Assembly (NCBI GenBank): GCA_014904985.1
Contig: MU128989.1
Span: 33,137 to 97,136, forward strand
Source: Hydnum rufescens UP504
Taxonomy: Eukaryota; Basidiomycota; Agaricomycetes; Cantharellales; Hydnaceae
Length of the DNA stretch: 64,000 nucleotides
Direction: 5' to 3'
Shown here: in pieces, positions 1-64,000 of the stretch
How the letters are laid out: every line of letters begins with the position of its first letter
Position numbering within the stretch: the first letter of the stretch is position 1
Notes under the pieces: model-generated
Told to the model about the DNA's origin: nothing
The model's database searches: none
Seen by the model: only the letters and a program-made list of their open reading frames with translations
Translations under genes and position numbers: made by a program

Positions 1-904
1 TCTCAGAGACCCATGATGACCGCCCAGCACCAGGGCCCTGGGCAGAATCATTTGAAGAAACTACTGTCCAAGTGGAGAGGGTTATCGCCTATTGGAGTCG
101 TATGTGCAAGCCTGCTGAAACCCGGTACTTGGCCACGGAAAGGGAGGCCCTAGCGGCTAAAGATAGTCTAATACGGTTCCTGCCCTTTATAGAGGGGGAA
201 CAAATCCTTCTTGTAACAGACCATGCAGCCTTACAGTGGGCAAAAACCTATGAAAATGCCAACCGGCATCTTAGCACATGGGGAGCAGTATTTGCAGCCT
301 TCCCAGGGATGACTATAGTACATCGACCGGGCCATATCCATTCCAATGTGGACCCCCTGTCCAGACTACCACTAACCCCTGAAGTAGTATCGCCCAAGGA
401 TCAAGACCTCCCTAAACTGGTCATGAACAAGAGTAATCAAATGAGTAGTTCGAGTCTCGCTCAACATTCCCCCAGCATGGGAAGGGCCATATTCGTTCTT
501 ACACGAACTCAGACAGTCATACTCAATTCGCAGATCACTGACAACCCACCAATGACAGTTTCCCCAGGTGTCCCAGACACAACCATGGAGATCCAAAGTC
601 TAGAGAGGCTGCCACCAGGACTAAATTTGTCTATCTTGACCAGTACGATTTGTTGTTTCCAGGAGGGATACATCAATGACCTGGAGTTCAAAGCCATCTG
701 GACCAGGACAAGAGTCGACTCAGCCTCCCAGACCCCACAAGGTCAGAAAGTTGAACTCGAACACTTCTGCTGATTCACCAGGGGTGATAATGGACTCCTA
801 CTTTTTAAGGACTCGGATGGCCAATCCAGGTTATGCATACCCTCGAAGGAGCAACTCACCCTTGTCAAGGAAGCCCATGATGCCCCCCACGAGTCCACTC
901 ACGG
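1..904 (+). pseudogene. Ty3/gypsy pol remnant: RNase H and start of integrase
   Basis: The frame through 72-773 reads as the RNase H region of a Ty3/gypsy polyprotein: an ATERE block with the catalytic glutamate, a VTDHAALQW block with the catalytic aspartate, and a closing HRPGH..NVDPLSRLP segment. The window edge cuts off reverse transcriptase and the first RNase H aspartate. A frame change follows near 773. The stretch 780-904 in another frame reads GLLLFKDSDG...LCIPS...LVKEAHDAPHESTHG, the histidine half of the integrase HHCC zinc-binding domain. Reading stops at 904, where a 1.55-kb insertion splits the domain; the CC half resumes at 2458. It is a dead copy, disrupted by the insertion, the frame change and later stop codons. 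Confidence 0.9.
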
Positions 905-2453
905 TGTAAGCAAGAGAAAAAGGGGGAATCTCTGCCACAGTCCGCGATATGGAATCGAGAACGAAGAACGGGGGCCACCAAAATAATCCGAATGTTCAGG
1001 TCCGAGTGTAGGAGGGTCTTTAGGATAGAAGATAATCCGCTGTCAGCAGTAGTTGCCCAAGCAGATGAATAAAGGGGAAATTATGCCACAAATCCCACAC
1101 TCCAAGGTCCTAGTCTTGTGGCCTTAGACAAAGTGTAGTAGTAGCAATGTCCTCAGATGGAATTCGCCCGGGAATCCAGCAGCAATACTTCAGTGCTTCA
1201 GACTGGGGAGGGGGAAGACAATGGAATTTTCAACACAATTCGCTTAATATACAACCCGGCTATGAGATCAAATATCCGATGGAAGCAGGGGGATAGGGGA
1301 AATATGTAGAAAAAGGAATCAAGTCAAAAGCTTCAAAACTGACAGAGATATTCAATTTACAAGTCTGGGGACAGGATAGAGCATAAAATGACTATTTCTC
1401 CTTCCCTTTTGGACTGATTCCCTTGAGGAATGGTGGAATGAGTCGTCCTGAACGTCCTATCCTTCGGATATAAGGCTGCCGGACAATATTCGATATTTGA
1501 AAATTGGAAGGGGGAATGATGTTCTCCTGAGACAAGGGGGAAATTCGTATGTAGAACACCGAGTTCTTCTTCGTTCGCTGCGCCCTTCATACCTCTGGAT
1601 GGGCATTTTCAATACCTTTCTAGGCGCGGTCGTTTCATGCAAATCCGATCAAAACTGACGGAGAAATTCGAAAAATACACCTTCTTATTATGAATGAGCA
1701 GGTGAAATCGTTCCAGAAGCCTCAGTTCTGATCCGATGAACACGTAATCGGTATCATTCGATAGGTATTGATCACAGCTTTCAGGGCGCTATATTTACGA
1801 GTCGATCGGATATGAATTGACTTCGAAAAGCGGAAAATACTCCTTAAGAGCATGGATTCCATAGTAAAATCGTTCTAGAACGTGCAGTTTTCATCGGATT
1901 GACTCGTACTTGGTATCGTCGGATAGGTATGAATCGTATCTTTCTGGGCGCTACTTTCCCGAGCCGATCCGATCAAAACTGACGGAGAAATTCAACGAAT
2001 ACTCCTTGAGAGTGCCGCATTTGCCCCTATTTGATTATGTAATGCATCCGCGAGTAGGAATGAAGGCCCGGGTGTGTAATCCATCGTATTACATAATCAC
2101 CATTCGTTAGGATCGCCCTTAAGGCAGCAAGATCCATATGAGCAGATTGAAGGAGAATTCAAGACGATATACAGAAGGGCAAGTTGAATTGCCGGGTCCA
2201 CCATATCATGGCTTATGGTAGGGCATAAATGAATACAGTCCCTGTGGCCTGTTGAAGACCCCGGGAGATTGACTCGTGTACAAGGAAATGAGCATTCCAT
2301 TTACATCTTTTCAGGCATATGGAATTCATGCTCATCCATGAACAGACGAAAGGCTTGATATTGGAACGACATATTGGTACATTTTTAATTCGTTCATCGG
2401 AAAATTCGACGCTGAAATGGAACTCTATGTGGTAGGGATTTTTCCCTCCAACA
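905..2453. mobile_element. 1.55-kb insertion in the integrase, carrying ~162-bp tandem units
   Basis: The segment interrupts the HHCC domain of the gypsy integrase. The 4 bp ACGG occur at 901-904 and again at 2454-2457. Removing one copy plus the insert rejoins the pol frame without a shift (THG then WWGKMLEILCQGFYW), so insertion with a 4-bp duplication is inferred. No long terminal inverted repeats are obvious. The inner part is a degenerate tandem array: the block CTTTCTAGGCGCGG recurs in variant form at 1616, 1778 and 1940 (period 162), each followed about 25 nt later by a variant of CTGACGGAGAAATTC. Related units occur at 35.3-35.9 kb and 48.2-48.6 kb. No coding function is recognised. 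Confidence 0.65.
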
Positions 2454-2457
2454 ACGG

Positions 2458-4105
2458 CTGGTGGGGAAAAATGTTGGAAATACTTTGCCAAGGATTCTAC
2501 TGGAAGTCCATGTGAAAGGATGTCCTATGTTACTGCGAAACTTGTGACATTTGCCAAAAGACTAAACATGACTGATTGGGACCCGAGGGCTACCTCTGAC
2601 CAATCGACGTGCCCATGTTACTGTTCAAAGTCATCAGCATGGACTTCATAACAGGGCTGCCCAAGTCGGGAGAACACGATGCGATATTAGCTGTCGTGGA
2701 CAAGCTCATGAAGTATGGCATTTTTGTCCCCACCACCACCCATGTAACTGCAGATAGAACAGCTGCATTACTACATAAAGAAGTATACAAGCATTTTGGC
2801 CTACCATCACGGATCGTGAGCGACCACGATCCATGCTTTATAAGCAACTTCTGGCATTCTCTAGCAGATTACTTCAACACACGACTAGTGATGTCCACCT
2901 CACACCACCCTCAGACTGATGGCCACACCGAAGTGATGAACCAACACCTCAAGACCATGATATGGTGCTATGTAAATGCGGACTGCTCTGATTGGGCCAA
3001 CTGGCTGGATGTATTAGTGTCTGCTTACAACAGGGCCACGCACTCAGCCACACAGATGTCACCTGCCTCCTTATTGTTGGGGTATATGCCCCGAACTCCC
3101 CTACGTTTACTACAGGAGTCAGTGGGATCAATACTCACAGACAGCCCATTGGCAGACACATGCATAAAGGCCCTTCAGGTCTGAAGGGACCTGGCCCGCG
3201 ATGCCATTATCCGAGCTGCTGACTCTCAAGCATATCAATATGATAAAAAACAAAGAGCCATCCTTTATAAAGCAGGCGATGAGGTATTACTAAACCCCCA
3301 TTCGTTGGAACTCATGGACATCAAGGGTACTGGACACAAGCTTATGCAACGAAGAACTGGCCCATTCAAAATCACCAAAGTCCTCAGTCCCACCACCTAT
3401 AGGATATGACTCCCAGACTCAATCCCGATGCATAATGTCATCAACCTAGAACACCTCAGCCTATACCAACAATCTCAAGATAAAGACCGACCCAGGATGC
3501 CAAATCCTCGGGATGATTTAAAAGCCTCCAAAGAGTATGAAGTAGAAAGGATTATGGACTCTAGGTACAACAAGAAAAAAAGGATTGTAGAATATCTGGT
3601 TCATTGGCTTGGCTATGGGCCAGAGCATGATTCATGGCAGTTGAGCCATGACCTACATAACACCCCGGAGGTCATAAAGAAATTTAAGGACCATATGGCC
3701 ACCAGTATTGCCCCAGACCCTGAGATCCCGTTGGCCCTACTTACAGTGATAGCCAGGTTTGAGGGCCCCACATTGTTCTCCAAACCGCACATGAGGTCCC
3801 ACACTGACTTCCAAAACAACAGCCCAGCACGCTATACAGGAGAGCCACGATATGGCTACACCTTCTACGAAATGTACCATGCTGTCCTGATGCCACCAAT
3901 CACACGACTTACCCGAACCGGACATATGGGCATGTTGGACATCCTTGGTCAACCACCTTCTTTCGAACTAGTCACCTCTGCGCAGCCCCTTAGCCTACTC
4001 GCAGCATTTGTGCCCACCTTTCTACAGCCAATCTGCAAAGTATGGGACGAAAACAAACAATCCGTTGTCAAAACACCAGATGCTGTATTGGGAACATATC
4101 ATTGA
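2458..4105 (+). pseudogene. Ty3/gypsy integrase core and chromodomain
   Basis: This continues the pol gene after the insertion. The CC half of the zinc-binding domain reads CETCDICQKTK near 2540. The integrase core (2609-3184) shows the DDE acids in context: MDFITGLPK, IVSDHDPCF and HTEVMNQHLK, with the usual HHPQTDG before the glutamate. After a stop at 3182-3184 the frame continues with RDLARDAIIRA...GDEVLLNP, then a second stop near 3407. From 3536 a chromodomain follows (YEVERIMDSR, YLVHWLGYG, HDSWQ), the module that directs integration to modified chromatin in chromoviruses. The frame runs on to a stop at 4103-4105. Several in-frame stops make it non-functional. No flanking LTR was identified. 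Confidence 0.9.
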
Positions 4106-4214
4106 TGGTATAATACCACACTTAAGTCATATATAAACATGGTCTCATACCGCCAATGGTAACCCTGGTATCATTAGCCTCAGCAGGCCGGATTTCTCCA
4201 TAAAAGAACATTTC

Positions 4215-4310
4215 ACAATGTCCCCACAGTGAGATTCGAACCCAGAGCTCTTTGATATAGCATGAGGAACCAGAAGCACTAGTTGGCTAGGTTAACTCAT
4301 ATTGCTTGTA
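4215..4310 (-). other. tRNA-like (SINE-head-like) segment
   Basis: On the minus strand this contains GGGTTCGAATCTC, a good RNA polymerase III B box, and about 45 nt upstream TAGCCAACTAG, a possible A box. No full cloverleaf could be drawn with confidence, so a decayed tRNA-derived SINE head is more likely than a working tRNA gene. Confidence 0.35.
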
Positions 4311-4481
4311 TTTCTTGTCGCAATGTTTCCTATATACCCCAAGGGTTTTTCCGTCAGTTGCTCCGCACAGTATTCTCTATTTCTGTGCCCCTGTGTCATC
4401 TGTCATCCTTTGGCTCTGCAATATGGGCAGTGTATTTAATTTGCATATTAAATACATAATGGGACAAGCACCCTTTCCACT

Positions 4482-6775
4482 CTAATCCTCATTGCTATGT
4501 ATGATGTCCTGATCGATATTATTGACACTTTGATCAGGATCACTCATGACCCCTGGGGTTTTCCATATCCACGCGAAGTCTTTGGCCCTATTGCAAAGGA
4601 TGGATGCTTGTTTGGCAGCATACGCATGGATGCCATCCGACAGATCAAGTAGAAGTCCAGGCATATGCAGAGATTTCCAGTCTTCCCACCAAGCGGCACG
4701 ATACTCAGAAAATTGGAGGATGTGGCACATCTCCTCTTGAAGAAGCTGCACCTCCTCGGCCCAGTGCTGCATTCGCGCATGTGCCTTGGCCCATTCATCA
4801 CGCAATGCTAGGGAACTCAGTACAATACAATGATAGAATGAGATACGTAACTTACCTTCATGCATATCTAATGTATCATCTCTGTGTGGGGCAGCGGGTG
4901 TAATCCAGATCCATGAAAGGGTCCGATGACCCTCACCAGGACCGTCCCTAGGCCTTCGGGCGGCGTCATCTTCGTGTGCCGAAAGAGCACATAGGTCATC
5001 TTTCCCCAAGGGTTTCAGGACACTTTCCCACTCGCCAGAGCCTGCAAGGGTCAAATAAGATTTCCGGGCCACAGAGTACCTCATGGCAATTCTGTTCATT
5101 CGTGCTTCGGCTTTATTGAGAAGTGTCTGTGCACGTGTATTTGGGTTTTGCCCGGACACTTGATCCACCTTGTACTTAGTCAGATGGGCATAGACAATCA
5201 GGGATTGACAAAGCTCTGCAATTGAATCCATTGCCTGCGCATAGCGAAGCTTGTGTTCCATGTCCGCAAGGTTGAAGAGGGAAGCTGAGAAGGGAGCCTC
5301 AACAATTGAGTCTCAGGATGACAGTCTGAATCATCTCTAGAGGGCATCACAGCTACGAGGCACATTGCCTCAGGCATATATGCTGACTGTATCATACGAA
5401 ATGCTGAAATATGCTTTCCCACTTGAAGCCGACACTCCTGAATGTCAGTTTGCTGAAGTGCTGTGCCAGGGCCACTCTGCGCAGCCACATCTTCAGTGAG
5501 ATGTCACCTTCAAGATACATGAGTATCACATTACATCCATTCGGAAATCTGCCACTCACTGGTGTTCTTCCAGTTCTAAACCCATAACAAGGAAGGCACA
5601 TGTGCTTACAGCATGTAATTCAGGCTCGCCCGCAGCATGGGACTGCCTCTCTGATTGTATGAGTTTGAGGTGGATTTGTGCTTGGGTCATTGCTATTGCA
5701 CACAATGAGTTTATTTACCCATACATGCACATGTGGGAAAGAAAAACATACATGAGGCCATGATGACGTACGGGTTGGGCTTGGTATTGTCTGATTCCCA
5801 AGCCAATACCATGGCCAACCATTCATCAGTCACGGCGTTCAAAAAGCCAGCATTGAACTGGTGAAATTGGTCAGAATGTAGGGTAGTTGCAGCGACGGCA
5901 GCGAGTAACTTGGTTTTGAGAGAGTCACCTAGAAAGGAGTGTTAGATTGTAGTGCATTTTGCAAGAGAATAACTTGCCAAGTCCAATGACCTTACAATAG
6001 TTCCAACCTCCGAAGAGATCATCTATTGTGTTGTGCCAGGATCCCTTGCCCATTTCTTTTGTGCTGTTGGCAGTGGGATTAATATTTGCCCAGTCACGCT
6101 CAATACCTTCACCATCCTTACGTCCAGCACCAGGGCGGAGGTTGAGTGAGAATTTCATGTGACACTGTTGCTTATGCGCAGGGAGGTGGAATTTTGGTAT
6201 GACACCCGTGAGCTGTGTTTTTGAATCGAGACAGAGGAGAGGAGGGAGCTGAGCATGGCGCACTGCTTGCTTCTTTATCCATTGACAGAATATGTCATAG
6301 GACAAGAGCACGCTGTGGAGGCCAGATGATCACAGGCTTGAGAAGATGATGAAGTCCATATTGCTGTAACTGTGACATATTATTAATAATCGTTCAGTAA
6401 TTAACTCGGGAATCAACCTTACCATTTGCTTTTCTGGAGATCCCAAGTCCGAGGGGATGAATACAGCCTTGATGTGCACACACAGATGCGCTGACACCAG
6501 TCACTCGTAGTCCTGTCAACTTCCTTGTGTTGGCAAGGTCCACAGCAGCAAGCCCACTGCATGTTGAGATCTGGTCAGGTGAATCAGTATAGTGTATGGG
6601 ACATGAGGGATTCTAGAAATGAGCTTACATCCTTCTCAGACATGAAATCTAAGAGAAATTTCTTGTATATTTCATCTTTGACGAAGTAAGCCCAGCCTGT
6701 GCCGAGACCTGGATCGGAACGGCCCCAGGTTTGAACAGCCTGGTCAGCCAATTATCAGTATCTAATTAGATACTT
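4482..6775 (-). pseudogene. KDZ transposase 1 (CxC2 class), central and C-terminal part
   Basis: Read on the minus strand from about 6770, spliced exons give SDPGLGTGWAYFV, STCSGLAAVDLANTRK, CVCAHQGCIHP, then YDIFCQWIKK, PKFHLPAHKQQCH and the hallmark GRKDGEGIERDWANINP, then WLAMVLAWESD and PNPYVI. The long C-terminal ORF (5261-4482) contains LRYAQAMDSIAELC, NTRAQTLLNKAEAR and EEVQLLQEEM. These are the ordered conserved blocks of KDZ transposases, which move large DNA transposons in fungi. Short introns separate the blocks. The N-terminal cysteine cluster of the same gene lies at 12260-11618; the ~250 residues normally between the halves are missing, and element E1 plus an LTR sit in their place. 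Confidence 0.85.
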
Positions 6776-6780
6776 CAAAG

Positions 6781-6904
6781 GTTGCATTTATATGGTCTAA
6801 CTAGATATCAGACCCGGGGGCCCCCAGGGGCCCCTGCAATTCAATCAAGGGGGCTGGTCAAGCAGCCCAGGGGCCCCTGGGGCCCTAGCCATGGATTATT
6901 TATT
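6781..6904. repeat. GC-rich palindromic border and TTA-rich run left of E1
   Basis: The perfect 12-bp palindrome CAGGGGCCCCTG occurs at 6825-6836 and 6868-6879. A TTATTTATTA-type run begins just outside the last recognisable E1 unit, near 6896. It may mark the outer edge of E1, but no matching sequence was found at the other end because an LTR truncates the right arm. Confidence 0.4.
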
Positions 6905-8700
6905 TATTTATTATTATTATTATTACTACTATTATTATATACAATGATAGGCTCGCCCAGTGGGGCTCACCCATGCGCCCAAGAAGAACAGCCAGAGGCT
7001 GCTCTTCTTGCGCGATCACAGCCAAAGAAAAAGCCTCACCTTCATGTGGGGGGGGGTTTGGCTTGGTTCCCGGGTTTGGGGTCGTGGGGTTCAGCTTGGC
7101 GGGTTCGGGGTCGTGGGGTGGGTTGCAGGGTTCGGCTCGCCAGATCTTCGTTCGCCGGGTGTTCGTTTGGCGGGTTTGGGGTCAGGGGTTCATGCGGATT
7201 TGAGTCCAAGATCTAGGGGAAAAAAAACAATATGTTAGAAAATAAAGCTTTGCAAGAAGAGCAGCTTATGCTGCTCTTCTTGCACCGCAGGATTAATAAA
7301 AAAAGCTCACCTTGTAGTACCACACCCGCGGCGGCGGGTGTGGTACTTTATATTCCCGTGTATGGTCGGCCGGGTTTCGAGATGCGGGGTCGTGGGGGTT
7401 CTTGCATCGGTATTCGCTCGCGTGAAAGGTGAAGACCTAATAGAAAAAAAAGTCGGTCAGTAAAGAAGTAAAGGCAGCGCAAAAAGAGCAGCTTACGCTG
7501 CTCTTTTTGCGCGCTGTATATATTGGGGGGACTCACCTTATATAGAACCACACCCGCCATAGCGGGTGTGGTTCATGCTGCCGTTCGCTGTGCGCGTTGT
7601 CGTCTGTTGTGGTCGCACTGGTCACGTTTTCGCGGTTTTCTTTGTCAGGGGGTGGGTCGTTTGGCATGTCTTCGGCGGGGTTTTGCTCACCGGGTCTTCG
7701 TTCGGCGGGGTCACGGTTGTGGGGTTTCGCTCGGCGGGTTTGGGTTGGGGGTTTGTGTGGGTGCGAGTCCAAAAGCTAGAAGAATAAATAAACATTACAT
7801 ATTGCAAGAAGAGCAGCTTACGCTGCTCTTCTTGCGCCACAAAAAAAATAAAAAATAAAAAAAACTTATCTTGTGGTACCACACACCTGCCGCAGCAGGT
7901 GTGTGGTTCCTGGGGCCACTCGTTGGCTTCACGTCGCTTTGTGTCTTTGCTGGTGGGGTGGTCCTTCACTCGCGGGGGTTTCGTTTGGCGTGTGACTTTT
8001 GGCGCGCGTTCGTGTCATGGGCTGTCATTTCGGGGGGTTTGGGGTTCATTTGGCGGGTCCTTGTTTGGCAGGGGTCCGTTCCGCTCGTTCTTGTTGGGTG
8101 GTTCTTCATTTCATTGGTTGTAGGGCAGGGGATAATCTAGAAAAAATCTTTACATTAGTGAGAAATTAAAACCAGTGCAAAAGGAGCAGCTTTCGCTGCT
8201 CTTTTTGCGCAGCTGGACATATTGGAGGGGGGGACTCATCTTATAGAGAACCACACACCCGCTGTAGCGGGTGTGGGGTTCGTGCGGCCATTCACTGGGC
8301 ACATTGTCGTCTGTCGTCGTCGCGTTCGTCACGTTCGTTGCGTTCGTTGCGTTCGTCGTGTTCATCGCGTTCGTCGTGTTCATCATGTTCGTCGTGTTCG
8401 TCGTGTTGTCGCGGTCTTCCTTCTCGTGTTGTTGCCTGGCGTGGTCCTATTTGGGCCCTGGCAGGTCGGGCCTTCGTCGTTTGGCTGATCCCTAGGACCA
8501 GGTCATGATCTATATGAAAGGTGCTGTGTTAGTAAACAAGTTCAAAGCAGCGCAAAGAGAGCAGCTTTCGCTGCTCTTTTTGCGCTGTTGTATCTACTAC
8601 GATAAAAAAAACTCACCTTGTGACCACACACCCGCATCGGTGGGTGTGTGGTCATCTTTCCTTCTTTGGGTGGTTTCCCTGTTAGGTGGTGGTTGTGAGA
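6905..8700 (-). mobile_element. Element E1, left arm: six outward exon-intron units with hairpins
   Basis: Six units run outward on the minus strand from the central palindrome. Intron-like segments (donor to acceptor, plus coordinates): 8616-8510, 8239-8137, 7869-7776, 7536-7437, 7310-7213, and a decayed one starting at 7039. Donors are GTGAGT or close (two have AT in place of GT), branch-like TACTAAC or TAACAT occurs near the end, and acceptors are (C)TAG. Inside each intron is hairpin A (stem core AGAGCAGC/GCTGCTCT; at 8548-8587, 8175-8215, 7804-7835, 7474-7515, 7252-7283, 6974-7015). Just before each donor is hairpin B (stem core CACACCCGC/GCGGGTGTG; at 8622-8653, 8248-8281, 7875-7910, 7545-7574, 7316-7348). 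Exons of roughly 130-270 nt have no shared open frame. Short ORFs here are by-products of the repeats. Confidence 0.85.
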
Positions 8701-9356
8701 GAAAGAAACACAACTCAACACCGGCAATTGCCGGCATCCAAAAAGCGCCCAAGTGCAGCGTCACGACTACAGTATGAATTAGTAGCAAGTGACTAAATGT
8801 AGAATAAATACCATATAATTAATATTTGTCGAAAGGAAATAAAGAGGCCATAACAATGAGTCAGAGTTCACTAAGGCATGCACATTGCAAAGTGGATTGG
8901 GCGATTTCTATGCTTCACAATCGGCTTAAATTTAAATATATTGGTGGAATATATGTACCCTACATGGGCGATCAATTATTTCGGGCGCTCCCTCCATTTT
9001 TCAATTTTTCGTACCTTCAATTCCTTAAATAGGGAATTGAAGGTACGAAAAATTGAAAAATGGAGGGAGCGCCCGAAATAATTGATCGCCCATGTAGGGT
9101 ACATATATTCCACCAATATATTTAAATTTAAGCCGATTGTGAAGCATAGAAATCGCCCAATCCACTTTGCAATGTGCATGCCTTAGTGAACTCTGACTCA
9201 TTGTTATGGCCTCTTTATTTCCTTTCGACAAATATTAATTATATGGTATTTATTCTACATTTAGTCACTTGCTACTAATTCATACTGTAGTCGTGACGCT
9301 GCACTTGGGCGCTTTTTGGATGCCGGCAATTGCCGGCGTTGAGTTGTGTTTCTTTC
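8701..9356. repeat. Element E1, central near-perfect palindrome
   Basis: Positions 8701-9024 are the reverse complement of 9033-9356, with an 8-nt spacer at 9025-9032. I found a single mismatch (8720/9337) in 324 nt. Each outer end holds the smaller palindrome GCCGGCAATTGCCGG. Outside 8701/9356 the two arms are still homologous but diverge quickly. The pairs of identical ORFs seen on the two strands here merely reflect the palindrome. Because units run outward from it on both sides, a bidirectional promoter is possible; AT-rich TATA-like stretches are present, but no promoter is proven. Confidence 0.95.
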
Positions 9357-10971
9357 CCGCACCTTACGCAACCACCCAACAAGGAACTAGACGACCACAC
9401 ACCCGCCGTTGCGAGTGTGTGGTCACTAGGTGAGTTTTATTTTGGAATAGCTACAACAGCGCAAAAAGAGCAGCGAAGCTGCTCTTTTTGCGCTGCTTTT
9501 ACTTCTTAACTGACGCTCTTTTTGTTTAAATCTAGGTCTCATCTTTCACACGAACAAATAGCAACACGAAACCCCAGCAGCCCCAGGTATCGACACCAGG
9601 CCAGTAAGAACGGGGACGACCGTATAACGACCTACCCGAACAAGAGTCCGCACCTGAAAAGCAGCACGGTGCATGGCCACAGAGTGAAACGAGGTACCAC
9701 ACACCTGCCGTGGCGGGTGTGTGGTACTATATGATTGTTTTTTTTTTGTTATTTTTATTTTATTTTGTGGTGCAAGAAGAGCAGCGTAAGCTGCTCTTCT
9801 TGCAAAGTTTTAATGATTTAACTAATATTATTTATTTTCTAGATCTTGAACTCAAACCTGTATGAACCCGCAGAGCCAAACCCCGCAACCCCAAACCCGC
9901 CCAACGAACGCCCGGGAAACAAACACCCGCCCCACGAACGCCCGCCCAATGAACACCCACCCAACGAAAACTTGCCATACGAACACCACCCGCCTGCCAA
10001 AACCGACAATCCGCCAAATGAGCACGGGCCAAACGGCCTCCGCCAAACCAAACTTTCCAAACCACACACCCACCAAAGCGGGTGTGTGGTAATATTAGGT
10101 ATGTCTAATCCCACCGGTGCCAAAAGAGCAGCAGAAGCTGCTCTTTTGGCACCTCTGTTTTCTTTTTTTGTACTAATGTATTATTATTCGTTCTTCTAGG
10201 TCTTTTCCCTCCGCGAAGACCCACCCGACGAGGACATCGTGTACCATACACCCGCTTTGGCGGGTGTGTGGTACTAGTAGGTGAGTTTTTTTTTTATTAC
10301 GCAGTGTACCGCGACGCCAAAAGAGTAGCCCCGGCTGCTCTTTTGGCGTTGCCTTCGTTTTTTTTCTTTACTAACATATCATTATTCTAGGTACATTTTA
10401 CCATGCAACACCTGACCCGACGAATGCACAGATCAGGCCAGGGCAAAACACGGGACCACGCAGCCACCCATACCCCCCAATCCTCGACTTCCCACAACAT
10501 ATATGAGGACGAAACAAATACAGCGCCACACACCCGCTTCGGTGGGTGTGTGGCAATATTAGGTGAGTTTCCCCCCCTACGGGTGTGTGACGACGCCAAA
10601 AGAGCAGCACCAGCTGCTCTTTTGGCGTTGCCTTTGTTTTTTTTTTCTTTACTAACATACTATTATTCTAGGTATCTCCACTGCCCGATATCCGACTCGA
10701 CAAATGCACAGACCAGGTCCAAAGCAAAACACGGGACCGCACCGCCCCCATACCCCCGACCCTCGATTTTCCGCAACAACGAAACACGAAACAAATACAG
10801 TGCCACACACCCGCTTCGGCAGGTGTGTGGCAATATTAGGTTAGTTTTTTTGATTATGAGGTGTACCACGACGCAAAAGAGCAGCACCTGCTGCTCTTTT
10901 GGCGTTCCCTTTGAATTTTTTTCCTTTACTAACATATTAATCTTATTTTTACTTATTTAATCTAGGTTATC
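9357..10971 (+). mobile_element. Element E1, right arm: six outward exon-intron units with hairpins
   Basis: Plus-strand mirror of the left arm. Introns: 9430-9535, an ill-defined donor to 9842, 10099-10199, 10281-10390, 10563-10671, 10840-10965. Donors are GTGAGT, GTATGT or GTTAGT; the last three have a clear TACTAACA before an ATTATTCTAG-like acceptor. Hairpin A lies in each intron (9457-9495, 9772-9803, 10116-10153, 10315-10348, 10594-10627, 10871-10903). Hairpin B ends each exon (9393-9424, 9694-9727, 10061-10090, 10241-10274, 10525-10554, 10802-10831). Exons 10391-10562 and 10672-10839 are alike (ACAAATGCACAGACCAG, AAAACACGGGACC) and other exons less so. Exon lengths (256, 81, 172, 168) do not keep one frame, so a coding role is unlikely. 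A solo LTR cuts the arm at 10972. Confidence 0.88.
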
Positions 10972-11617
10972 TGTCAGGGCCACGCTGCGACGGGAGCACC
11001 AAACAACTATAAACACGGATAAGTCCGACTAGGTCCGGTGTAAGTCCGGCTTAGTCCGAAGGAATCCGGGCAAGGCTGAGATAAAGAGAACGGAGGAAGA
11101 TAGAAGAGAGTTCCAGCAGCCCGGAAGGGTCTAGGCAGAAAGGAGCATGACGGTCCTTAAGCTCGTGGAGTTAGCTGGAACACACTCGGAACTGTAGTCC
11201 GGGGTAATAGCGGAAATCCTGAGTTTTCATAGAAGACATAAGGAAGTACAAGGACAAACCTGTAGTCCGGGGTAATAGCAGAAATCCTGAGAGACCAAAG
11301 CTGAGGCCTCTGGACTTTGCCCTGGACTACTTATACAGGACAGCTATACTACGAGGGGAGTGATCATCAAGGGGGAGGGTGGTTACAAGGGAGGTGGAAA
11401 CAGGAACAGGGGAGCGGCCAGGAACAAGGACAGGTACTAGCGTGGGTAACTCGGAATCAAAGGAAATGAAAGAGAAATGAAACGTGACAGAACAAACTCG
11501 GAAGCAAACGGAAACAAACGGAAACAAGAAGAAATAAACTGACGGAGCCCGGAGAGCACCGGAGACAAATCGGAAGCAAACCGGAGTTATCGGAAAAGAA
11601 GCGGACGAACCTTGACA
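10972..11617 (+). mobile_element. Solo LTR, family A (copy 1)
   Basis: It begins TGTCAGGGCCACGCTGCGAC and ends CCTTGACA, and is homologous over its length to the better copy at 61088-61754. As in that copy, it holds two direct copies of a GTAGTCCGG..AATCCTGAG block about 75 nt apart. The 5-bp flanks (TTATC left, GGCTC right) do not match, so one side has probably been rearranged. Its left edge abuts E1 and its right edge abuts the N-terminal part of KDZ gene 1. No internal retroelement genes are attached. Confidence 0.75.
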
Positions 11618-12260
11618 GGCTCATACTGACATTTATATGATGCAATGGGAGGTGTTCATGCCATAGGACACAACAGTCCTTACAGAGCATTTGGTGGTTG
11701 AAGCACTCAATGCATCTATACATCCCACTGAGGCCAGGTAGCTGGCATGATGGACAGCCATTGACAAGCAGTGAGTCGCCGCGACCATCATATCGAAGAA
11801 GGGCATCAAGAAATTCATCATGAATGAAAGTCCATTCAAGTAGCAGTTCATCCTGTAGCTTAGAGTAAAGAAAAGAAAAGATTGTACTCTGGAAGGAAAT
11901 ACTCACTGCAGCCTCATAGCGCTTATTTCCAGTCATCTTTGATCTTTGGCCCATTTGGTGGTGGTTGGGATTGCTTGGGTCAAAGACTTCATCATCTGCG
12001 CAGTTCGGCACATCGGGTGACATATCAACTGATGTCAAATCAAGAGCTTGGGATGGGAGCTCAGCAGGTGGCCATATGATGTTTTGCTTGCATGTGCCGG
12101 TGCCATTATGGGAGATTACAACATGGCTGGTAACAGCCTCCCGCACAATGGGATTGAAAGGATTAGACTTAGGTCTACCATAGTGTGGCATGTTGTCATG
12201 GTCAAAAAGATAGCTCCCTGTCATTATTAGCAGGGTTAAGTCAATTGAGGAATTGTCCAT
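11618..12260 (-). pseudogene. KDZ transposase 1, N-terminal part with CxC2 cysteine cluster
   Basis: The minus-strand ORF starts with Met at 12260. After a polar N-terminus it reads KMTGNKRYEAA, then an in-frame intron (GTGAGT donor in YEAA; acceptor before LQDELLLEW), then HDEFLDALLRYDGRG, CPSCQLPG, YRCIECF, LCKDCCVLWHEHLPLH. The CxxC..CxxC..CxxC..H order is the CxC2-like cluster associated with KDZ transposases and is thought to bind DNA. The ORF runs through the LTR junction at 11617, where homology ends. The rest of the gene resumes only at 6775, after LTR and E1, so the gene is severed. Confidence 0.85.
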
Positions 12261-12868
12261 CTACTGCCACACAGCATCTCAATTACCAGGGTAATCAATT
12301 ACAGCTCTACATTGAGGTATACAATATAATAATGCCAGGCCTAACTCAAGTATACATCCACAGTCTGAGGGGCCAACACCAGGCCGAGTGCAAGTCCCCT
12401 CTACCTTGACTGAAAACCCCACCAAGGCGATCTCATTGACAGGCAAGCTGGCTGCACGTGCACCTGCGGCATTGCGGAACACCGGCAATGGCCCCTAAGG
12501 AGCCAGCACAAGGCCGGGCATGCATTCCCCCTTACAGGGAGCCCAGAGATCGGTATCAATGACCTAAGGTTGATCTCAGTGACACCATGTCCTCAATACC
12601 TAATGACTCGACACTAATACTACTGACCACTGATGGAACCCTAACCTCAGTACCTGCACAACACAAGTCCACCGCTAGAAAAGAAAGGGTCAGGGCTCTA
12701 GCTGCTTCGCAGCTATACTAATAAACTACTCACCAGATAGGAGAGACCATTGGCATGGTCAACATGAGGAACAGAACAGACTTGGATATGGGTAGCTGAT
12801 AATCTGAGCACCAGCGAGCATGGCATGCCTATCGAAAATTTTCGTCGGTGGGGATGTGGGCACAGGCC
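12261..12868. other. Unassigned stretch upstream of KDZ gene 1
   Basis: Only short overlapping ORFs on both strands and no recognisable protein blocks. It presumably holds the promoter side of KDZ gene 1 and decayed repeats. Confidence 0.3.
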
Positions 12869-13190
12869 CGATACTGAGAATTGTAGCCCAGTAAGCACAA
12901 GATAAAGATGAAGTCAAGATGAGCACCTGACATTGAAAATTGGAGCCCAGTAAGCCTGAGATAAAGACGAACGAGAGTTGAGATGAATCAGCACCTGATG
13001 TTAAAGATTGGAGCCCAGTAAGCCCAAGATAAAGACAAACGAGAGTTGAGATGAATTAGCACCTGACGTTAAAGATTGGAGCCCAGTAAGCCCAAGATAA
13101 AGACGAACAAGAGTTGAGATGAATTAGCACCTGACATTGAAAATTGTAGCCAAGTAAGCTCGAGATAAAGATTGCCGACAGTTGAGAGGG
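12869..13190. repeat. 68-bp tandem repeat
   Basis: The block GCACCTGAC(A/G)TTNAA recurs at 12923, 12991, 13059 and 13127, an exact 68-bp step. Units contain TTGGAGCCCAGTAAGCC and GAGTTGAGATGAAT. A partial unit precedes the first and a decayed one ends the array. Because 68 is not a multiple of three, it does not encode a repeated peptide in one frame. Confidence 0.85.
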
Positions 13191-13282
13191 ATCGGCAGAG
13201 ACAGTGGCAGCCATGATTTCAACTAGAGATGGGGTAGCGACGGAGGAAGGCAGAGGGCCTCTGAACTCCAAATGCTGACAGG

Positions 13283-13708
13283 TCAGGAGATGGCAGTCAT
13301 GGCATGGTATGATGGCAAACTTACTAATGATGAGAAAAGTTGAAGATGCATTAATGCACTTGCAGAAGACCTGAACAGCCCACATACCAAGCTGGTCAAG
13401 ATGATGCTGCAGAGCTGGAACCAGAATAATAGATGAGGAACTGAAAGTGATGGGAAGTGATGGGGGATGACATGGTGGTTAGGAAGAATGAAAAAAACTT
13501 CCTGGAGAATGCCGAGAAATAGCAAATTTGATTCCACTCCAGCCATCTCCTGCCCACTCATCATGGCACACCAGCAATCCCACAGAGTTGCAGGTATCAT
13601 GTAAAGGCTCAACAAATAATTTGTATTTGTGTCCTGCTTTACATTTCGCCTTAGAGAAGGGAGATTTAGCAGGGTGCCAACAAGCTCAATGTGACTTCTA
13701 GTGCTCAT
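13283..13708 (-). CDS. Unrecognised ORF, 141 aa
   Basis: An open frame on the minus strand with a plausible composition and a stretch YLLSLYMIPATLWDCWC. No domain is recognised. It lies downstream of the viroplasmin-type gene on the same strand. It could be an exon of a decayed gene or a chance ORF. Confidence 0.25.
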   Translation of the reverse strand: MSTRSHIELVGTLLNLPSLRRNVKQDTNTNYLLSLYMIPATLWDCWCAMMSGQEMAGVESNLLFLGILQEVFFILPNHHVIPHHFPSLSVPHLLFWFQLCSIILTSLVCGLFRSSASALMHLQLFSSLVSLPSYHAMTAIS

Positions 13709-14678
13709 TCATGTGACTTAGTGTTAATCTGAGTGGTGTATGGGTCTCTACTATAAAATATCTCAATGAAGAGAAGGGTTGAATCAGTAGGGTCTCTTGT
13801 TCATTGAAAATTGTACTCTGCGAGTCTCTGTGACCATGTGTGACTCCAATAGGGGTTATTTGGAGTAGATAACTAGACAGGGTGCCACAGGCACCCACAA
13901 CCTTGCTTGTGATTCTGGGTGGAGATTAGGGTTATTCTGTCAAAGCAGAACAGAACATCTGAACCAATCAGAAGCCAGGAAGTGGCAAGTTCACAACATA
14001 ATTGTGCTAGTGGAAGTGACCTTGCAGGCAAGGTAAAGAGGTTTCAGGCTACAAGAATTTGCCTAGAATTTGCATGTAATTTGACTCCAGTCTCAAAGCT
14101 GGAACTAGAGCTAGAATTGGAAATTGATTCCATAGATGCTTCAATTCCAGGAAGATTCTTCTTTCTGGTTTGAATCCCCTATTGTTCCTCAGATTTGACA
14201 TCTTAGGACACCTGCCACATTACAACAGATAGATAAGTTGGTTTTCAAATATCGATTCCTATAATTTTTGGTTTCTTATCTCTGTGCAAATTCAATCCAC
14301 TACAGTACAGTATCTACTTCCCTAAATCTAATTTGATTGATCAACACATTTTTTCTGACCTGTGGGATTGAGCTCCAAGGTTTATTGGAGGTCCGATATT
14401 AAAGATCCCAAAAATCCATGAACATATTTAGTCCAGTATCAATATCACAATTCTGCGGCCAATGTTTTGATTGATTTCCGATCCTTATTGGAGACCTGAT
14501 CTTAAGAATAACCAATAAAAAAAGAACCGATTTGGTCCAGTATCGGCATTGCAAGTTGCCAAGTTTGACTTTCATTATGTACATTATATCTTCACTGAAA
14601 CCCTCAGCCTGGTGGGGATGACACATGAAGTTCATAATTTTGGCAAAACAAAACACAGGGTGAACACAACAACAAGAT
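13709..14678. other. No assigned gene
   Basis: AT-richer sequence with short ORFs only; the 127-aa minus frame at 14399-14782 mostly shadows the end of the gene above it. Nothing convincing was seen. Confidence 0.3.
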
Positions 14679-15438
14679 CTAAGGAGTAATTGTTTCGACG
14701 TGTCCTGCCTGAAGAGCATTCCCATATCTAATCCATCCACTTGCCGCATTTGGGACATGATAATAGACAGCATGTGATACACCAGTCACAAGGGGAGAGG
14801 TAGCTTCCCTGTGTATTCTGTCAAGTTGAGACAATAGTGGTGCGGATAAGTCGGACACACCATGATTGGAACACTCCCATCTGTAACCCTTTGGTTATGA
14901 GATACCAGTGTCTCCCCATATGAGCTTCAGTGCCAGGGTCGGGGGACACCGGGTGAATAACAGAGTCATGGTGCAGGGGTTGAGGGAAAATAGGAAGCGA
15001 CGCAATCACAGACGTAACATCACCCGTGGCTGTTGGGACTGACCTCGAGAGGGAAAGTGATGCAGCAGCAGATACAAGGCTTTCCATATCTTCAGGTTTG
15101 GCAGACAACTGGGATGCAGGCGCAATGGCGGACGGATCATCTCCGGACACCTCACTGGACTCTGTGGCAGTTTTGGCTGGGACTTCGGGAACGACAGCAA
15201 CGTTTGGAGGCAGTGCAGAAAGAGGATGGAGACTAGGAAGTACTGCTTTGAGAGATTGATTCATCCTGTCTACAGCTGTAGTCAGCTGAAAAATCATCTG
15301 GCCAAGCAGAGCAATCTGCAAGGACACTGAAAAATTCAAAGCGAGTCAGGATGGAGGGAATTCAGGCTGAATAGGAAAACACTTACGGCCCAGTACCTGC
15401 GGGGGAATTTCGGGCGCAGTAAAACCCATATTTTCCAT
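14679..15438 (-). CDS. Viroplasmin/RNase H1 N-terminal-type domain protein (divergent pair 1)
   Basis: A spliced minus-strand gene of three exons: 15438-15387, 15326-14861 and 14808-14679. Introns have GTAAGT..CAG and GTGTGT..CAG ends. Exon lengths sum to 648 nt, an intact 215-aa frame. The N-terminal helix region (GQMIFQLTTAVDRMNQSL) resembles a coiled coil; an Ala/Ser/Pro-rich linker follows. The C-terminus reads HWYLITKGLQMGVFQSW, then PLVTGVSHAVYYHV across the last intron. This is the layout of the caulimovirus viroplasmin/RNase H1 N-terminal domain, a small fold that binds RNA-DNA hybrid or dsRNA. Its start codon lies ~90 bp from that of the opposite-strand gene at 15532. The same pairing recurs at 37.5 kb. 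Confidence 0.75.
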
Positions 15439-15531
15439 AGACTGAGTCAACTCGTGTCAGGCATAAGGTATCGACAGTACAACACAGAAGTCCCCATCTT
15501 TGATTCCCATGGCACCAACTTTCACTCCACA

Positions 15532-18176
15532 ATGGCTCCTCCACAGTGGGCTGAGGGCACAAGTCGACTCAATTGGCTCCACCAGCACGGTCCCTTGTAT
15601 CAAGCCGCTGTGCATGGAAAGACCAAAGTTCCATTTCTCGAAAGACTCTATCATGACTGGTTTGAGGAATATCACTGGAGCCTTGATATTAGGGCCGAGC
15701 CCAATCCCATGATGGTATATATTGAGCCCATGGATGAAGAGGGAATTTTAAGAAAAAACAAAGCCATTATCTTTAGAAAAGAGGTACGTTCACATTTTAT
15801 TTTCTTTGCCACCCTAATTTTTCTCATCATATATACAGTCGATAGCTCGGTGGTACTGGAATAGATATGACGACTCAAACTCTGGGAAGCTGAAGGTCAT
15901 TTCCCACAATCCTTTCCCCACTGTCAATGCCAGCAATCTCCTCTTGGCGAGTAAGGTCAGATCATCAGCCAAGATGAAACCGAAAATCGCCCAGGTTGAG
16001 CACGTCTATTCGGTGAAATATTATGTGAATAAAATACAACTGCTTCTCAATGCGCACTGGGCCCAAGAAAAGGGAAAGATGGGCCCAAATGGCAAGCCCA
16101 TTAGCAAGATTTCAGTATCCCAGGCCCTAACGAAAGAAATGTGGGAAAATGAGTCTCCAGAGGTTCGTGCCCAGGTCAAGACGGAGCACCAGAGCCAATA
16201 CAAAGAAGCCATAGAGGAATATGAATGCATTCAATTAATTGGTTCTCAGTCTCCACAGCAATTTCAGAAGTAAGTCTTTCACTTGGATAACTGCCTCTCA
16301 GCGATCTAATAGTTTTACAGTGCCATAGACCATCTGTATACCTACCTCCAGCAGGTTTCCATGGTGGTTACCGATCATACTGGCTTCGCGATCACAATCG
16401 TTGTTGGTGGGCCTTCGCCTGCTGCCAGTGGTGAGCTTATCACAAGCCAGTAAGTGGTGGAAATACATATATTTATCAGGCAGGTTTGCTTATATCTAAT
16501 GTTTAGTGTGCATAAGGGAGAAATTGCAGGTGATAACCCAATTGACTTCGGCAGTTATGCACATGAGACCTTCAATGATGTTTTAATGCTGAAATTCACT
16601 GAGTTCCTTACAAAAACATTTCATAAGTTTCTATTTGTATGTTTCTCATGAAGCCTGCTGATAATTCTTATGCAGCTCAGGACATACGCAATGCACAATC
16701 ATTGACGCCACCGAAGTCAGCCACCCCTGCAGCAGTGTCGCCGGTTACCAATGGCCATAGTAACCCAACCCCAGCCCTGACTATTGCTACTCCTACAAGC
16801 ACACCAGGAGCCACATCCATCACTACGGAACACGACCCTACAGCATCCACACATTCTTCCACTCCCCTGTCGGCACGCAGCCCCGCCACACCCTCTGCTA
16901 GTGGTCTGGACGATGGGGACAGAATTGGCGGGTTAGCAGGTGGGGATGATGCCTGCGGCTTTGACGGCAAGGATGACACTGGCCTAGATGATGGCGTCAC
17001 TGACCATGGTAGTGAGGATGAGCGAGCTGCATTTAATTGGCAGCCAGATCACTGGTCCTTGCCCCGCACCCAAGTGTCTCACACAGACACCTTGTCCAAT
17101 ATGTCATCCCCATTGTTGTTGTTGTCTACATTGTCACTGTTGTCAGCAACCTCCACATTGCCAGGAACGGGGGTATTGTTGTCACCGGGAACAACTCATG
17201 GATTATCTTCTGTCTTTCCAACTCCCTCTGTGACTTCTGATGCCGCACACAGTGGAACAATTCCACAACATTCAAAGAGCAATCAGAAGCACTATGGTGC
17301 TAAGCGTAAGGCATGCACATCAGACATATCAGCAACGATGTCCCTCCCCACCCCAAGAAACGTATGACTCCCGACGAATCTCCTACCGAATCTTCGCCAG
17401 ACTCTCCAAGTCAATTGTCAGACAATCGAGTCCAGTCTTTTCCGGAAAAGCAGATCCATCCTTTGGACCCCCTGGCTTCATCACAGGGATCTCGAAGGCC
17501 TAAGAAACACCTTCCCAACCTGACGTCGAAAACCTCAGACTCCAGAGATGACATTAAATGGTATGCAGACCACCTGGAGTGCATGGACGAGCTCATATCC
17601 TCAAAGTAATGGAGCGTTCTTCTCACCAATTGGATCCTTATTGAAGACCTTCTAGGCAACTCAAAAGAAAGCATAGGTCCCAGTACCTATTCTTATGCTT
17701 TTGTTTGACACTGATTCGACACTTACGTACAGACTTCTCGACTCTCTACTGAGCACCATCCAATTGCTATCCACCAATGGGTCAAACGCACTCGGAGTCT
17801 TACTTGGATGCCCGATTTATCAGATGTGCACACTCTAAGTGTGTATGGAAATGATTGTCGGGATTGGTGGACATTTTATCAACCTAAATGGAGGATCAGG
17901 AAGCCCAATAGCAAAGAGTTTGTGCATTCTGATGGTAATGGAGACTGGTTGTCCCTGCTTGTTGGTGGAAACAACGGCTTGCTGTTGCATGTTATGTCCT
18001 TGGCATGGTGGGGGAATGCCTGCCTTAACAATGCGAAAGAGAAGAAAAAGTGGACTTCTGCAGTCAAAGAAGTCTCATGGGTGTTCCACCGCATGCACAT
18101 ATCGCATGCGAAGGAGATACTTCTCCCTCCATTGGTTCCTGTTTCGCTTCCTCTACATAGTCTAGCTAAGCTGTGA
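15532..18176 (+). pseudogene. Partner gene of pair 1: repeat-associated basidiomycete protein, nearly intact
   Basis: A plus-strand multi-exon gene; exons about 15532-15783, 15839-16269, 16321-16449, 16507-16636 and from 16681, joined by clean GT..AG introns with phases that fit. Successive blocks: MAPPQWAEG..LNWLHQHG, LYHDWFEEYHW, ARWYWNRY, TDHTGFAITIVVGGPSP, HKGEIAGDNPIDFGSY, a long Thr/Ser/Pro/Asp-rich region, then WSVLLTNWILIEDLLG and WWTFYQPKWR..NNGLL..LAWWGN. I recall this block order from a large unnamed repeat-associated family in Agaricomycetes; its function is unknown. An in-frame stop at 17607-17609 just before WSVLL, and a frame change near 17300-17340, suggest recent decay. The Met at 15532 is chosen because it starts the conserved MAPPQW block. 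Confidence 0.65.
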
Positions 18177-18717
18177 CTCCAATAAAATTTTCATGAAAAT
18201 CGTCTAAGTTACATTATTTCCGGCCTGTATTCCTGGCGTTGAGTCCTTATACCCAAGTACAGTATGAGTCGAAGATGTCACCACCAAGACTGACACCATG
18301 ATCAAGGAAGTCAAAGATGATGGATGCGGCAAGAAAAAGAAGACAAAGCAGTGAGGTCAAGAATGAGAATCAAGGTCCCACCCTGATGATGCCCACTTGG
18401 ATGCACGACATGTGACTAAAGACTGCCCACTCCTCTTTCTATGAGGGTCCTAGCAATGACTAGCAGGCTGCCTCACTATGCATATCCTCTCTGCTGAAGG
18501 TCAATCCTGTTCTGGGTAATCTGAATCAGTAAGTGTTGTGATATCATGCATGTCTGCACCATTCTCAATTGTACCCTAGTGACCAAGCTGAAGACCTCTT
18601 CCCCCGCTCATCCTGCTACTTCCCCACCTCTCCCAGGCCTCAGAGTGTTAGTGTTGGGCTAGGAACGGCTGTACAGGTGCTTTCAGCTATTATGTAATCC
18701 AATGCTGTATTTTGACG
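18177..18717. other. No assigned gene
   Basis: About 540 bp following the partner gene, with short ORFs only. Confidence 0.3.
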
Positions 18718-18858
18718 GATGAATATAGTAATTCCTAGTATAGTAATTCCCAATATAGTAATGCCTAGTATAGGAATTCCTAATATAGTAATGCCTAATA
18801 TAGTAATTCCCAATATGGTAATTCCCAATATGGCAATTCCTAATATGGTAACCAAGTA
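18718..18858. repeat. 15-bp tandem repeat
   Basis: About nine units of consensus TAATATAGTAATTCC, with variant positions (TAGTATAG, AATGCC, CAATATGG). As 15 is a multiple of three, both strands stay open: the plus frame reads NIVIP/SIVIP-type pentapeptides, which explains the ORFs here. No gene is implied. Confidence 0.95.
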
Positions 18859-20848
18859 TTATATGGGCAGTGATAAGGAAGGGAATGGTGCTGTCAGGCT
18901 ATTTCACGGTATCAATGGTATTGATATGTCCCAATATATCAGGCATGGTAAGTTACCTTGTGGTAGTTAGCGGGGTTTATATATGACTTAACAATGGTAC
19001 CATACCATGTTTGATATATCCATACTACAGTATGGGCTGGTCAAAAAGGAATGTCTAGAGGCTCTATGGTCCTCCTGGGATTACACCTGGAGCTGAGCAG
19101 AGGAAAATGAACAAAACTCCAAATTCCTGATTCCTGCTTTCGTCAGGGACATCCGCTATAGGATCAATGCTCCAGATCACCCCAAGTTCAAAAATCTATT
19201 CAAGCCTTGGTATTGTAGCGACGCACTTCACGCTAGATACCTCCAGATCACACGAGTGATTGCAGTACTATTGGCTTACTCTAATTACATCATCGCCCAC
19301 CAATTATTCACCAGCTCCCATCCACCATACGAAAGCCCAGAGGACATGGCTACAGTCCTGTGGTATTTGAGCGCACCAGTTGGTTTCGCCTGGGACAAAC
19401 TGGCTGATGAGACCATGGACTCCTTGCTTTGGAAACAGTTACATGCCTACTATCAGTCACGGGTCACGTTGCCGCTACCGTGTAATTGCCGTTTCCTCTC
19501 TACCTCCTTCAATTCTCACACAGCAGGTTCCAAACTTTCCATGTAGATGTAGGGTATCTACAGCAAAGTATCTATGACAAAAAACTGGCAAATTTCATTG
19601 ATTTGTTGTCTCTTTGTGTTATTTTAAGTGTTCAGGCAAACAGAATTTGTTGCTTCCGAACCACCCGAAATGCTTCTCCTAAATATTTAGGGCATCCCTT
19701 GCCCCCAAATTATCATAGTCCCATTGAGTATGTTCCTAAGAAGCTATCTGCCTAATTTCTGCCTTCCTAGGGGTGATCTGGACAAATGAGGTGCACCAGA
19801 ATACTGGTGCCTAAATCTGATTTGGTGTTTCCCATAAACAAACAACTTTCAACTCTGTCCAACTCCATGTCACCCCAAGCCCCTCTTGGCATCAACCTCA
19901 GCCCCGACCTAGATGGACAACACCTCATATCAACATGATGGAAACCCCCAACACGGCCATTGGTTCAGCTCTCCAGTATGCAACAGACAGCATGGCTGTG
20001 TACCTGGGTCTGCCACCACCTCTCATTCATTTTAACACACCTAAAGACACACCAGACAATGAGGCAGCAGAGGTTCTACTGGTGCTGGGAGCAGGGCGAT
20101 GAGATTCAGAGCAACGGCAATTAAGCAGGTTGCCGAACTACTTGGGCACAAAATGGGTGGTCAATGCGGATCCGTCATACCACCCTCAATTTTGCACAGA
20201 ATCCCTTATAATTTTTAGGACTTGTTTATAGTATCATTGGACCTATTCATGCCAAGTTTGAGGGCAAACGGAGCTCTCTAGCACCTTCGGGAATGATTTT
20301 GGTAACTTCGCGGCAATTACCCCATAAATGATAGTACAGGCTTTGCACGTTTGCAGATTCCAGCTGTACCATTCACACAATGGAAGCTCTACCAGAATCC
20401 CAACTTGTACTACTGCAAAACGGTTATTTCGCAAGCGACGAAGCCAGATTACAGGAACCACTCATCCTCTGCAACCCCTTTGAAGGAGACACCCCCCCAT
20501 TCCCAGGGGAGAACAATCGGGAGACTTACAAATGGGAAGACATATTCCCAGGTCCCCCTCCCTGCCCCAACAACTTCGACATACTGGATAACGTGACCAA
20601 GCACCTGTACTCAGCCGCATACTACTGACCAGATGGAACCTTCATGACAGCTGCCAAATGACGAGTTGTAAATGCCGGACCACCCCTGAACGAGAACACC
20701 ACGGAACCCAGCATCTCGCAATTCAATGTACCCATATCCTCACCAACTTGGGGGGATGAGGTCCCTACCATGGAGACCACCAATGGTACTTCAAGGAGCA
20801 GCACAGACACAGATGACTGGTGGAACCAACTGCCACATTGCCAGTTCC
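18859..20848 (+). pseudogene. Decayed coding region, unrecognised (left of the LTR)
   Basis: Several plus-strand fragments with protein-like composition. One is around 19150-19460, with HQLFTSSHPPYESPEDMA and VLWYLSAPVGFAW. Another starts near 19935 and contains DSMAVYLGLPPPLIHF, ending at a stop near 20100. A third is 20380-20628, with FASDEARLQEPLILCNPFEG. The last runs up to WWNQLPHCQF, where an 847-bp LTR begins at 20849, and may resume at 21696 after it. No domain is recognised. Retroelement gag is one possibility, based only on position and the Pro-rich tail. Confidence 0.35.
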
Positions 20849-21695
20849 TGTCAGGATCAAATTGACATTTGCTTCTGCCTAAGGACTTACCCGTCAGAGT
20901 ATCATTCTTCATCGACTCTATCATATGGCACCTACTTCCTCAAATGCTCTTGTCTCCTCTCTCCCTCCATTCACTATGGGGGTTATTGTCATCCTTGCCA
21001 TTATTGGCATTTCTCTTATTATTATTGCCCTCATTCTATCGGGCCTCGGCCAGCAGGCTATGGGCTGGGTAGTCAACCAGTGGCAGTATTGGTGCCCTTG
21101 TCAGCACCTGTCATTCCCTCATTCCCCACGTGAGTCCATGGAGTTGCCAATCCAGACTCCCCCTCCTCCTCCTCTACCCCCAGTCCCTGAATCCACATCA
21201 CCTGTCCCAATCTGTACTCCATCCACATCATTATGGTCCTTTGACACTTTGGACACCTTTGGAGTACCCAGGCATACACTGCCTTGGAAGTACATACGCT
21301 AAGGGGGATACATATGGAAGTTGGGGCATAGCCATGTGGAGGTGCGCACAGGATTTGTAACATGGCTGCATCAGCTTAGTGAGGCTTAGTGATGGTGGCT
21401 GTGGAGGCTGACTGATGGGCTGTGGAGCCGGCATTCTAGGAGGATCCAGAAGGTTATGGAAGATGGTGGAAGGCTCTGGAAGGCTGGAGGCTGTGTGCAG
21501 GAAATAGTATTTATAGCCCTTCACAGTTGGGGGATCACCAGTTTCGATCTCTCAGGATTCCCACTGTGATAGGTGTGAGACTTGTGTGTCCCTTGTTGTG
21601 TGGTGTATACTCAGGATTCCCACTGTGATAGTGTGTGGTTAATTAATCTCTTTCCTCTTTCTGTTTGTGGCTTCGACGGCAGTGTCACCCTGACA
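20849..21695 (-). mobile_element. Solo LTR, family B (copy 1), 847 bp
   Basis: On the minus strand it starts TGTCAGGGTGACACTGCCG and ends GATCCTGACA. It is the same length (847 bp) as the copy at 45478-46324 in the opposite orientation and highly similar throughout. Flanks are GTTCC (20844-20848) and GTTCT (21696-21700), a 5-bp target duplication with one mismatch. ORFs of up to 125 aa inside occur identically in both copies and are not genes. A twice-repeated GGAATCCTGAG block lies near the 5' end. Confidence 0.9.
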
Positions 21696-22140
21696 GTTCT
21701 GACCACGGTCATGTATTCTGAACTGGCATCGACTCGTCCCACTTACATACCACATACAACACCACAAGACTGACAAAGGGACCCCGCACAGGATCCAACT
21801 GTGTTCCAGGGATACTGGAGGATGACAGACACTGGCAACCCAGGGAGGAGACCTCCTACCGACCTGAGGAAGTCTCACAAAGATCCAGCATGACCAGATG
21901 GCTGCGCTCACCAGACCACTGGGCCTACCCTTGCAAATTGCCATATGAGGAGATCGAAAATCGACGAGATCCGCTGTCACAAGCCATAGCCAGGTACCAC
22001 ACAGCCAGACCCAGCCAGATGGACCTCGCACCAGTACACCAAACCCTCCCACCCCCCCACCCCCAAATAGTGGGCCATGTACCCTTCGTAAATGCTGCGG
22101 ACGGCTCCTGGCACACCAGTAGACATACCAGTGATTAATC
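21696..22140 (+). pseudogene. Decayed coding region (right of the LTR)
   Basis: Short plus-strand frames (VLTTVMYSELASTRP; later PSHPPTP) that may continue the fragment interrupted at 20848. No domain is recognised. Confidence 0.25.
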
Positions 22141-22165
22141 AACTGCCCATAACTCCCAGAAATGG

Positions 22166-22224
22166 GTGATGTATCACTCTCTGTAACACATCTCTCCAAG
22201 AGTTAAAGGCAACTGATACATCAC
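22166..22224. repeat. Short inverted repeat with TGATGTATCA ends
   Basis: GTGATGTATCACT at 22166-22178 pairs with TGATACATCAC at 22214-22224. A similar unit stands at 28556-28601, so the two lie outside the two ends of element E2. Confidence 0.6.
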
Positions 22225-22249
22225 AAGGTCTAATGGGTGAGAAATGCAT

Positions 22250-22330
22250 TGTAAAACTAAGGGTGGGTTTGAACCCTCAACCTCTCAATCAATTGACTTA
22301 GAGTCTCAACCCACTGGGCCACAGCAGTCT
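22250..22330 (-). other. tRNA-like segment with A and B boxes
   Basis: On the minus strand TGGCCCAGTGGGTTGAGA is a good A box and GGGTTCAAACCC a perfect B-box core, about 40 nt apart. An anticodon arm is not convincing, so it is more likely a tRNA-derived SINE head or pseudo-tRNA than a functional tRNA. Confidence 0.45.
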
Positions 22331-22639
22331 TACTCACTACTGAGCCTTTTTAGCATTCCTTATACTGCCACTCTTGCCAAAAGCAGAACTCGACTGAGCC
22401 AGGATCAAACAATCCCTTTGGGTAGCTTATGTCAACTTCCTGATCTGCTCTGCACCGGAAACAATGTCACTACAATGCCAGTTAATAAATTTCCTTTTTT
22501 GGCACTCTCCTGGTACCCTAGCTATGTCCTTATCTCGGAATCACCACTCCTTATTGCAATATAGTACAATTAAAATACAAAAAAAAAATGTACACTAGGG
22601 CTTGCCCAGCCTGTCCCTGGTGTGTAAGGGGACTTCAAG

Positions 22640-25600
22640 TGGGGTTGAATATGATGCCCTAGTAGAATAAGAAATGGTATGTTAGTAAGAGGAAAACCTG
22701 CTGGGGGGGCCTGTAGTACATGTTGTATGAAAAACTCACACAATATTACCACGCCCGTTGTATCTGATTTGTTGTCATATAGCTTGCTGATACTTGGGGG
22801 GTGGGGTCTGGTCGGCTGCATGCTCCCGTATTTCACCCTGGACTTTGTCTGTGTATTCTTTGGGTGGGGTATCATGCAGTGGAGGTCCCTAGAATAATAA
22901 TACGTTAGTAAAGAACAAAAAATCAAAGGCAATGCCAAAAGAGCAGCTGGTGCTGCTCTTTTGGCATTGTCATACATCCTGTAATCAAAAGACTCACCTG
23001 ATATTGCCACACACCTGCCGAAGCAGGCGTGTGGCACTGTCTTTGATTGGTTGTCAGATAGGTATTTGATGGGGGTCATGTTCACCCTCATTGGGCATGT
23101 CTTCATGCAGGGGAGATCTACAGTGGCAAATAATATGGTGGTTAATAAAAAAAACAGAAGTGGTGCCAGAAGAGCAGCAGTTGCTGCTCTTCTGGCATGG
23201 TTGTACATCTTATAACGAGAGACTTACAAGATATTACCACACACCCGCCGCAGTGGGTGTGTGGCATGGTGGCTTCCTCCTTTGTCACACACCGCCTGGG
23301 CATTAGGGCCATGGCATGCATGGCTGTGGGGTTGTTGGGTGGTGTTCTCACAGGTTTTGACAGGGGGGTCCGTATCGGGTTGCAGGTGGCTGCGCACATC
23401 TGTGTTTCATCTTGGATCTCGGCTGTGTTCTTGTCAAGTGGAGTTTCGTGCATTGAGAGGACACCTAGAATAATAAATAATATGTTAGTTTTAAAAAAAA
23501 AAACAGAAACAGTGCCAAAAGAGCAGCTACTGCTGCTCTTTGGGTGCTGTTGTATGTTGCTGTGGAAAACTCACCAGGTATTACCACACCTGCCGCAGTG
23601 GGTGTGTGGTACCATATTATCCATCGTTGTGTTTGTTGCAGGCGTTTGGGGACCAGGACATCAAATCGGGCCTTGGGTGGCTGTGTATGTCCGTATTTTG
23701 CCTTGAGTTTCATGGCTTTTGTGTAGTGAAGGGGACCTAGAATGCAGGAATAATAATACATTAGTAAAAAGACAAACTGGAGGTAGCGCCAAAAGAGAAG
23801 CTCCTGCTGCTCTTTTGGCACTGTTGTACATACACATTGTAATAGAAATTTACAACCTATTACCACACACCCGCCTTGGTGGGTGTGTGGTGCTCTATTT
23901 CATTTGTTGCTGTGTTCGTTGGGAATTTCGGTACTGGGACCTCGGATCAGGTCTTGAGGGGCTGTGCACACCCTCATTTCACCTTGGGCATCTGGTTTCT
24001 TTCGCTCAGGTTTTGCGCAGTGAAGGGAGACCTAGAATAAATGAATGATACATTAGTAAAAATAAAATAAAATTGGAGGTAGCGCCAAAAGAGCAGCTGA
24101 TGCTGCTCTTTTGGCACTGTAGTACACCCTGTAAAGGAAAACTCACCCAATAGTGTACCACAGACCTGCTGGAGCAGGTGTGGCACCATATCTAACTTGT
24201 TGTGTACATTGCAGGTGTTTGGGGGCAGCAGTTTTGGATGGCTGCATACGTCTGTATTTCACCTTGGGCCTTGTCCGTGCTGGCTTTGGGTGGGGGTTCA
24301 CACAGAGAGAAGAGACCTAGAATAATAAGTACATTAGTAGAAAAAAAAGAGACAGGTGGCACCAAAAGAGCAGCTGGTGCTGCTCTTTTGGTGCTGTTGT
24401 ACAAGTCGTAATGAAAGACTTGCCTAATAGTACCACACCTGCCACAGCAGGTGTGTGGTGCTGTATTTAGTTTGTCATCGGATAGATTCAGGGCTGGGCC
24501 CTCTGATGAGGTTTGAGTGGCTGCGCACATTGTATTCATCTCGTGCCTTGTCTATTTTCTTCAGGTAGGGTATTGAGGGAGAACCTAGAATAATAATATA
24601 AATAATAATATTTCAGTAAAGAAAAACAACCAAAGGCAATGCCAAAAGAGCAGCTGGTGCTGCTCTTTTGGTGTTGTTGTACACCCCGTGTGAAGAAGAA
24701 CTCATCTAATATTGCCACACACCTGCCAAAGCAGGTGTGTGGCGCCATACTTGTTTCGTCGTCGCATGGGTTGCAGATAATCAAGAATTGGGGTCTTGGG
24801 CAACTGCGTGCTCCCATATTTCGCGGTGGGCACTGTCTGGGCATTCTTCAGGTCAATTTCACAGAGGGAGAAAGAACCTAGAGTAAGCAATACGTTGGTA
24901 AAAAAAATAACATAAGCAACACCAAAAGAGCAGCTGGTGCTGCTCTTTTGGCATTGTGGTATGCCCCAGAATGAAAAAACCTCACCTAATATTGCCACAC
25001 ACCCGCCGAAGCAGGTGTGTGGCACCATGTTTGATTTGTCATTGCGGAGGTTGTGGATCGCCAGTGATGGAGGTTTCAGGTGGCTGTGCAGGTCTGTATG
25101 TCACCCTGGGCTTCATCTGTTTTCTTGTCAGGCAGGGTTTTGCTCAGCGAGGGGGAAGGAATCTAGAATAATGAATAATGAATAATATGTTGGTTCAAAA
25201 AAAGACCAGAACCAGTGCCAAAAGAGCAGCAGTTGCTGCTCTTTTGGCACTGCCATATATGCTATAACGAAAAACTGACCACGTACTACCGCACACCCAC
25301 CCCAGCAGGTGTGTGGTGCCAGGTTTTATCGGTCGTCATCTAGGTTGTAGGCATTTGGGGACTGGGCCCTTGGGTCGGATCTTGGCTTTCAGATGGGGTT
25401 CTGGGTGGCTGCGTATGTCGTCATTTCACCTTGGGCCTCGTCTGTCGGGTGGGGTTTCAGGCAGTGAGGGGAGAACTATAATAAAGAACAATATGTTAGT
25501 ATTAAAAAAATGAGACAGCATCAAAAGAGCTGCTGCTGCTGCTCTTTTGATATTGTGGTACACCCCGTAATGAAAAAGAACTCACCTAATGGTGCCACAC

Positions 25601-25939
25601 ACCTGCCGAAGTGGGTGTGTGGCACTGTGTTTGATTCATTGGGGAAGTTGCAGATGCCCAGGGATGGGAATTTCGAGTGGCTGCACAGGTCCACATGTCG
25701 CCTCAGGCTTCATCTGTTTTCTTGTCAAGTGGGGTTTCGCGCAGTGAGGGGATACCTATAATAAAGAATAATACATTAGTATAAATAAATAAATAAACAA
25801 ATAACACAAGACAGCACCAAAGGGCAGCTTCAGCTGCTCTTTTGGCACGGTCATACAAACCGGCATGCAAAACTGACTGTACATGGTATCCTGCTGCGGC
25901 AGGTGGTGTGCTCTGTCCTTACTGCTTTGAGTGCATGCT
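22640..25939 (-). mobile_element. Element E2, left arm: about twelve outward exon-intron units
   Basis: Units run outward on the minus strand with a step of roughly 235-350 bp, mostly 275-305. Intron donor-acceptor pairs (plus coordinates): 25586-25476, 24985-24878, 24705-24585, 24423-24317 (GC donor), 24146-24032, 23574-23465, 23227-23118, 22997-22889, 22739-22659; others have decayed donors but keep acceptors at 25756, 25163 and 23737. Acceptors are mostly TTATTCTAGG-like, preceded by CTAA(C/T). Hairpin A starts at 25813, 25518, 25213, 24917, 24637, 24358, 24083, 23785, 23511, 23162 and 22928. Hairpin B starts at 25885, 25593, 25287, 24994, 24714, 24430, 24156, 23861, 23581, 23235 and 23006. 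Innermost and outermost units are the most decayed. Exons are homologous to one another and show no shared frame. Confidence 0.85.
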
Positions 25940-26587
25940 ACTCAATGCCGGCACTTGCCGGGATCGAAAGAGCACCCAAGTAGGGGCAGCACAAACACCA
26001 CATTAAGGGATAATAAGGACATAGACATGTAGTAAACAGTGAATAATAATATTATTGCAATGAAAGTGAGGAAAGGAAGGGTAGTGAGTTACATTTCCTT
26101 AAGGCACTATATGGCAACAGTGCAAAGTGGATTGGGAGAGTGCCATGCATTATAATTGGCCCAAATTTGAATATCTTGGTGATATATGTGTATCGTGTGT
26201 GGGCGATAAAAAAAATTGGACGATCAGGCCATTTTTCAATTTCTCACACCTTCGATTCCCTACTTAGGGAATCGAAGGTGTGAGAAATTGAAAAATGGCC
26301 CGATCATCCAATTTTTTTTATCGCCCATGCACGATACACATATATCACCAAGATATTCAAATTTGGGCCAATTATAATGCATGGCACTCTCCCAATCCAC
26401 TTTGCACTGCTGCCATATAGTGCCTTAAGGAAATGTAACTCACTACCCTTCCTTTCCTCACTTTCATTGCAATAATATTATTATTCACTGTTTACTACAT
26501 GTCTATGTCCTTATTATCCCTTAATGTGGTGTTTGTGCTGCCCCTACTTGGGCACTCTTTCAATCCCGGCAAGTGCCGGCGTTGAGT
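25940..26587. repeat. Element E2, central palindrome (2 x 324 nt)
   Basis: Positions 25940-26263 are the reverse complement of 26264-26587, with essentially no spacer. I count about nine mismatches, all transitions. The sequence is homologous to the E1 palindrome: the same GCCGGC..TTGCCGG ends, CAAAGTGGATTGGG and CCATTTTTCAATTT in the same order, the same arm length of 324 nt. The two elements have nevertheless diverged widely in between. Confidence 0.95.
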
Positions 26588-28340
26588 TGTTTGTTTTGAT
26601 GATTACCTAAGCACATATATTGCAGTTATATAGCCCTCAACTACCCATAACACCAAGGGAAAAACAGGATCACACCCCCACTACAGCAGGTGTGGTCCTA
26701 TATGGTGAGTCCATCCCATTAGATACAGACACATGAAAGGGCAGCTTTTGCTGCCCTTTTCATGCTCCTTTGACATTTTAAACTAACAATACTTTATCTA
26801 TTCTAGGTTATCACCCCAGCTGAACGATGACCCAAACAATGATGTGTATGAAACCTGTGATGACCATGTGGACAAAATGCGAGCCGAAACCGACGGAAGA
26901 CCCCACATGCGTGCGCAGCCCCCAAACCCATGTGACGAAACATAAATACAGCACCACACACCTGCTGCGGCGGGTGTGTGGTACTATCTGGTGAGTCCTT
27001 CATTACAGAATGTACAATGGCACCAGAAGAGCAGCATAAGCTGCTCTTTTGGTGCCACTTCTCATTTTTTTGTAAACTAACATATAAATCATTATTTTAG
27101 ATCCCCCTTCCTGCACGAAGACCCCCAATGAGATCGTGGATGAGACCCCTGATGAAAATCCCAACATGCACAGGCAGGCCAAAATCAATGCAAGACCCAC
27201 ATGTATGCACAGCCCCTCAGACCCATGCGATGATCAATAAAACAAAGTACCACATACCTGCTAAGGCAGGTGCGTGGTCATGTAAGGTGAGTTCTTCACA
27301 GCCATGCAAAAAGGGCAGCGAAGGCAGCCCTTTTTGCACTCCTTTAATATTTTCACTAACATATAATATTATTTCCATTCTGGGTTATTGCCTCCCACCC
27401 GAATAACAATGGTACGAAACCTGTGGCAAGCCCCGAGCAAGCCAGACCCTTGCAAGACCCCGCATGCATGCACAATCTCAACCTATGTGACAACCAATAA
27501 AACATGGAACCACACCCGCTGTGGCAGGTGTGTGGTATTCCCTCATGAGTTATTTATTACAGCAGCGACAATGACACCAAAAGAGCAGCTGAAGCTGCTC
27601 TTTTGGTGCTGCCTCTTATTTTTTTTTTAAATATTATTTGTTATTCTAGGTTCCCCCTCCCTATGCAAAGGCTCACCCAATGGGACCACAGACCAGGTCC
27701 CAACAATGATACCCACACACGCAGTTGTCCAAGACCCTGTCCAAGCCTCAAACACCTGCGGAATACACAATGATGGATAAGGCACATTACCACACCTGCT
27801 GCGGCAGGTGTGGTAATCATAGGTGTGTCTTCTCAACCAATATAGATACAATGGCACCAGAAGAGCAGCAGGAGCTGCTTTTCTGGTGCTGCCTCAGGTT
27901 CTCTACTAATGATTTATCCATAACTCTAGATTACCCCTACCCCGGATGAAACCCTGCCTGGCAAGAATGTGGACAAGCCGGAACACGAAACATCGATGTA
28001 CACAATGCCAAAGACTTTGCCCAAGGGCAGTACACGACAACGATGGATAAAACACGGTACCACACCCCGCTTTGGTGGGTGTCCAGACCTATACAATGGT
28101 GCCAAAAGAGCAGCAGGAGCTGCTCTTTTGGCACTGTCTTGGGTTCTTTACTTACAACTTAGTTATTATTCTAGATCACCTACCCCCGGACAAAACCCCA
28201 TACAATAAAAACACGGATGACACCCCACCTGAAATACAGATGCATGCAGCCTCCCCCATGAAGTGCTGTGAAATTGATCACTGGAACGCCCATGCAATGA
28301 AGTCTCACCTGGGATATATGTGTGCAAAGCCCCTGCAAAA
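26588..28340 (+). mobile_element. Element E2, right arm: six outward exon-intron units
   Basis: Introns on the plus strand: 26705-26806, 26991-27100, 27287 to about 27394 (acceptor CTGG in place of CTAG), about 27544-27649 (ATGAGT donor), 27823-27929, and one ending 28174. Hairpin A: 26732-26764, 27019-27056, 27305-27338, 27575-27610, 27853-27890, 28099-28135. Hairpin B: 26667-26698, 26952-26984, 27247-27278, 27508-27538, 27786-27817, 28057-28084. The first hairpin A here has AAAGGGCAGC paired with GCTGCCCTTT, a compensated change from AGAGCAGC/GCTGCTCT. Exons share the blocks AAGACCC.CATG.ATGCACA, ACCCATGTGACGA and AATAAAACA. Exon lengths (184, 186 for the two best defined) do not suggest one frame. 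The outer limit is uncertain. Confidence 0.85.
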
Positions 28341-28555
28341 TGCAGGGACTTGAGCAAGTGCATTATTGATAATTCTTTTGGTCTATTCCCTACCCGCGGG
28401 TGATGGATATGATGGATATTATCCACATATCCATCTGATTGTAGGTATAATCATTGTAATTAGCTAATTATTGATACAATACATGTAATATCCCATTATG
28501 GGATTTAGAATATTATGTAATACACCATTATTGAATTTTTAGTATTATGTAATGA

Positions 28556-28601
28556 GTGATGTATCACTGGCTGTGATTTGGGTTGCAGACAGTGATACAT
28601 C
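28556..28601. repeat. Short inverted repeat with TGATGTATCA ends (second copy)
   Basis: GTGATGTATCACT at 28556-28568 pairs with AGTGATACATC at 28591-28601; the counterpart is at 22166-22224. Confidence 0.6.
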
Positions 28602-28649
28602 CCTTGTGTTGGCATATTAGAGAGAGTTGATTAATCTATGGTGTGTCTA

Positions 28650-31600
28650 CCACTCGCATCATGGGCATGATGATATCATGCAGTGACCATGCTCATATGG
28701 GCCCAGGATTTCTTGATGAGAGTATTCGCATGTGTATTTGCATGCTGGCCATGTACTTCATGTATTTTGTAGGACCGGAGGTGAGCAAAGACAGAAAGGG
28801 CTCAGTGTAGTTCAGCAAGAGCATCGGTTGCTTGGGCAAATCGTAACTTAGCTTCAACATGGAACAGGCCTGAATCTGGATGGGGGTTGAGGGGGATTTC
28901 ATTGGGCATGAGGTGGAGTTTGTTCAGCATGTAAAGTGGAATAGTCTCCAGTGTATTCTGATCGACACGTGTGTCAGATAATAGGAGGGAAATGGTTTCA
29001 GGCATGTGCAGCTTTTGAATGCCGTGGAATGTGGCCAGGCACCTTTGTAGAGCAAGCTGGTGGTGTTCCACATTAGCCCTCTGAGTGTCTGTGCTAGATG
29101 ACTTCAGCTTGCTGGTCTCAACACATAGACGACATCTAAAAAAAGTAAGATGTTAGCATAAAATTGCCATGAACAATCCCACAGACAACCCACTGTGCAT
29201 CTTCAATGTCTAATCCCATGTTTATGAAAGCACTTGGACTTGTTTCCACATCCAATTCACTGGCAGAATAGCTATCACACTCAGCAGCAATGAGCTCCAA
29301 GGTTATTGCCACTTGAGATTTAACTAAGAACAAAACATTAGTATAGAACCGACCTAGAGATATAATGATACAGACAGATGGTCTCTACAACATATGGATC
29401 TGGTTTACTCTTGTCCTCTTCCCACTCTTGTATCATTATTGTCCATTCCTCCTTGGAATTACTGGGGATCAATTTGCAGAAAGTCTCATGCTGTTCACTG
29501 CGGGTCTGCACCTGGAGGACTGCTTCTCTTAGCTTCTTCCTGAGTAGAGGACCTGTAAATGAAATCCATAGTTAGGGACAAGCTTATGATGGTGTTAGGC
29601 TCAACTTAACCTATGGCGAGAATCTTCCAATAGTTTGTATCGCCCCATATGTCATCCAGCATATTGTGCCATGAACCTTCACCCATTTCCTTTGTACTTT
29701 GGGCAGCAGCGTTCACGCTCGACCAGTCATGCTCAATCCCTTCACCATCCATGTGTCTGACTCCAGGCAAATAATTAAGAGAGAACCTCATTTGGCACGA
29801 TTCACCATGTGCATTGAGATGGAATTTTGGTATAGCACCATTGAAAGTCAGGTGTCAAAGTTGAACTGAAGAGAAGGTGGGAGCTGCTCATGTCATGTTT
29901 TTAGATTCTTGTAGTACATGCACCAGATGTCATACGTATTGAGGAAATCCTGGAGATTTGAGCCTTGAAGTCCTGAAAATAGGATATAATCCATGTTGGC
30001 ATATCTCCAGTGGAAAAAATGTTAGGCAAGACAATGTGAATACATGCATAAAGACTCGCTGTTCACCCTTCTGAAGGTCCCCTATGCCAGTTGGTTGCAG
30101 AAAACCATGGTGGGCACAGACAATGGCACCAACTCCTGTGACTTGCAGTCCCCTCGAATTCTTCGAATTGGCTTGATCAATTGCTGAGAGACTGGTGCAG
30201 GTTGAGGTCTAGAGATGATATTTAGTGAGACGTGCAGGACTGAGAGTGGGGAAGGTGGTGATACCTCTGTTTGTTTTCCACAGTTTGCCAGATATTCATG
30301 GTAGGCTTGTTCTTCAATGAAATAAGCCCACCTGGTCCCCAAACCAGGGTCGTGGATGCCTTTATTGCATAGGCTTAGACAGAAGTTGGTGTCTTGTGAT
30401 GTAATCTTCATGTACAAATAACTGCAAGGAGACAAATTTATGGTGAGGGGTAAAACATATCTAGAACACATATCAATTGCAACGTGCCATTTAGAGAGGT
30501 CCTCCCATCATCTGTCAGGGAGGTTCATGCTGGGAATCGGGCAGGCAGGGCACACAAGTGCCAGCTCCCCTCTCCTCATCCCTTCTGCACCCAAGGGGTC
30601 ATGTCCACATCCTCCCTGTTTCAAGAGTTTGAGATGTCTCCATATGCAAACCATATGGAGGAAGGACGAATAGCGAGACTAGAGAGAATGTTAAGAAACC
30701 AAACACAATCAACAACGATTGATGACATACCTTTATATCCATGAGACCCGAGTTGTCTGTCTCCCTCTCCAATGCCTGATAGAAATGGATAGTGGAGACC
30801 TTGGACTGAACTGACTGGAGATGGAAGTGGTGTAAAAGTTGGAATGTCGCACATGTTTGTGGGTGTTGAACAGTTGCAGGGAACAACCCATGATGAAGGA
30901 GTTGGTTGATGATACCACAGTTGTTCAATCGGGAGCATCCACAGAAGGTAAGATTAATGTAGTGGAGACTGTTGATGTGAATAATGGTGAACTTTGAAGG
31001 ACCTGGCTTAGGGCTCAGACATGCATCATATTTGTCGGAGGAGTGATTAAGCTGAATTCATAGGCCCAGACTCGCAAGACTCACTGGTTCGAATTGTTGA
31101 CCTGACCATTGCTGACTGGTTGTCAGTATGCCGCTAATTGTGTACAGAGTCCATTGGAACTCACCTCTGTACGATGAAAGGGTAGTCTAGTGTGATGACG
31201 AACACAGCATACTTTGCAAACAAGCTTGTCAAAGAAGCATTCCTTGCAGCAGTATACACTGCTCTCTCCTGGAGTCTTGCAGTCAGGACACCCCAGTGTC
31301 ATCAACGCATCTCCATGACCTTCATGCCAGAGCATGGCATCAAGGAAATCATCTCGATAAGGGATCCATGTCTTTAGCAGTTTGTCCTAGAATCATTAGT
31401 GAGAATTAATATGGGCCCCAAACTTTTGACTCATAACATACCACAGCCTGGTAATGTTTACAAGGATGTGGGGCACCAATATAATGTACAGTTCCTAGAG
31501 TTTCATCATCTTGATGACCATCAAATAAGCCAAGCTCAGTACTTTGAAGGTCAGAGTGATAGGGGACCTCTCCCCTTGTCTCCAGAGATTTAGGTATCAA

Positions 31601-31726
31601 CACTGTATGTGTTGAGGAGGTCGATGGAGCCCCCACTCTTGGAACAATATGTTCCACACATGTAGAGGTACGACCATTGTAATTGCGCATGACAGTAGTC
31701 CAGGGGCAATTCTTCCACTTGTGCAT
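28650..31726 (-). pseudogene. KDZ transposase 2 (CxC2 class), near full length
   Basis: Starts with Met at 31726. Blocks in order: an N-terminal polar region with an intron near 31440-31385; WIPYRDDFLDAMLWHEGHGD; CPDCKTPG, CCKECFF, LVCKVCCVRHHTRLPFH (CxC2 cluster); LGLFYQLNH, FCGCSRLNNC, LLHHGLFPAT; WRHLKLLKQGG, ALVCPACPIP; DPGLGTRWAYFIEEQAYHEYL; then MDGEGIEHDWSSVN, GSWHNMLDDIWGD, LRFAQATDALAELH and GQHANTHANTLI. Several frame changes (for example near 30700 and 28800) and a missing C-terminal end make it a pseudogene. Unlike KDZ gene 1 it keeps the central part, which shows what that gene lacks. Its 3' end lies about 300 bp from E2. Confidence 0.85.
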
Positions 31727-31739
31727 GAGGGGGTCTTAA

Positions 31740-32299
31740 GGTAGTGAATGGGGTCAAAAGAGTGAGACTGTTGGTGAGGTGAGGTGAGGCGAGGCCAGAT
31801 GCAAACTTAGGTTCAAGCTCATAGCTTCCACTCTATTGAGTTGAAGCATGCCAGTCTAAGATTGAAAAACAGATTATTCTGATTCTTCAGGTTTTCCAAA
31901 TGCTTTCAATGAAAACCCAGGATTTGAAAGCATCTCATTGTATTTGGACTTGCAATCCTCAGAACTTGACACATGAGAAATGTGAAATACTCTGATTTCC
32001 TGTGGTCAAAACCTCTAATTTGGATATCTAGTATTCTATGGTTTTTCCCAGAATTATAGGAATGTTTGAAAATCAACATGTGAGCCAAGGTAGGTGTGTT
32101 TGAAGCTTTAGGCAAGACTTTGACTTCAGATTTCATGAATCTGGATATTAGCAGTGATACCACAGTGTCCTAATAGGTTCTGCATTAGAGTTATGATATC
32201 ACACAAGTAGCTTTGGGTACTGCTTAGGATGACCCTGGTCCCATGGTGTTTAGTCTCAGAAATCTGTAGAATTGAGCTCATAATGTGGGCATATAAGGC
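31740..32299. other. No assigned gene
   Basis: Upstream side of KDZ gene 2. Includes a small GGTGAGGTGAGGTGAGGC run near 31775 and otherwise short ORFs. Confidence 0.3.
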
Positions 32300-32650
32300 C
32301 AAGGATACACATATAGGGGGAATCACTAGGATATGGGTATGTGAGGACAAGAATATAGGGTGGGATCATCATCATATGGGTAACATTGTAAGGCCAAGAA
32401 TAAATACAGAAAGGGTGGGATCATCATCATAGGGGCAGGTAAGGCCAAGAATAAATAAAGAGGGGGTGGAATCATCATCATATGGGTAACATTGTAAGGC
32501 CAAGAATAAATACAGAAAGGGTGGAATCATCATCTTAGGGACATGTAAGGCCAAGAATAAATAAAGAGGGGGTGGAATCATCATCATGTGGGAATTTTTT
32601 AAGGCCAGGAATATATATAGAGGTGGGATCATCCAAATTAGCATAAAAGA
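32300..32650. repeat. Minisatellite of ~50-60 bp units
   Basis: Repeats of GGTGG(G/A)ATCATCATCAT followed by AAGGCCAAGAATAAATA, about six units of alternating form (some with GGGTAACATTG, others with a CATGTAAGG-like join). A low-complexity minus-strand ORF of 90 aa is a shadow of it. Confidence 0.9.
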
Positions 32651-32684
32651 AAGTATTGGAAGAGAGATTCAGAAATGTACTCTC

Positions 32685-33642
32685 TCATCTACCCAAGCAT
32701 GGACCAAAGGTAGTATCAACATCCTTTGCCTGTTCAAAACATCCATATTCCTCCAGTTTGCCTGGATCAAGCATAGATCCCCACCAATAGAGTGAGAATA
32801 CAATGCAAACAATACCATTATTACCACAAATGGTGAGACATTCCCAATTATTGTGACTGTCAGTAGCAGAGAGTTGGGAGGGCTTCCCAGCTGAGGAATT
32901 ACACCAGTCTGGCTGGCATGCAGTCCACCACTTCCACCAGAGTGCTGAGTAAACACTAGGTGGAGAAGGAGGGGGACAGAATCGAGCACTTCAGGCATAC
33001 TTGAATCATGCCCCAACAGCAGGTGGGTGATTTTTTGTTGGGAGCTTTCCAGCCTTACAAATTGTTGTTTACAAATCAATAGGTGTAGGTCCTAAAAGGG
33101 CAAAAGGACTCACATGGTCCCTGACAAAGCCACTCTGTTGTTCCAACTCAACCAATTTCACTAGAATCTGCTGCCACAGTTCTCCCCAACTGTGAGGGTC
33201 TGAAGGACATTGAGATGGTCCATCAGCCACTTTGGCACACTGGACATAAGGGATTCAAGAGGGAGAAAAATAAGGGCTGAAGACAAGGGAGTGGTAGTTG
33301 GAATGGGAGGCACTGATGGTAATACATTGACGGCCAAAGGTGAGGATGATGGAGGAAGTCAGTGATCTGAATGATGAGGCTGCTTGCCACCATTCTCAGT
33401 TGAATCATGAAGATCCGCATTGTGAGTCTTATGCTTCATCTGTTTTCATCAGTTCATGGGCTGCAGTCCTACCAGATAGCCCAAAGGTAATTATTTTAGC
33501 AAGAAAAGAGACTACAGTTTAAACATACCACTTTTGGCCCTGATGTCATGCTCAGATTCATGTCCTCTACTATTGACAGCACCATCGGTGGGGATATCCT
33601 CTTGCAGGGTTTGGTTTGAGCAGATTGCACTGTCAACGGGGG
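32685..33642 (-). pseudogene. Partner gene of pair 2, C-terminal half
   Basis: Minus-strand frames give PLTVQSAQTKPCKRISPP at the LTR edge, WLMDHLNVLQTL, then LVKLVELEQQSGF and ALWWKWWTACQPDW..CGNNGI..LYWWGSM. The WW..QPDW..NG..WWG block matches the C-terminus of the pair-1 partner gene (WWTFYQPKWR..NNGLL..WWGN). An intron near 33525-33460 is plausible; at least one frameshift lies between the WLMDHL and LVELEQ blocks. The frame is severed at 33642 by an LTR and resumes at 35933. Confidence 0.65.
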
Positions 33643-35932
33643 TGTCAGGGCCATGCTGCGATGAGAGCACCAAACAAATATAAACACAGATAATTCCAGC
33701 TAAGTCTGGTGTAAGTCTGGCTAAGTCTGGGAGAATCCGGGCAAGAATGAGATAACAAGGATAGGAGGGGATGGAGAGGCAGTCCAGTGGCCCGGAGGGG
33801 ACTAGGTGGAAATGAGCACAGCAGTCCTTAAGTTCACAGAGTCAACTGGAAAGTACTCAGACCTGTAGTCCGGAGTAACAGCGGAAATCCTGAGATTATG
33901 TAATATGAATATGGAATACATGAAGGCTGACCTGTAGTCCGGAGTAACAGTGGAAATCCTGAGAGACCAAAGCTGGGGTCTCTGGACTTTGCTCTTGGAC
34001 TACTGAGTGATCACTAAACTGGGGGTGGTTATGAGGGGGACAGGAACAGGAACTCGGCCAGGGGCAAACCAGAAGCAATGGGAAATGAAAAGGAAATGAA
34101 ACCAAGATAGGGTTGGACTGGAGTCAAACCAGAATCAAGCCAGAAGCAAAGTGGACTTGGGCAAAGGAAATAAGTGGAGAACCAGACTGGAGGTGGGTGG
34201 ACAAGGACCAGAGTAATCTGGTATAGAAGAAGGGTCAGGAGCTCCAATGACTGTCAAATCAAAATCTGGTTCAGCCAGTGTGTAGATGGGAGACTGTATT
34301 TCTGTTGTTATTCGTTGGGCTGGTTCGCTTCAATGGTTGATCACACTCTGCAAGATGTGTATGGTGTTCAGTGGAGAATAGGAAGGGATATGGACTAGCA
34401 GTAGTCAATGATATATCATTTGGGATGCTTATAGAAAGGCTTATACGTCGTTTGGGATGCTTGTGGAAAGGCTTATATGTCGTGTAGGATGCTTATGGAA
34501 AGGCTTATACATCTGGGATACTTGTGGAAAGGCTTATACATTGTTCGTGTTGTGTTGGTCTGTTTACTGATATTTGTGTATTCTTGTTTATGTTCTCGTG
34601 GTCAAAATGCGGATATCTGTGGGTTATAGACTGGTCAGTGCTTGGTTAGTCTTGTTAGTGTGTTTCTTTCTTCTTTCTTCAGAACCTGATATGTATTTCA
34701 TTATGCTTACTTTTCCTTGGATGTCCAGCAACTCTAACCTTAGGTCCTGCAACTATCCTTGGCTTTAGTTATTCACATAGAGGGCTACCAGTGGCTTTGT
34801 CTCAACAACCTTGAAGATGACTTACTGTAGCTCCAGATGGCTTATAGATAGACTGTTCTTTAGAGGCAAGCAGAAAAGTTGACAGTGGTTGACAGTGATG
34901 ATTTCCAGAGAGGAGATGATTGTGTGGGGATACAGGAAATCTACCAGCTTTTATACCTTTCTGAAGGTGGCTGTGTTTAAGAAATATGACTCCCCCATGG
35001 GTGAGTCATAGGTGAGAACAAAAGAAAAATAACAAGATGATGTAATAATGCGGTCATAGCTGAGTCATGCATAAGGAGAACAAAAGGAATCATGAGGGGT
35101 GATGTCATAGTGATGTCATTCATAAAGAGAACAAAAGGAATCATGAGGGGGGGTGATGTCACCAATTTGCTGAGCATGTGGAATGCTTGGAGCATGAGGT
35201 CACTGACCATGTGGAGCATTCTGGAGGTGAAATGAAAGGATATCTCTGGGTTTTGGAGATTAATTTGAGCATAGTCCAATGGTTAAGGTGTTTTGTTGTT
35301 GGTTGATAATGGGGACAAGTGCATGGGATGGGATTCAATGCAGAAACAGCAGTTTGCATCTGTAATAGATGCTCTTGGTATCATTAGATGCGGATTTTTA
35401 ACAGCTTTCTGGGTGCAGTGGTTCCAAGCAGATCCGGTGTAAACTGACAGAGAATTTCGTTTTTTACTGATGGGTGTTGATTCTGATAGTAATATCGTTC
35501 TGTAGAGTTCAGTTTTGATCTGTTCTTCACACGCTTGGTACCGTCAGATGCGGATTTTTTATATCTTTCCAGGCGCGGTTGTTCCGAGAGGATTAAATGC
35601 GAACTGACAGAGAAATTCTTTTTTTACTGGAAATCCCGGAGTTTGGTAGTAAAATTGGACTGGAGAGTGCAGTTTTGGTCCGTTTGACTTGTGTTAGGTA
35701 CCATTCGAAAGGTGTGAATCGTAGCTTTCTAAGAGTTATATGGGCGTACCTTTCTGATCAAAACTGATGGAGCTATAGAACGAATTTGATTTCCGCGTGT
35801 AGCCATAATTAATTTTGTAATTGGTCATGTGATCATCCAAAGGCTGGGAGTGGTGTGATTTCGCGTTTTCTGATACTGGATGTTTTTATCTTCCACACTG
35901 GAGTTGACTGGAGTAAGGGACAGACCCTGACA
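33643..35932 (+). mobile_element. LTR family A (copy 2), split by a nested insertion
   Basis: The 5' part (33643 to about 34213) begins TGTCAGGGCCATGCTGCGAT and follows the copy at 61088 closely. The 3' end (GGAGTTGACTGGAGTA..CCTGACA) is at about 35896-35932. The 5 bp GGGGG flank both outer ends (33638-33642 and 35933-35937), a target duplication. About 1.68 kb of unrelated sequence lies between the two LTR parts. Removing the whole unit rejoins the partner gene in frame. Confidence 0.75.
34214..35895. mobile_element. Nested insert inside the LTR
   Basis: Composite. 34231-34975 is a copy (inverted) of 42372-43040, including GGGATGCTTGTGGAAAGGCTTATAC-type units of ~37 bp at 34405-34545. 35265-35895 is an inverted copy of 47630-48720 without the LTR found there, including 160-bp tandem units (CTTTCTGGGTGCAG at 35405, variants at 35565 and 35725). 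Identical 64-aa ORFs in the two inverted copies are repeat shadows. Whether it came in as one event is not clear. Confidence 0.6.
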
Positions 35933-37470
35933 GGGGGCATCCTCTTGTGGGTTTTGGCTGGAGGTGATTGAATTGTCAACGGGACACCCTCTAGCTGACT
36001 TGGGTTCAGGCCCATTGCATCATCGGGGGTGGAATCCTCTTGCTGGTTTTGGTTCGCAGTGGCATCATCAGTGAGGGTGTCCTCTCGTGGATCTTCATTC
36101 AAGCTGATTGTAGAACTGACATCAGGAGTTTTCAGTGGGCTGTCGGGGCGGACATCTTCACTGTTGGTGCTATCATTACTGTTTACATGGCTCACTTTAT
36201 CATCCTCATCCGGATTGACATCGTTCTCGGTGTCTGTGACATCTGTTGAAGGAGGGGTGTTGGAAAGGAGGCCATATTTCTCCTCACACTTGTTTCATGC
36301 TGAGGGCATATTAAAATTATGAGTCCTAATTCATTCCAAACAGTCAAAGAGTATGCATACAGTGTACTATCTTCAGGAACTCAATGTACTTGGGAATAAC
36401 CATGTCTGTAAAAAGGGAAGTGGCAAATGTGTTGAAGTCAATGGGATGGGAACCTGGCCTGGCATGACACCTTGGTGCATACTGGGACATCTCAGGGGTA
36501 GAATCGAGAATTAGACACAGATGGCAGACTTACCATGTCACAACCATATCGCCTTGGCTCTTCAATTCTGGTCCACCAGCAATAATCATCAAGGATTTTC
36601 CTGTACATTCCTGTATCATCAATAAGACCTTCTCAAGCCATGGGTTAAGGTTGTTGCAAGCCCTAGGAAAGTAAACTGAGTATGAGAGTGAAATTAAAGG
36701 CAGGATTAATTACTTACACTTGTTGTTTCTCCAGCGACTCTAGGTCTGTGTTCCTGCCCTCCCACACTTTGACTGCATTCTCGTAATCCGTTGTCTGTCT
36801 TTCCTTGATGATCTGCTGGATTTCTATAGTCTTGGTAAGCCATTTTTCTTTGGTGATCCGCTGCTGCATTACGATATCATCCCATCACACTTTTCCGGAG
36901 GGTAGTGGCTGATTGTAGTCAATGGCAAGCTGGATGTCAATGGCAGGCTTAACTTGCTCATCATAGAATAGTGCTGAGTATACATGAACGAGCTGTTTGC
37001 GATGCAGCTTCGGAATGCCAGGAAATTCAACCATAGAGTTGGGAATGGAGAGCGATTCAGGTAGAAGGACAGGGAATATATCCTTGGTGACATTGGTGGA
37101 GCTGTCTTCATCATCCTTGTGTACCTTCCTTGGACTCCAATGATGCTTAAACCAATGTCTCAATGCCTTCAGATGTGTAGGTCAGTAAAATAGCATGAAT
37201 AGAGCCCGAAATAGCACATACCAATTGTTTTTTTGTCAAATTCTTCTCATACGTACGAAGTGCTTCGGGATTGCTCAGCTCTTCGTACATAGCCCCAGGG
37301 ACTGGTTCAAAATCATCAGGCAAGCTGATGTGGTACAACACAAACCACATGCTATAGAACTTTTCAAACCATTGTGATTGTGAGTGATTTTTGCAGGCAG
37401 CAATGTATTCAGGACCATAGCCATTGAGGTATTCATGCCTGGTCCCTTGGGCCCATGATTGGGGAGCCAT
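35933..37470 (-). pseudogene. Partner gene of pair 2, N-terminal half
   Basis: Starts MAPQSWAQG at 37470, close to the opposite-strand gene at 37552. Blocks: WFEKFYSMWFVLYH; LRHWFKHHW after an intron; FPGIPKLHRKQLVHVYSALFY; WDDIVMQQRITKEKW; LLMIQECTGKSLMIIAGGPE; then an acidic tail with repeated QEDSTPDDA/PREDTLTDDA and PLTIQS..KRMPP motifs. The order equals that of the pair-1 partner (15532). It is cut at 35933 by the LTR; the PLT(I/V)QS..KR(M/I) motif continues on the other side at 33642. Function unknown. Confidence 0.65.
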
Positions 37471-37551
37471 AGTGTAGACAAAGTGTGGAATCAAAGGCCG
37501 GAATCAAATCAACACCTCGTGCAATGCATGTGCAACACAACTGATTCCTTT

Positions 37552-38194
37552 ATGGAGGCTCTTGCCCTCACTGCATTATCTGAGAGTAAGGATACTCAGA
37601 TATATATCTATGGTTTACTAATTCTCCCTGGTGTGCAGTGCAGGATGTGGATCATCTGACAGAAGCAATCCGGAAACTTACAGTTGCTTGCAATGCTCTG
37701 ATTGCATCTCAAGATGGGAATGTATCGGATGATCCCCAGCCCACTCAGGCTGCTACAGGTACCCCATCTCTCTCTGGCCCCACTGTCTGCACCACTTCTA
37801 CAGTCTCTACACCTTCCACAATCCCTGTATCATCCATTGCCTCAAGTTCCCTGACTGCCAACACTAAACCCAGTGCAATTGAGATGGCCGCCGCTAATGC
37901 CGCCCTTGCCAAGTGTATCAAAGAGTGCATGGCCCAGAAAACACGCTGGTACGTGGTCTATGTGGGAAGGGAGATAGGTGTGTTTACTCAATGGTGAGTC
38001 CAACTTTTAATCCCTTTTCTATTGGAACAACTCAAAGGTCCCTCAATAGGTCTGAAGTTCAAGCATCAGTCACTGGATATCCACATAACTCCCACGAGTC
38101 TTGCACATCAGAACAAGATGCGAATGATCGCTTCATGAGGCACGCAATAAGGGCTGGACTTGCAATTGAGACAGAATTGCCTTGTGGTTCTTAA
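37552..38194 (+). CDS. Viroplasmin/RNase H1 N-terminal-type domain protein (divergent pair 2)
   Basis: Three exons: 37552-37585, 37639-37993, 38050-38194. Introns are GTAAGG..CAG and GTGAGT..TAG. Lengths sum to 534 nt, an intact 177-aa protein. N-terminal DVDHLTEAIRKLTVACNALI resembles the helix of the 15438 gene; a Thr/Ser/Pro-rich linker follows; the C-terminus reads RWYVVYVGREIGVFTQW, SEVQASVTGYPHNSHE and SEQDANDRF. WYVV..GR..GVF..W..V..V.GYP is the viroplasmin/RNase H1-N signature. The last intron splits the same Trp codon as in pair 1, so the genes are orthologous in structure. The start lies 81 bp from the partner gene's start. Confidence 0.8.
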
Positions 38195-39170
38195 ATCTTT
38201 TGTATTTACACTCTCATTACAGTAGCACTGAATGTACTGGACTGCTGGTGACTTTTGAAAGGCCAGCATTCTCTGGCATTGAGTTTGCCCTTTGTCCTTT
38301 GTCCTTCCTCATTTGTGCAGGAGAATTACTGTGTTCTGAGCGGGTGAGTATGAGCTATTTTTCTGACCTACTGGTGAGTCTGACTAAATGAACAATAGTC
38401 TAGATTCTTATATCTTGTCCTATATCATGGAAATGATTTCCTGCTGTCATATCAACACTTGGTTGACATTACATCTGACCAAAGCCAGCAGCTACCTACT
38501 TGGTATCATTCCAACCTATGCACAGCTTGCCACACATACATCACTCACATTCTGTGTTGGGGAAAGGGAGATCTAGGTTGGTGTTGCTTGACAATGCCGA
38601 TGTCTGTCATCTTAAGTATGATCACATGAAGGTAAAGTCGATAGCCACTCAGTCAGGTGGTTTTGGCCACACCTGTAAAGCTAACTGTGATTTTCTCGCA
38701 GCTACCACCATTCTTGCTCTCCCGAAAGCCAGCTGCTATTCACTCATGCAGGACTCGCCATCATTTGCAAAGCAGACCATCACTTACTCGCACACAACTG
38801 GCTATGTTTGCACCATCGTATCTCAAACTCTACATGACTGCCAACTACAAGCCTCAGTTTTGGTTACCAACACATCATGTACCATGCCCCTTGCCTCAGT
38901 TCTTACTACATATATCGAGGAACGTCAATCCACTCTGTCCATTGAGGACTTCGCAGATATCAAGCAATGTTGACCTGCCTCTATACCATCATTTGCTTGC
39001 CCACACGTACTCTCGTCTATTCATCTATGAAGCAGATGAACATTCATTCCCAGGTGTTCAACATCCTTCATACGACTCTACCCTACAAGCCCCCCAGAAA
39101 CTTTCTTCCTCTTTTCCCCCTTCCAATTTTTTTTGATCATGTCATGCAATACCTAGAGTTTTTATTGAAA
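38195..39170 (+). other. Unassigned ORFs
   Basis: Two overlapping plus-strand frames of 157 and 159 aa (38500-38973, 38657-39136). Neither shows a recognisable domain, and they overlap in different frames, so at most one is real. Mostly likely decayed sequence downstream of the viroplasmin-type gene. Confidence 0.25.
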
Positions 39171-39204
39171 TGAATTCTGTGTGGGTTGGTCTTTCTTACA
39201 TTAT

Positions 39205-39690
39205 TTTTGAATGGCAGGGGGGGCGGGAAGCTGATGAGGCAACCCATCGTTATATCCAATAAGCCCAGTAGGTACAATTTGAATAGGCAGTGAGCAGGGG
39301 GGCAGGAAACCGACAAGGCAAGCTGTCATTATATCCAATGAGCCCGGTAAGTACAATTTGAATGGGCAGTGAGCAGGGGGGAGCTGATGAGGAACCCATC
39401 AATATATCCAATAACCCCAGTAAGTATGATTTGAATGGGCAGCAAGCAGGAGAGGCGGGCCAATGAGGCAACCTGCTGCTATATCCGGTAGCCTGAGTAT
39501 TTAAATGGGCAGTGAGCAAGGGGGACAGGAAGCCGGCAAGACAGCCTACTGTTATATCCAATAGCCCCGGCAACCCACTGACCCAATACTATTTGAATGG
39601 GCAGTGAGCAAGGGGGGCGGGAAGCCGACGAGGCAACCCAGCTGATATATCTGATAAACCCACCAGCCTGCTAACCCGCTCCTAATATTA
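39205..39690. repeat. Minisatellite of ~70-93-bp units
   Basis: About six imperfect units start with GAATGGGCAGTGAGCAGGGG (39209, 39280, 39360, 39432, ~39502, 39595) and continue with GGGAAGC.GA.GAGGCAACCC and ATATCCAATAAGCCC. The minus frame is open through several units but is a repeat shadow. Confidence 0.9.
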
Positions 39691-41091
39691 GTAATTCTCC
39701 TGGTTGATTTTATTAGGTAATATTAAGGATATTAGACTGGAAGACTAGACATGCTTGCTAACCATAGAATTCACATCAGCCCTCACAGTCCCATACTGTG
39801 TTTGATGTCATCAATACTACAGTATAGGCTGAGATCGTATCAATGGGTCCCAAATGCATAAGCAAAATAAATTGGTAGAGGAAAAACACTCACTCATCAA
39901 ATCTATTAGGAACAACATCTACGAGTGCCTTCATAAGTCCCAGCTACCCAGAGTCATTGGGAACCCTCCAGAGGAACCTGACAGATTTACAATTCTTGAC
40001 TCATTACAAAAGTCCTCACTGGGCCACAAGATAAGGCCATCAAGTGGTCCAAGACCCGACACCATTGGCATTAAATCCCCATGGTTTTGTGAAGTAGCTG
40101 GTAACTGACCTAGTCCATTGAGGATTGAAACAAATGGATCCCATGATGGGATTCCAAAATGCCAACATAGAGGGGGACTCACCCTACAAGGTCCTGCGAA
40201 AGTCTGCAGTCTGTCCCAGTCATTTAGGAAGGCTCGCATTATGACATCAGACCACATGGGCACTTGTTTTGATCCATGATCGTATGAGACTGGGGAGCCT
40301 CCATACCATCTTGTGAGGGGCCGAACAATTGTCAGGTCAGGGAAAATGGCACCTGGCCCATGAGCATTATCCCATCACCTGCACTACCTTCCAGACAAGC
40401 CTGACACCCAAGGATGTATTATGCACTCATGCCTACAAGGGATCTGGGGACCCAATAACAACATGGCTTGTTCTTATGCCCACTCTTTTTTGCCTTGTGC
40501 ACTGCATTCTAGGGGATCTCACCTTCCATGAGCCAAAGTCAGTCTGGGATGACTTCACTAGAGTCATGAAATCACCTGCATGGCCTGTCATTTGAAGAAA
40601 TTACCCCTCATGACCAAAGGGACTGGGGGGCTGTGTTAGTGGTGTTATGAGTCCCTTAGGCCTTAGGGCAACTTCATTCTTTTACATGGATTTACTATAG
40701 CTTTCTAGAGCTAAACTGGTGGAAAGCTTCTCCTCATAGAGGAGTTTGGTGCTGCCCCGGAATTGCCCCTCTTCTCACATAGCTTTCTTAGTCATACTTC
40801 CTGTATGGAAAGAGCCGTGGCAATGCCCAGATGATGTATTTTTTCTACCACCATCAACTGTCCATCTCATAGAGTTGTGGACCTGTTGATTATGCACTAC
40901 ACACTGTGTGACTCCCAGCTTTATGACTAAACCTCCTTACTTTTCCCTAGTGGGCATAGAAACCCTAACCCTCCAGGAACTGCTAGCCTGTCAGGCTAGG
41001 CGGAACAGTCTCAGTCCCACAGACTGGACTAATCCATTGGAACCAGAACCTCCTCCATCCTCTGGTCCCTCCCCACTCCTTAATTCAGATA
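39691..41091. other. No assigned gene; short shared block near 39790
   Basis: Short ORFs (84-88 aa) with no domain. The stretch around 39790-39832 (TGTTTGATG..ATACTACAGTATAGGCTG) resembles 18995-19035, so it may be the end of a dispersed element. Confidence 0.3.
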
Positions 41092-42019
41092 CTACCGAAT
41101 TAACACCTTTAATGCGAAGAGTGGCAAAACTGTGCAATAGTTGGTATTGATTGAGCTGAAAAAGCCTGTCAGTGATATTCTGAGATATGAGGAGATTTCA
41201 CTCACCTGGCTGTAAGGAAGGCAGCATGCTTTCTTCTCCTTTTCCAGGACCTTGTTGATTTCATTGTGGAGGTATGGCCAACCTGGCAACACCAATGACA
41301 GGGGCCATGATGAAAGCCCCTGAATTAACTCATCTATTTCCTCATCCTCATTGTCATCTGAATCTCCAGTATCTTCAGTGATAGGCTTCATTATGCAAGC
41401 TCACTTCAGGCAGATGTCCCCCATGGAATTGGGAATGGGTACAATAGGGACAAGTGGCAGGGGGGACTCAGGTTGGTTGGGACTGAGTGGAAATTGAGAT
41501 TCATTCATTGTATCAACATTAAATTGAGGAGGGGAGGGGGACCATGAGGAGACATAGATGGGAGATGAAACAGGATGAGATCAACAGGCAGGGAAAAAAT
41601 CCAGCATCCCTTGAGTGGCAATCTGTTTCTTGTACCTGCACTGTGTCCGCCCCGACTTGCGTGCAACATCTGGGCCTTTGGCATAAGTTTTTGGACAACC
41701 TAAGGCCAACTAAATTGAGATTTCCATAGAATTTTGGACATTTCACACCTTGAGATTCAGTCCTCCTTTTCTTTTCACTTGGCAGCCACTCATCAGCATC
41801 AAGACTTGCTGAAAGAGACTTGAGTTGCTTATTTATGTGAATATCCTCCTGCTCAAGATCATTATCATCAGGATCATCAAGATTGGCATCTTCACTGGCA
41901 ATGTAACAGGATGCAGCATTTTCACAGTGACTGTATGGATCCCAGGTGGAGTCTTCATCATCAGAGTCATTTGGGTCATTTATTTGCCAAAAATAAGAAG
42001 TTATTTGGGCATTGCCCAT
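41092..42019 (-). pseudogene. N-terminal fragment of a transposase-like protein (tentative)
   Basis: Minus-strand frames 42019-41519 and 41391-41092. The first has an acidic N-terminus, then SEKKRRTESQG, KFYGNLNLVG and RDAGFFPC. The second has a DDNEDEEIDELIQ run and WPYLHNEINKVLEKEKKACCLPYSQVSE (split by me for length at the end of LEKEK). A LHNEIN..K..LP.SQ block is one I associate with basidiomycete DDE-transposase N-termini, but the catalytic domain is absent. Weak call. Confidence 0.3.
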
Positions 42020-42371
42020 TAAGTTAATTCAGGAGGTCAAGCAGGTGTTTCCGAATGTGAGTCCACTCAGTGCACTCCAACTAATTGTACATTTCTGTCT
42101 TCCTGGGCACAGCTGGGGACATAATCTCTACAGAATCACTCTCTCCTGGTTAATAGCCACATTCAGGCACAACCCTGAGCCTGGGTGCTTAATTTTAAGG
42201 GTCTGGCCAAATTTTTTGTGTAATTGTCAAAAAAAAAACAGAATTAAGACCAGCTGAGCATGTATTAAGCTTCTTAGAGCATCTGTGAAGACATAGAAAT
42301 AATTTCCAGATGATTTTGTGGAGTCTTTCAGAGGCAAAATAAATTGGATGACTTTGCCTGTCCATGACTGT

Positions 42372-43040
42372 ATAAAAGCTGGTAGATTTCCTGTACCCCC
42401 CCATCATCTCCTCTCTGGAAATCATCACTGTCAACCACTGTCAACTTTTCTGCTTGCCTCTAAAGAACAGTCTATCTATAAGCCATCTGGAGCTAAGTCA
42501 TCTTCAAGGTTGTTGAGACAAAGCCACTGGAAGCGCTCTACACAAATCACTAAAGCCAAGGATAGTTGCAGGACCTAAGGTTAGAGTTGCTGGACATCCA
42601 AGGAAAAGTAAGCACAATGAAATATGAATCAGGTTTTGAAGAAAGAAGGAAGAAACATACTAACAATACTAAGCACTGACCAGTCTGTAACTCACAGATA
42701 TCTGCATTTTGACCAGGAGAATGTAAACAAGAATATACAAATATCAGTAAATGAACCAACACAACATGAACAATGTATAAGCCTTTCTACAAGCATCCCA
42801 GACAATGTATAAGCCTTCCTACAAGCATCTCAGATGACATATCATTGACTACAGCTAGTCCATATCCCATCCTATTCTCCACTGAACACCATACACATCT
42901 TGCAGAGTGTGATCAACCATTGAAGCAAACCAACCCAACGAATAACAACAGAAATACAGTCTCCCATCTACACACTGGCTGAACCAGATTTTGATTTGAC
43001 AGTCATCAGAGCTCCCAACCCTTCTTCTATACTGCATCAC
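42372..43040 (-). repeat. Second copy of the 34231-34975 repeat, inverted
   Basis: Reverse complement of this segment matches 34231-34975 closely (for example CAAGATGTGTATGGTGTTCA and CTGTTCTTTAGAGGCAAGC). It has fewer of the ~37-bp GGGATGCTTGTAGAAAGGCT units (two against four). Similarity ends at about ACCAGCTTTTATA on one side and TAGAAGAAGGGT on the other. It is short of clear terminal repeats; it may be an LTR or end of an unidentified element. Confidence 0.75.
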
Positions 43041-43129
43041 AGCTACTGGTACCATACCAGGTTTGGTGTTGGAAATACTACAGCATTGGCTGCTCATCAG
43101 GCTGCCTCGTCCCATCATCCCCCTTCAAG

Positions 43130-43560
43130 ATCTCCCCTTTGTGTCCTGATACCCCCTCCTAGCACACTGACACCTCCACCTTGCACACCAACACCACCTC
43201 ACATTCCTACACCCCATCACAAGTCTACACCCCCTCCTCACATACCAACACCACATCCCTGTGTGCCTACACCCCCTTGCATGCCAACATCCCCTCAGGA
43301 ACTGACACCTCCTCAGAAATCAACACTCACACCTTGTGAGTTGACCCCTCTCCCACCTTGTGAATTGACCCCCCCCCCTGCCTCATGAGTTGACACCCTC
43401 AACAATTGACTCCCTGCCTCATGAGTTGATGCCCCCCCCCTCATGATCCTTGTGAGTTGACCCCCCCACCTCATGAGTTGACTTCTCCACCTCACAAGTT
43501 GATGCCCCCACCCTGTGAACTGACTCCTCATGTGCTGACCCCCCCTCAATGTCTGGACTG
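43130..43560. repeat. Proline-coding low-complexity and ~24-30-bp repeats
   Basis: First a CACC/CCTCC-rich stretch (ACACCCCCTC, CACACCAACACC), then repeats of CCTCATGAGTTGAC / CTTGTGAGTTGACC. Open frames on both strands here are a result of composition. Confidence 0.8.
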
Positions 43561-43689
43561 TGATGAGGAGCAGAGGGCTCATAAGAGGGTAGATAGTGAG
43601 TACTATCCTTTTGTCTCAAGTGTTCTGTGGTACCAGGACAAAGTGCTTATCATTCATGCTCAGGGTCTCCAGGCAACTCTAGGTCAGAC

Positions 43690-43830
43690 AATCACCCTCA
43701 CCCTCACTCTTCTCACTCTTCTTGTTCCCATTCTTGTCCTCACTCCCATTCTCATCCTTGCTCCCATTCTCATCCTCACTCCCACTCTCATCCTTGCACC
43801 TGTTCTCATCCTCACACCCATTCTCCATGA
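43690..43830. repeat. 18-bp tandem repeat
   Basis: Units of CTCATCCTCACTCCCATT type. The minus strand encodes an acidic series (SEDENGSKDENGSEDKNG), which lies inside a 172-aa minus-strand ORF (43679-44197). It is not certain which strand, if either, is coding. Confidence 0.85.
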
Positions 43831-44019
43831 TATCGCACCTGCTCCCCATGAAATCACACCTGCTCCCCATGATATCACACCCACTCCCCTCAATATTGCA
43901 CCCACTCTTGATTCCAATCTTGCCCTCAGCCTCATTCTGATCCCCACTCTCACCCACACTCCCCATCTCATCTCCATTTCCCTCAAAATTGGACTCAAAC
44001 TCAATCCCCTCAGTCCCAT

Positions 44020-45357
44020 ATGCATGATCCTCATGATCACAGGTACAGGAACCATACAGGGGGTCCCCAATCCCTTCCACATCATAGGGGTCCATCAAGC
44101 ACATCATATTGGCCTGCACCACACCCCCAGGTGGCTTCAACTTCTGTGAGGTGTTATGGGCATTTGATGCCCATTGTACAGAGAGGGAGAGGTGCATTGG
44201 TGCCAGAACTTTCTGCCTGTCATAGTGAGGGGCAGGGAAGTTCTCAAGGGCAGGAGAATTATCAGCAGCAAGGTGGTTCTTTTGGGGATCAGGGTCTTCA
44301 AGGTCATGGTGGTCCTGTGCCTGTGCATCCTGCTGGCCAGGGTCATGGATCTTGGGCCAGTGCAGTTAGTGGGTCCACCACTAATGTCTTGGTGCCTCAG
44401 CAACAGGTGGCAGCCCAGGCAACACCATATGACCCCATTATAATTGGTCATTTGCTCAATGCACTTAGTGGACCTGCCCCTAATGTTCTGATGCCTCAGC
44501 CACAGGTGGTGGTGTTGGGGATGCTTTACTCCCCCATCCCAGTGGGCAATTGGTTCATCATCTCTCTGGGCCCTGTTCCAGAAGGCTTCCAAACACCTGA
44601 TGTATGGCTGGCTCTGTACCCACAGGTGATTGCAGCTCACACAGAATGCAAGAAGGGCAAGGTTTCGATTCAGCTTCTGTCCAAATGGAGCCACCCACAC
44701 AATGAGCTGAAGGTGACTTTGGAGGGATGGGCTGCAACTTGTGCAGCTGAGGTCACAACTGTCACAATCAATGCTTCACATGTGCCATCTGGGCATTACA
44801 CTGGGTTGAGGGATTTAGAATATATTGATCAGGTATATGCTCATGCTCACAGCCAGCAGGAACTGGACAATCTTTTGGCAATAGCACCTCCTTTGATTAA
44901 GGACAAAGATTCTAGGTCTCAATATGGGGAGTACTTCCTCAACTATGACCAGTATCCACCAATCATTGGTCCATTAATACCTAGGGACCAGCACTTATGT
45001 CACCTCCAAGTTGTTGAATTTGACACTGTGTGGTTGGTTGCCTGGCTTGCCCAATTGCCCATCCAAACTGTTGCTCTTGATCTTTGTCAAATGGACATGA
45101 TGATCCATGCCCATAGCAATCATGTGATGAGTGTTGGGCTCATGACAATGATGTGGCCTACCTCAGGACCTGTTGATGCCATTATTTGTTGGATCTGTCA
45201 GTTGGTAAATGAGGGTCACAGCACCACTTGGGCACCCAATCTACTTCCAGATGAATCCTTTGGATTTGTGAAGTCTCCTCCTGTTTGGTGTATCAAATTG
45301 GATTTGAACCTCAAGCCCCCCAAATACTCCAAACCTACTGAGTCCTTGGCCTTGTAA
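44020..45357 (+). CDS. Unrecognised protein, up to 445 aa
   Basis: The longest uninterrupted frame of the region; the true start may be internal. The first ~100 residues are Gln/Gly/Ser-rich (GQGSSQGQENYQQQGG), followed by two related segments (NVLVPQQQVAAQATPYDP and NVLMPQPQVVVLGMLYSP), then a more ordered part with YIDQVYAHAHSQQELDN, FLNYDQYPPIIGPLIP and WICQLVNEG. AATAAA lies at 45398-45403, shortly after the stop, as expected for a transcribed gene. No domain is recognised; there is no transmembrane segment. The internal duplication and repeat-rich surroundings fit a transposon-borne gene, but this is inference. Confidence 0.5.
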   Translation: MHDPHDHRYRNHTGGPQSLPHHRGPSSTSYWPAPHPQVASTSVRCYGHLMPIVQRGRGALVPELSACHSEGQGSSQGQENYQQQGGSFGDQGLQGHGGPVPVHPAGQGHGSWASAVSGSTTNVLVPQQQVAAQATPYDPIIIGHLLNALSGPAPNVLMPQPQVVVLGMLYSPIPVGNWFIISLGPVPEGFQTPDVWLALYPQVIAAHTECKKGKVSIQLLSKWSHPHNELKVTLEGWAATCAAEVTTVTINASHVPSGHYTGLRDLEYIDQVYAHAHSQQELDNLLAIAPPLIKDKDSRSQYGEYFLNYDQYPPIIGPLIPRDQHLCHLQVVEFDTVWLVAWLAQLPIQTVALDLCQMDMMIHAHSNHVMSVGLMTMMWPTSGPVDAIICWICQLVNEGHSTTWAPNLLPDESFGFVKSPPVWCIKLDLNLKPPKYSKPTESLAL

Positions 45358-45477
45358 TTTTCATCCTTCTCCACATTCTTTTCCTTTGTGTATTCATAAT
45401 AAAGTAAAGTTAATACCATATATGGTGTAAAGTTTATTCCTATACAGTTGCAATGCTATTTGGCATCTGCCAGTGTC

Positions 45478-46324
45478 TGTCAGGGCGACACTGCTGTTGA
45501 AGCCACAAACAGAAAGAGGACAGAGATTAATTAACCACACGCTATCGCAGTGGGAATCCTGAGTATACACCACACAACAAGGGACACACAAGTCTCACAC
45601 CTATCGCAGTGGGAATCCTGAGAGATTGAAACTGGTGATCCCCCAACTGCGAAGGGCTATAAATACTATTTCCTGCACACAGCCTCCAGCCTTCCAGAGC
45701 CTTCCACCATCTTCCATAACCTTCTGGATCCTCCTAGAATGCCGGCTCCACAGCCCATCAGTCAGCCTCCACAGCCACCATCACTAAGCCTCACTAAGCT
45801 GACGCAGCCATGTGACAAATCCTGTGTGCACCTCCACATGGCTATGCCCCAACTTCCATATGTATCCCCCTTAGTGTATGTACTTCCAAGGCAGTGTATG
45901 CCTGGGTACTCCAAAGGTGTCCAAAGTGTCAAAGGACCATAATGATGTGGATGGAGTATGGATTGGGACAGGTGATGTGGATTCAGGGACTGGGGGTAGA
46001 GGAGGAGGAGGGGGAGTCTGGATTGGCAACTCCATGGACTCACGTGGGGAATGAGGGAATGACAGGTGCTGACAAGGGCACCAATGCTGCCACTGGTTGA
46101 CTACCCAGCCCATAGCCCGCTGGCCAAGGCCCAATAGAACAAGGGCAATAATAATAAGAGAAATGCCAATAATGGCAAGGATGACAATAACCCCCATAGT
46201 GAATGGAGGGAGAGAGGAGACAAGAGCATTTGAGGAAGTAGGCGCCATATGATAGAGTCGATGAAGAATGATACTCTGACAGGTAAGTCCTTAGGCAGAA
46301 GCAAATGTCAATTTGATCCTGACA
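45478..46324 (+). mobile_element. Solo LTR, family B (copy 2), 847 bp
   Basis: Begins TGTCAGGGCGACACTGCTG and ends GATCCTGACA, flanked on both sides by a perfect 5-bp duplication GTGTC (45473-45477 and 46325-46329). Same length as the 20849 copy and in opposite orientation. Contains two copies of GTGGGAATCCTGAG about 75 nt apart near the 5' end, possibly around the transcription start. Confidence 0.95.
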
Positions 46325-46675
46325 GTGTCAAGTCATTGAACACTTACACTGCCTGCATAGTTGAAGAAGTACTCAGCCTTGTGTTGGAGTGCTTTTTAGG
46401 CTACATGCTTGATCTGTTACTGTGTGTATTTGTGGGCCCACTAAAGTGATTATCATCTTGTTCTCTTGTCTCCTGCTCTCTCATCTCACTCTCTCATCTC
46501 CATAACTGGCAGCTTTTGTTTGACTGGTGACTGTACATCTACCTTGCATACTTGTATTCAGCCTGTAGGACTTCTCCCCTGAGTCACAATATCTTTGTGT
46601 AGCTGTGATTCAGGTTTTTAAGCTCCCTCACAATTTATTACAGTTGCTGTTTGTACTTGCAGCTACTGCTTAATC

Positions 46676-47701
46676 ATGACAAATGGCTGGCAGACTCACT
46701 CGAACCCTATTCTCATTACCCAGTCACCAGCACCTGAAGTCTCCCCAAAGCTCTCCACCCTTTGCTCTCATCATTCTAATACCAGAAGTACCAAGGCCTT
46801 GGCTTCTAAATCTCACACCACAGCTCCACCCAAGATTGGTCCCAAGTCTAGAGTTCCTCAAAAAACCCACTCTATTGATCCCCCCAAGACCTCTTCCAAG
46901 TCCAACAAAGAAGATGCAGACCTGCCTACTACATTGAAAGATCCCAAGTCCTCCACCAGGATTGGAGCTGGGCCCACAGTGCCTCAGGGGGAATCCAGTG
47001 TCTCTCAGGGTGCCAGGAGTGACACCCAATCTTGTGATGGAGCTGATGATGATGCAACTCAGTGACTGTCACATCTTGTTGTTGAAATCAATTCATGGTC
47101 AACTCATCCTTCAAATCCAAACTCACATGTATCTGTGGGGCAGCAAGGTACTCCTCATCAGTTGAGTGTGTCTCTGTCCCTCCAGCATCAGGCTGAGTCC
47201 CAGAGCACACAAGCACATGGCTTTTCACCTCCACCCTCATCCTCTCATACATCACCTTCCCCTCCTGTTTTGCTTCCTCAGCCACCCCCTCCACCCTCAT
47301 TCTCATCACCATGTTTGACCACTCAGACTACTCTCGACAATACTTGTAACATGGATCCCAATCATATTGATGATAATGAGGGCATGCACCTTGGTGGGTG
47401 GTTCAGTGCCAAACATGTAGCCTGGGCTCAAAACCAATGTATCAAGTTCCTTGCAGACTTGGATGCAAAGGCAAAAGAGTGGAAACAAAGTCCTGAATCC
47501 ATTAGGTACATTGCCTTGGCAGAAGCCCAATTGAAATTCCAGAAAAATGGAAATGCATGGAATGCCTTCCAGTCTTCATATCACCAGTCAAATCCAAACC
47601 TCAATTCTTCAGGTATGCCTACCCATATTTACATGGCCATTGTGGAAGATAAAAACATCCAGTATCAGAAAATGCGAAATTACACCACTTCCAGCCATTG
47701 A
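46676..47701 (+). CDS. Unrecognised Ser/Pro-rich protein, probably two exons
   Basis: Two plus frames, 46676-47065 and 47135-47701. The first is Ser/Thr/Pro/Lys-rich. The second starts likewise, then has an ordered part: GGWFSAKHVAWAQNQCIKFL, AKEWKQSPESIRYIALAEAQ and KNGNAWNAFQSSYHQ, ending VEDKNIQYQKMRNYTTSSH. The frame must change between them, through an intron or a lesion near 47060-47140. The last ~70 bp of coding sequence are repeated (inverted) at 35835-35895, so the gene belongs to a dispersed element. Function unknown. Confidence 0.45.
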
Positions 47702-47711
47702 ACAATCACAT

Positions 47712-48167
47712 TGTTAAGGGTTGTACTCGAGGCAAAAGATATGATGATGTAATCGAGACGAATACAAGGAAATGCCCTTAAGGCGATTGACGAGGGAGTC
47801 GCGAAGTGGGAATTACGTAAGTCATGAAAGACGAGTACATACGAGGAAGACCGGCTTCCTGAGACTTAATAGGTGAAGGTTTTAAGATGAGAGTCGCGAG
47901 CAATAACTGAGATTGTGAGAGTGGAATTCAATCGGTTGACAATATATTCTCGATCTTCTAAAGAGCAAGTGTACATCAAGTAACTACTTATACTATTAGA
48001 GATCAAAAGGGTTTTATGGATAAAGGGGTGTTGAATAAAGGAAGGATGTATATAATAGGAATTGCTGAAAGAGGAAGGCACAATGGTGGCAAGGGTGAAG
48101 GTCACGTGATGGCGCGATTGGCTTGGTTATTTGTACGTAAGCGAGGTTACGAGTACGACTCGTAACA
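47712..48167 (+). mobile_element. Solo LTR, family C, 456 bp
   Basis: Begins TGTTAAGGGTTGTACTCG and ends GTACGACTCGTAACA, giving TGTTA..TAACA ends. Perfect 5-bp duplication CACAT at 47707-47711 and 48168-48172. The homologous sequence at about 35840-35850 (minus strand) reads ..GATCACATGACCAATTA with a single CACAT, an unoccupied site, which fixes the insertion borders. The base use differs from its surroundings. Confidence 0.95.
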
Positions 48168-48172
48168 CACAT

Positions 48173-48720
48173 GACCAATTATGAAATTAATTACAGCTAC
48201 ATGCAGAAACTGAATTCATTCTGTAACTCCATCAGTTTTGATCAGAAATGTACACCCATATAACACTTGGAAAGCTATGATTCACACCTTTCTAATGGTA
48301 CCAAACACAAGTTGAACAGACCAAAACTGAATTCTCCAGGCCAATTTTACTACCAAAATCTGGAATTTCCAGTAAACAACAAATTTCTTCTTCAGTTCGC
48401 ATCCAATCCCCTCAGAATCACTGCACCTAGAAAGAAATTAAAATTCTGCGTCAAATGGTACTGAGCACATGAAGAACAGACCAAAAATGCACTCTACAGA
48501 ACAATATTACTATCAGAATCAACACCTGTCAGTAAAAACCAAATTTCTCTGTCAGTTCGCATCCGATCTGCTCAGAATTGCCATGCCCAGAAAGCTATTA
48601 AAAATCCACATCTAATGGTACTAAGCACACCTATTACCGATGCAAACTGCTGTCTCTGCATCAAATCCCACACCATGCACTTGAACCTATTATTAACCAG
48701 TAACAAAAACGCCTTAGGGT
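48173..48720 (-). repeat. ~160-bp tandem units (inverted relative to 35.3 kb copy)
   Basis: On the minus strand there are repeated AACTGACAGAGAAATTT-type cores, each preceded about 40 nt earlier by CTTTCTGGGC. They match the arrays at 905-2453 and 35265-35895. At its end (48640-48720) lies GCAAACTGCTGTCTCTGCAT, also present next to the other array, where a weak tRNA-like A box (TAGTCCAATGG) stands on the plus strand near 35275. Confidence 0.8.
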
Positions 48721-48926
48721 CCATTTGGCTACAAAAATTCATCCAAATCTTGTCCAAATCTTATAGTGAAAATGTTGTGATGAATATCCCCATAAATCTC
48801 AAGATTTTACCAACATCAAATCAAAAATTTTGCAGCTGTTCGGCTGTCCATTGAATCTTTACCTAAAAATCTCAGTCCAAGTCCAATCCTTCTCATTCTG
48901 GGATACCACTGCTGCCACTGAGTGCC

Positions 48927-50866
48927 ATGCCCAGAACAAAACCACCAGTTGCACATGCCCCTGTCTCTATCCTGGCTACTACATCTGTCAGTACTTCTGT
49001 TTCCATGCCCCCACCATCAACAAAGGCACTGAAAAAAAGGAAAGAAGCCAATGCAAAATGGACACCAGAAGATGATGAGGAATTGCTCAGGGTGCTCCTG
49101 GCAGAGAAAGCAGCAGGAAACATGGGGGACAATGACTTCAAGGCTGCTTCTCTCCAAGCTGCTGTTGATGCTCTGGCAAAAACTCACACTGAAGGTGGTG
49201 TGAAAGATAAGGGTGCCATTAGTACACATATTACCTTGGTACATGCATGTACAACCTTTCTTCTGTGTACAGCACTTACCCAAGAAACTATACAGCTTAA
49301 AAAATATTACAACACAGTTAAAGAACTCAAGGACATATCTGGCTTTTCCTATGATGATGAGCATGGCTGTCGGGACATGGAGTTGATGGTTTGGAAGGCA
49401 TATATCAAGGTATGGGTTCATATTTTCTAATGAGGCTTGAGGATGGAATGAAATTCTGATCATATTGCATAGAGCCACAAAAATGCAAGCCCTTTCAGAA
49501 ACAAAGGATTGTGCTTCTACAATGAACTCAATGACTTGTTCAGTGGGACAATAGCAACTGGAGAGGGCACTTACCATCCCATATTGCAAACTCAATACAA
49601 GGCACAATCTGAGACATTGCCCAATGCACAATCTGAGATGCCACCCAAGATACAACCCAAAATGCAATCAATGGGCTCTGGAGCCCCCGATGATAATGGG
49701 AATTCATCTGAGAAGGATGAGGAAGAAGAGGTGACACTCATCATTATTTCAGAATAATGAAAGGTGCTAATATTGTACCTTGCCATGTCACAAATCATAG
49801 GTTTTTATAGACTGGGCACCATCTCTGACACACATCCCCAAGGTTCCAGAACAGGTGTCTCCCATACCTACACTCAAGTGTGTTGCATTGGTGACACCCA
49901 TTGATACACTTCACCACAAGAAGCATGCATCCACAGGAAATGTGGTACAGGCAATGCAAGAGTCTGTCTCTGAGATGGCCAAAGTATTGAAAGCTGGTTT
50001 CCTCCTCAAGCATCACTCTCATACCTCCCCCAAGCAAACATCTGCAGCTGCACTCCTTTCACCACATGTAATATAGTGTATTACATAAGGGAGTTCAGAC
50101 TCAAAAGTCATGTATATACAGCAGATGCCAAGATTGAATAGTTAACTTTTGCCCAGATCTTTGTCACTCAGTGGGAAGCCATGAACCCTTGTCTCAGTCT
50201 CTGCTTCTTCTATCTGGTTATCCTGTTGGCCCCTAGCAGCCATTAATAGCTAGCCCCAGCCTTCTGTCTGGGCTTCCTGGTAGTTGGGCTCCCATACAAC
50301 TCCTAGGACAGTGAGTAGGACAGCCCTCCCCTCTCACTGACCCCCACTCTCTCCTTAGGTAGTGACTGTGCCACTTGGCCAGTCACTACTTTACTATCTT
50401 TCATCATCCTCCCATTCCATCCACAACCTTTTCTCCTGTGCTCAGGGCAAAGCCAGTGCTTAGCCCTGTGTGCAGCTCCTCCACCCAAAGCCAGTGCTAA
50501 GGGTGGTGTGATTACCCTTTCACCATCTTATCCCCCTATTCCCTCCCATCTGACTCCCAACCTGTTGACTCCACTTTGTCCAAGTATGACAACAAGTGCC
50601 CTCCTGAATCTGGGAGGCACTTTGTTACACCACGGGCAAAGCACCAAACCAGCACAATTGATCAGCTTCAGGAAGTTGACTCGCATTTGCCTATTGAGGA
50701 TTTTCTGGCCATAGTTCATGTTTTCCAGGAGGATACAAAAGCCACAGATGCATACCTTGCCCTCAAAAACATGACACTAAGGGGTGCATGGCTAGAATCA
50801 ACTGCCAAATGTGTGAAGGCTAACATATGGCAGTCAGAAGGCTGGCAGTCTGGATCTGTTTGTTAG
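48927..50866 (+). pseudogene. Harbinger-associated Myb/SANT-like DNA-binding protein
   Basis: Exon 48927-49409 reads KWTPEDDEELLRVLLAEKAA, AASLQAAVDALAKTH, GAIST, then YYNTVKELKDISGFSYDD and MVWKAYIK, the fungal Myb/SANT-like domain found beside Harbinger transposases. A GTATGG..TAG intron (49410-49472) leads in frame to SHKNASPFRNKG. Later frames give MQESVSEMAKVLKAGF (about 49940-50000) and FQEDTKATDAYLALKNMTLRGAWL (50730-50810; quoted in part), the usual C-terminal blocks. The domain order is right, but exon joins between 49750 and 50560 are unclear, and a stop at 49755 suggests either an unseen intron or decay. In Harbinger elements the Myb-like partner helps bring the transposase to the element ends. 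Confidence 0.7.
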
Positions 50867-50999
50867 TGATCCCTTCAACACATCAGTCAACTTTCCATGC
50901 AGCATAGTCTTCATTTTACTGCCATTTCTGCTCATATGTGCCATGTCAAAGGGTTTGGTAGAGTAGCAAGAATACCTTCCACATGATTTGAAAATGTTC

Positions 51000-51880
51000 T
51001 CCTATAACGCATTACACTGTGCTAGATACTCTTGATAATCTACCCACATCACTTGTGCAACATCATCCCTGAATGTTTCCACTCTGACTTTCTCCACATG
51101 AGTTATGGCAGAAGGTTCAATAAGGCCACCAGCTGAGCTGTCAGCTAGTCAGTATGGTGCCAAGTCATCGTAATTGCTAGGGATGTCATTGAAGTCACAT
51201 ATTTTGTAGGGGTCATATATGTGAATGAAGTTGTACATGGCACACAAAGCAGTGACAATCTTGGCCTGTGTTCTTCCACAGTACCCAGGTGCTGTGAGAA
51301 GGATTCAAAAGTGCCACTTCATTATGCCAAAGATACACTCAACACAGTTGTGAGCTGAGGCATGTCAAAGGTTGTACAATTCTTGTGGTTACTTGGCCTA
51401 ATTCAATTTAAAACCATTGTTATCACTAGCTTAGAGTGTAGAAGGGGAGAGCCTGCCTTGACTTCACCTTTTCCCATTCTTTGAGATGGTAGCAGACTCC
51501 CCTGTATGGCACCAACAGTGCATCGCACAATGGGAAACCAGCATCTCCGAGATAATAATGATCAACTGGAATGGACAGGTCCATCAGCCTCACAGAATGC
51601 CATAGCCATGAGTCAGCAGTAGACCCCTCCCATCCCAACATCACATATATAAACTTCAAATCAAATGAACAGACTGCAAGGACATTCTGTGAGACTCCCC
51701 CCTTCCTATTCCAATACCTAGCTCAATCCTCTGCTGAGGCACATGCAGGGATATGTGTGTCATCCACTGCACCAAGTGCACCACATAAGAATGGGAAGAA
51801 CTTTGGGTTGGATTGAAGTGTCGGAGGGACAGGACTCACCAGAGTTGGAAGTCAGACATGAGCTTGATAGAAATCCCCAC
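51000..51880 (-). pseudogene. Harbinger-type DDE transposase fragment
   Basis: Minus-strand frames read CGALGAVDDTHIPAC, GGVSQNVLAVCSFDLKFIYV, LGWEGSTADSWLW, YYLGDAGFPLCDALLVPYRG, YHLKEWEK, then NLxHASAHNCVECIFGIMK and IVTALCAMYNFIHIYD. These are the DDE_Tnp_4 blocks of PIF/Harbinger nucleases: the D of VDDTHI, the D of LGDAGF and the E of VECIFG in order. Stops at several places and the lack of a clear N-terminus show decay. It converges with the Myb-like gene (48927-50866), the typical two-gene Harbinger arrangement. Confidence 0.8.
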
Positions 51881-52299
51881 CAGCACCTGACAGTGCATGT
51901 AGGATCTCATAGAAGCACCTATAACACTAGATATCAGCAAGCACCCAGCAAAATAATAGGCATCACAAACTTAGATATCATGTCATTGCTTCATTGGAAT
52001 CACTCCGCAATATTGTGTATTGTAAGTCCTGTCTTACAGGTGTATAGGAATATTGCGAGTTTTTCCTCAGCTGTTATGTGCTTTGAGCTACTGACAGATG
52101 TCTGCTGGCAAAGTTTTTTGAGTAGCTTTCTAAAGACACTCTTTCAGACTCCAAGCTGGTCCTTAATGCAGTCTGGGTGGCCAGCCAGGAGTTCCTCTAC
52201 CCAGGCTTGCCCCGTGAGAATGGAAGTATGGTAAGGGATCTTGTTAAAGTACTGTTTATGGTATAGTGTTAGTGCACCCACACAGGCTGGTCAGTTATA

Positions 52300-52450
52300 T
52301 ACCCACCTAAGTTAGGTACCATGTTTGGGGCATGAAATGGTACCTAATAGGTGGCCTATGGCTTTCGGCCATTGTATGGCCAGAAGGTGTGTTTTTAATA
52401 AGAGGGGTCCACTTATTTCAGGCAATTTCAGGCAATTTCAGGCAACTTCT
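52300..52450. repeat. Imperfect hairpin and 11-bp triplicate
   Basis: CACCTAAGTTAGGTACCATG near 52303 pairs with CATGAAATGGTACCTAATAG near 52333. Just after it are three copies of TTTCAGGCAA(T) at about 52416-52446. It could be a MITE remnant or the end of a nearby element. Confidence 0.45.
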
Positions 52451-52558
52451 GGTCTTTTTTGGGCCATTTGGATTACTTAGAGGTACACCTACTACTGTAT
52501 TGCTGGTCTACTGTTGCCCGAAACATGCCCATAAAATAACTTAGAGAATTTGAGAGTT

Positions 52559-55500
52559 TCATGACTTAGACATTATATCTACATCAAAACTAACATCTAG
52601 TTGCTCTTCATCTGACAATGAACTCCCCCCGGCCCCAATGTCACTCTCAATATCACACTCACTGGCATCACTTCTGCCACACCCTTCTTCATCCTTGGCA
52701 TGATCCCAAGTATCCATACCAGGAATTGGAGGAGGTATCTCAGGAAGGAATGTGGAAATGCTACCACCACTACCCTCGAATGGGACACCATCTAGATCCT
52801 TCTGCCACATGGAGACAATGTCAAAGAACCAGTGAAGTCTCTGAAGTGCAAAATGTTGGATACACACATCAGCGGAATGATTCAAGACAAATTGCATGGC
52901 AAGGTACTCTGTCTCCACCCATTGGCAAAGGTTTGAGTGCTCAGCTGCACAGTGCTTCAGCTCTTCCTTGCAATTCACAACCTCCTGTGCCGCCCTAATC
53001 CCAACCCTGCCAGAAGCATCCGAGAGCCATGCTGGCACTACCCCACCTGGAAACTGAGCCAACCCCTCTGTACTTTGAGCCAGCCAAATGTCCTCGTCCA
53101 CGTCCAACTTGTACACTGAGTTCATGATTTCAGGTGGGATATATGCATCTTTAGCAACTCCATCCTTCCCCCTCATCATCATCATATCCTTCCGAAGACA
53201 TTCATAAGCCCTGATTGTTGCCTGAATCCCACGTTCATGCCCTTTCATGGCCTTCTCTATGTGATCCCTATGCTGGTTGTCAAGTTCTCAGCTTGTGTGT
53301 CCCCGATCTAGATTGGCCAGCTCAAATTTACGTGCACGGAGTTTGACTAGTAATTGATCAAGGACAATGCAAATATTGAGCTGTTTGTTAAGCCATGCAC
53401 TCGTTTTAAGCCGCTGAAGGTCCTTGAATGAGTTGAAGTCAGTGAGTCAGAGGTCTTCAGTCCTCTTCTTAATATCCCCTTCTACTCATGTGAGACTGCG
53501 CCTAGTTTGTGCCACTGAATCATTTATCTCATCTTGTAGAGCCCAGGTGTCCAATTCTGAACTAGACCCTCCAACTCAGCACTCAACTCTTTCAGTCGTT
53601 CCTTCAGCGAAGCTTCAGTGTTTTGGAGTGCAAGAATACGATCTATCAAGGCCGCCCCACTGTTCTTGGACTGGCAGACAACTGGTTTGCTTTGAAATGC
53701 CCTCTGGTCTTTGAATTGTTTTAATAAGCTGTGAACCGACCGCTCATGGAGGACTTCTTCACCCTCAGCTATCTGTCTCCTCGCTGTATTCACCCTGGTC
53801 CTTCAGCCATTGACCAACTGTGACTAGTTTGGACTTTGTAATATGTTCAGCTTGGATATCAAGGATGAACAAGCAACAGTGATAACCAGTGACCCGGAGA
53901 CCAGGAATGAGCCTCTTTAACTGGCTCCAGAACCTTTCACATCCTTCACCATCTGACAGTCCCCACTTTTCAGATTTACGAGGGTGATACCAGAGCTGAC
54001 AAGTCCACTGGTGGCCATAAGCATGGAAGACAGAAACTCCAAATTCAATGCGCCCCTCCCACTCTGGAATAAAGTCCCATTTGAGGAGACTACAGATGAA
54101 TTTGGCATGCGATATCATACAAAAGGCCAATACATCCAACTGTCCCGGAAGCTCAGAAAGCAGTGCATCCAATAGGGCAAAGGCATAGAATTGTTTCTCG
54201 CCCGCAGTGCAGCATGTTTACAAGAAAAAGAGGTAGGTCATGGCGGCACAAGCAGGCCATCACTCCAGTGTCATCAAAATATTGCTGTCGATGCCTTGTA
54301 TTCGGTCCCCATCAGCAGCAATGAATGATTTTTCACATCCGTCCAATACAGAATTGGGTACGTCAAGCCCTGCCTCTACTTTGTCATCTTCCAATGGACT
54401 AGAAGTGTCATCATCCACTTCATCAGCCTTCCTGCTTCCGCTCTGCTCTCCCTTTTGATCGAGATGGCCGCAATTCATTGACCCTTGCTTCCATGATGTC
54501 AACCTGGCTTTGGTCAAGCAGAACCGTCCGTGGGGAAGCTATCAGAGGATCTCGAGATCCGGTTTCCCCCTTGTGATCCTTCCTCAGATCCTTGTCTCGG
54601 TTCCTGCTTGAGTTGAAAGTTTGCATCAATGCACACAATAGCCTGAAGGGGGAGACCAATAGTCTGCGAGCCCCCAAAGCACAACGGACAGCAAGACTGG
54701 AGGTAGAGGCTGGGGAGTTCATCATCGCCACAGTGATATGGACCTGGCATGCTTATGGGCATTGTTGTACTTTCACTCCAGTATAGGCATATCAGTGTCG
54801 AGCTGGTGGATATTGCTTTCACTACCCCCAATGGCAGGATTTGCGGGATTCAAAGTGTCCTCACATATTACCTGGGACTCAGTTGCACTACCATCACCCT
54901 TAGTGGACAACACCTGGCCTCGACAACTCTCAACTACAGCTGACATCTCTTGGTTGATCACCCGAACAAGCACCTGGTATTGGGCAAGAGCAGTGGCAAA
55001 GCGGCGACGTAAGGAATCATTCCCCCCAAATTTGAACCCTCGACGCTTGAGGAAATTTTCCAAGGTGGCTGCCCATGCTCGTTCATTCGGAGCTTGTTGA
55101 ACAAACAGTTCAGCCACAAATTCCAACATGTCAATGCTAACAGCCAATGAGGGGTGAAGCGGGGCACATGGGAACAAACCGCGCAGTACCAATTGTCTTG
55201 CAGCAGTTCGGGATGGACAACCACACACATGAAATTCAATAGTTTCCAAGCGTTCAAAGTACACGCAAAGAACTTTGAGGAGCCTCCATTGTTTTCCGCA
55301 TCTGCAAGCCTCCTCAACCTGAACAGTATGTTCCTCCCGACGCAATAATCGCTCTCTCTCAAACAACATGAAAGGTTGAATGAGGGATGGGATAACGACA
55401 TGATTCCACCGGATAGCTGCAGCTTCCTTAGCACGAGCATGGCGAGAGCGAGTGTCGGTTACAATATGAATTCGGGACGAATGCAAAGGTTCTGCTATGC

Positions 55501-55789
55501 CATCAAGAAGCAGAGGGATGAATGATGCCTCTGGTTCTGAAGGACCTCCTGTGTTGGGAGAAGGTGGATGATATGGGAGATCAGTGGCAATGATATCGCC
55601 TGAGGGCCCTTGGGCAAAAACTTCCCCAGAAGGGAACTTGGCCCGTGAACGTCGATGCTTGATTTTAGGAGGTGGACGGGTGCTGGAAGAGGATGGTGGA
55701 CCCAAGCTGTCGTCATCATGCTTCGGTGGCATGATTCCCATACGTTCCTGTGCGACCCGACTAAGGCGCTTAAGTACGGCTTTGCTCAT
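52559..55789 (-). pseudogene. KDZ transposase 3 (CxC1 class), near full length
   Basis: Starts with Met at 55789. The first ORF (to 54773) has a basic Ser/Pro-rich N-terminus, CRCGKQWR, HVCGCPSRTAARQLVLRGLF, PCAPLHPSLAVSIDMLEFV and LRRRFATALAQYQVLVRV, the CxC1-like cysteine cluster region. Then come CPLCFGG and IVCIDANFQLK, LPNSVLDGCEKSF (written VPNSVLDGC here) with FIAADGDR, and the core VFHAYGHQWTCQLWYHPRK, GLSDGEGCERFWSQLKRLIP, LRVTGYH. The C-terminus (53248-52559) has DEDIWLAQ, PAWLSDASGRVGIRA. Several frame changes fall between blocks (near 54790, 54600, 54430 and 54190); some may be introns, but at least one looks like a lesion. The upstream region carries a repeated motif shared with the gene at 58003. 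Confidence 0.8.
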
Positions 55790-55924
55790 ATTCTGTGTTG
55801 CAAACGATATTAGGGACTGAACTTAGCTACGACTGGAAGCTTAACTTACGGAAGAGAGGACAGTAGGACTTCAAGATACCAAGGCAAGGACACTGGCGAT
55901 GATCCCTTGGTGTAGCGAGATGAG

Positions 55925-56180
55925 ACGTAGCTGGTTAACAGGCCGAGCCGTAACACAGTGCAGTCGTCGGAGACCCGTGAGACGTTACAGAATAACAGGC
56001 AAGCCGTCTTCTGTTTGGTCACCGAGTGGGTGTGTTACTCAAAGGAAACGTAGCAGGTAACGGGCCGAGTGCTCTGCCGTCAAGCGAGTCGCGGAAAAGA
56101 GACTTTGTACACAACAGGCAGAGCTGAATGGGGTACTTGGTCTTGGTGTGCCGCCAAGAGACTTTGCACACACCAGGTCG
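55925..56180. repeat. ~57-bp repeats with AACAGGC.GAGC, upstream of KDZ gene 3
   Basis: Five related blocks: GTTAACAGGCCGAGCCGT, AATAACAGGCAAGCCGT, GGTAACGGGCCGAGTGC, CACAACAGGCAGAGCTG and CACACCAGGTCGAGCCGG, spaced about 55-60 bp. They lie 135-390 bp upstream of the KDZ gene 3 start. The same motif recurs upstream of the gene at 58003. Confidence 0.7.
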
Positions 56181-56204
56181 AGCCGGTAGAGTACGTAGTC
56201 TTCG

Positions 56205-56456
56205 GGATTCGGTGATGACGGAGGTGATAGAGGCGATGTACACGCTCTGAGCTATGGCAGAACGTGAGTCTTTTTGTAAGTGTCCCAGAAAACAAGAAAT
56301 AAAAAATACGCGCCTGTAGTACCTGGACCGTATTGGATTCGGTGATGAAGGAAAGGATAGAAAGCGATGTACACGCGTACACGCTCTGAGCTATGGCAGA
56401 ACGTAAGTTTTTTTTGTAAGTGTCTCAGAAAACAGGACATAAGAAATACGCGCCTT
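56205..56456. repeat. Direct duplication with 130-bp period
   Basis: GGATTCGGTGATGA at 56205 and 56335 start two copies that share CACGCTCTGAGCTATGGCAG and AAATACGCGCCT. Intergenic; no gene is seen. 56457-56956 holds nothing further except a CCACCACCACCACC run near 56755. Confidence 0.85.
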
Positions 56457-56956
56457 TAGCACTTGGGATACTTCCCTGGGATATGCCCGTATACGTGGAC
56501 CGGAGATGCTTTAACTCGTTAGAGAGATTGAGAAACTGACATCGGAGGGACCCGAAAACATTCATACTCATGTAACGTCTACAATATTCCGCTGGAAACG
56601 GCAATGGGGACGGAAACAATACGAGTCCAAAGGCCACTTATCGAGAGAAGGGGGGACGCGAGAGAATATCTATCCCTGTATATGATGTACAAGGACCGCC
56701 CTAGGCGCCTCATAGCTACCCGTAGGCAGCCCGAAGCGGTATATAAGAGAGTTCCACCACCACCACCACGTCTACAATATTATTATCGCGAATTATATAC
56801 ATAAATGATATGACGAAGATTGAACTTATCGTCAGACGTCGGAGGGATGACTCGGTAATCAGAGGACAGGGGGATGGAGACATTGTGTACTTACATACGT
56901 AGAGTTGCAGCTCATACACAAAAAAATTGGGAAGGCGAAATAGGCAAGAACGAACA

Positions 56957-58003
56957 TCACGAGAGATAAGTAACCCTCACGGCAACGTACTCTAAACTCG
57001 GAACTTCAAGCATACTGCGCCTGATACGTCCGTTCAGATCATCCGTGTTCAAGTCGACATCCATCTCGTCATCAGAATACTCGAAAAGGCTGTCCGCATC
57101 TTCCATGGGCGCGTCGACATCCATCATAACATCGTTGCCGGGAGTATGTTCCACGCCCTCCATCTCATCGCCCACAATTTCTGGATCGGTCTCCATGGGA
57201 TCCGGGTCGGCCCCCTTGAACCGTTTCGCGGGTGGCATACTAGCCCCAGAATCGGCATGCTTGCGCTTGTCGCCAGCGAGAGGTCCAGAGTCGGTAGCCA
57301 CATTGGGGACTGTGGAAAAATTCGCAGACGAGGCCGCAGCAGTTGACGATGTCGATAACGGTAGGTACCACCCAACAGTGATGTCGGGGGTACGGGCCAA
57401 TTTCAAAGGGGGAGGGGGATGGGGACGGAACCTATCATAGGGGGTTGCAAGGTCAAGGTGTGCTGAAAGAACCTCCCACCGAGCCTCGTCCGTCCTAGCT
57501 GACGCCGCCGTCGCCTCGCTCAGCCACGACGGCCACCCACGATGAAAGAATTCTATGTCGATAGTTGTAAATACATAGAAGATTAAGGATACAATAGATT
57601 GAGCTCACTTTCTTTTCGCAACGACTTCGGTGACAAGGCACATCGATAGAAGCAACACGACGAGTCTTTTGGCAATCCGGGGGGCGGATGGTAAAACGTC
57701 GTTTCGTTCATATGCTGACCGAGTGCATCCTCCGCAGCCTGCAGCCCCTCTACAGCGACCTGGATAACGAAATTGGACGACTAAAGATAATCCGTTAATA
57801 TCCCAGCATCAAGATAGCAGGAAAAAAGTACGTACGTGGTCCTGAAACCAGGCCTTTTCTATCACGATCCCTTGTATCACGCACCACGCGGCCAGATAGG
57901 TGAACACGTTCTTAACATCCCGAGTAGGCCAGTGTTCCAGGCGATGGTTAGGGTGGACGCCAGGGATTAGCGATCCAATATAGAGGCGATTTGTACCCTC
58001 CAT
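56957..58003 (-). CDS. Intact three-exon gene, 311-aa protein of unknown function
   Basis: Exons 58003-57836 (168 nt), 57780-57609 (172 nt) and 57552-56957 (596 nt); introns GTACGT..TAG and GTGAGC..TAG. The total is 936 nt with matching phases, so the frame is fully open. The N-terminus reads LIPGVHPNHRLEHWPTRDV and FTYLAAWCVIQGIVIEKAWF; exon 3 begins FFHRGWPSWLSEA and continues WEVLSAHLDLATPYD, RPHPPPPLK and TVGWYLPLS. The C-terminal third is acidic (MDVDAPMEDAD, YSDDEMDVDLNTDD) after two basic clusters (DKRKH, PPAKRFKG) that could serve as a nuclear signal. No known domain. No damage is visible, unlike nearly all neighbours, and its GC-richer codon use differs from the repeats. Host gene or element-borne gene are both possible. 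Confidence 0.75.
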
Positions 58004-58009
58004 GTGAGA

Positions 58010-58170
58010 CTAAGCAGGCCGCAGGCAGAGCTACAAGCACTGTGGAGTCGTCGAAAAAAAACGTGTATCTGACGTTGCAGGCACAGGCAGAGCCGTATCC
58101 TTGCTCAGTCCGTTTCCCAAAGGAGACGTAACAGTCTGCAGGCAGAGCTGTCAGGCTGGCCGGTCGTCGG
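58010..58170. repeat. Repeats with GCAGGCAGAGC, upstream of the 58003 gene
   Basis: GGCCGCAGGCAGAGCTACA, GGCACAGGCAGAGCCGTAT and TCTGCAGGCAGAGCTGTC, about 55 bp apart, start right upstream of the ATG at 58003. Same motif family as 55925-56180. Confidence 0.7.
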
Positions 58171-58507
58171 GACAGAACTCTGCGCTTACCTGTAAAAGAC
58201 GAGTCGCGTTGGAATTTGGATCCGGCACAAAGACAGTCGATGTCGAATCGTTTCGTCGCAATTGCTTCACTCTCGCGAATGAAAATGATAACAGAGGCGG
58301 CGGAATACAGGGGGACGATATAATTTAAACGCCATAGGAAATATTTAATACGCCGAGTATATAGATATCAATATTTTTTATACAAGCCAAAGCGCTTAAG
58401 AGGGATTTCGACCACCTCTCTGATCTTGTGCTTCTGAGTGTCCATCCCAAAAGATGTTGAAGTGCTGGTGTAGCGCAACAGAGGAAGATGGTTTCAGCAA
58501 TTCGCGA

Positions 58508-58846
58508 TCAAGAGTGGAAAGAATACAAGCGACATAATTCGAGCCAGTTGTTGATTCCTACTATTCCTGTCAAGTGATCAATGGGTCTGAGGAACTGGCT
58601 GATTACTAGTGGTACGGATTGGATGCGTTTGACTTCTTGCGCCCGAATGGGTTCACATTTGAGATTGGCCTGTTCATCCTTAATATAGCTTTCTTGGAGA
58701 TCGACCATCTCAAGGTGACGGGCAAGTTTCTTGTATTTGATGTAGTCCTCCTCTTGCAACTCTTCATAGAGAGCTTTCTTCTCGATTCCAACAAGATGAT
58801 TATTATTTTCCATTACCAAAGTTCTCAACGATCCAATGCAAATCAT
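58508..58846 (-). pseudogene. RPT3: Rpt3 (26S proteasome ATPase) N-terminal fragment, copy 1
   Basis: Minus-strand frame with [54 protein letters not shown] and [10 protein letters not shown]. This is the N-terminal coiled coil and start of the OB domain of the proteasome regulatory subunit 6B (Rpt3); the family reads ..[31 protein letters not shown]. One residue of the EE pair is missing and the AAA ATPase domain is absent, so it is only a fragment. It is the first of three tandem copies. Confidence 0.85.
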
Positions 58847-58859
58847 GTCACATCAACCG

Positions 58860-59125
58860 TCACAGGGGTGATTGTGGATCCTACAATTCTTGTCAGGTGA
58901 TCGATGGGTTCGAGGAACTGGCTGATTGCCAGTGGTACGGATTGGATGCGTTTGACTTCTTCTCGCGCCCGAATGAGTTCACGTTTGAGATTGGCTTGTT
59001 CATCCTTAATATAGCTTTCTTGGAGATCGAGTATCTCAAGGTGACGGGCGAGTTTCTTGTATTTGATGCAGTAGTCCTCCTCTTGCAACTCTTCATAGAG
59101 AGCCCCTCAAGATGATTATTATTTT
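58860..59125 (-). pseudogene. RPT3: Rpt3 N-terminal fragment, copy 2
   Basis: [59 protein letters not shown]. Upstream ENNNHLEG is in a different frame from the [10 protein letters not shown] start, so a small deletion has occurred. It is the best preserved of the three in the KRELIRA.EEVKRIQ part. Confidence 0.85.
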
Positions 59126-59169
59126 CCATGTACCAAAGTTCTCGGCGATCCAATGCCGTGCACAAATCA

Positions 59170-59460
59170 TGTCGCGTCACAGGGGTGATGTAATTCCTGT
59201 CAGGTGATCGATGGGTTCGAGGAACTGGCTGATTGCCAGTGGTACGGATTGGATGCATTTGGCTTCTTCTCGCCCGAATGAGTTCACGTTTGAGATTGGC
59301 TTGTTCATCCTTAATATAGCTTTCTTGGAGATCGAGTATCTCAAGGTGACGGGCGAATTTCCTGTATTTGATGTAGTAGTCCTCCTCTTGCAACTCTTCA
59401 TAGAGAATCTCTTATCTATTGCCAATGAGATGGTTGTTATTGTCTATGTACCGATGTCCT
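59170..59460 (-). pseudogene. RPT3: Rpt3 N-terminal fragment, copy 3
   Basis: [40 protein letters not shown], then a frameshift and [18 protein letters not shown]. Only ~290 bp per copy is repeated, so an exon-sized piece was multiplied without the rest of the gene. Confidence 0.85.
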
Positions 59461-59558
59461 AGGCGATCCAATTGCTTATTAACCTATTACGGATAGGATT
59501 ATCTCGTACCAGCTAGTTCGGGGTTTGCCGAAGTCCGTGCACCAGCTGCTTCACTACG

Positions 59559-60740
59559 ATGCAATCGCAAAGCCACGTTGCAAACCTGTCTTCCGCTGCC
59601 TCGGGCGTGGTGGAAGATAGGAGCACAGGCTCGGAATGTGACCAAGTTGTTGACCATTCTCCCTCTGCCTCGGGTGTGGTTGGAGATGGAAGCACGGGTC
59701 CAGAAAAGTTGGTGGGCATGCGTGCGGAGCAAATTCACATAGACGGGTTTTCCCAAGGTCTTTTCATTCGTGACTGGGAGAGGCCTATGAAAGTGGACCC
59801 TCGTTTCAACCTTATTCCTTGTGCCGACTTCGAAAGCCCCTCTGTTTATGCTAACGAAAGCATATTCACAGAGCATTCATGGACTACATATGAAGGTCTG
59901 ATATTTTCTCATTGTTTTTTTCTTTCAATGTTTCCTGACTCTATCTTAGCCAATAGCGCTATGCACGCGAACGATCCTGACACAGCGAGCATCGTCAGAC
60001 TGGAACATTGGACCCTCAGGTTCTCCAACACTGCCCGGCACTATACCCATGTACATCAATTCAACGAAGACGACAACAAATTGTATTGCTACGACCCCCT
60101 TCCACGTAGATGGGATCAAATTCCTGACTTCGGGAACGATTTGGAATTCAACGATTTTACTCGCATCCCTTTTCCTCTGAACTCGAAAGCACCCCATTGG
60201 CCATATATTGTTCGCCGTTTTGATGACCCAGTACTCCCTGCCCCCACCGACATTGTTTTCGTTTCGAAAGATAACTATAGACTAAATTATAGTTATGCGG
60301 GTTCCCTAGTGGCGTTCACTAATAGATCCTGCACTCGCTATCGAGATTGGAGAGATGTTGTGGGCCGGTCAAAACTTACTGGTTGCGATATTCGTCCCAC
60401 TCCCCCACTTGGTGTGGATAGTAACCCACAGGGGGTTATAGAAGGTCTATTTCCATCACTTGGTCGAGCACGCGAGGTTTGCAGCAACATTCTGTGGGCA
60501 TCCTATGAATACAGTGGCCTAGCTCATTATTTTATGCACCGATACACTGATCATATTGCATTGGAGGATCCTTTGACTGAAGTACCTCACCATGGTTTCA
60601 ACAATGACATGATCGGTGCTGTCTTCAGATTTCCATTGCCACGCAATTTGGTTGAAATACAGGCCACCCTTTCACGGCTAGAGAGCAATGGGGTCCCAAT
60701 CTTTGGCATAGAGGAACTTGGGGATCTGTGTACGCTATGA
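59559..60740 (+). CDS. Unrecognised protein, ~393 aa
   Basis: An open plus-strand frame. The N-terminus has a duplicated motif (SSAASGVVEDRSTGSE and SPSASGVVGDGSTGPE). A 54-nt GT..AG segment at about 59896-59949 looks like an intron and keeps frame whether or not it is spliced. Ordered segments include GLFIRDWERPMKVDPRFNLI, FNEDDNKLYCYDPLPRRWDQ, YAGSLVAFTNRSC and LWASYEYSGLAHYFMHRY. No domain is recognised and no membrane segment is seen. It ends at 60740. A second frame at 60728-61066 (WIVKSAGFHKLRRIGNYLDE) may be a further exon, cut at 61087 by an LTR. Codon use is like that of the 58003 gene. Confidence 0.55.
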   Translation: MQSQSHVANLSSAASGVVEDRSTGSECDQVVDHSPSASGVVGDGSTGPEKLVGMRAEQIHIDGFSQGLFIRDWERPMKVDPRFNLIPCADFESPSVYANESIFTEHSWTTYEGLIFSHCFFLSMFPDSILANSAMHANDPDTASIVRLEHWTLRFSNTARHYTHVHQFNEDDNKLYCYDPLPRRWDQIPDFGNDLEFNDFTRIPFPLNSKAPHWPYIVRRFDDPVLPAPTDIVFVSKDNYRLNYSYAGSLVAFTNRSCTRYRDWRDVVGRSKLTGCDIRPTPPLGVDSNPQGVIEGLFPSLGRAREVCSNILWASYEYSGLAHYFMHRYTDHIALEDPLTEVPHHGFNNDMIGAVFRFPLPRNLVEIQATLSRLESNGVPIFGIEELGDLCTL

Positions 60741-61087
60741 TGTCTATGGCACAAAACAATGCCATGACGCATTCCTTCGCACGTGTGTCCAAACCACATC
60801 ACATATCAGTTGAGATGGCGCCACGCCATCCAATTATTCGCCCTCCTGAATGGATCGTAAAGTCTGCCGGCTTCCACAAGCTTCGTCGTATAGGCAATTA
60901 TTTGGATGAAGATGCATATCTGAGTCTCATCCAGCAGAAGTCAAGGGATCCCCTTAGGTTTCGACTTTCAGGACTGTTCGGTGCAGAAATACTTCGCCTT
61001 GACCCTCCGCAGCCCTCCAATTATTCCGATATACCCCCCCCCCCCCACGGCTCCTCAACCCCGCCATGATATCAATATCAATATGAC
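60728..61087 (+). pseudogene. Possible 3' exon, cut by an LTR
   Basis: Frame with APRHPIIRPPEWIVKSAGF and DEDAYLSLIQQKSRDPLRFR, ending in a proline run. It overlaps the end of the 393-aa ORF in another frame, so an intron between them or a separate gene is possible. The ATGAC duplication of the LTR begins at 61083. Confidence 0.35.
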
Positions 61088-61754
61088 TGTCAGGGCCACG
61101 CTGCGACGAGAGCACCAAACAAATATAAACACAGATAATTCTGGCTAAGTCCAGTGTAAGTCCGGCTAAGTCCGAGAGAATCCGGGCAGGAATGAAATAA
61201 CAAAGATAGGAGGGGATGGAGAGGCAATCCAGCAGCCGGAAGGGACTAGGCGGAAACGAGCACAGCGGTCCTTAAGCTCGCGGAGTCAACTGGAAAATAC
61301 TCAGACCTGTAGTCCGGAGTAACAGCGGAAATCCTGAGATTATGTAATACGAATACAGAATACATGAAGGCTGACCTGTAGTCCGGAGTAACAGTGGAAA
61401 TCCTGAGAGACCAAAGCTGGGGTCTCTGGACTTCACTCTCGGACTACTTATACATGATGACTATACTACGGGGGAGTGATCGCTAAACTGGAGGTGGTTA
61501 CAAGGGGGACAGGAACAGGAACAGGAACAGGAACTCGGCCAGGGGGTGAACCGGAAGCAATGGGAAATGAAAGGGAAATGAAAAGGAAATGAAACCAAGA
61601 TAGGGTTGGACTGGAGTCAAACCGGAATCAAGCCGGAAGCAAAGTGGACTTGGGCGAGGGAAATAAGTGGAGAACCGGACTGGAGGTGGGCGGACGAGGA
61701 CCGGAGTTGACCGGAGTAGACCGGAGTAGACTGGAGTTGGGGGCAAACCTGACA
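61088..61754 (+). mobile_element. Solo LTR, family A (copy 3), 667 bp
   Basis: Begins TGTCAGGGCCACGCTGCGAC and ends AACCTGACA with a perfect 5-bp duplication ATGAC at 61083-61087 and 61755-61759. Two copies of TAGTCCGGAGTAACAG..GAAATCCTGAG lie about 75 nt apart. It is the best reference for this family; related copies are at 10972 and 33643. Confidence 0.95.
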
Positions 61755-62605
61755 ATGACGTGGGAAACAGATGATGACTTGGAACCCTTGGACGAGATAG
61801 AAATAAACCAAGGGAAGGTTATTGAACAGGAAATGGATGAGTCTGATGAAGCATTCGAGGCTCGAAAAGCAAAAGCAGCAGCTAGAAAGCTGCCGTGGAT
61901 GCTGAAAAGGATGCTGCTGCAAAGTACATTCAAAAAGCAAGGGGGGGGGATCTTGATGTTTTCCACAACATCAGAAAACGGATTAAACTGGGTCGCAGGG
62001 AGAAGAAACCCTTGACGTGTTTTTGACCACCATGTGGAGAACAAAGTACACCAAGGAGGTGCATCAGGTGGCTAAGAATATGCCTAGAAAGGGGGGCCAG
62101 ACACCAGAGGGCAAAGGAACGATCGCCACTGTCAGAAAGTTGATGATCGACTGCTGGTAGAAGAGAATTCTCAGGGAGAGGCTGAGGTACCCAGACGTGC
62201 AGAAGAAAATGCTCAAATGCGGGTAGAGGAGCATTCTCAGGGGACGCGGAGGCACCCAGCCGTGAGGAAGAAGCTCAAATACTGCCCCCAGAGAATGATC
62301 ACTGTGCAGAAGATGCTTGCCAGTCGGCAGAGGAGAACTGTCAGCCTAGGGAAGAGGAGAACCATTGACCTACGGAAGAGGACCATCGACCTACAGAAGA
62401 GGAGAACCGTCGACCTATGGACAGAGGAGAACTACCAGTCTATGGACGAGGGGAATCGTCGGCCTGTGGAAGAGGAGAACCATCAACCAACAGAAGAGGA
62501 AAACCATTCGGTCTATCGAAGAGGAGAATCGATCCAGCAGACAAGGATGCTCCCGGTGGCGAGGGATTGACCGCTCAGAATGTGTCTGAAGTTGGTTGAT
62601 GACGA
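61755..62605 (+). pseudogene. Decayed coding region with 27-bp Glu/Asn-coding repeats
   Basis: 61755-62015 encodes an acidic-then-basic stretch (EQEMDESDEAFEARKAKAAA) up to a stop. 62320-62540 has ~27-bp units of the GAGGAGAACC(A/G)TCGACC type, coding EENRRPVEE-like repeats. Frames change several times. It may continue the gene cut by the LTR at 61088, since the duplicated ATGAC joins them, but no family is recognised. Confidence 0.4.
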
Positions 62606-62970
62606 AAACGATCATAATGACGACTCAGCTGACAAAGCCGCAGATGAGCTCGCGAAAATGGCAGTGGATGATCACGCCTTGGCTCACCCCCAAGTCACAT
62701 CACAAGGTTCACCGGGTTTCGCGACCCATACACCTGAATACTCCCCCATCACTCCAGAGATCTTAACCCTGCCCCCAGATCACCACCCCATCATCGATCT
62801 TCTACTCCGCCTGATGTCGTTTCTCCTGGGTCGCCTTCAGAGGATATATTTGTGCGAGGCTCAAAGTCACACCCTGCCTTCGCCTTCCGCCCCATATTCT
62901 CATCAAGTCTCCCACAAAGAGAGAAGATTGGAGCAATGCCTAAATGGAGTCTGGTTAGGCTGATATTTGG
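62606..62970 (+). other. Short open frame, unrecognised
   Basis: The frame 62580-62963 (DDSADKAADELAKMAVDDH, then Pro/Ser/His-rich) has no domain and overlaps the preceding repeats. Confidence 0.3.
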
Positions 62971-64000
62971 TATATGAGCTCCCCATATACATATTACACT
63001 AGTGGCCTGATATCAGATCCATGCCTGCTCTACATCTTGTGTAATTCACTTTTGATTATCCTTCCCCTCCCCCTCAATTTCAGCCACTTCCACACATCCA
63101 ATTCATTCCATTTTTGGATATAGTCTGTATCATGATATTACAGGTCAATTCCACCTATTTTGGGCCAGTGTGGGGTGATTCACATTTATGGTGGGTTGTT
63201 CCTCTTTTCTGCCTGCCAAAGGAGTTGAATGTCTCAAACTCAACTGATCTGGCTGATTTTTGGCATAGATTTAGTCCATTATATGACTATACTCTGTGTA
63301 AAATTTAAAGTTCATATCTTGACTGCAGGGGAGTAAATCAATTTTCAATGTCCAAACCTGTTGGCCCATATCTCCATAAGTAATGCATGGATTGGGCTGA
63401 AATTTTGATATGATTTGCATACCAATGGCCTCCTAACAGGTGCAAATTTCAGACACGTCCGCCCAGCGCTTATGTTCCAGCAACTTCCGGTGGTTCTGGT
63501 CCTCCCTGCCCAGTTCCCCCTCTTTAAGTGCATGGATTGGGCTGATTTTTGGCACATAGTTTCTTCATAATGACCTCATGCTCTGTGTGAATTTTCAAGT
63601 CCCTAGCTATCTTATAGGGGGAGGAAATCAATTTTTAATGTCCAAACTTGTTTGGCCATATCTCCATAAGTAATGCATGGATTGGGCTGAAATTTTGATA
63701 TGATTTGCGTCCTAATAGTCTCTAATCATGTGCCAAATTTCAGACATGTTCGCCCTGCAGTTATTTTGCGGCAATTTCCGGTGGTTCCGGTGCTGTTTTT
63801 ACTGTTCTCATTGTTTCAGGCACTAACCAGTGGCCCTGGGCCTGTTTTTTCACTGTATCAGGGTCCCTAGGGGCCATCCATCCCATCCAGGCACCACCCC
63901 TGGTCCTGGGCCCCCATTGGGCTGGATGGGGAAAATTTTCTTGGATGTAGTTCATTTAATTTCCGCATTTAGGCTTTTTTTTCAATAGGAATCAGTGTTC
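62971..64000. repeat. Non-coding region with a ~293-bp direct repeat
   Basis: The block CATATCTCCATAAGTAATGC and GATTGGGCTGAAATTTTGAT occurs near 63366 and again near 63659, each followed by TTTCAGACA(C/T)GT.CGCCC and CAA(C/T)TTCCGGTGGTTC. A third, weaker GCATGGATTGGGCTGATTTT lies at 63530. No gene is seen. Confidence 0.7.

Follow-up and report, generated by a model that had tools for sequence, protein, structure and literature searches.

What kind of element has produced an array in which exon–intron units, each carrying two hairpins, run outward on opposite strands from a central palindrome, and what would keep such units in order? The array, E1, lies in a 64,000-nucleotide stretch of DNA (the window) from Hydnum rufescens UP504, an ectomycorrhizal mushroom; the window is part of a 239,402-bp contig (C81) in a genome of 63.2 Mb, and contains a second array, E2 (Table 1). 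One protein encoded in the window is 95% matched by a protein deposited for strain UP504. To judge from its sequence, the layout suggests a mobile element with a cargo of spliced non-coding RNA and apparently no protein.

Extent and mobility of E1

E1 occupies positions 6736–10971 and represents, in truncated form, a transposon found whole elsewhere in the genome. Four whole copies (L045–L048) are 4689–4774 bp (~4.7 kb) long, have exactly the same left boundary as E1, and define its right junction exactly: the window copy is cut at 10971, lacks ~490 bp of the other copies, and is adjoined from 10972 onward by another repeat. A continuation of E1 beyond the cut was not found anywhere else in the window. 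The initial annotation, which gave the span as 6905–10971, thus began inside the true left boundary at 6736, and its right limit is the junction with the other repeat. The central palindrome and 12 outward hairpin-A units, six per arm, that it had described are present: the core is 668 bp with arms at 8695–9027 and 9030–9362, and the units could be located one by one. Likewise, its estimate of ~30 units in the window agrees with the 29 listed here, 12 in E1 and 17 in E2.

The left arm ends in an AATAAA-rich tract, and a similar tract closes the right arm of one whole copy (L045), past the point at which the window copy is cut. The left tract is a possible polyadenylation region, and the palindromic core is presumed to be a two-way promoter.

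Perfect 8-bp target-site duplications flank all seven copies scored at both ends (L045–L048 and three more); four further copies, which the right-end expression did not match, lie outside this count. First-look searches returned 228 left-end and 355 right-end candidates in the genome, of which 40 each were scored, and E1 copies are therefore likely to number in the hundreds.

Exact copies of the 14-bp left terminus number 198 in the genome, against 0 for the reversed control, and the terminus also begins KDZ elements (L073–L075) that otherwise have no match to E1. One element of this type, which codes for CxC1 and KDZ domains, has an empty site that confirms where the insertion begins on the left. 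At 11 of 99 listed places of the left terminus, a KDZ gene lies no more than 3.5 kb inside the end, pointing toward it in 11 of 11 cases; at 4 places one lies outside. About 0.8 per side is expected by chance (150 KDZ genes listed among 154 matches; one of two overlapping left-end places on contig C12 omitted). The right end of E1 occurs at 106 exact places (control, 1), and no KDZ gene lies inside it among 100 places listed. The far end of a KDZ element was not found within 17 kb, and neither hairpin occurs within the 7.2–7.9 kb fetched for each of L073–L075, part of one of which reads N.

By its exact ends, the 8-bp duplications and the left terminus common with KDZ transposase-encoding elements, the carrier of E1 is a non-autonomous DNA transposon, and the earlier view that E1 stands outside the known element classes is not supported: the unusual part of E1 is its cargo, not its carrier. 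As the 14-bp terminus is common to elements that encode the KDZ transposase, KDZ probably moves E1, and membership of E1 in the KDZ group is likely on the sequence evidence.

E1 resembles KDZ transposons (Kyakuja, Dileera, Zisupton and Cryptococcus KDZ1) in its 8-bp duplications and in the left end that it has in common with KDZ elements of the same genome, whereas it encodes no transposase and its right end is, so far as observed, not common to them. According to the available parts of the two reports, KDZ1 of Cryptococcus, with CxC1 and KDZ domains, makes 8-bp duplications (PMC12810828), and Kyakuja has CA..TG ends, as does E1, without inverted repeats and with 7-bp duplications (PMC12730594). 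Kyakuja differs from E1 in that duplication length and KDZ1 in its 241-bp inverted ends, and an array cargo is unmentioned in those parts.

Among other classes, Helitrons are ruled out by the 8-bp duplications. The genome contains 90 matches to the hAT dimer domain; the one candidate partner examined (on C142) is a nested insertion with its own ends and duplication. Like foldback elements and MITEs, E1 is non-autonomous, symmetrical and present in many copies, but its symmetry is tightest at the centre and it carries oriented splice signals. MITEs are usually short, under about 1 kb, and E1 is too long for one; a foldback element is rejected because the E1 ends match poorly and the near-identity sits in the core. 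An element of this design was not found in the titles and abstract openings of the open-licence literature.

The units of E2 are like those of E1, but its right end differs, lying in other sequence than the E1 end in the three copies compared. Two of five near matches to E2 stop short of this right end, and neither a left end nor a target-site duplication of E2 was found.

Table 1. Positions of the terminus, core, tract and units of E1, and of E2, within the window
Feature	Position	Strand	Details
Left terminus	6736–6749	+	CAGCCTGGTCAGCC; 14 bp; also starts KDZ elements L073–L075
AATAAA-rich tract	6896–6930	-	End of left arm
Left unit 6	6980–7039	-	GTGAGG from 7039; hairpin A 7010–6980; acceptor not found
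Left unit 5	7213–7345	-	Donor GTGAGC from 7310; hairpin A 7284–7251; acceptor 7213
Left unit 4	7437–7572	-	Donor GTGAGT from 7536; hairpin A 7512–7477; acceptor 7437
Left unit 3	7776–7906	-	Hairpin B 7906–7879; donor mutated, ATAAGT (7869–7864); hairpin A 7835–7804; CTAG near 7776
Left unit 2	8137–8278	-	Donor mutated, ATGAGT (8239–8234); hairpin A 8201–8184; acceptor 8137
Left unit 1	8492–8651	-	Hairpin B 8651–8624; donor GTGAGT from 8616; hairpin A 8577–8558; branch CTAAC; acceptor 8492 or earlier
Palindromic core	8695–9362	.	Inverted repeat I1; 333-nt arms, 99% complementary
Right unit 1	9395–9535	+	Hairpin B 9395–9422; donor GTGAGT 9430; hairpin A 9457–9495; acceptor 9535
Right unit 2	9697–9842	+	Hairpin B 9697–9724; donor lost (about 9730); hairpin A 9771–9804; acceptor 9842
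Right unit 3	10062–10199	+	Hairpin B 10062–10089; donor GTATGT 10099; hairpin A 10116–10153; acceptor 10199
Right unit 4	10244–10390	+	Hairpin B 10244–10271; donor GTGAGT 10281; hairpin A 10311–10352; acceptor 10390
Right unit 5	10526–10671	+	Hairpin B 10526–10553; donor GTGAGT 10563; hairpin A 10591–10630; acceptor 10671
Right unit 6	10803–10965	+	Hairpin B 10803–10830; donor GTTAGT 10840; hairpin A 10874–10901; acceptor 10965
E2	22730–28655	.	11 left and 6 right units; core 25940–26587; right end 28655

Hairpins, splice signals and variation among copies

In the whole window, hairpin A has 26 matches and hairpin B has 17, where 0.13 and 0.00, respectively, are expected; with up to two mismatches allowed, hairpin A is found at 6031 sites genome-wide (reversed control, 0). 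Comparison of units shows that both hairpins are paired. In 20 hand-chosen, mostly clear-signal units (18 of the 29 in the window and two from L045), 93.9% of the pair cells are standard pairs, and 12 of the 30 pairs of the two hairpins have changed on both sides, in 33 such cells, a result reached by none of 500 shuffles; sliding the partner strand as a control gave at most 5 pairs with two-sided change. Folding z-scores of four units are -8.2, -6.2, -8.3 and -8.3. That the pairing occurs at the RNA level is suggested mainly by the fixed position of the hairpins beside splice signals. A strand test comparing G-U with A-C combinations favors RNA for hairpin A (194 vs. 94) and does not favor it for hairpin B (72 vs. 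91), its orientation step accepting as a donor GTGTGT, which also occurs inside hairpin B. A search of the window at Rfam gathering scores gave no match, and the exact hairpin pattern has no match in viral_contigs.

Each unit opens with a CA-rich exon that has hairpin B at its end; a donor follows, and about 28 nt further on comes hairpin A, then a T-rich stretch, a branch site resembling CTAAC and an acceptor of the form YTAG. When any GT[AG]NGT is accepted, the donor follows hairpin B by 5, 7, 9 or 11 nt in 106 of the 114 cases with a nearby donor. Direction was assigned by the palindromic core alone, leaving out 15 of 31 segments with no recognised palindrome centre; in the 17 elements so analyzed, donor, branch site and acceptor are complete for 85 of 162 hairpins on the outward strand and for 2 of 162 on the inward strand. 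Taken singly, the signals are likewise biased: donors other than GTGTGT accompany 94 hairpins outward vs. 23 inward, CTAG 127 vs. 32, and a branch site plus YAG 131 vs. 21. A looser donor rule gives 120 of 162 complete sets outward vs. 2 inward, which is a loose count because its donor expression also matched the GTGTGT in hairpin B; among 212 introns under this rule, 78 depend on GTGTGT and 134 on other donors.

The exon–intron units with two hairpins that had been described for E1 are thus outward and non-coding, with both hairpins paired, in E1, E2 and other genome copies, but the complete signal set initially ascribed to every unit is absent from 77 of the 162 hairpins even on the outward strand. 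Within E1 itself, donor and acceptor are present in 8 of the 12 units: two left donors have AT for GT (8239 and 7869), the right donor at ~9730 is lost, and an acceptor is missing from the left unit farthest out (7010).

The placement of hairpin A within the intron fits the geometry of a zipper stem. In budding yeast, as given in the available part of the report, zipper stems have linkers of 42–85 nt, begin 10 nt or more from the donor and stop 20 nt or more short of the branch site (PMC12350175). For hairpin A, the medians are 51 nt for the linker, 28 nt for the donor distance and 22 nt for the branch distance, and 78 of 122 distinct introns, GTGTGT donors left out, lie within all of these limits, compared with 35% under random placement. 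Median intron length is 106–110 nt, and removal of hairpin A shortens the median intron from 106 to 69 nt (134 introns, likewise with GTGTGT donors left out). As in yeast introns, the stem separates the donor from the branch site, and the linker is similar; in E1, however, one stem type is tandemly repeated on a non-coding mobile element.

Variation was analyzed in 11 of 14 E1-subfamily copies with CpG sites, which are about ten times more variable than others, allowed for and cells treated as independent. The ratio of observed to expected variation is lowest at acceptors (0.16, P = 0.015), followed by the core (0.68, P = 3e-6), donors with GTGTGT left out (0.73), other intron sites (0.73, P = 0.0006), hairpin B (0.87) and hairpin A (0.88); it is 1.06 in exons and highest, at 1.32, in branch sites. 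By these ratios, donors and stems decay nearly freely in copies after insertion, yet splice signals persist across diverged units; we therefore read selection as acting on the lineage that keeps jumping. In the 14 E1-subfamily copies, the core arms differ by 1.9% within copies vs. 3.0% between copies. Of 19 core variants private to one copy, 6 are present on both arms, a hint that the arms correct each other.

A proposed spliced RNA cargo and its alternatives

The explanation that we favor, with a probability of roughly 0.55, is that E1 is a KDZ-mobilised non-autonomous transposon carrying two divergent spliced non-coding RNA genes. Its foundation is established by the sequence, namely the ends, the duplications, the outward splice signals, the paired and covarying hairpins, the lack of coding and the shared left terminus; promoter, transcription, splicing, polyadenylation and KDZ-driven movement are what we infer. 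A KDZ (Kyakuja-Dileera-Zisupton) transposase would recognise the E1 ends, move E1 in trans and leave the 8-bp duplications. Transcription would start in or beside the palindromic core and run outward both ways, and each arm would be spliced at up to six introns, with hairpin A acting as a zipper stem that draws donor and branch site together. The mature RNA would be a chain of CA-rich exons, each retaining hairpin B at its end, and would be closed at the AATAAA-rich tract. The least certain step is the benefit: we conjecture that efficiently spliced transcription keeps E1 active or spares it silencing that senses poorly spliced transposon RNA. Silencing of that kind, sensing poor splicing, occurs in Cryptococcus.

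Counted against this explanation are the right end, with KDZ genes inside at 0 of 100 listed places; the failure to find the far end of a KDZ element in 17 kb; E2, with like units and another right end; the near absence of constraint on donors and stems and the branch-site variation above expectation in the E1 subfamily; and the strand test of hairpin B together with the hairpins that have incomplete signals.

Non-autonomous transposons have mostly been viewed as ends plus filler, and the filler of E1 is highly ordered and, with thousands of hairpin-A sites, abundant. Being spliced may help E1 to spread, as diverged units have retained paired stems and splice signals though recent copies decay almost freely. 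If so, a link between splicing and transposon silencing would become testable in a mushroom that is not a pathogen, and the E1 family would provide many naturally occurring variants of a single zipper-stem intron. Only as a tentative extension, to which we give clearly less credence, E1 and E2 might represent a class of selfish elements that keep a structured, spliced non-coding RNA cargo for helping spread. In such a class, a module of palindromic two-way promoter, zipper-stem introns and hairpin-B exons would act at the RNA level, e.g., as decoys or shields against splicing- or RNAi-linked silencing, and would ride on different ends.

It is unlikely, but of some weight, that the hairpins act instead as DNA, being palindromic binding sites for a transposase or host factor like subterminal motifs, with the splice signals left over from a gene fragment that was amplified. 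As DNA, both hairpins are palindromic, with up to a dozen copies in one element, their stems are scarcely constrained among recent copies, and the strand test of hairpin B is negative. Yet letters change while pairing stays, which would be unneeded for a fixed protein site, complete signals are biased outward, the signals persist across diverged units, and neither hairpin is present in the fetched stretches of the three KDZ elements that have this left end in common with E1.

We regard as somewhat less probable still the possibility that the arrays are small-RNA source loci, in which the intronic hairpin A and exonic hairpin B are cut into siRNA-like or milRNA-like products. Such a role would suit the many near-identical tandem stems with their strong folding stability, but these have only about 12 to 18 pairs, which is short for small-RNA precursors, the Rfam search of the window was negative, and the branch and acceptor sites would be left unexplained.

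There is very little to be said for the idea that the units supply, or collect, introner-like introns which enter host genes one at a time. Fungal introner-like elements, for which stable secondary structures are described in the available part of one report (PMC8469720), resemble E1 in having structured introns (here with medians of 106–110 nt) in many copies. The E1 introns, however, lie inside a larger mobile element that is bounded as a whole by the 8-bp duplications, and not singly in host genes as sampled: all six isolated or paired hairpin sites that were fetched, out of the 6031, turned out to be arrays, each with three or more copies of hairpin A and two or more of hairpin B.

Coding potential and deposited gene models

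Frame-breaking indels and flat codon-position variation bear out the initial statement that the units have no common reading frame. Comparison of the 11 copies gives 205 indels, of which 182 have a length that is not divisible by three. In the most open of the exons, all three length residues modulo 3 occur, 6 of the 11 copies lack stops in the best frame, and the three codon positions vary to the same degree (0.036, 0.034 and 0.037). Exon lengths in general keep no frame, the three residues being represented by 54, 41 and 53 of 148 exons with loose donors and by 32, 22 and 25 of 79 with stricter donors. Open frames exceed those of simple shuffles (113 vs. 87 with loose donors; 66 vs. 45 with stricter donors), and, with GTGTGT donors left out, 2 of 10 arms have a longest open stretch above the maximum of the shuffles; such an excess can arise because CA-rich repeats contain few stops.

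Twelve deposited Hydnum rufescens proteins overlap arrays of this type. Six were compared with the predicted splice sites, of which four could be mapped and two could not; in these four, 12 of 15 acceptors agree but only 4 of 15 donors, and the frame of the deposited models differs between copies. That the arms encode low-complexity repeat proteins, as in these models, is therefore the least credible reading of all, the deposited entries and the excess of open frames speaking for it and the triplet-breaking indels, the even codon-position variation and the disagreement at donors against it. Because acceptors mostly agree and donors mostly do not, the deposited proteins look like gene-model artefacts, which suggests such an origin for a group of deposited hypothetical proteins.

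CpG variation and E1-type sequences elsewhere in the genome

Among copies of the subfamily of E1, an array transposon with outward-pointing, hairpin-bearing units, CpG sites are approximately 10 times more variable than the remaining sites, a pattern suggestive of methylation at CpG and decay in these copies. E1-type right-end 14-mers also occur three times inside 160 bp on another contig, two of the three being back to back. Elsewhere in the genome, a hAT element with ends and a duplication of its own is nested within an E1-type right arm.

Other elements in the window

E2 is a second array like E1, its left arm carrying 11 units and its right arm 6; its core is 75% alike to that of E1, whereas its right terminus (...CTACCACTC) is unlike that of E1. 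A KDZ-type (Kyakuja-Dileera-Zisupton) gene in the window is decayed, its CxC1/CxC2 match falling under the cut-off, and occurs with CAGGCTGGTCAGTT, a sequence resembling a terminus, at 52283. One open frame carries a chromodomain, as chromovirus-type retrotransposons do. The cut end of E1 is adjoined by a different repeat, which begins with TGTCAGGGCC and is found again at 33643 and 61068.

Positions of the elements and repeats
Feature	Location	Remarks
Right-end 14-mers	G000:C110:59445-59604	
Nested hAT element	L072, ~2390-6680	
Chromodomain open frame	window 3410-4105	
Repeat adjoining E1	window 10972-11483	
Inverted repeat pair	window 20848-21696 and 45477-46325	849 nt, 97% complementarity
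E2	window 22730-28655	
KDZ-type gene	window 52283-55822	minus strand
Tandem repeat	window 58563-59406	~305 bp, 2.7 copies
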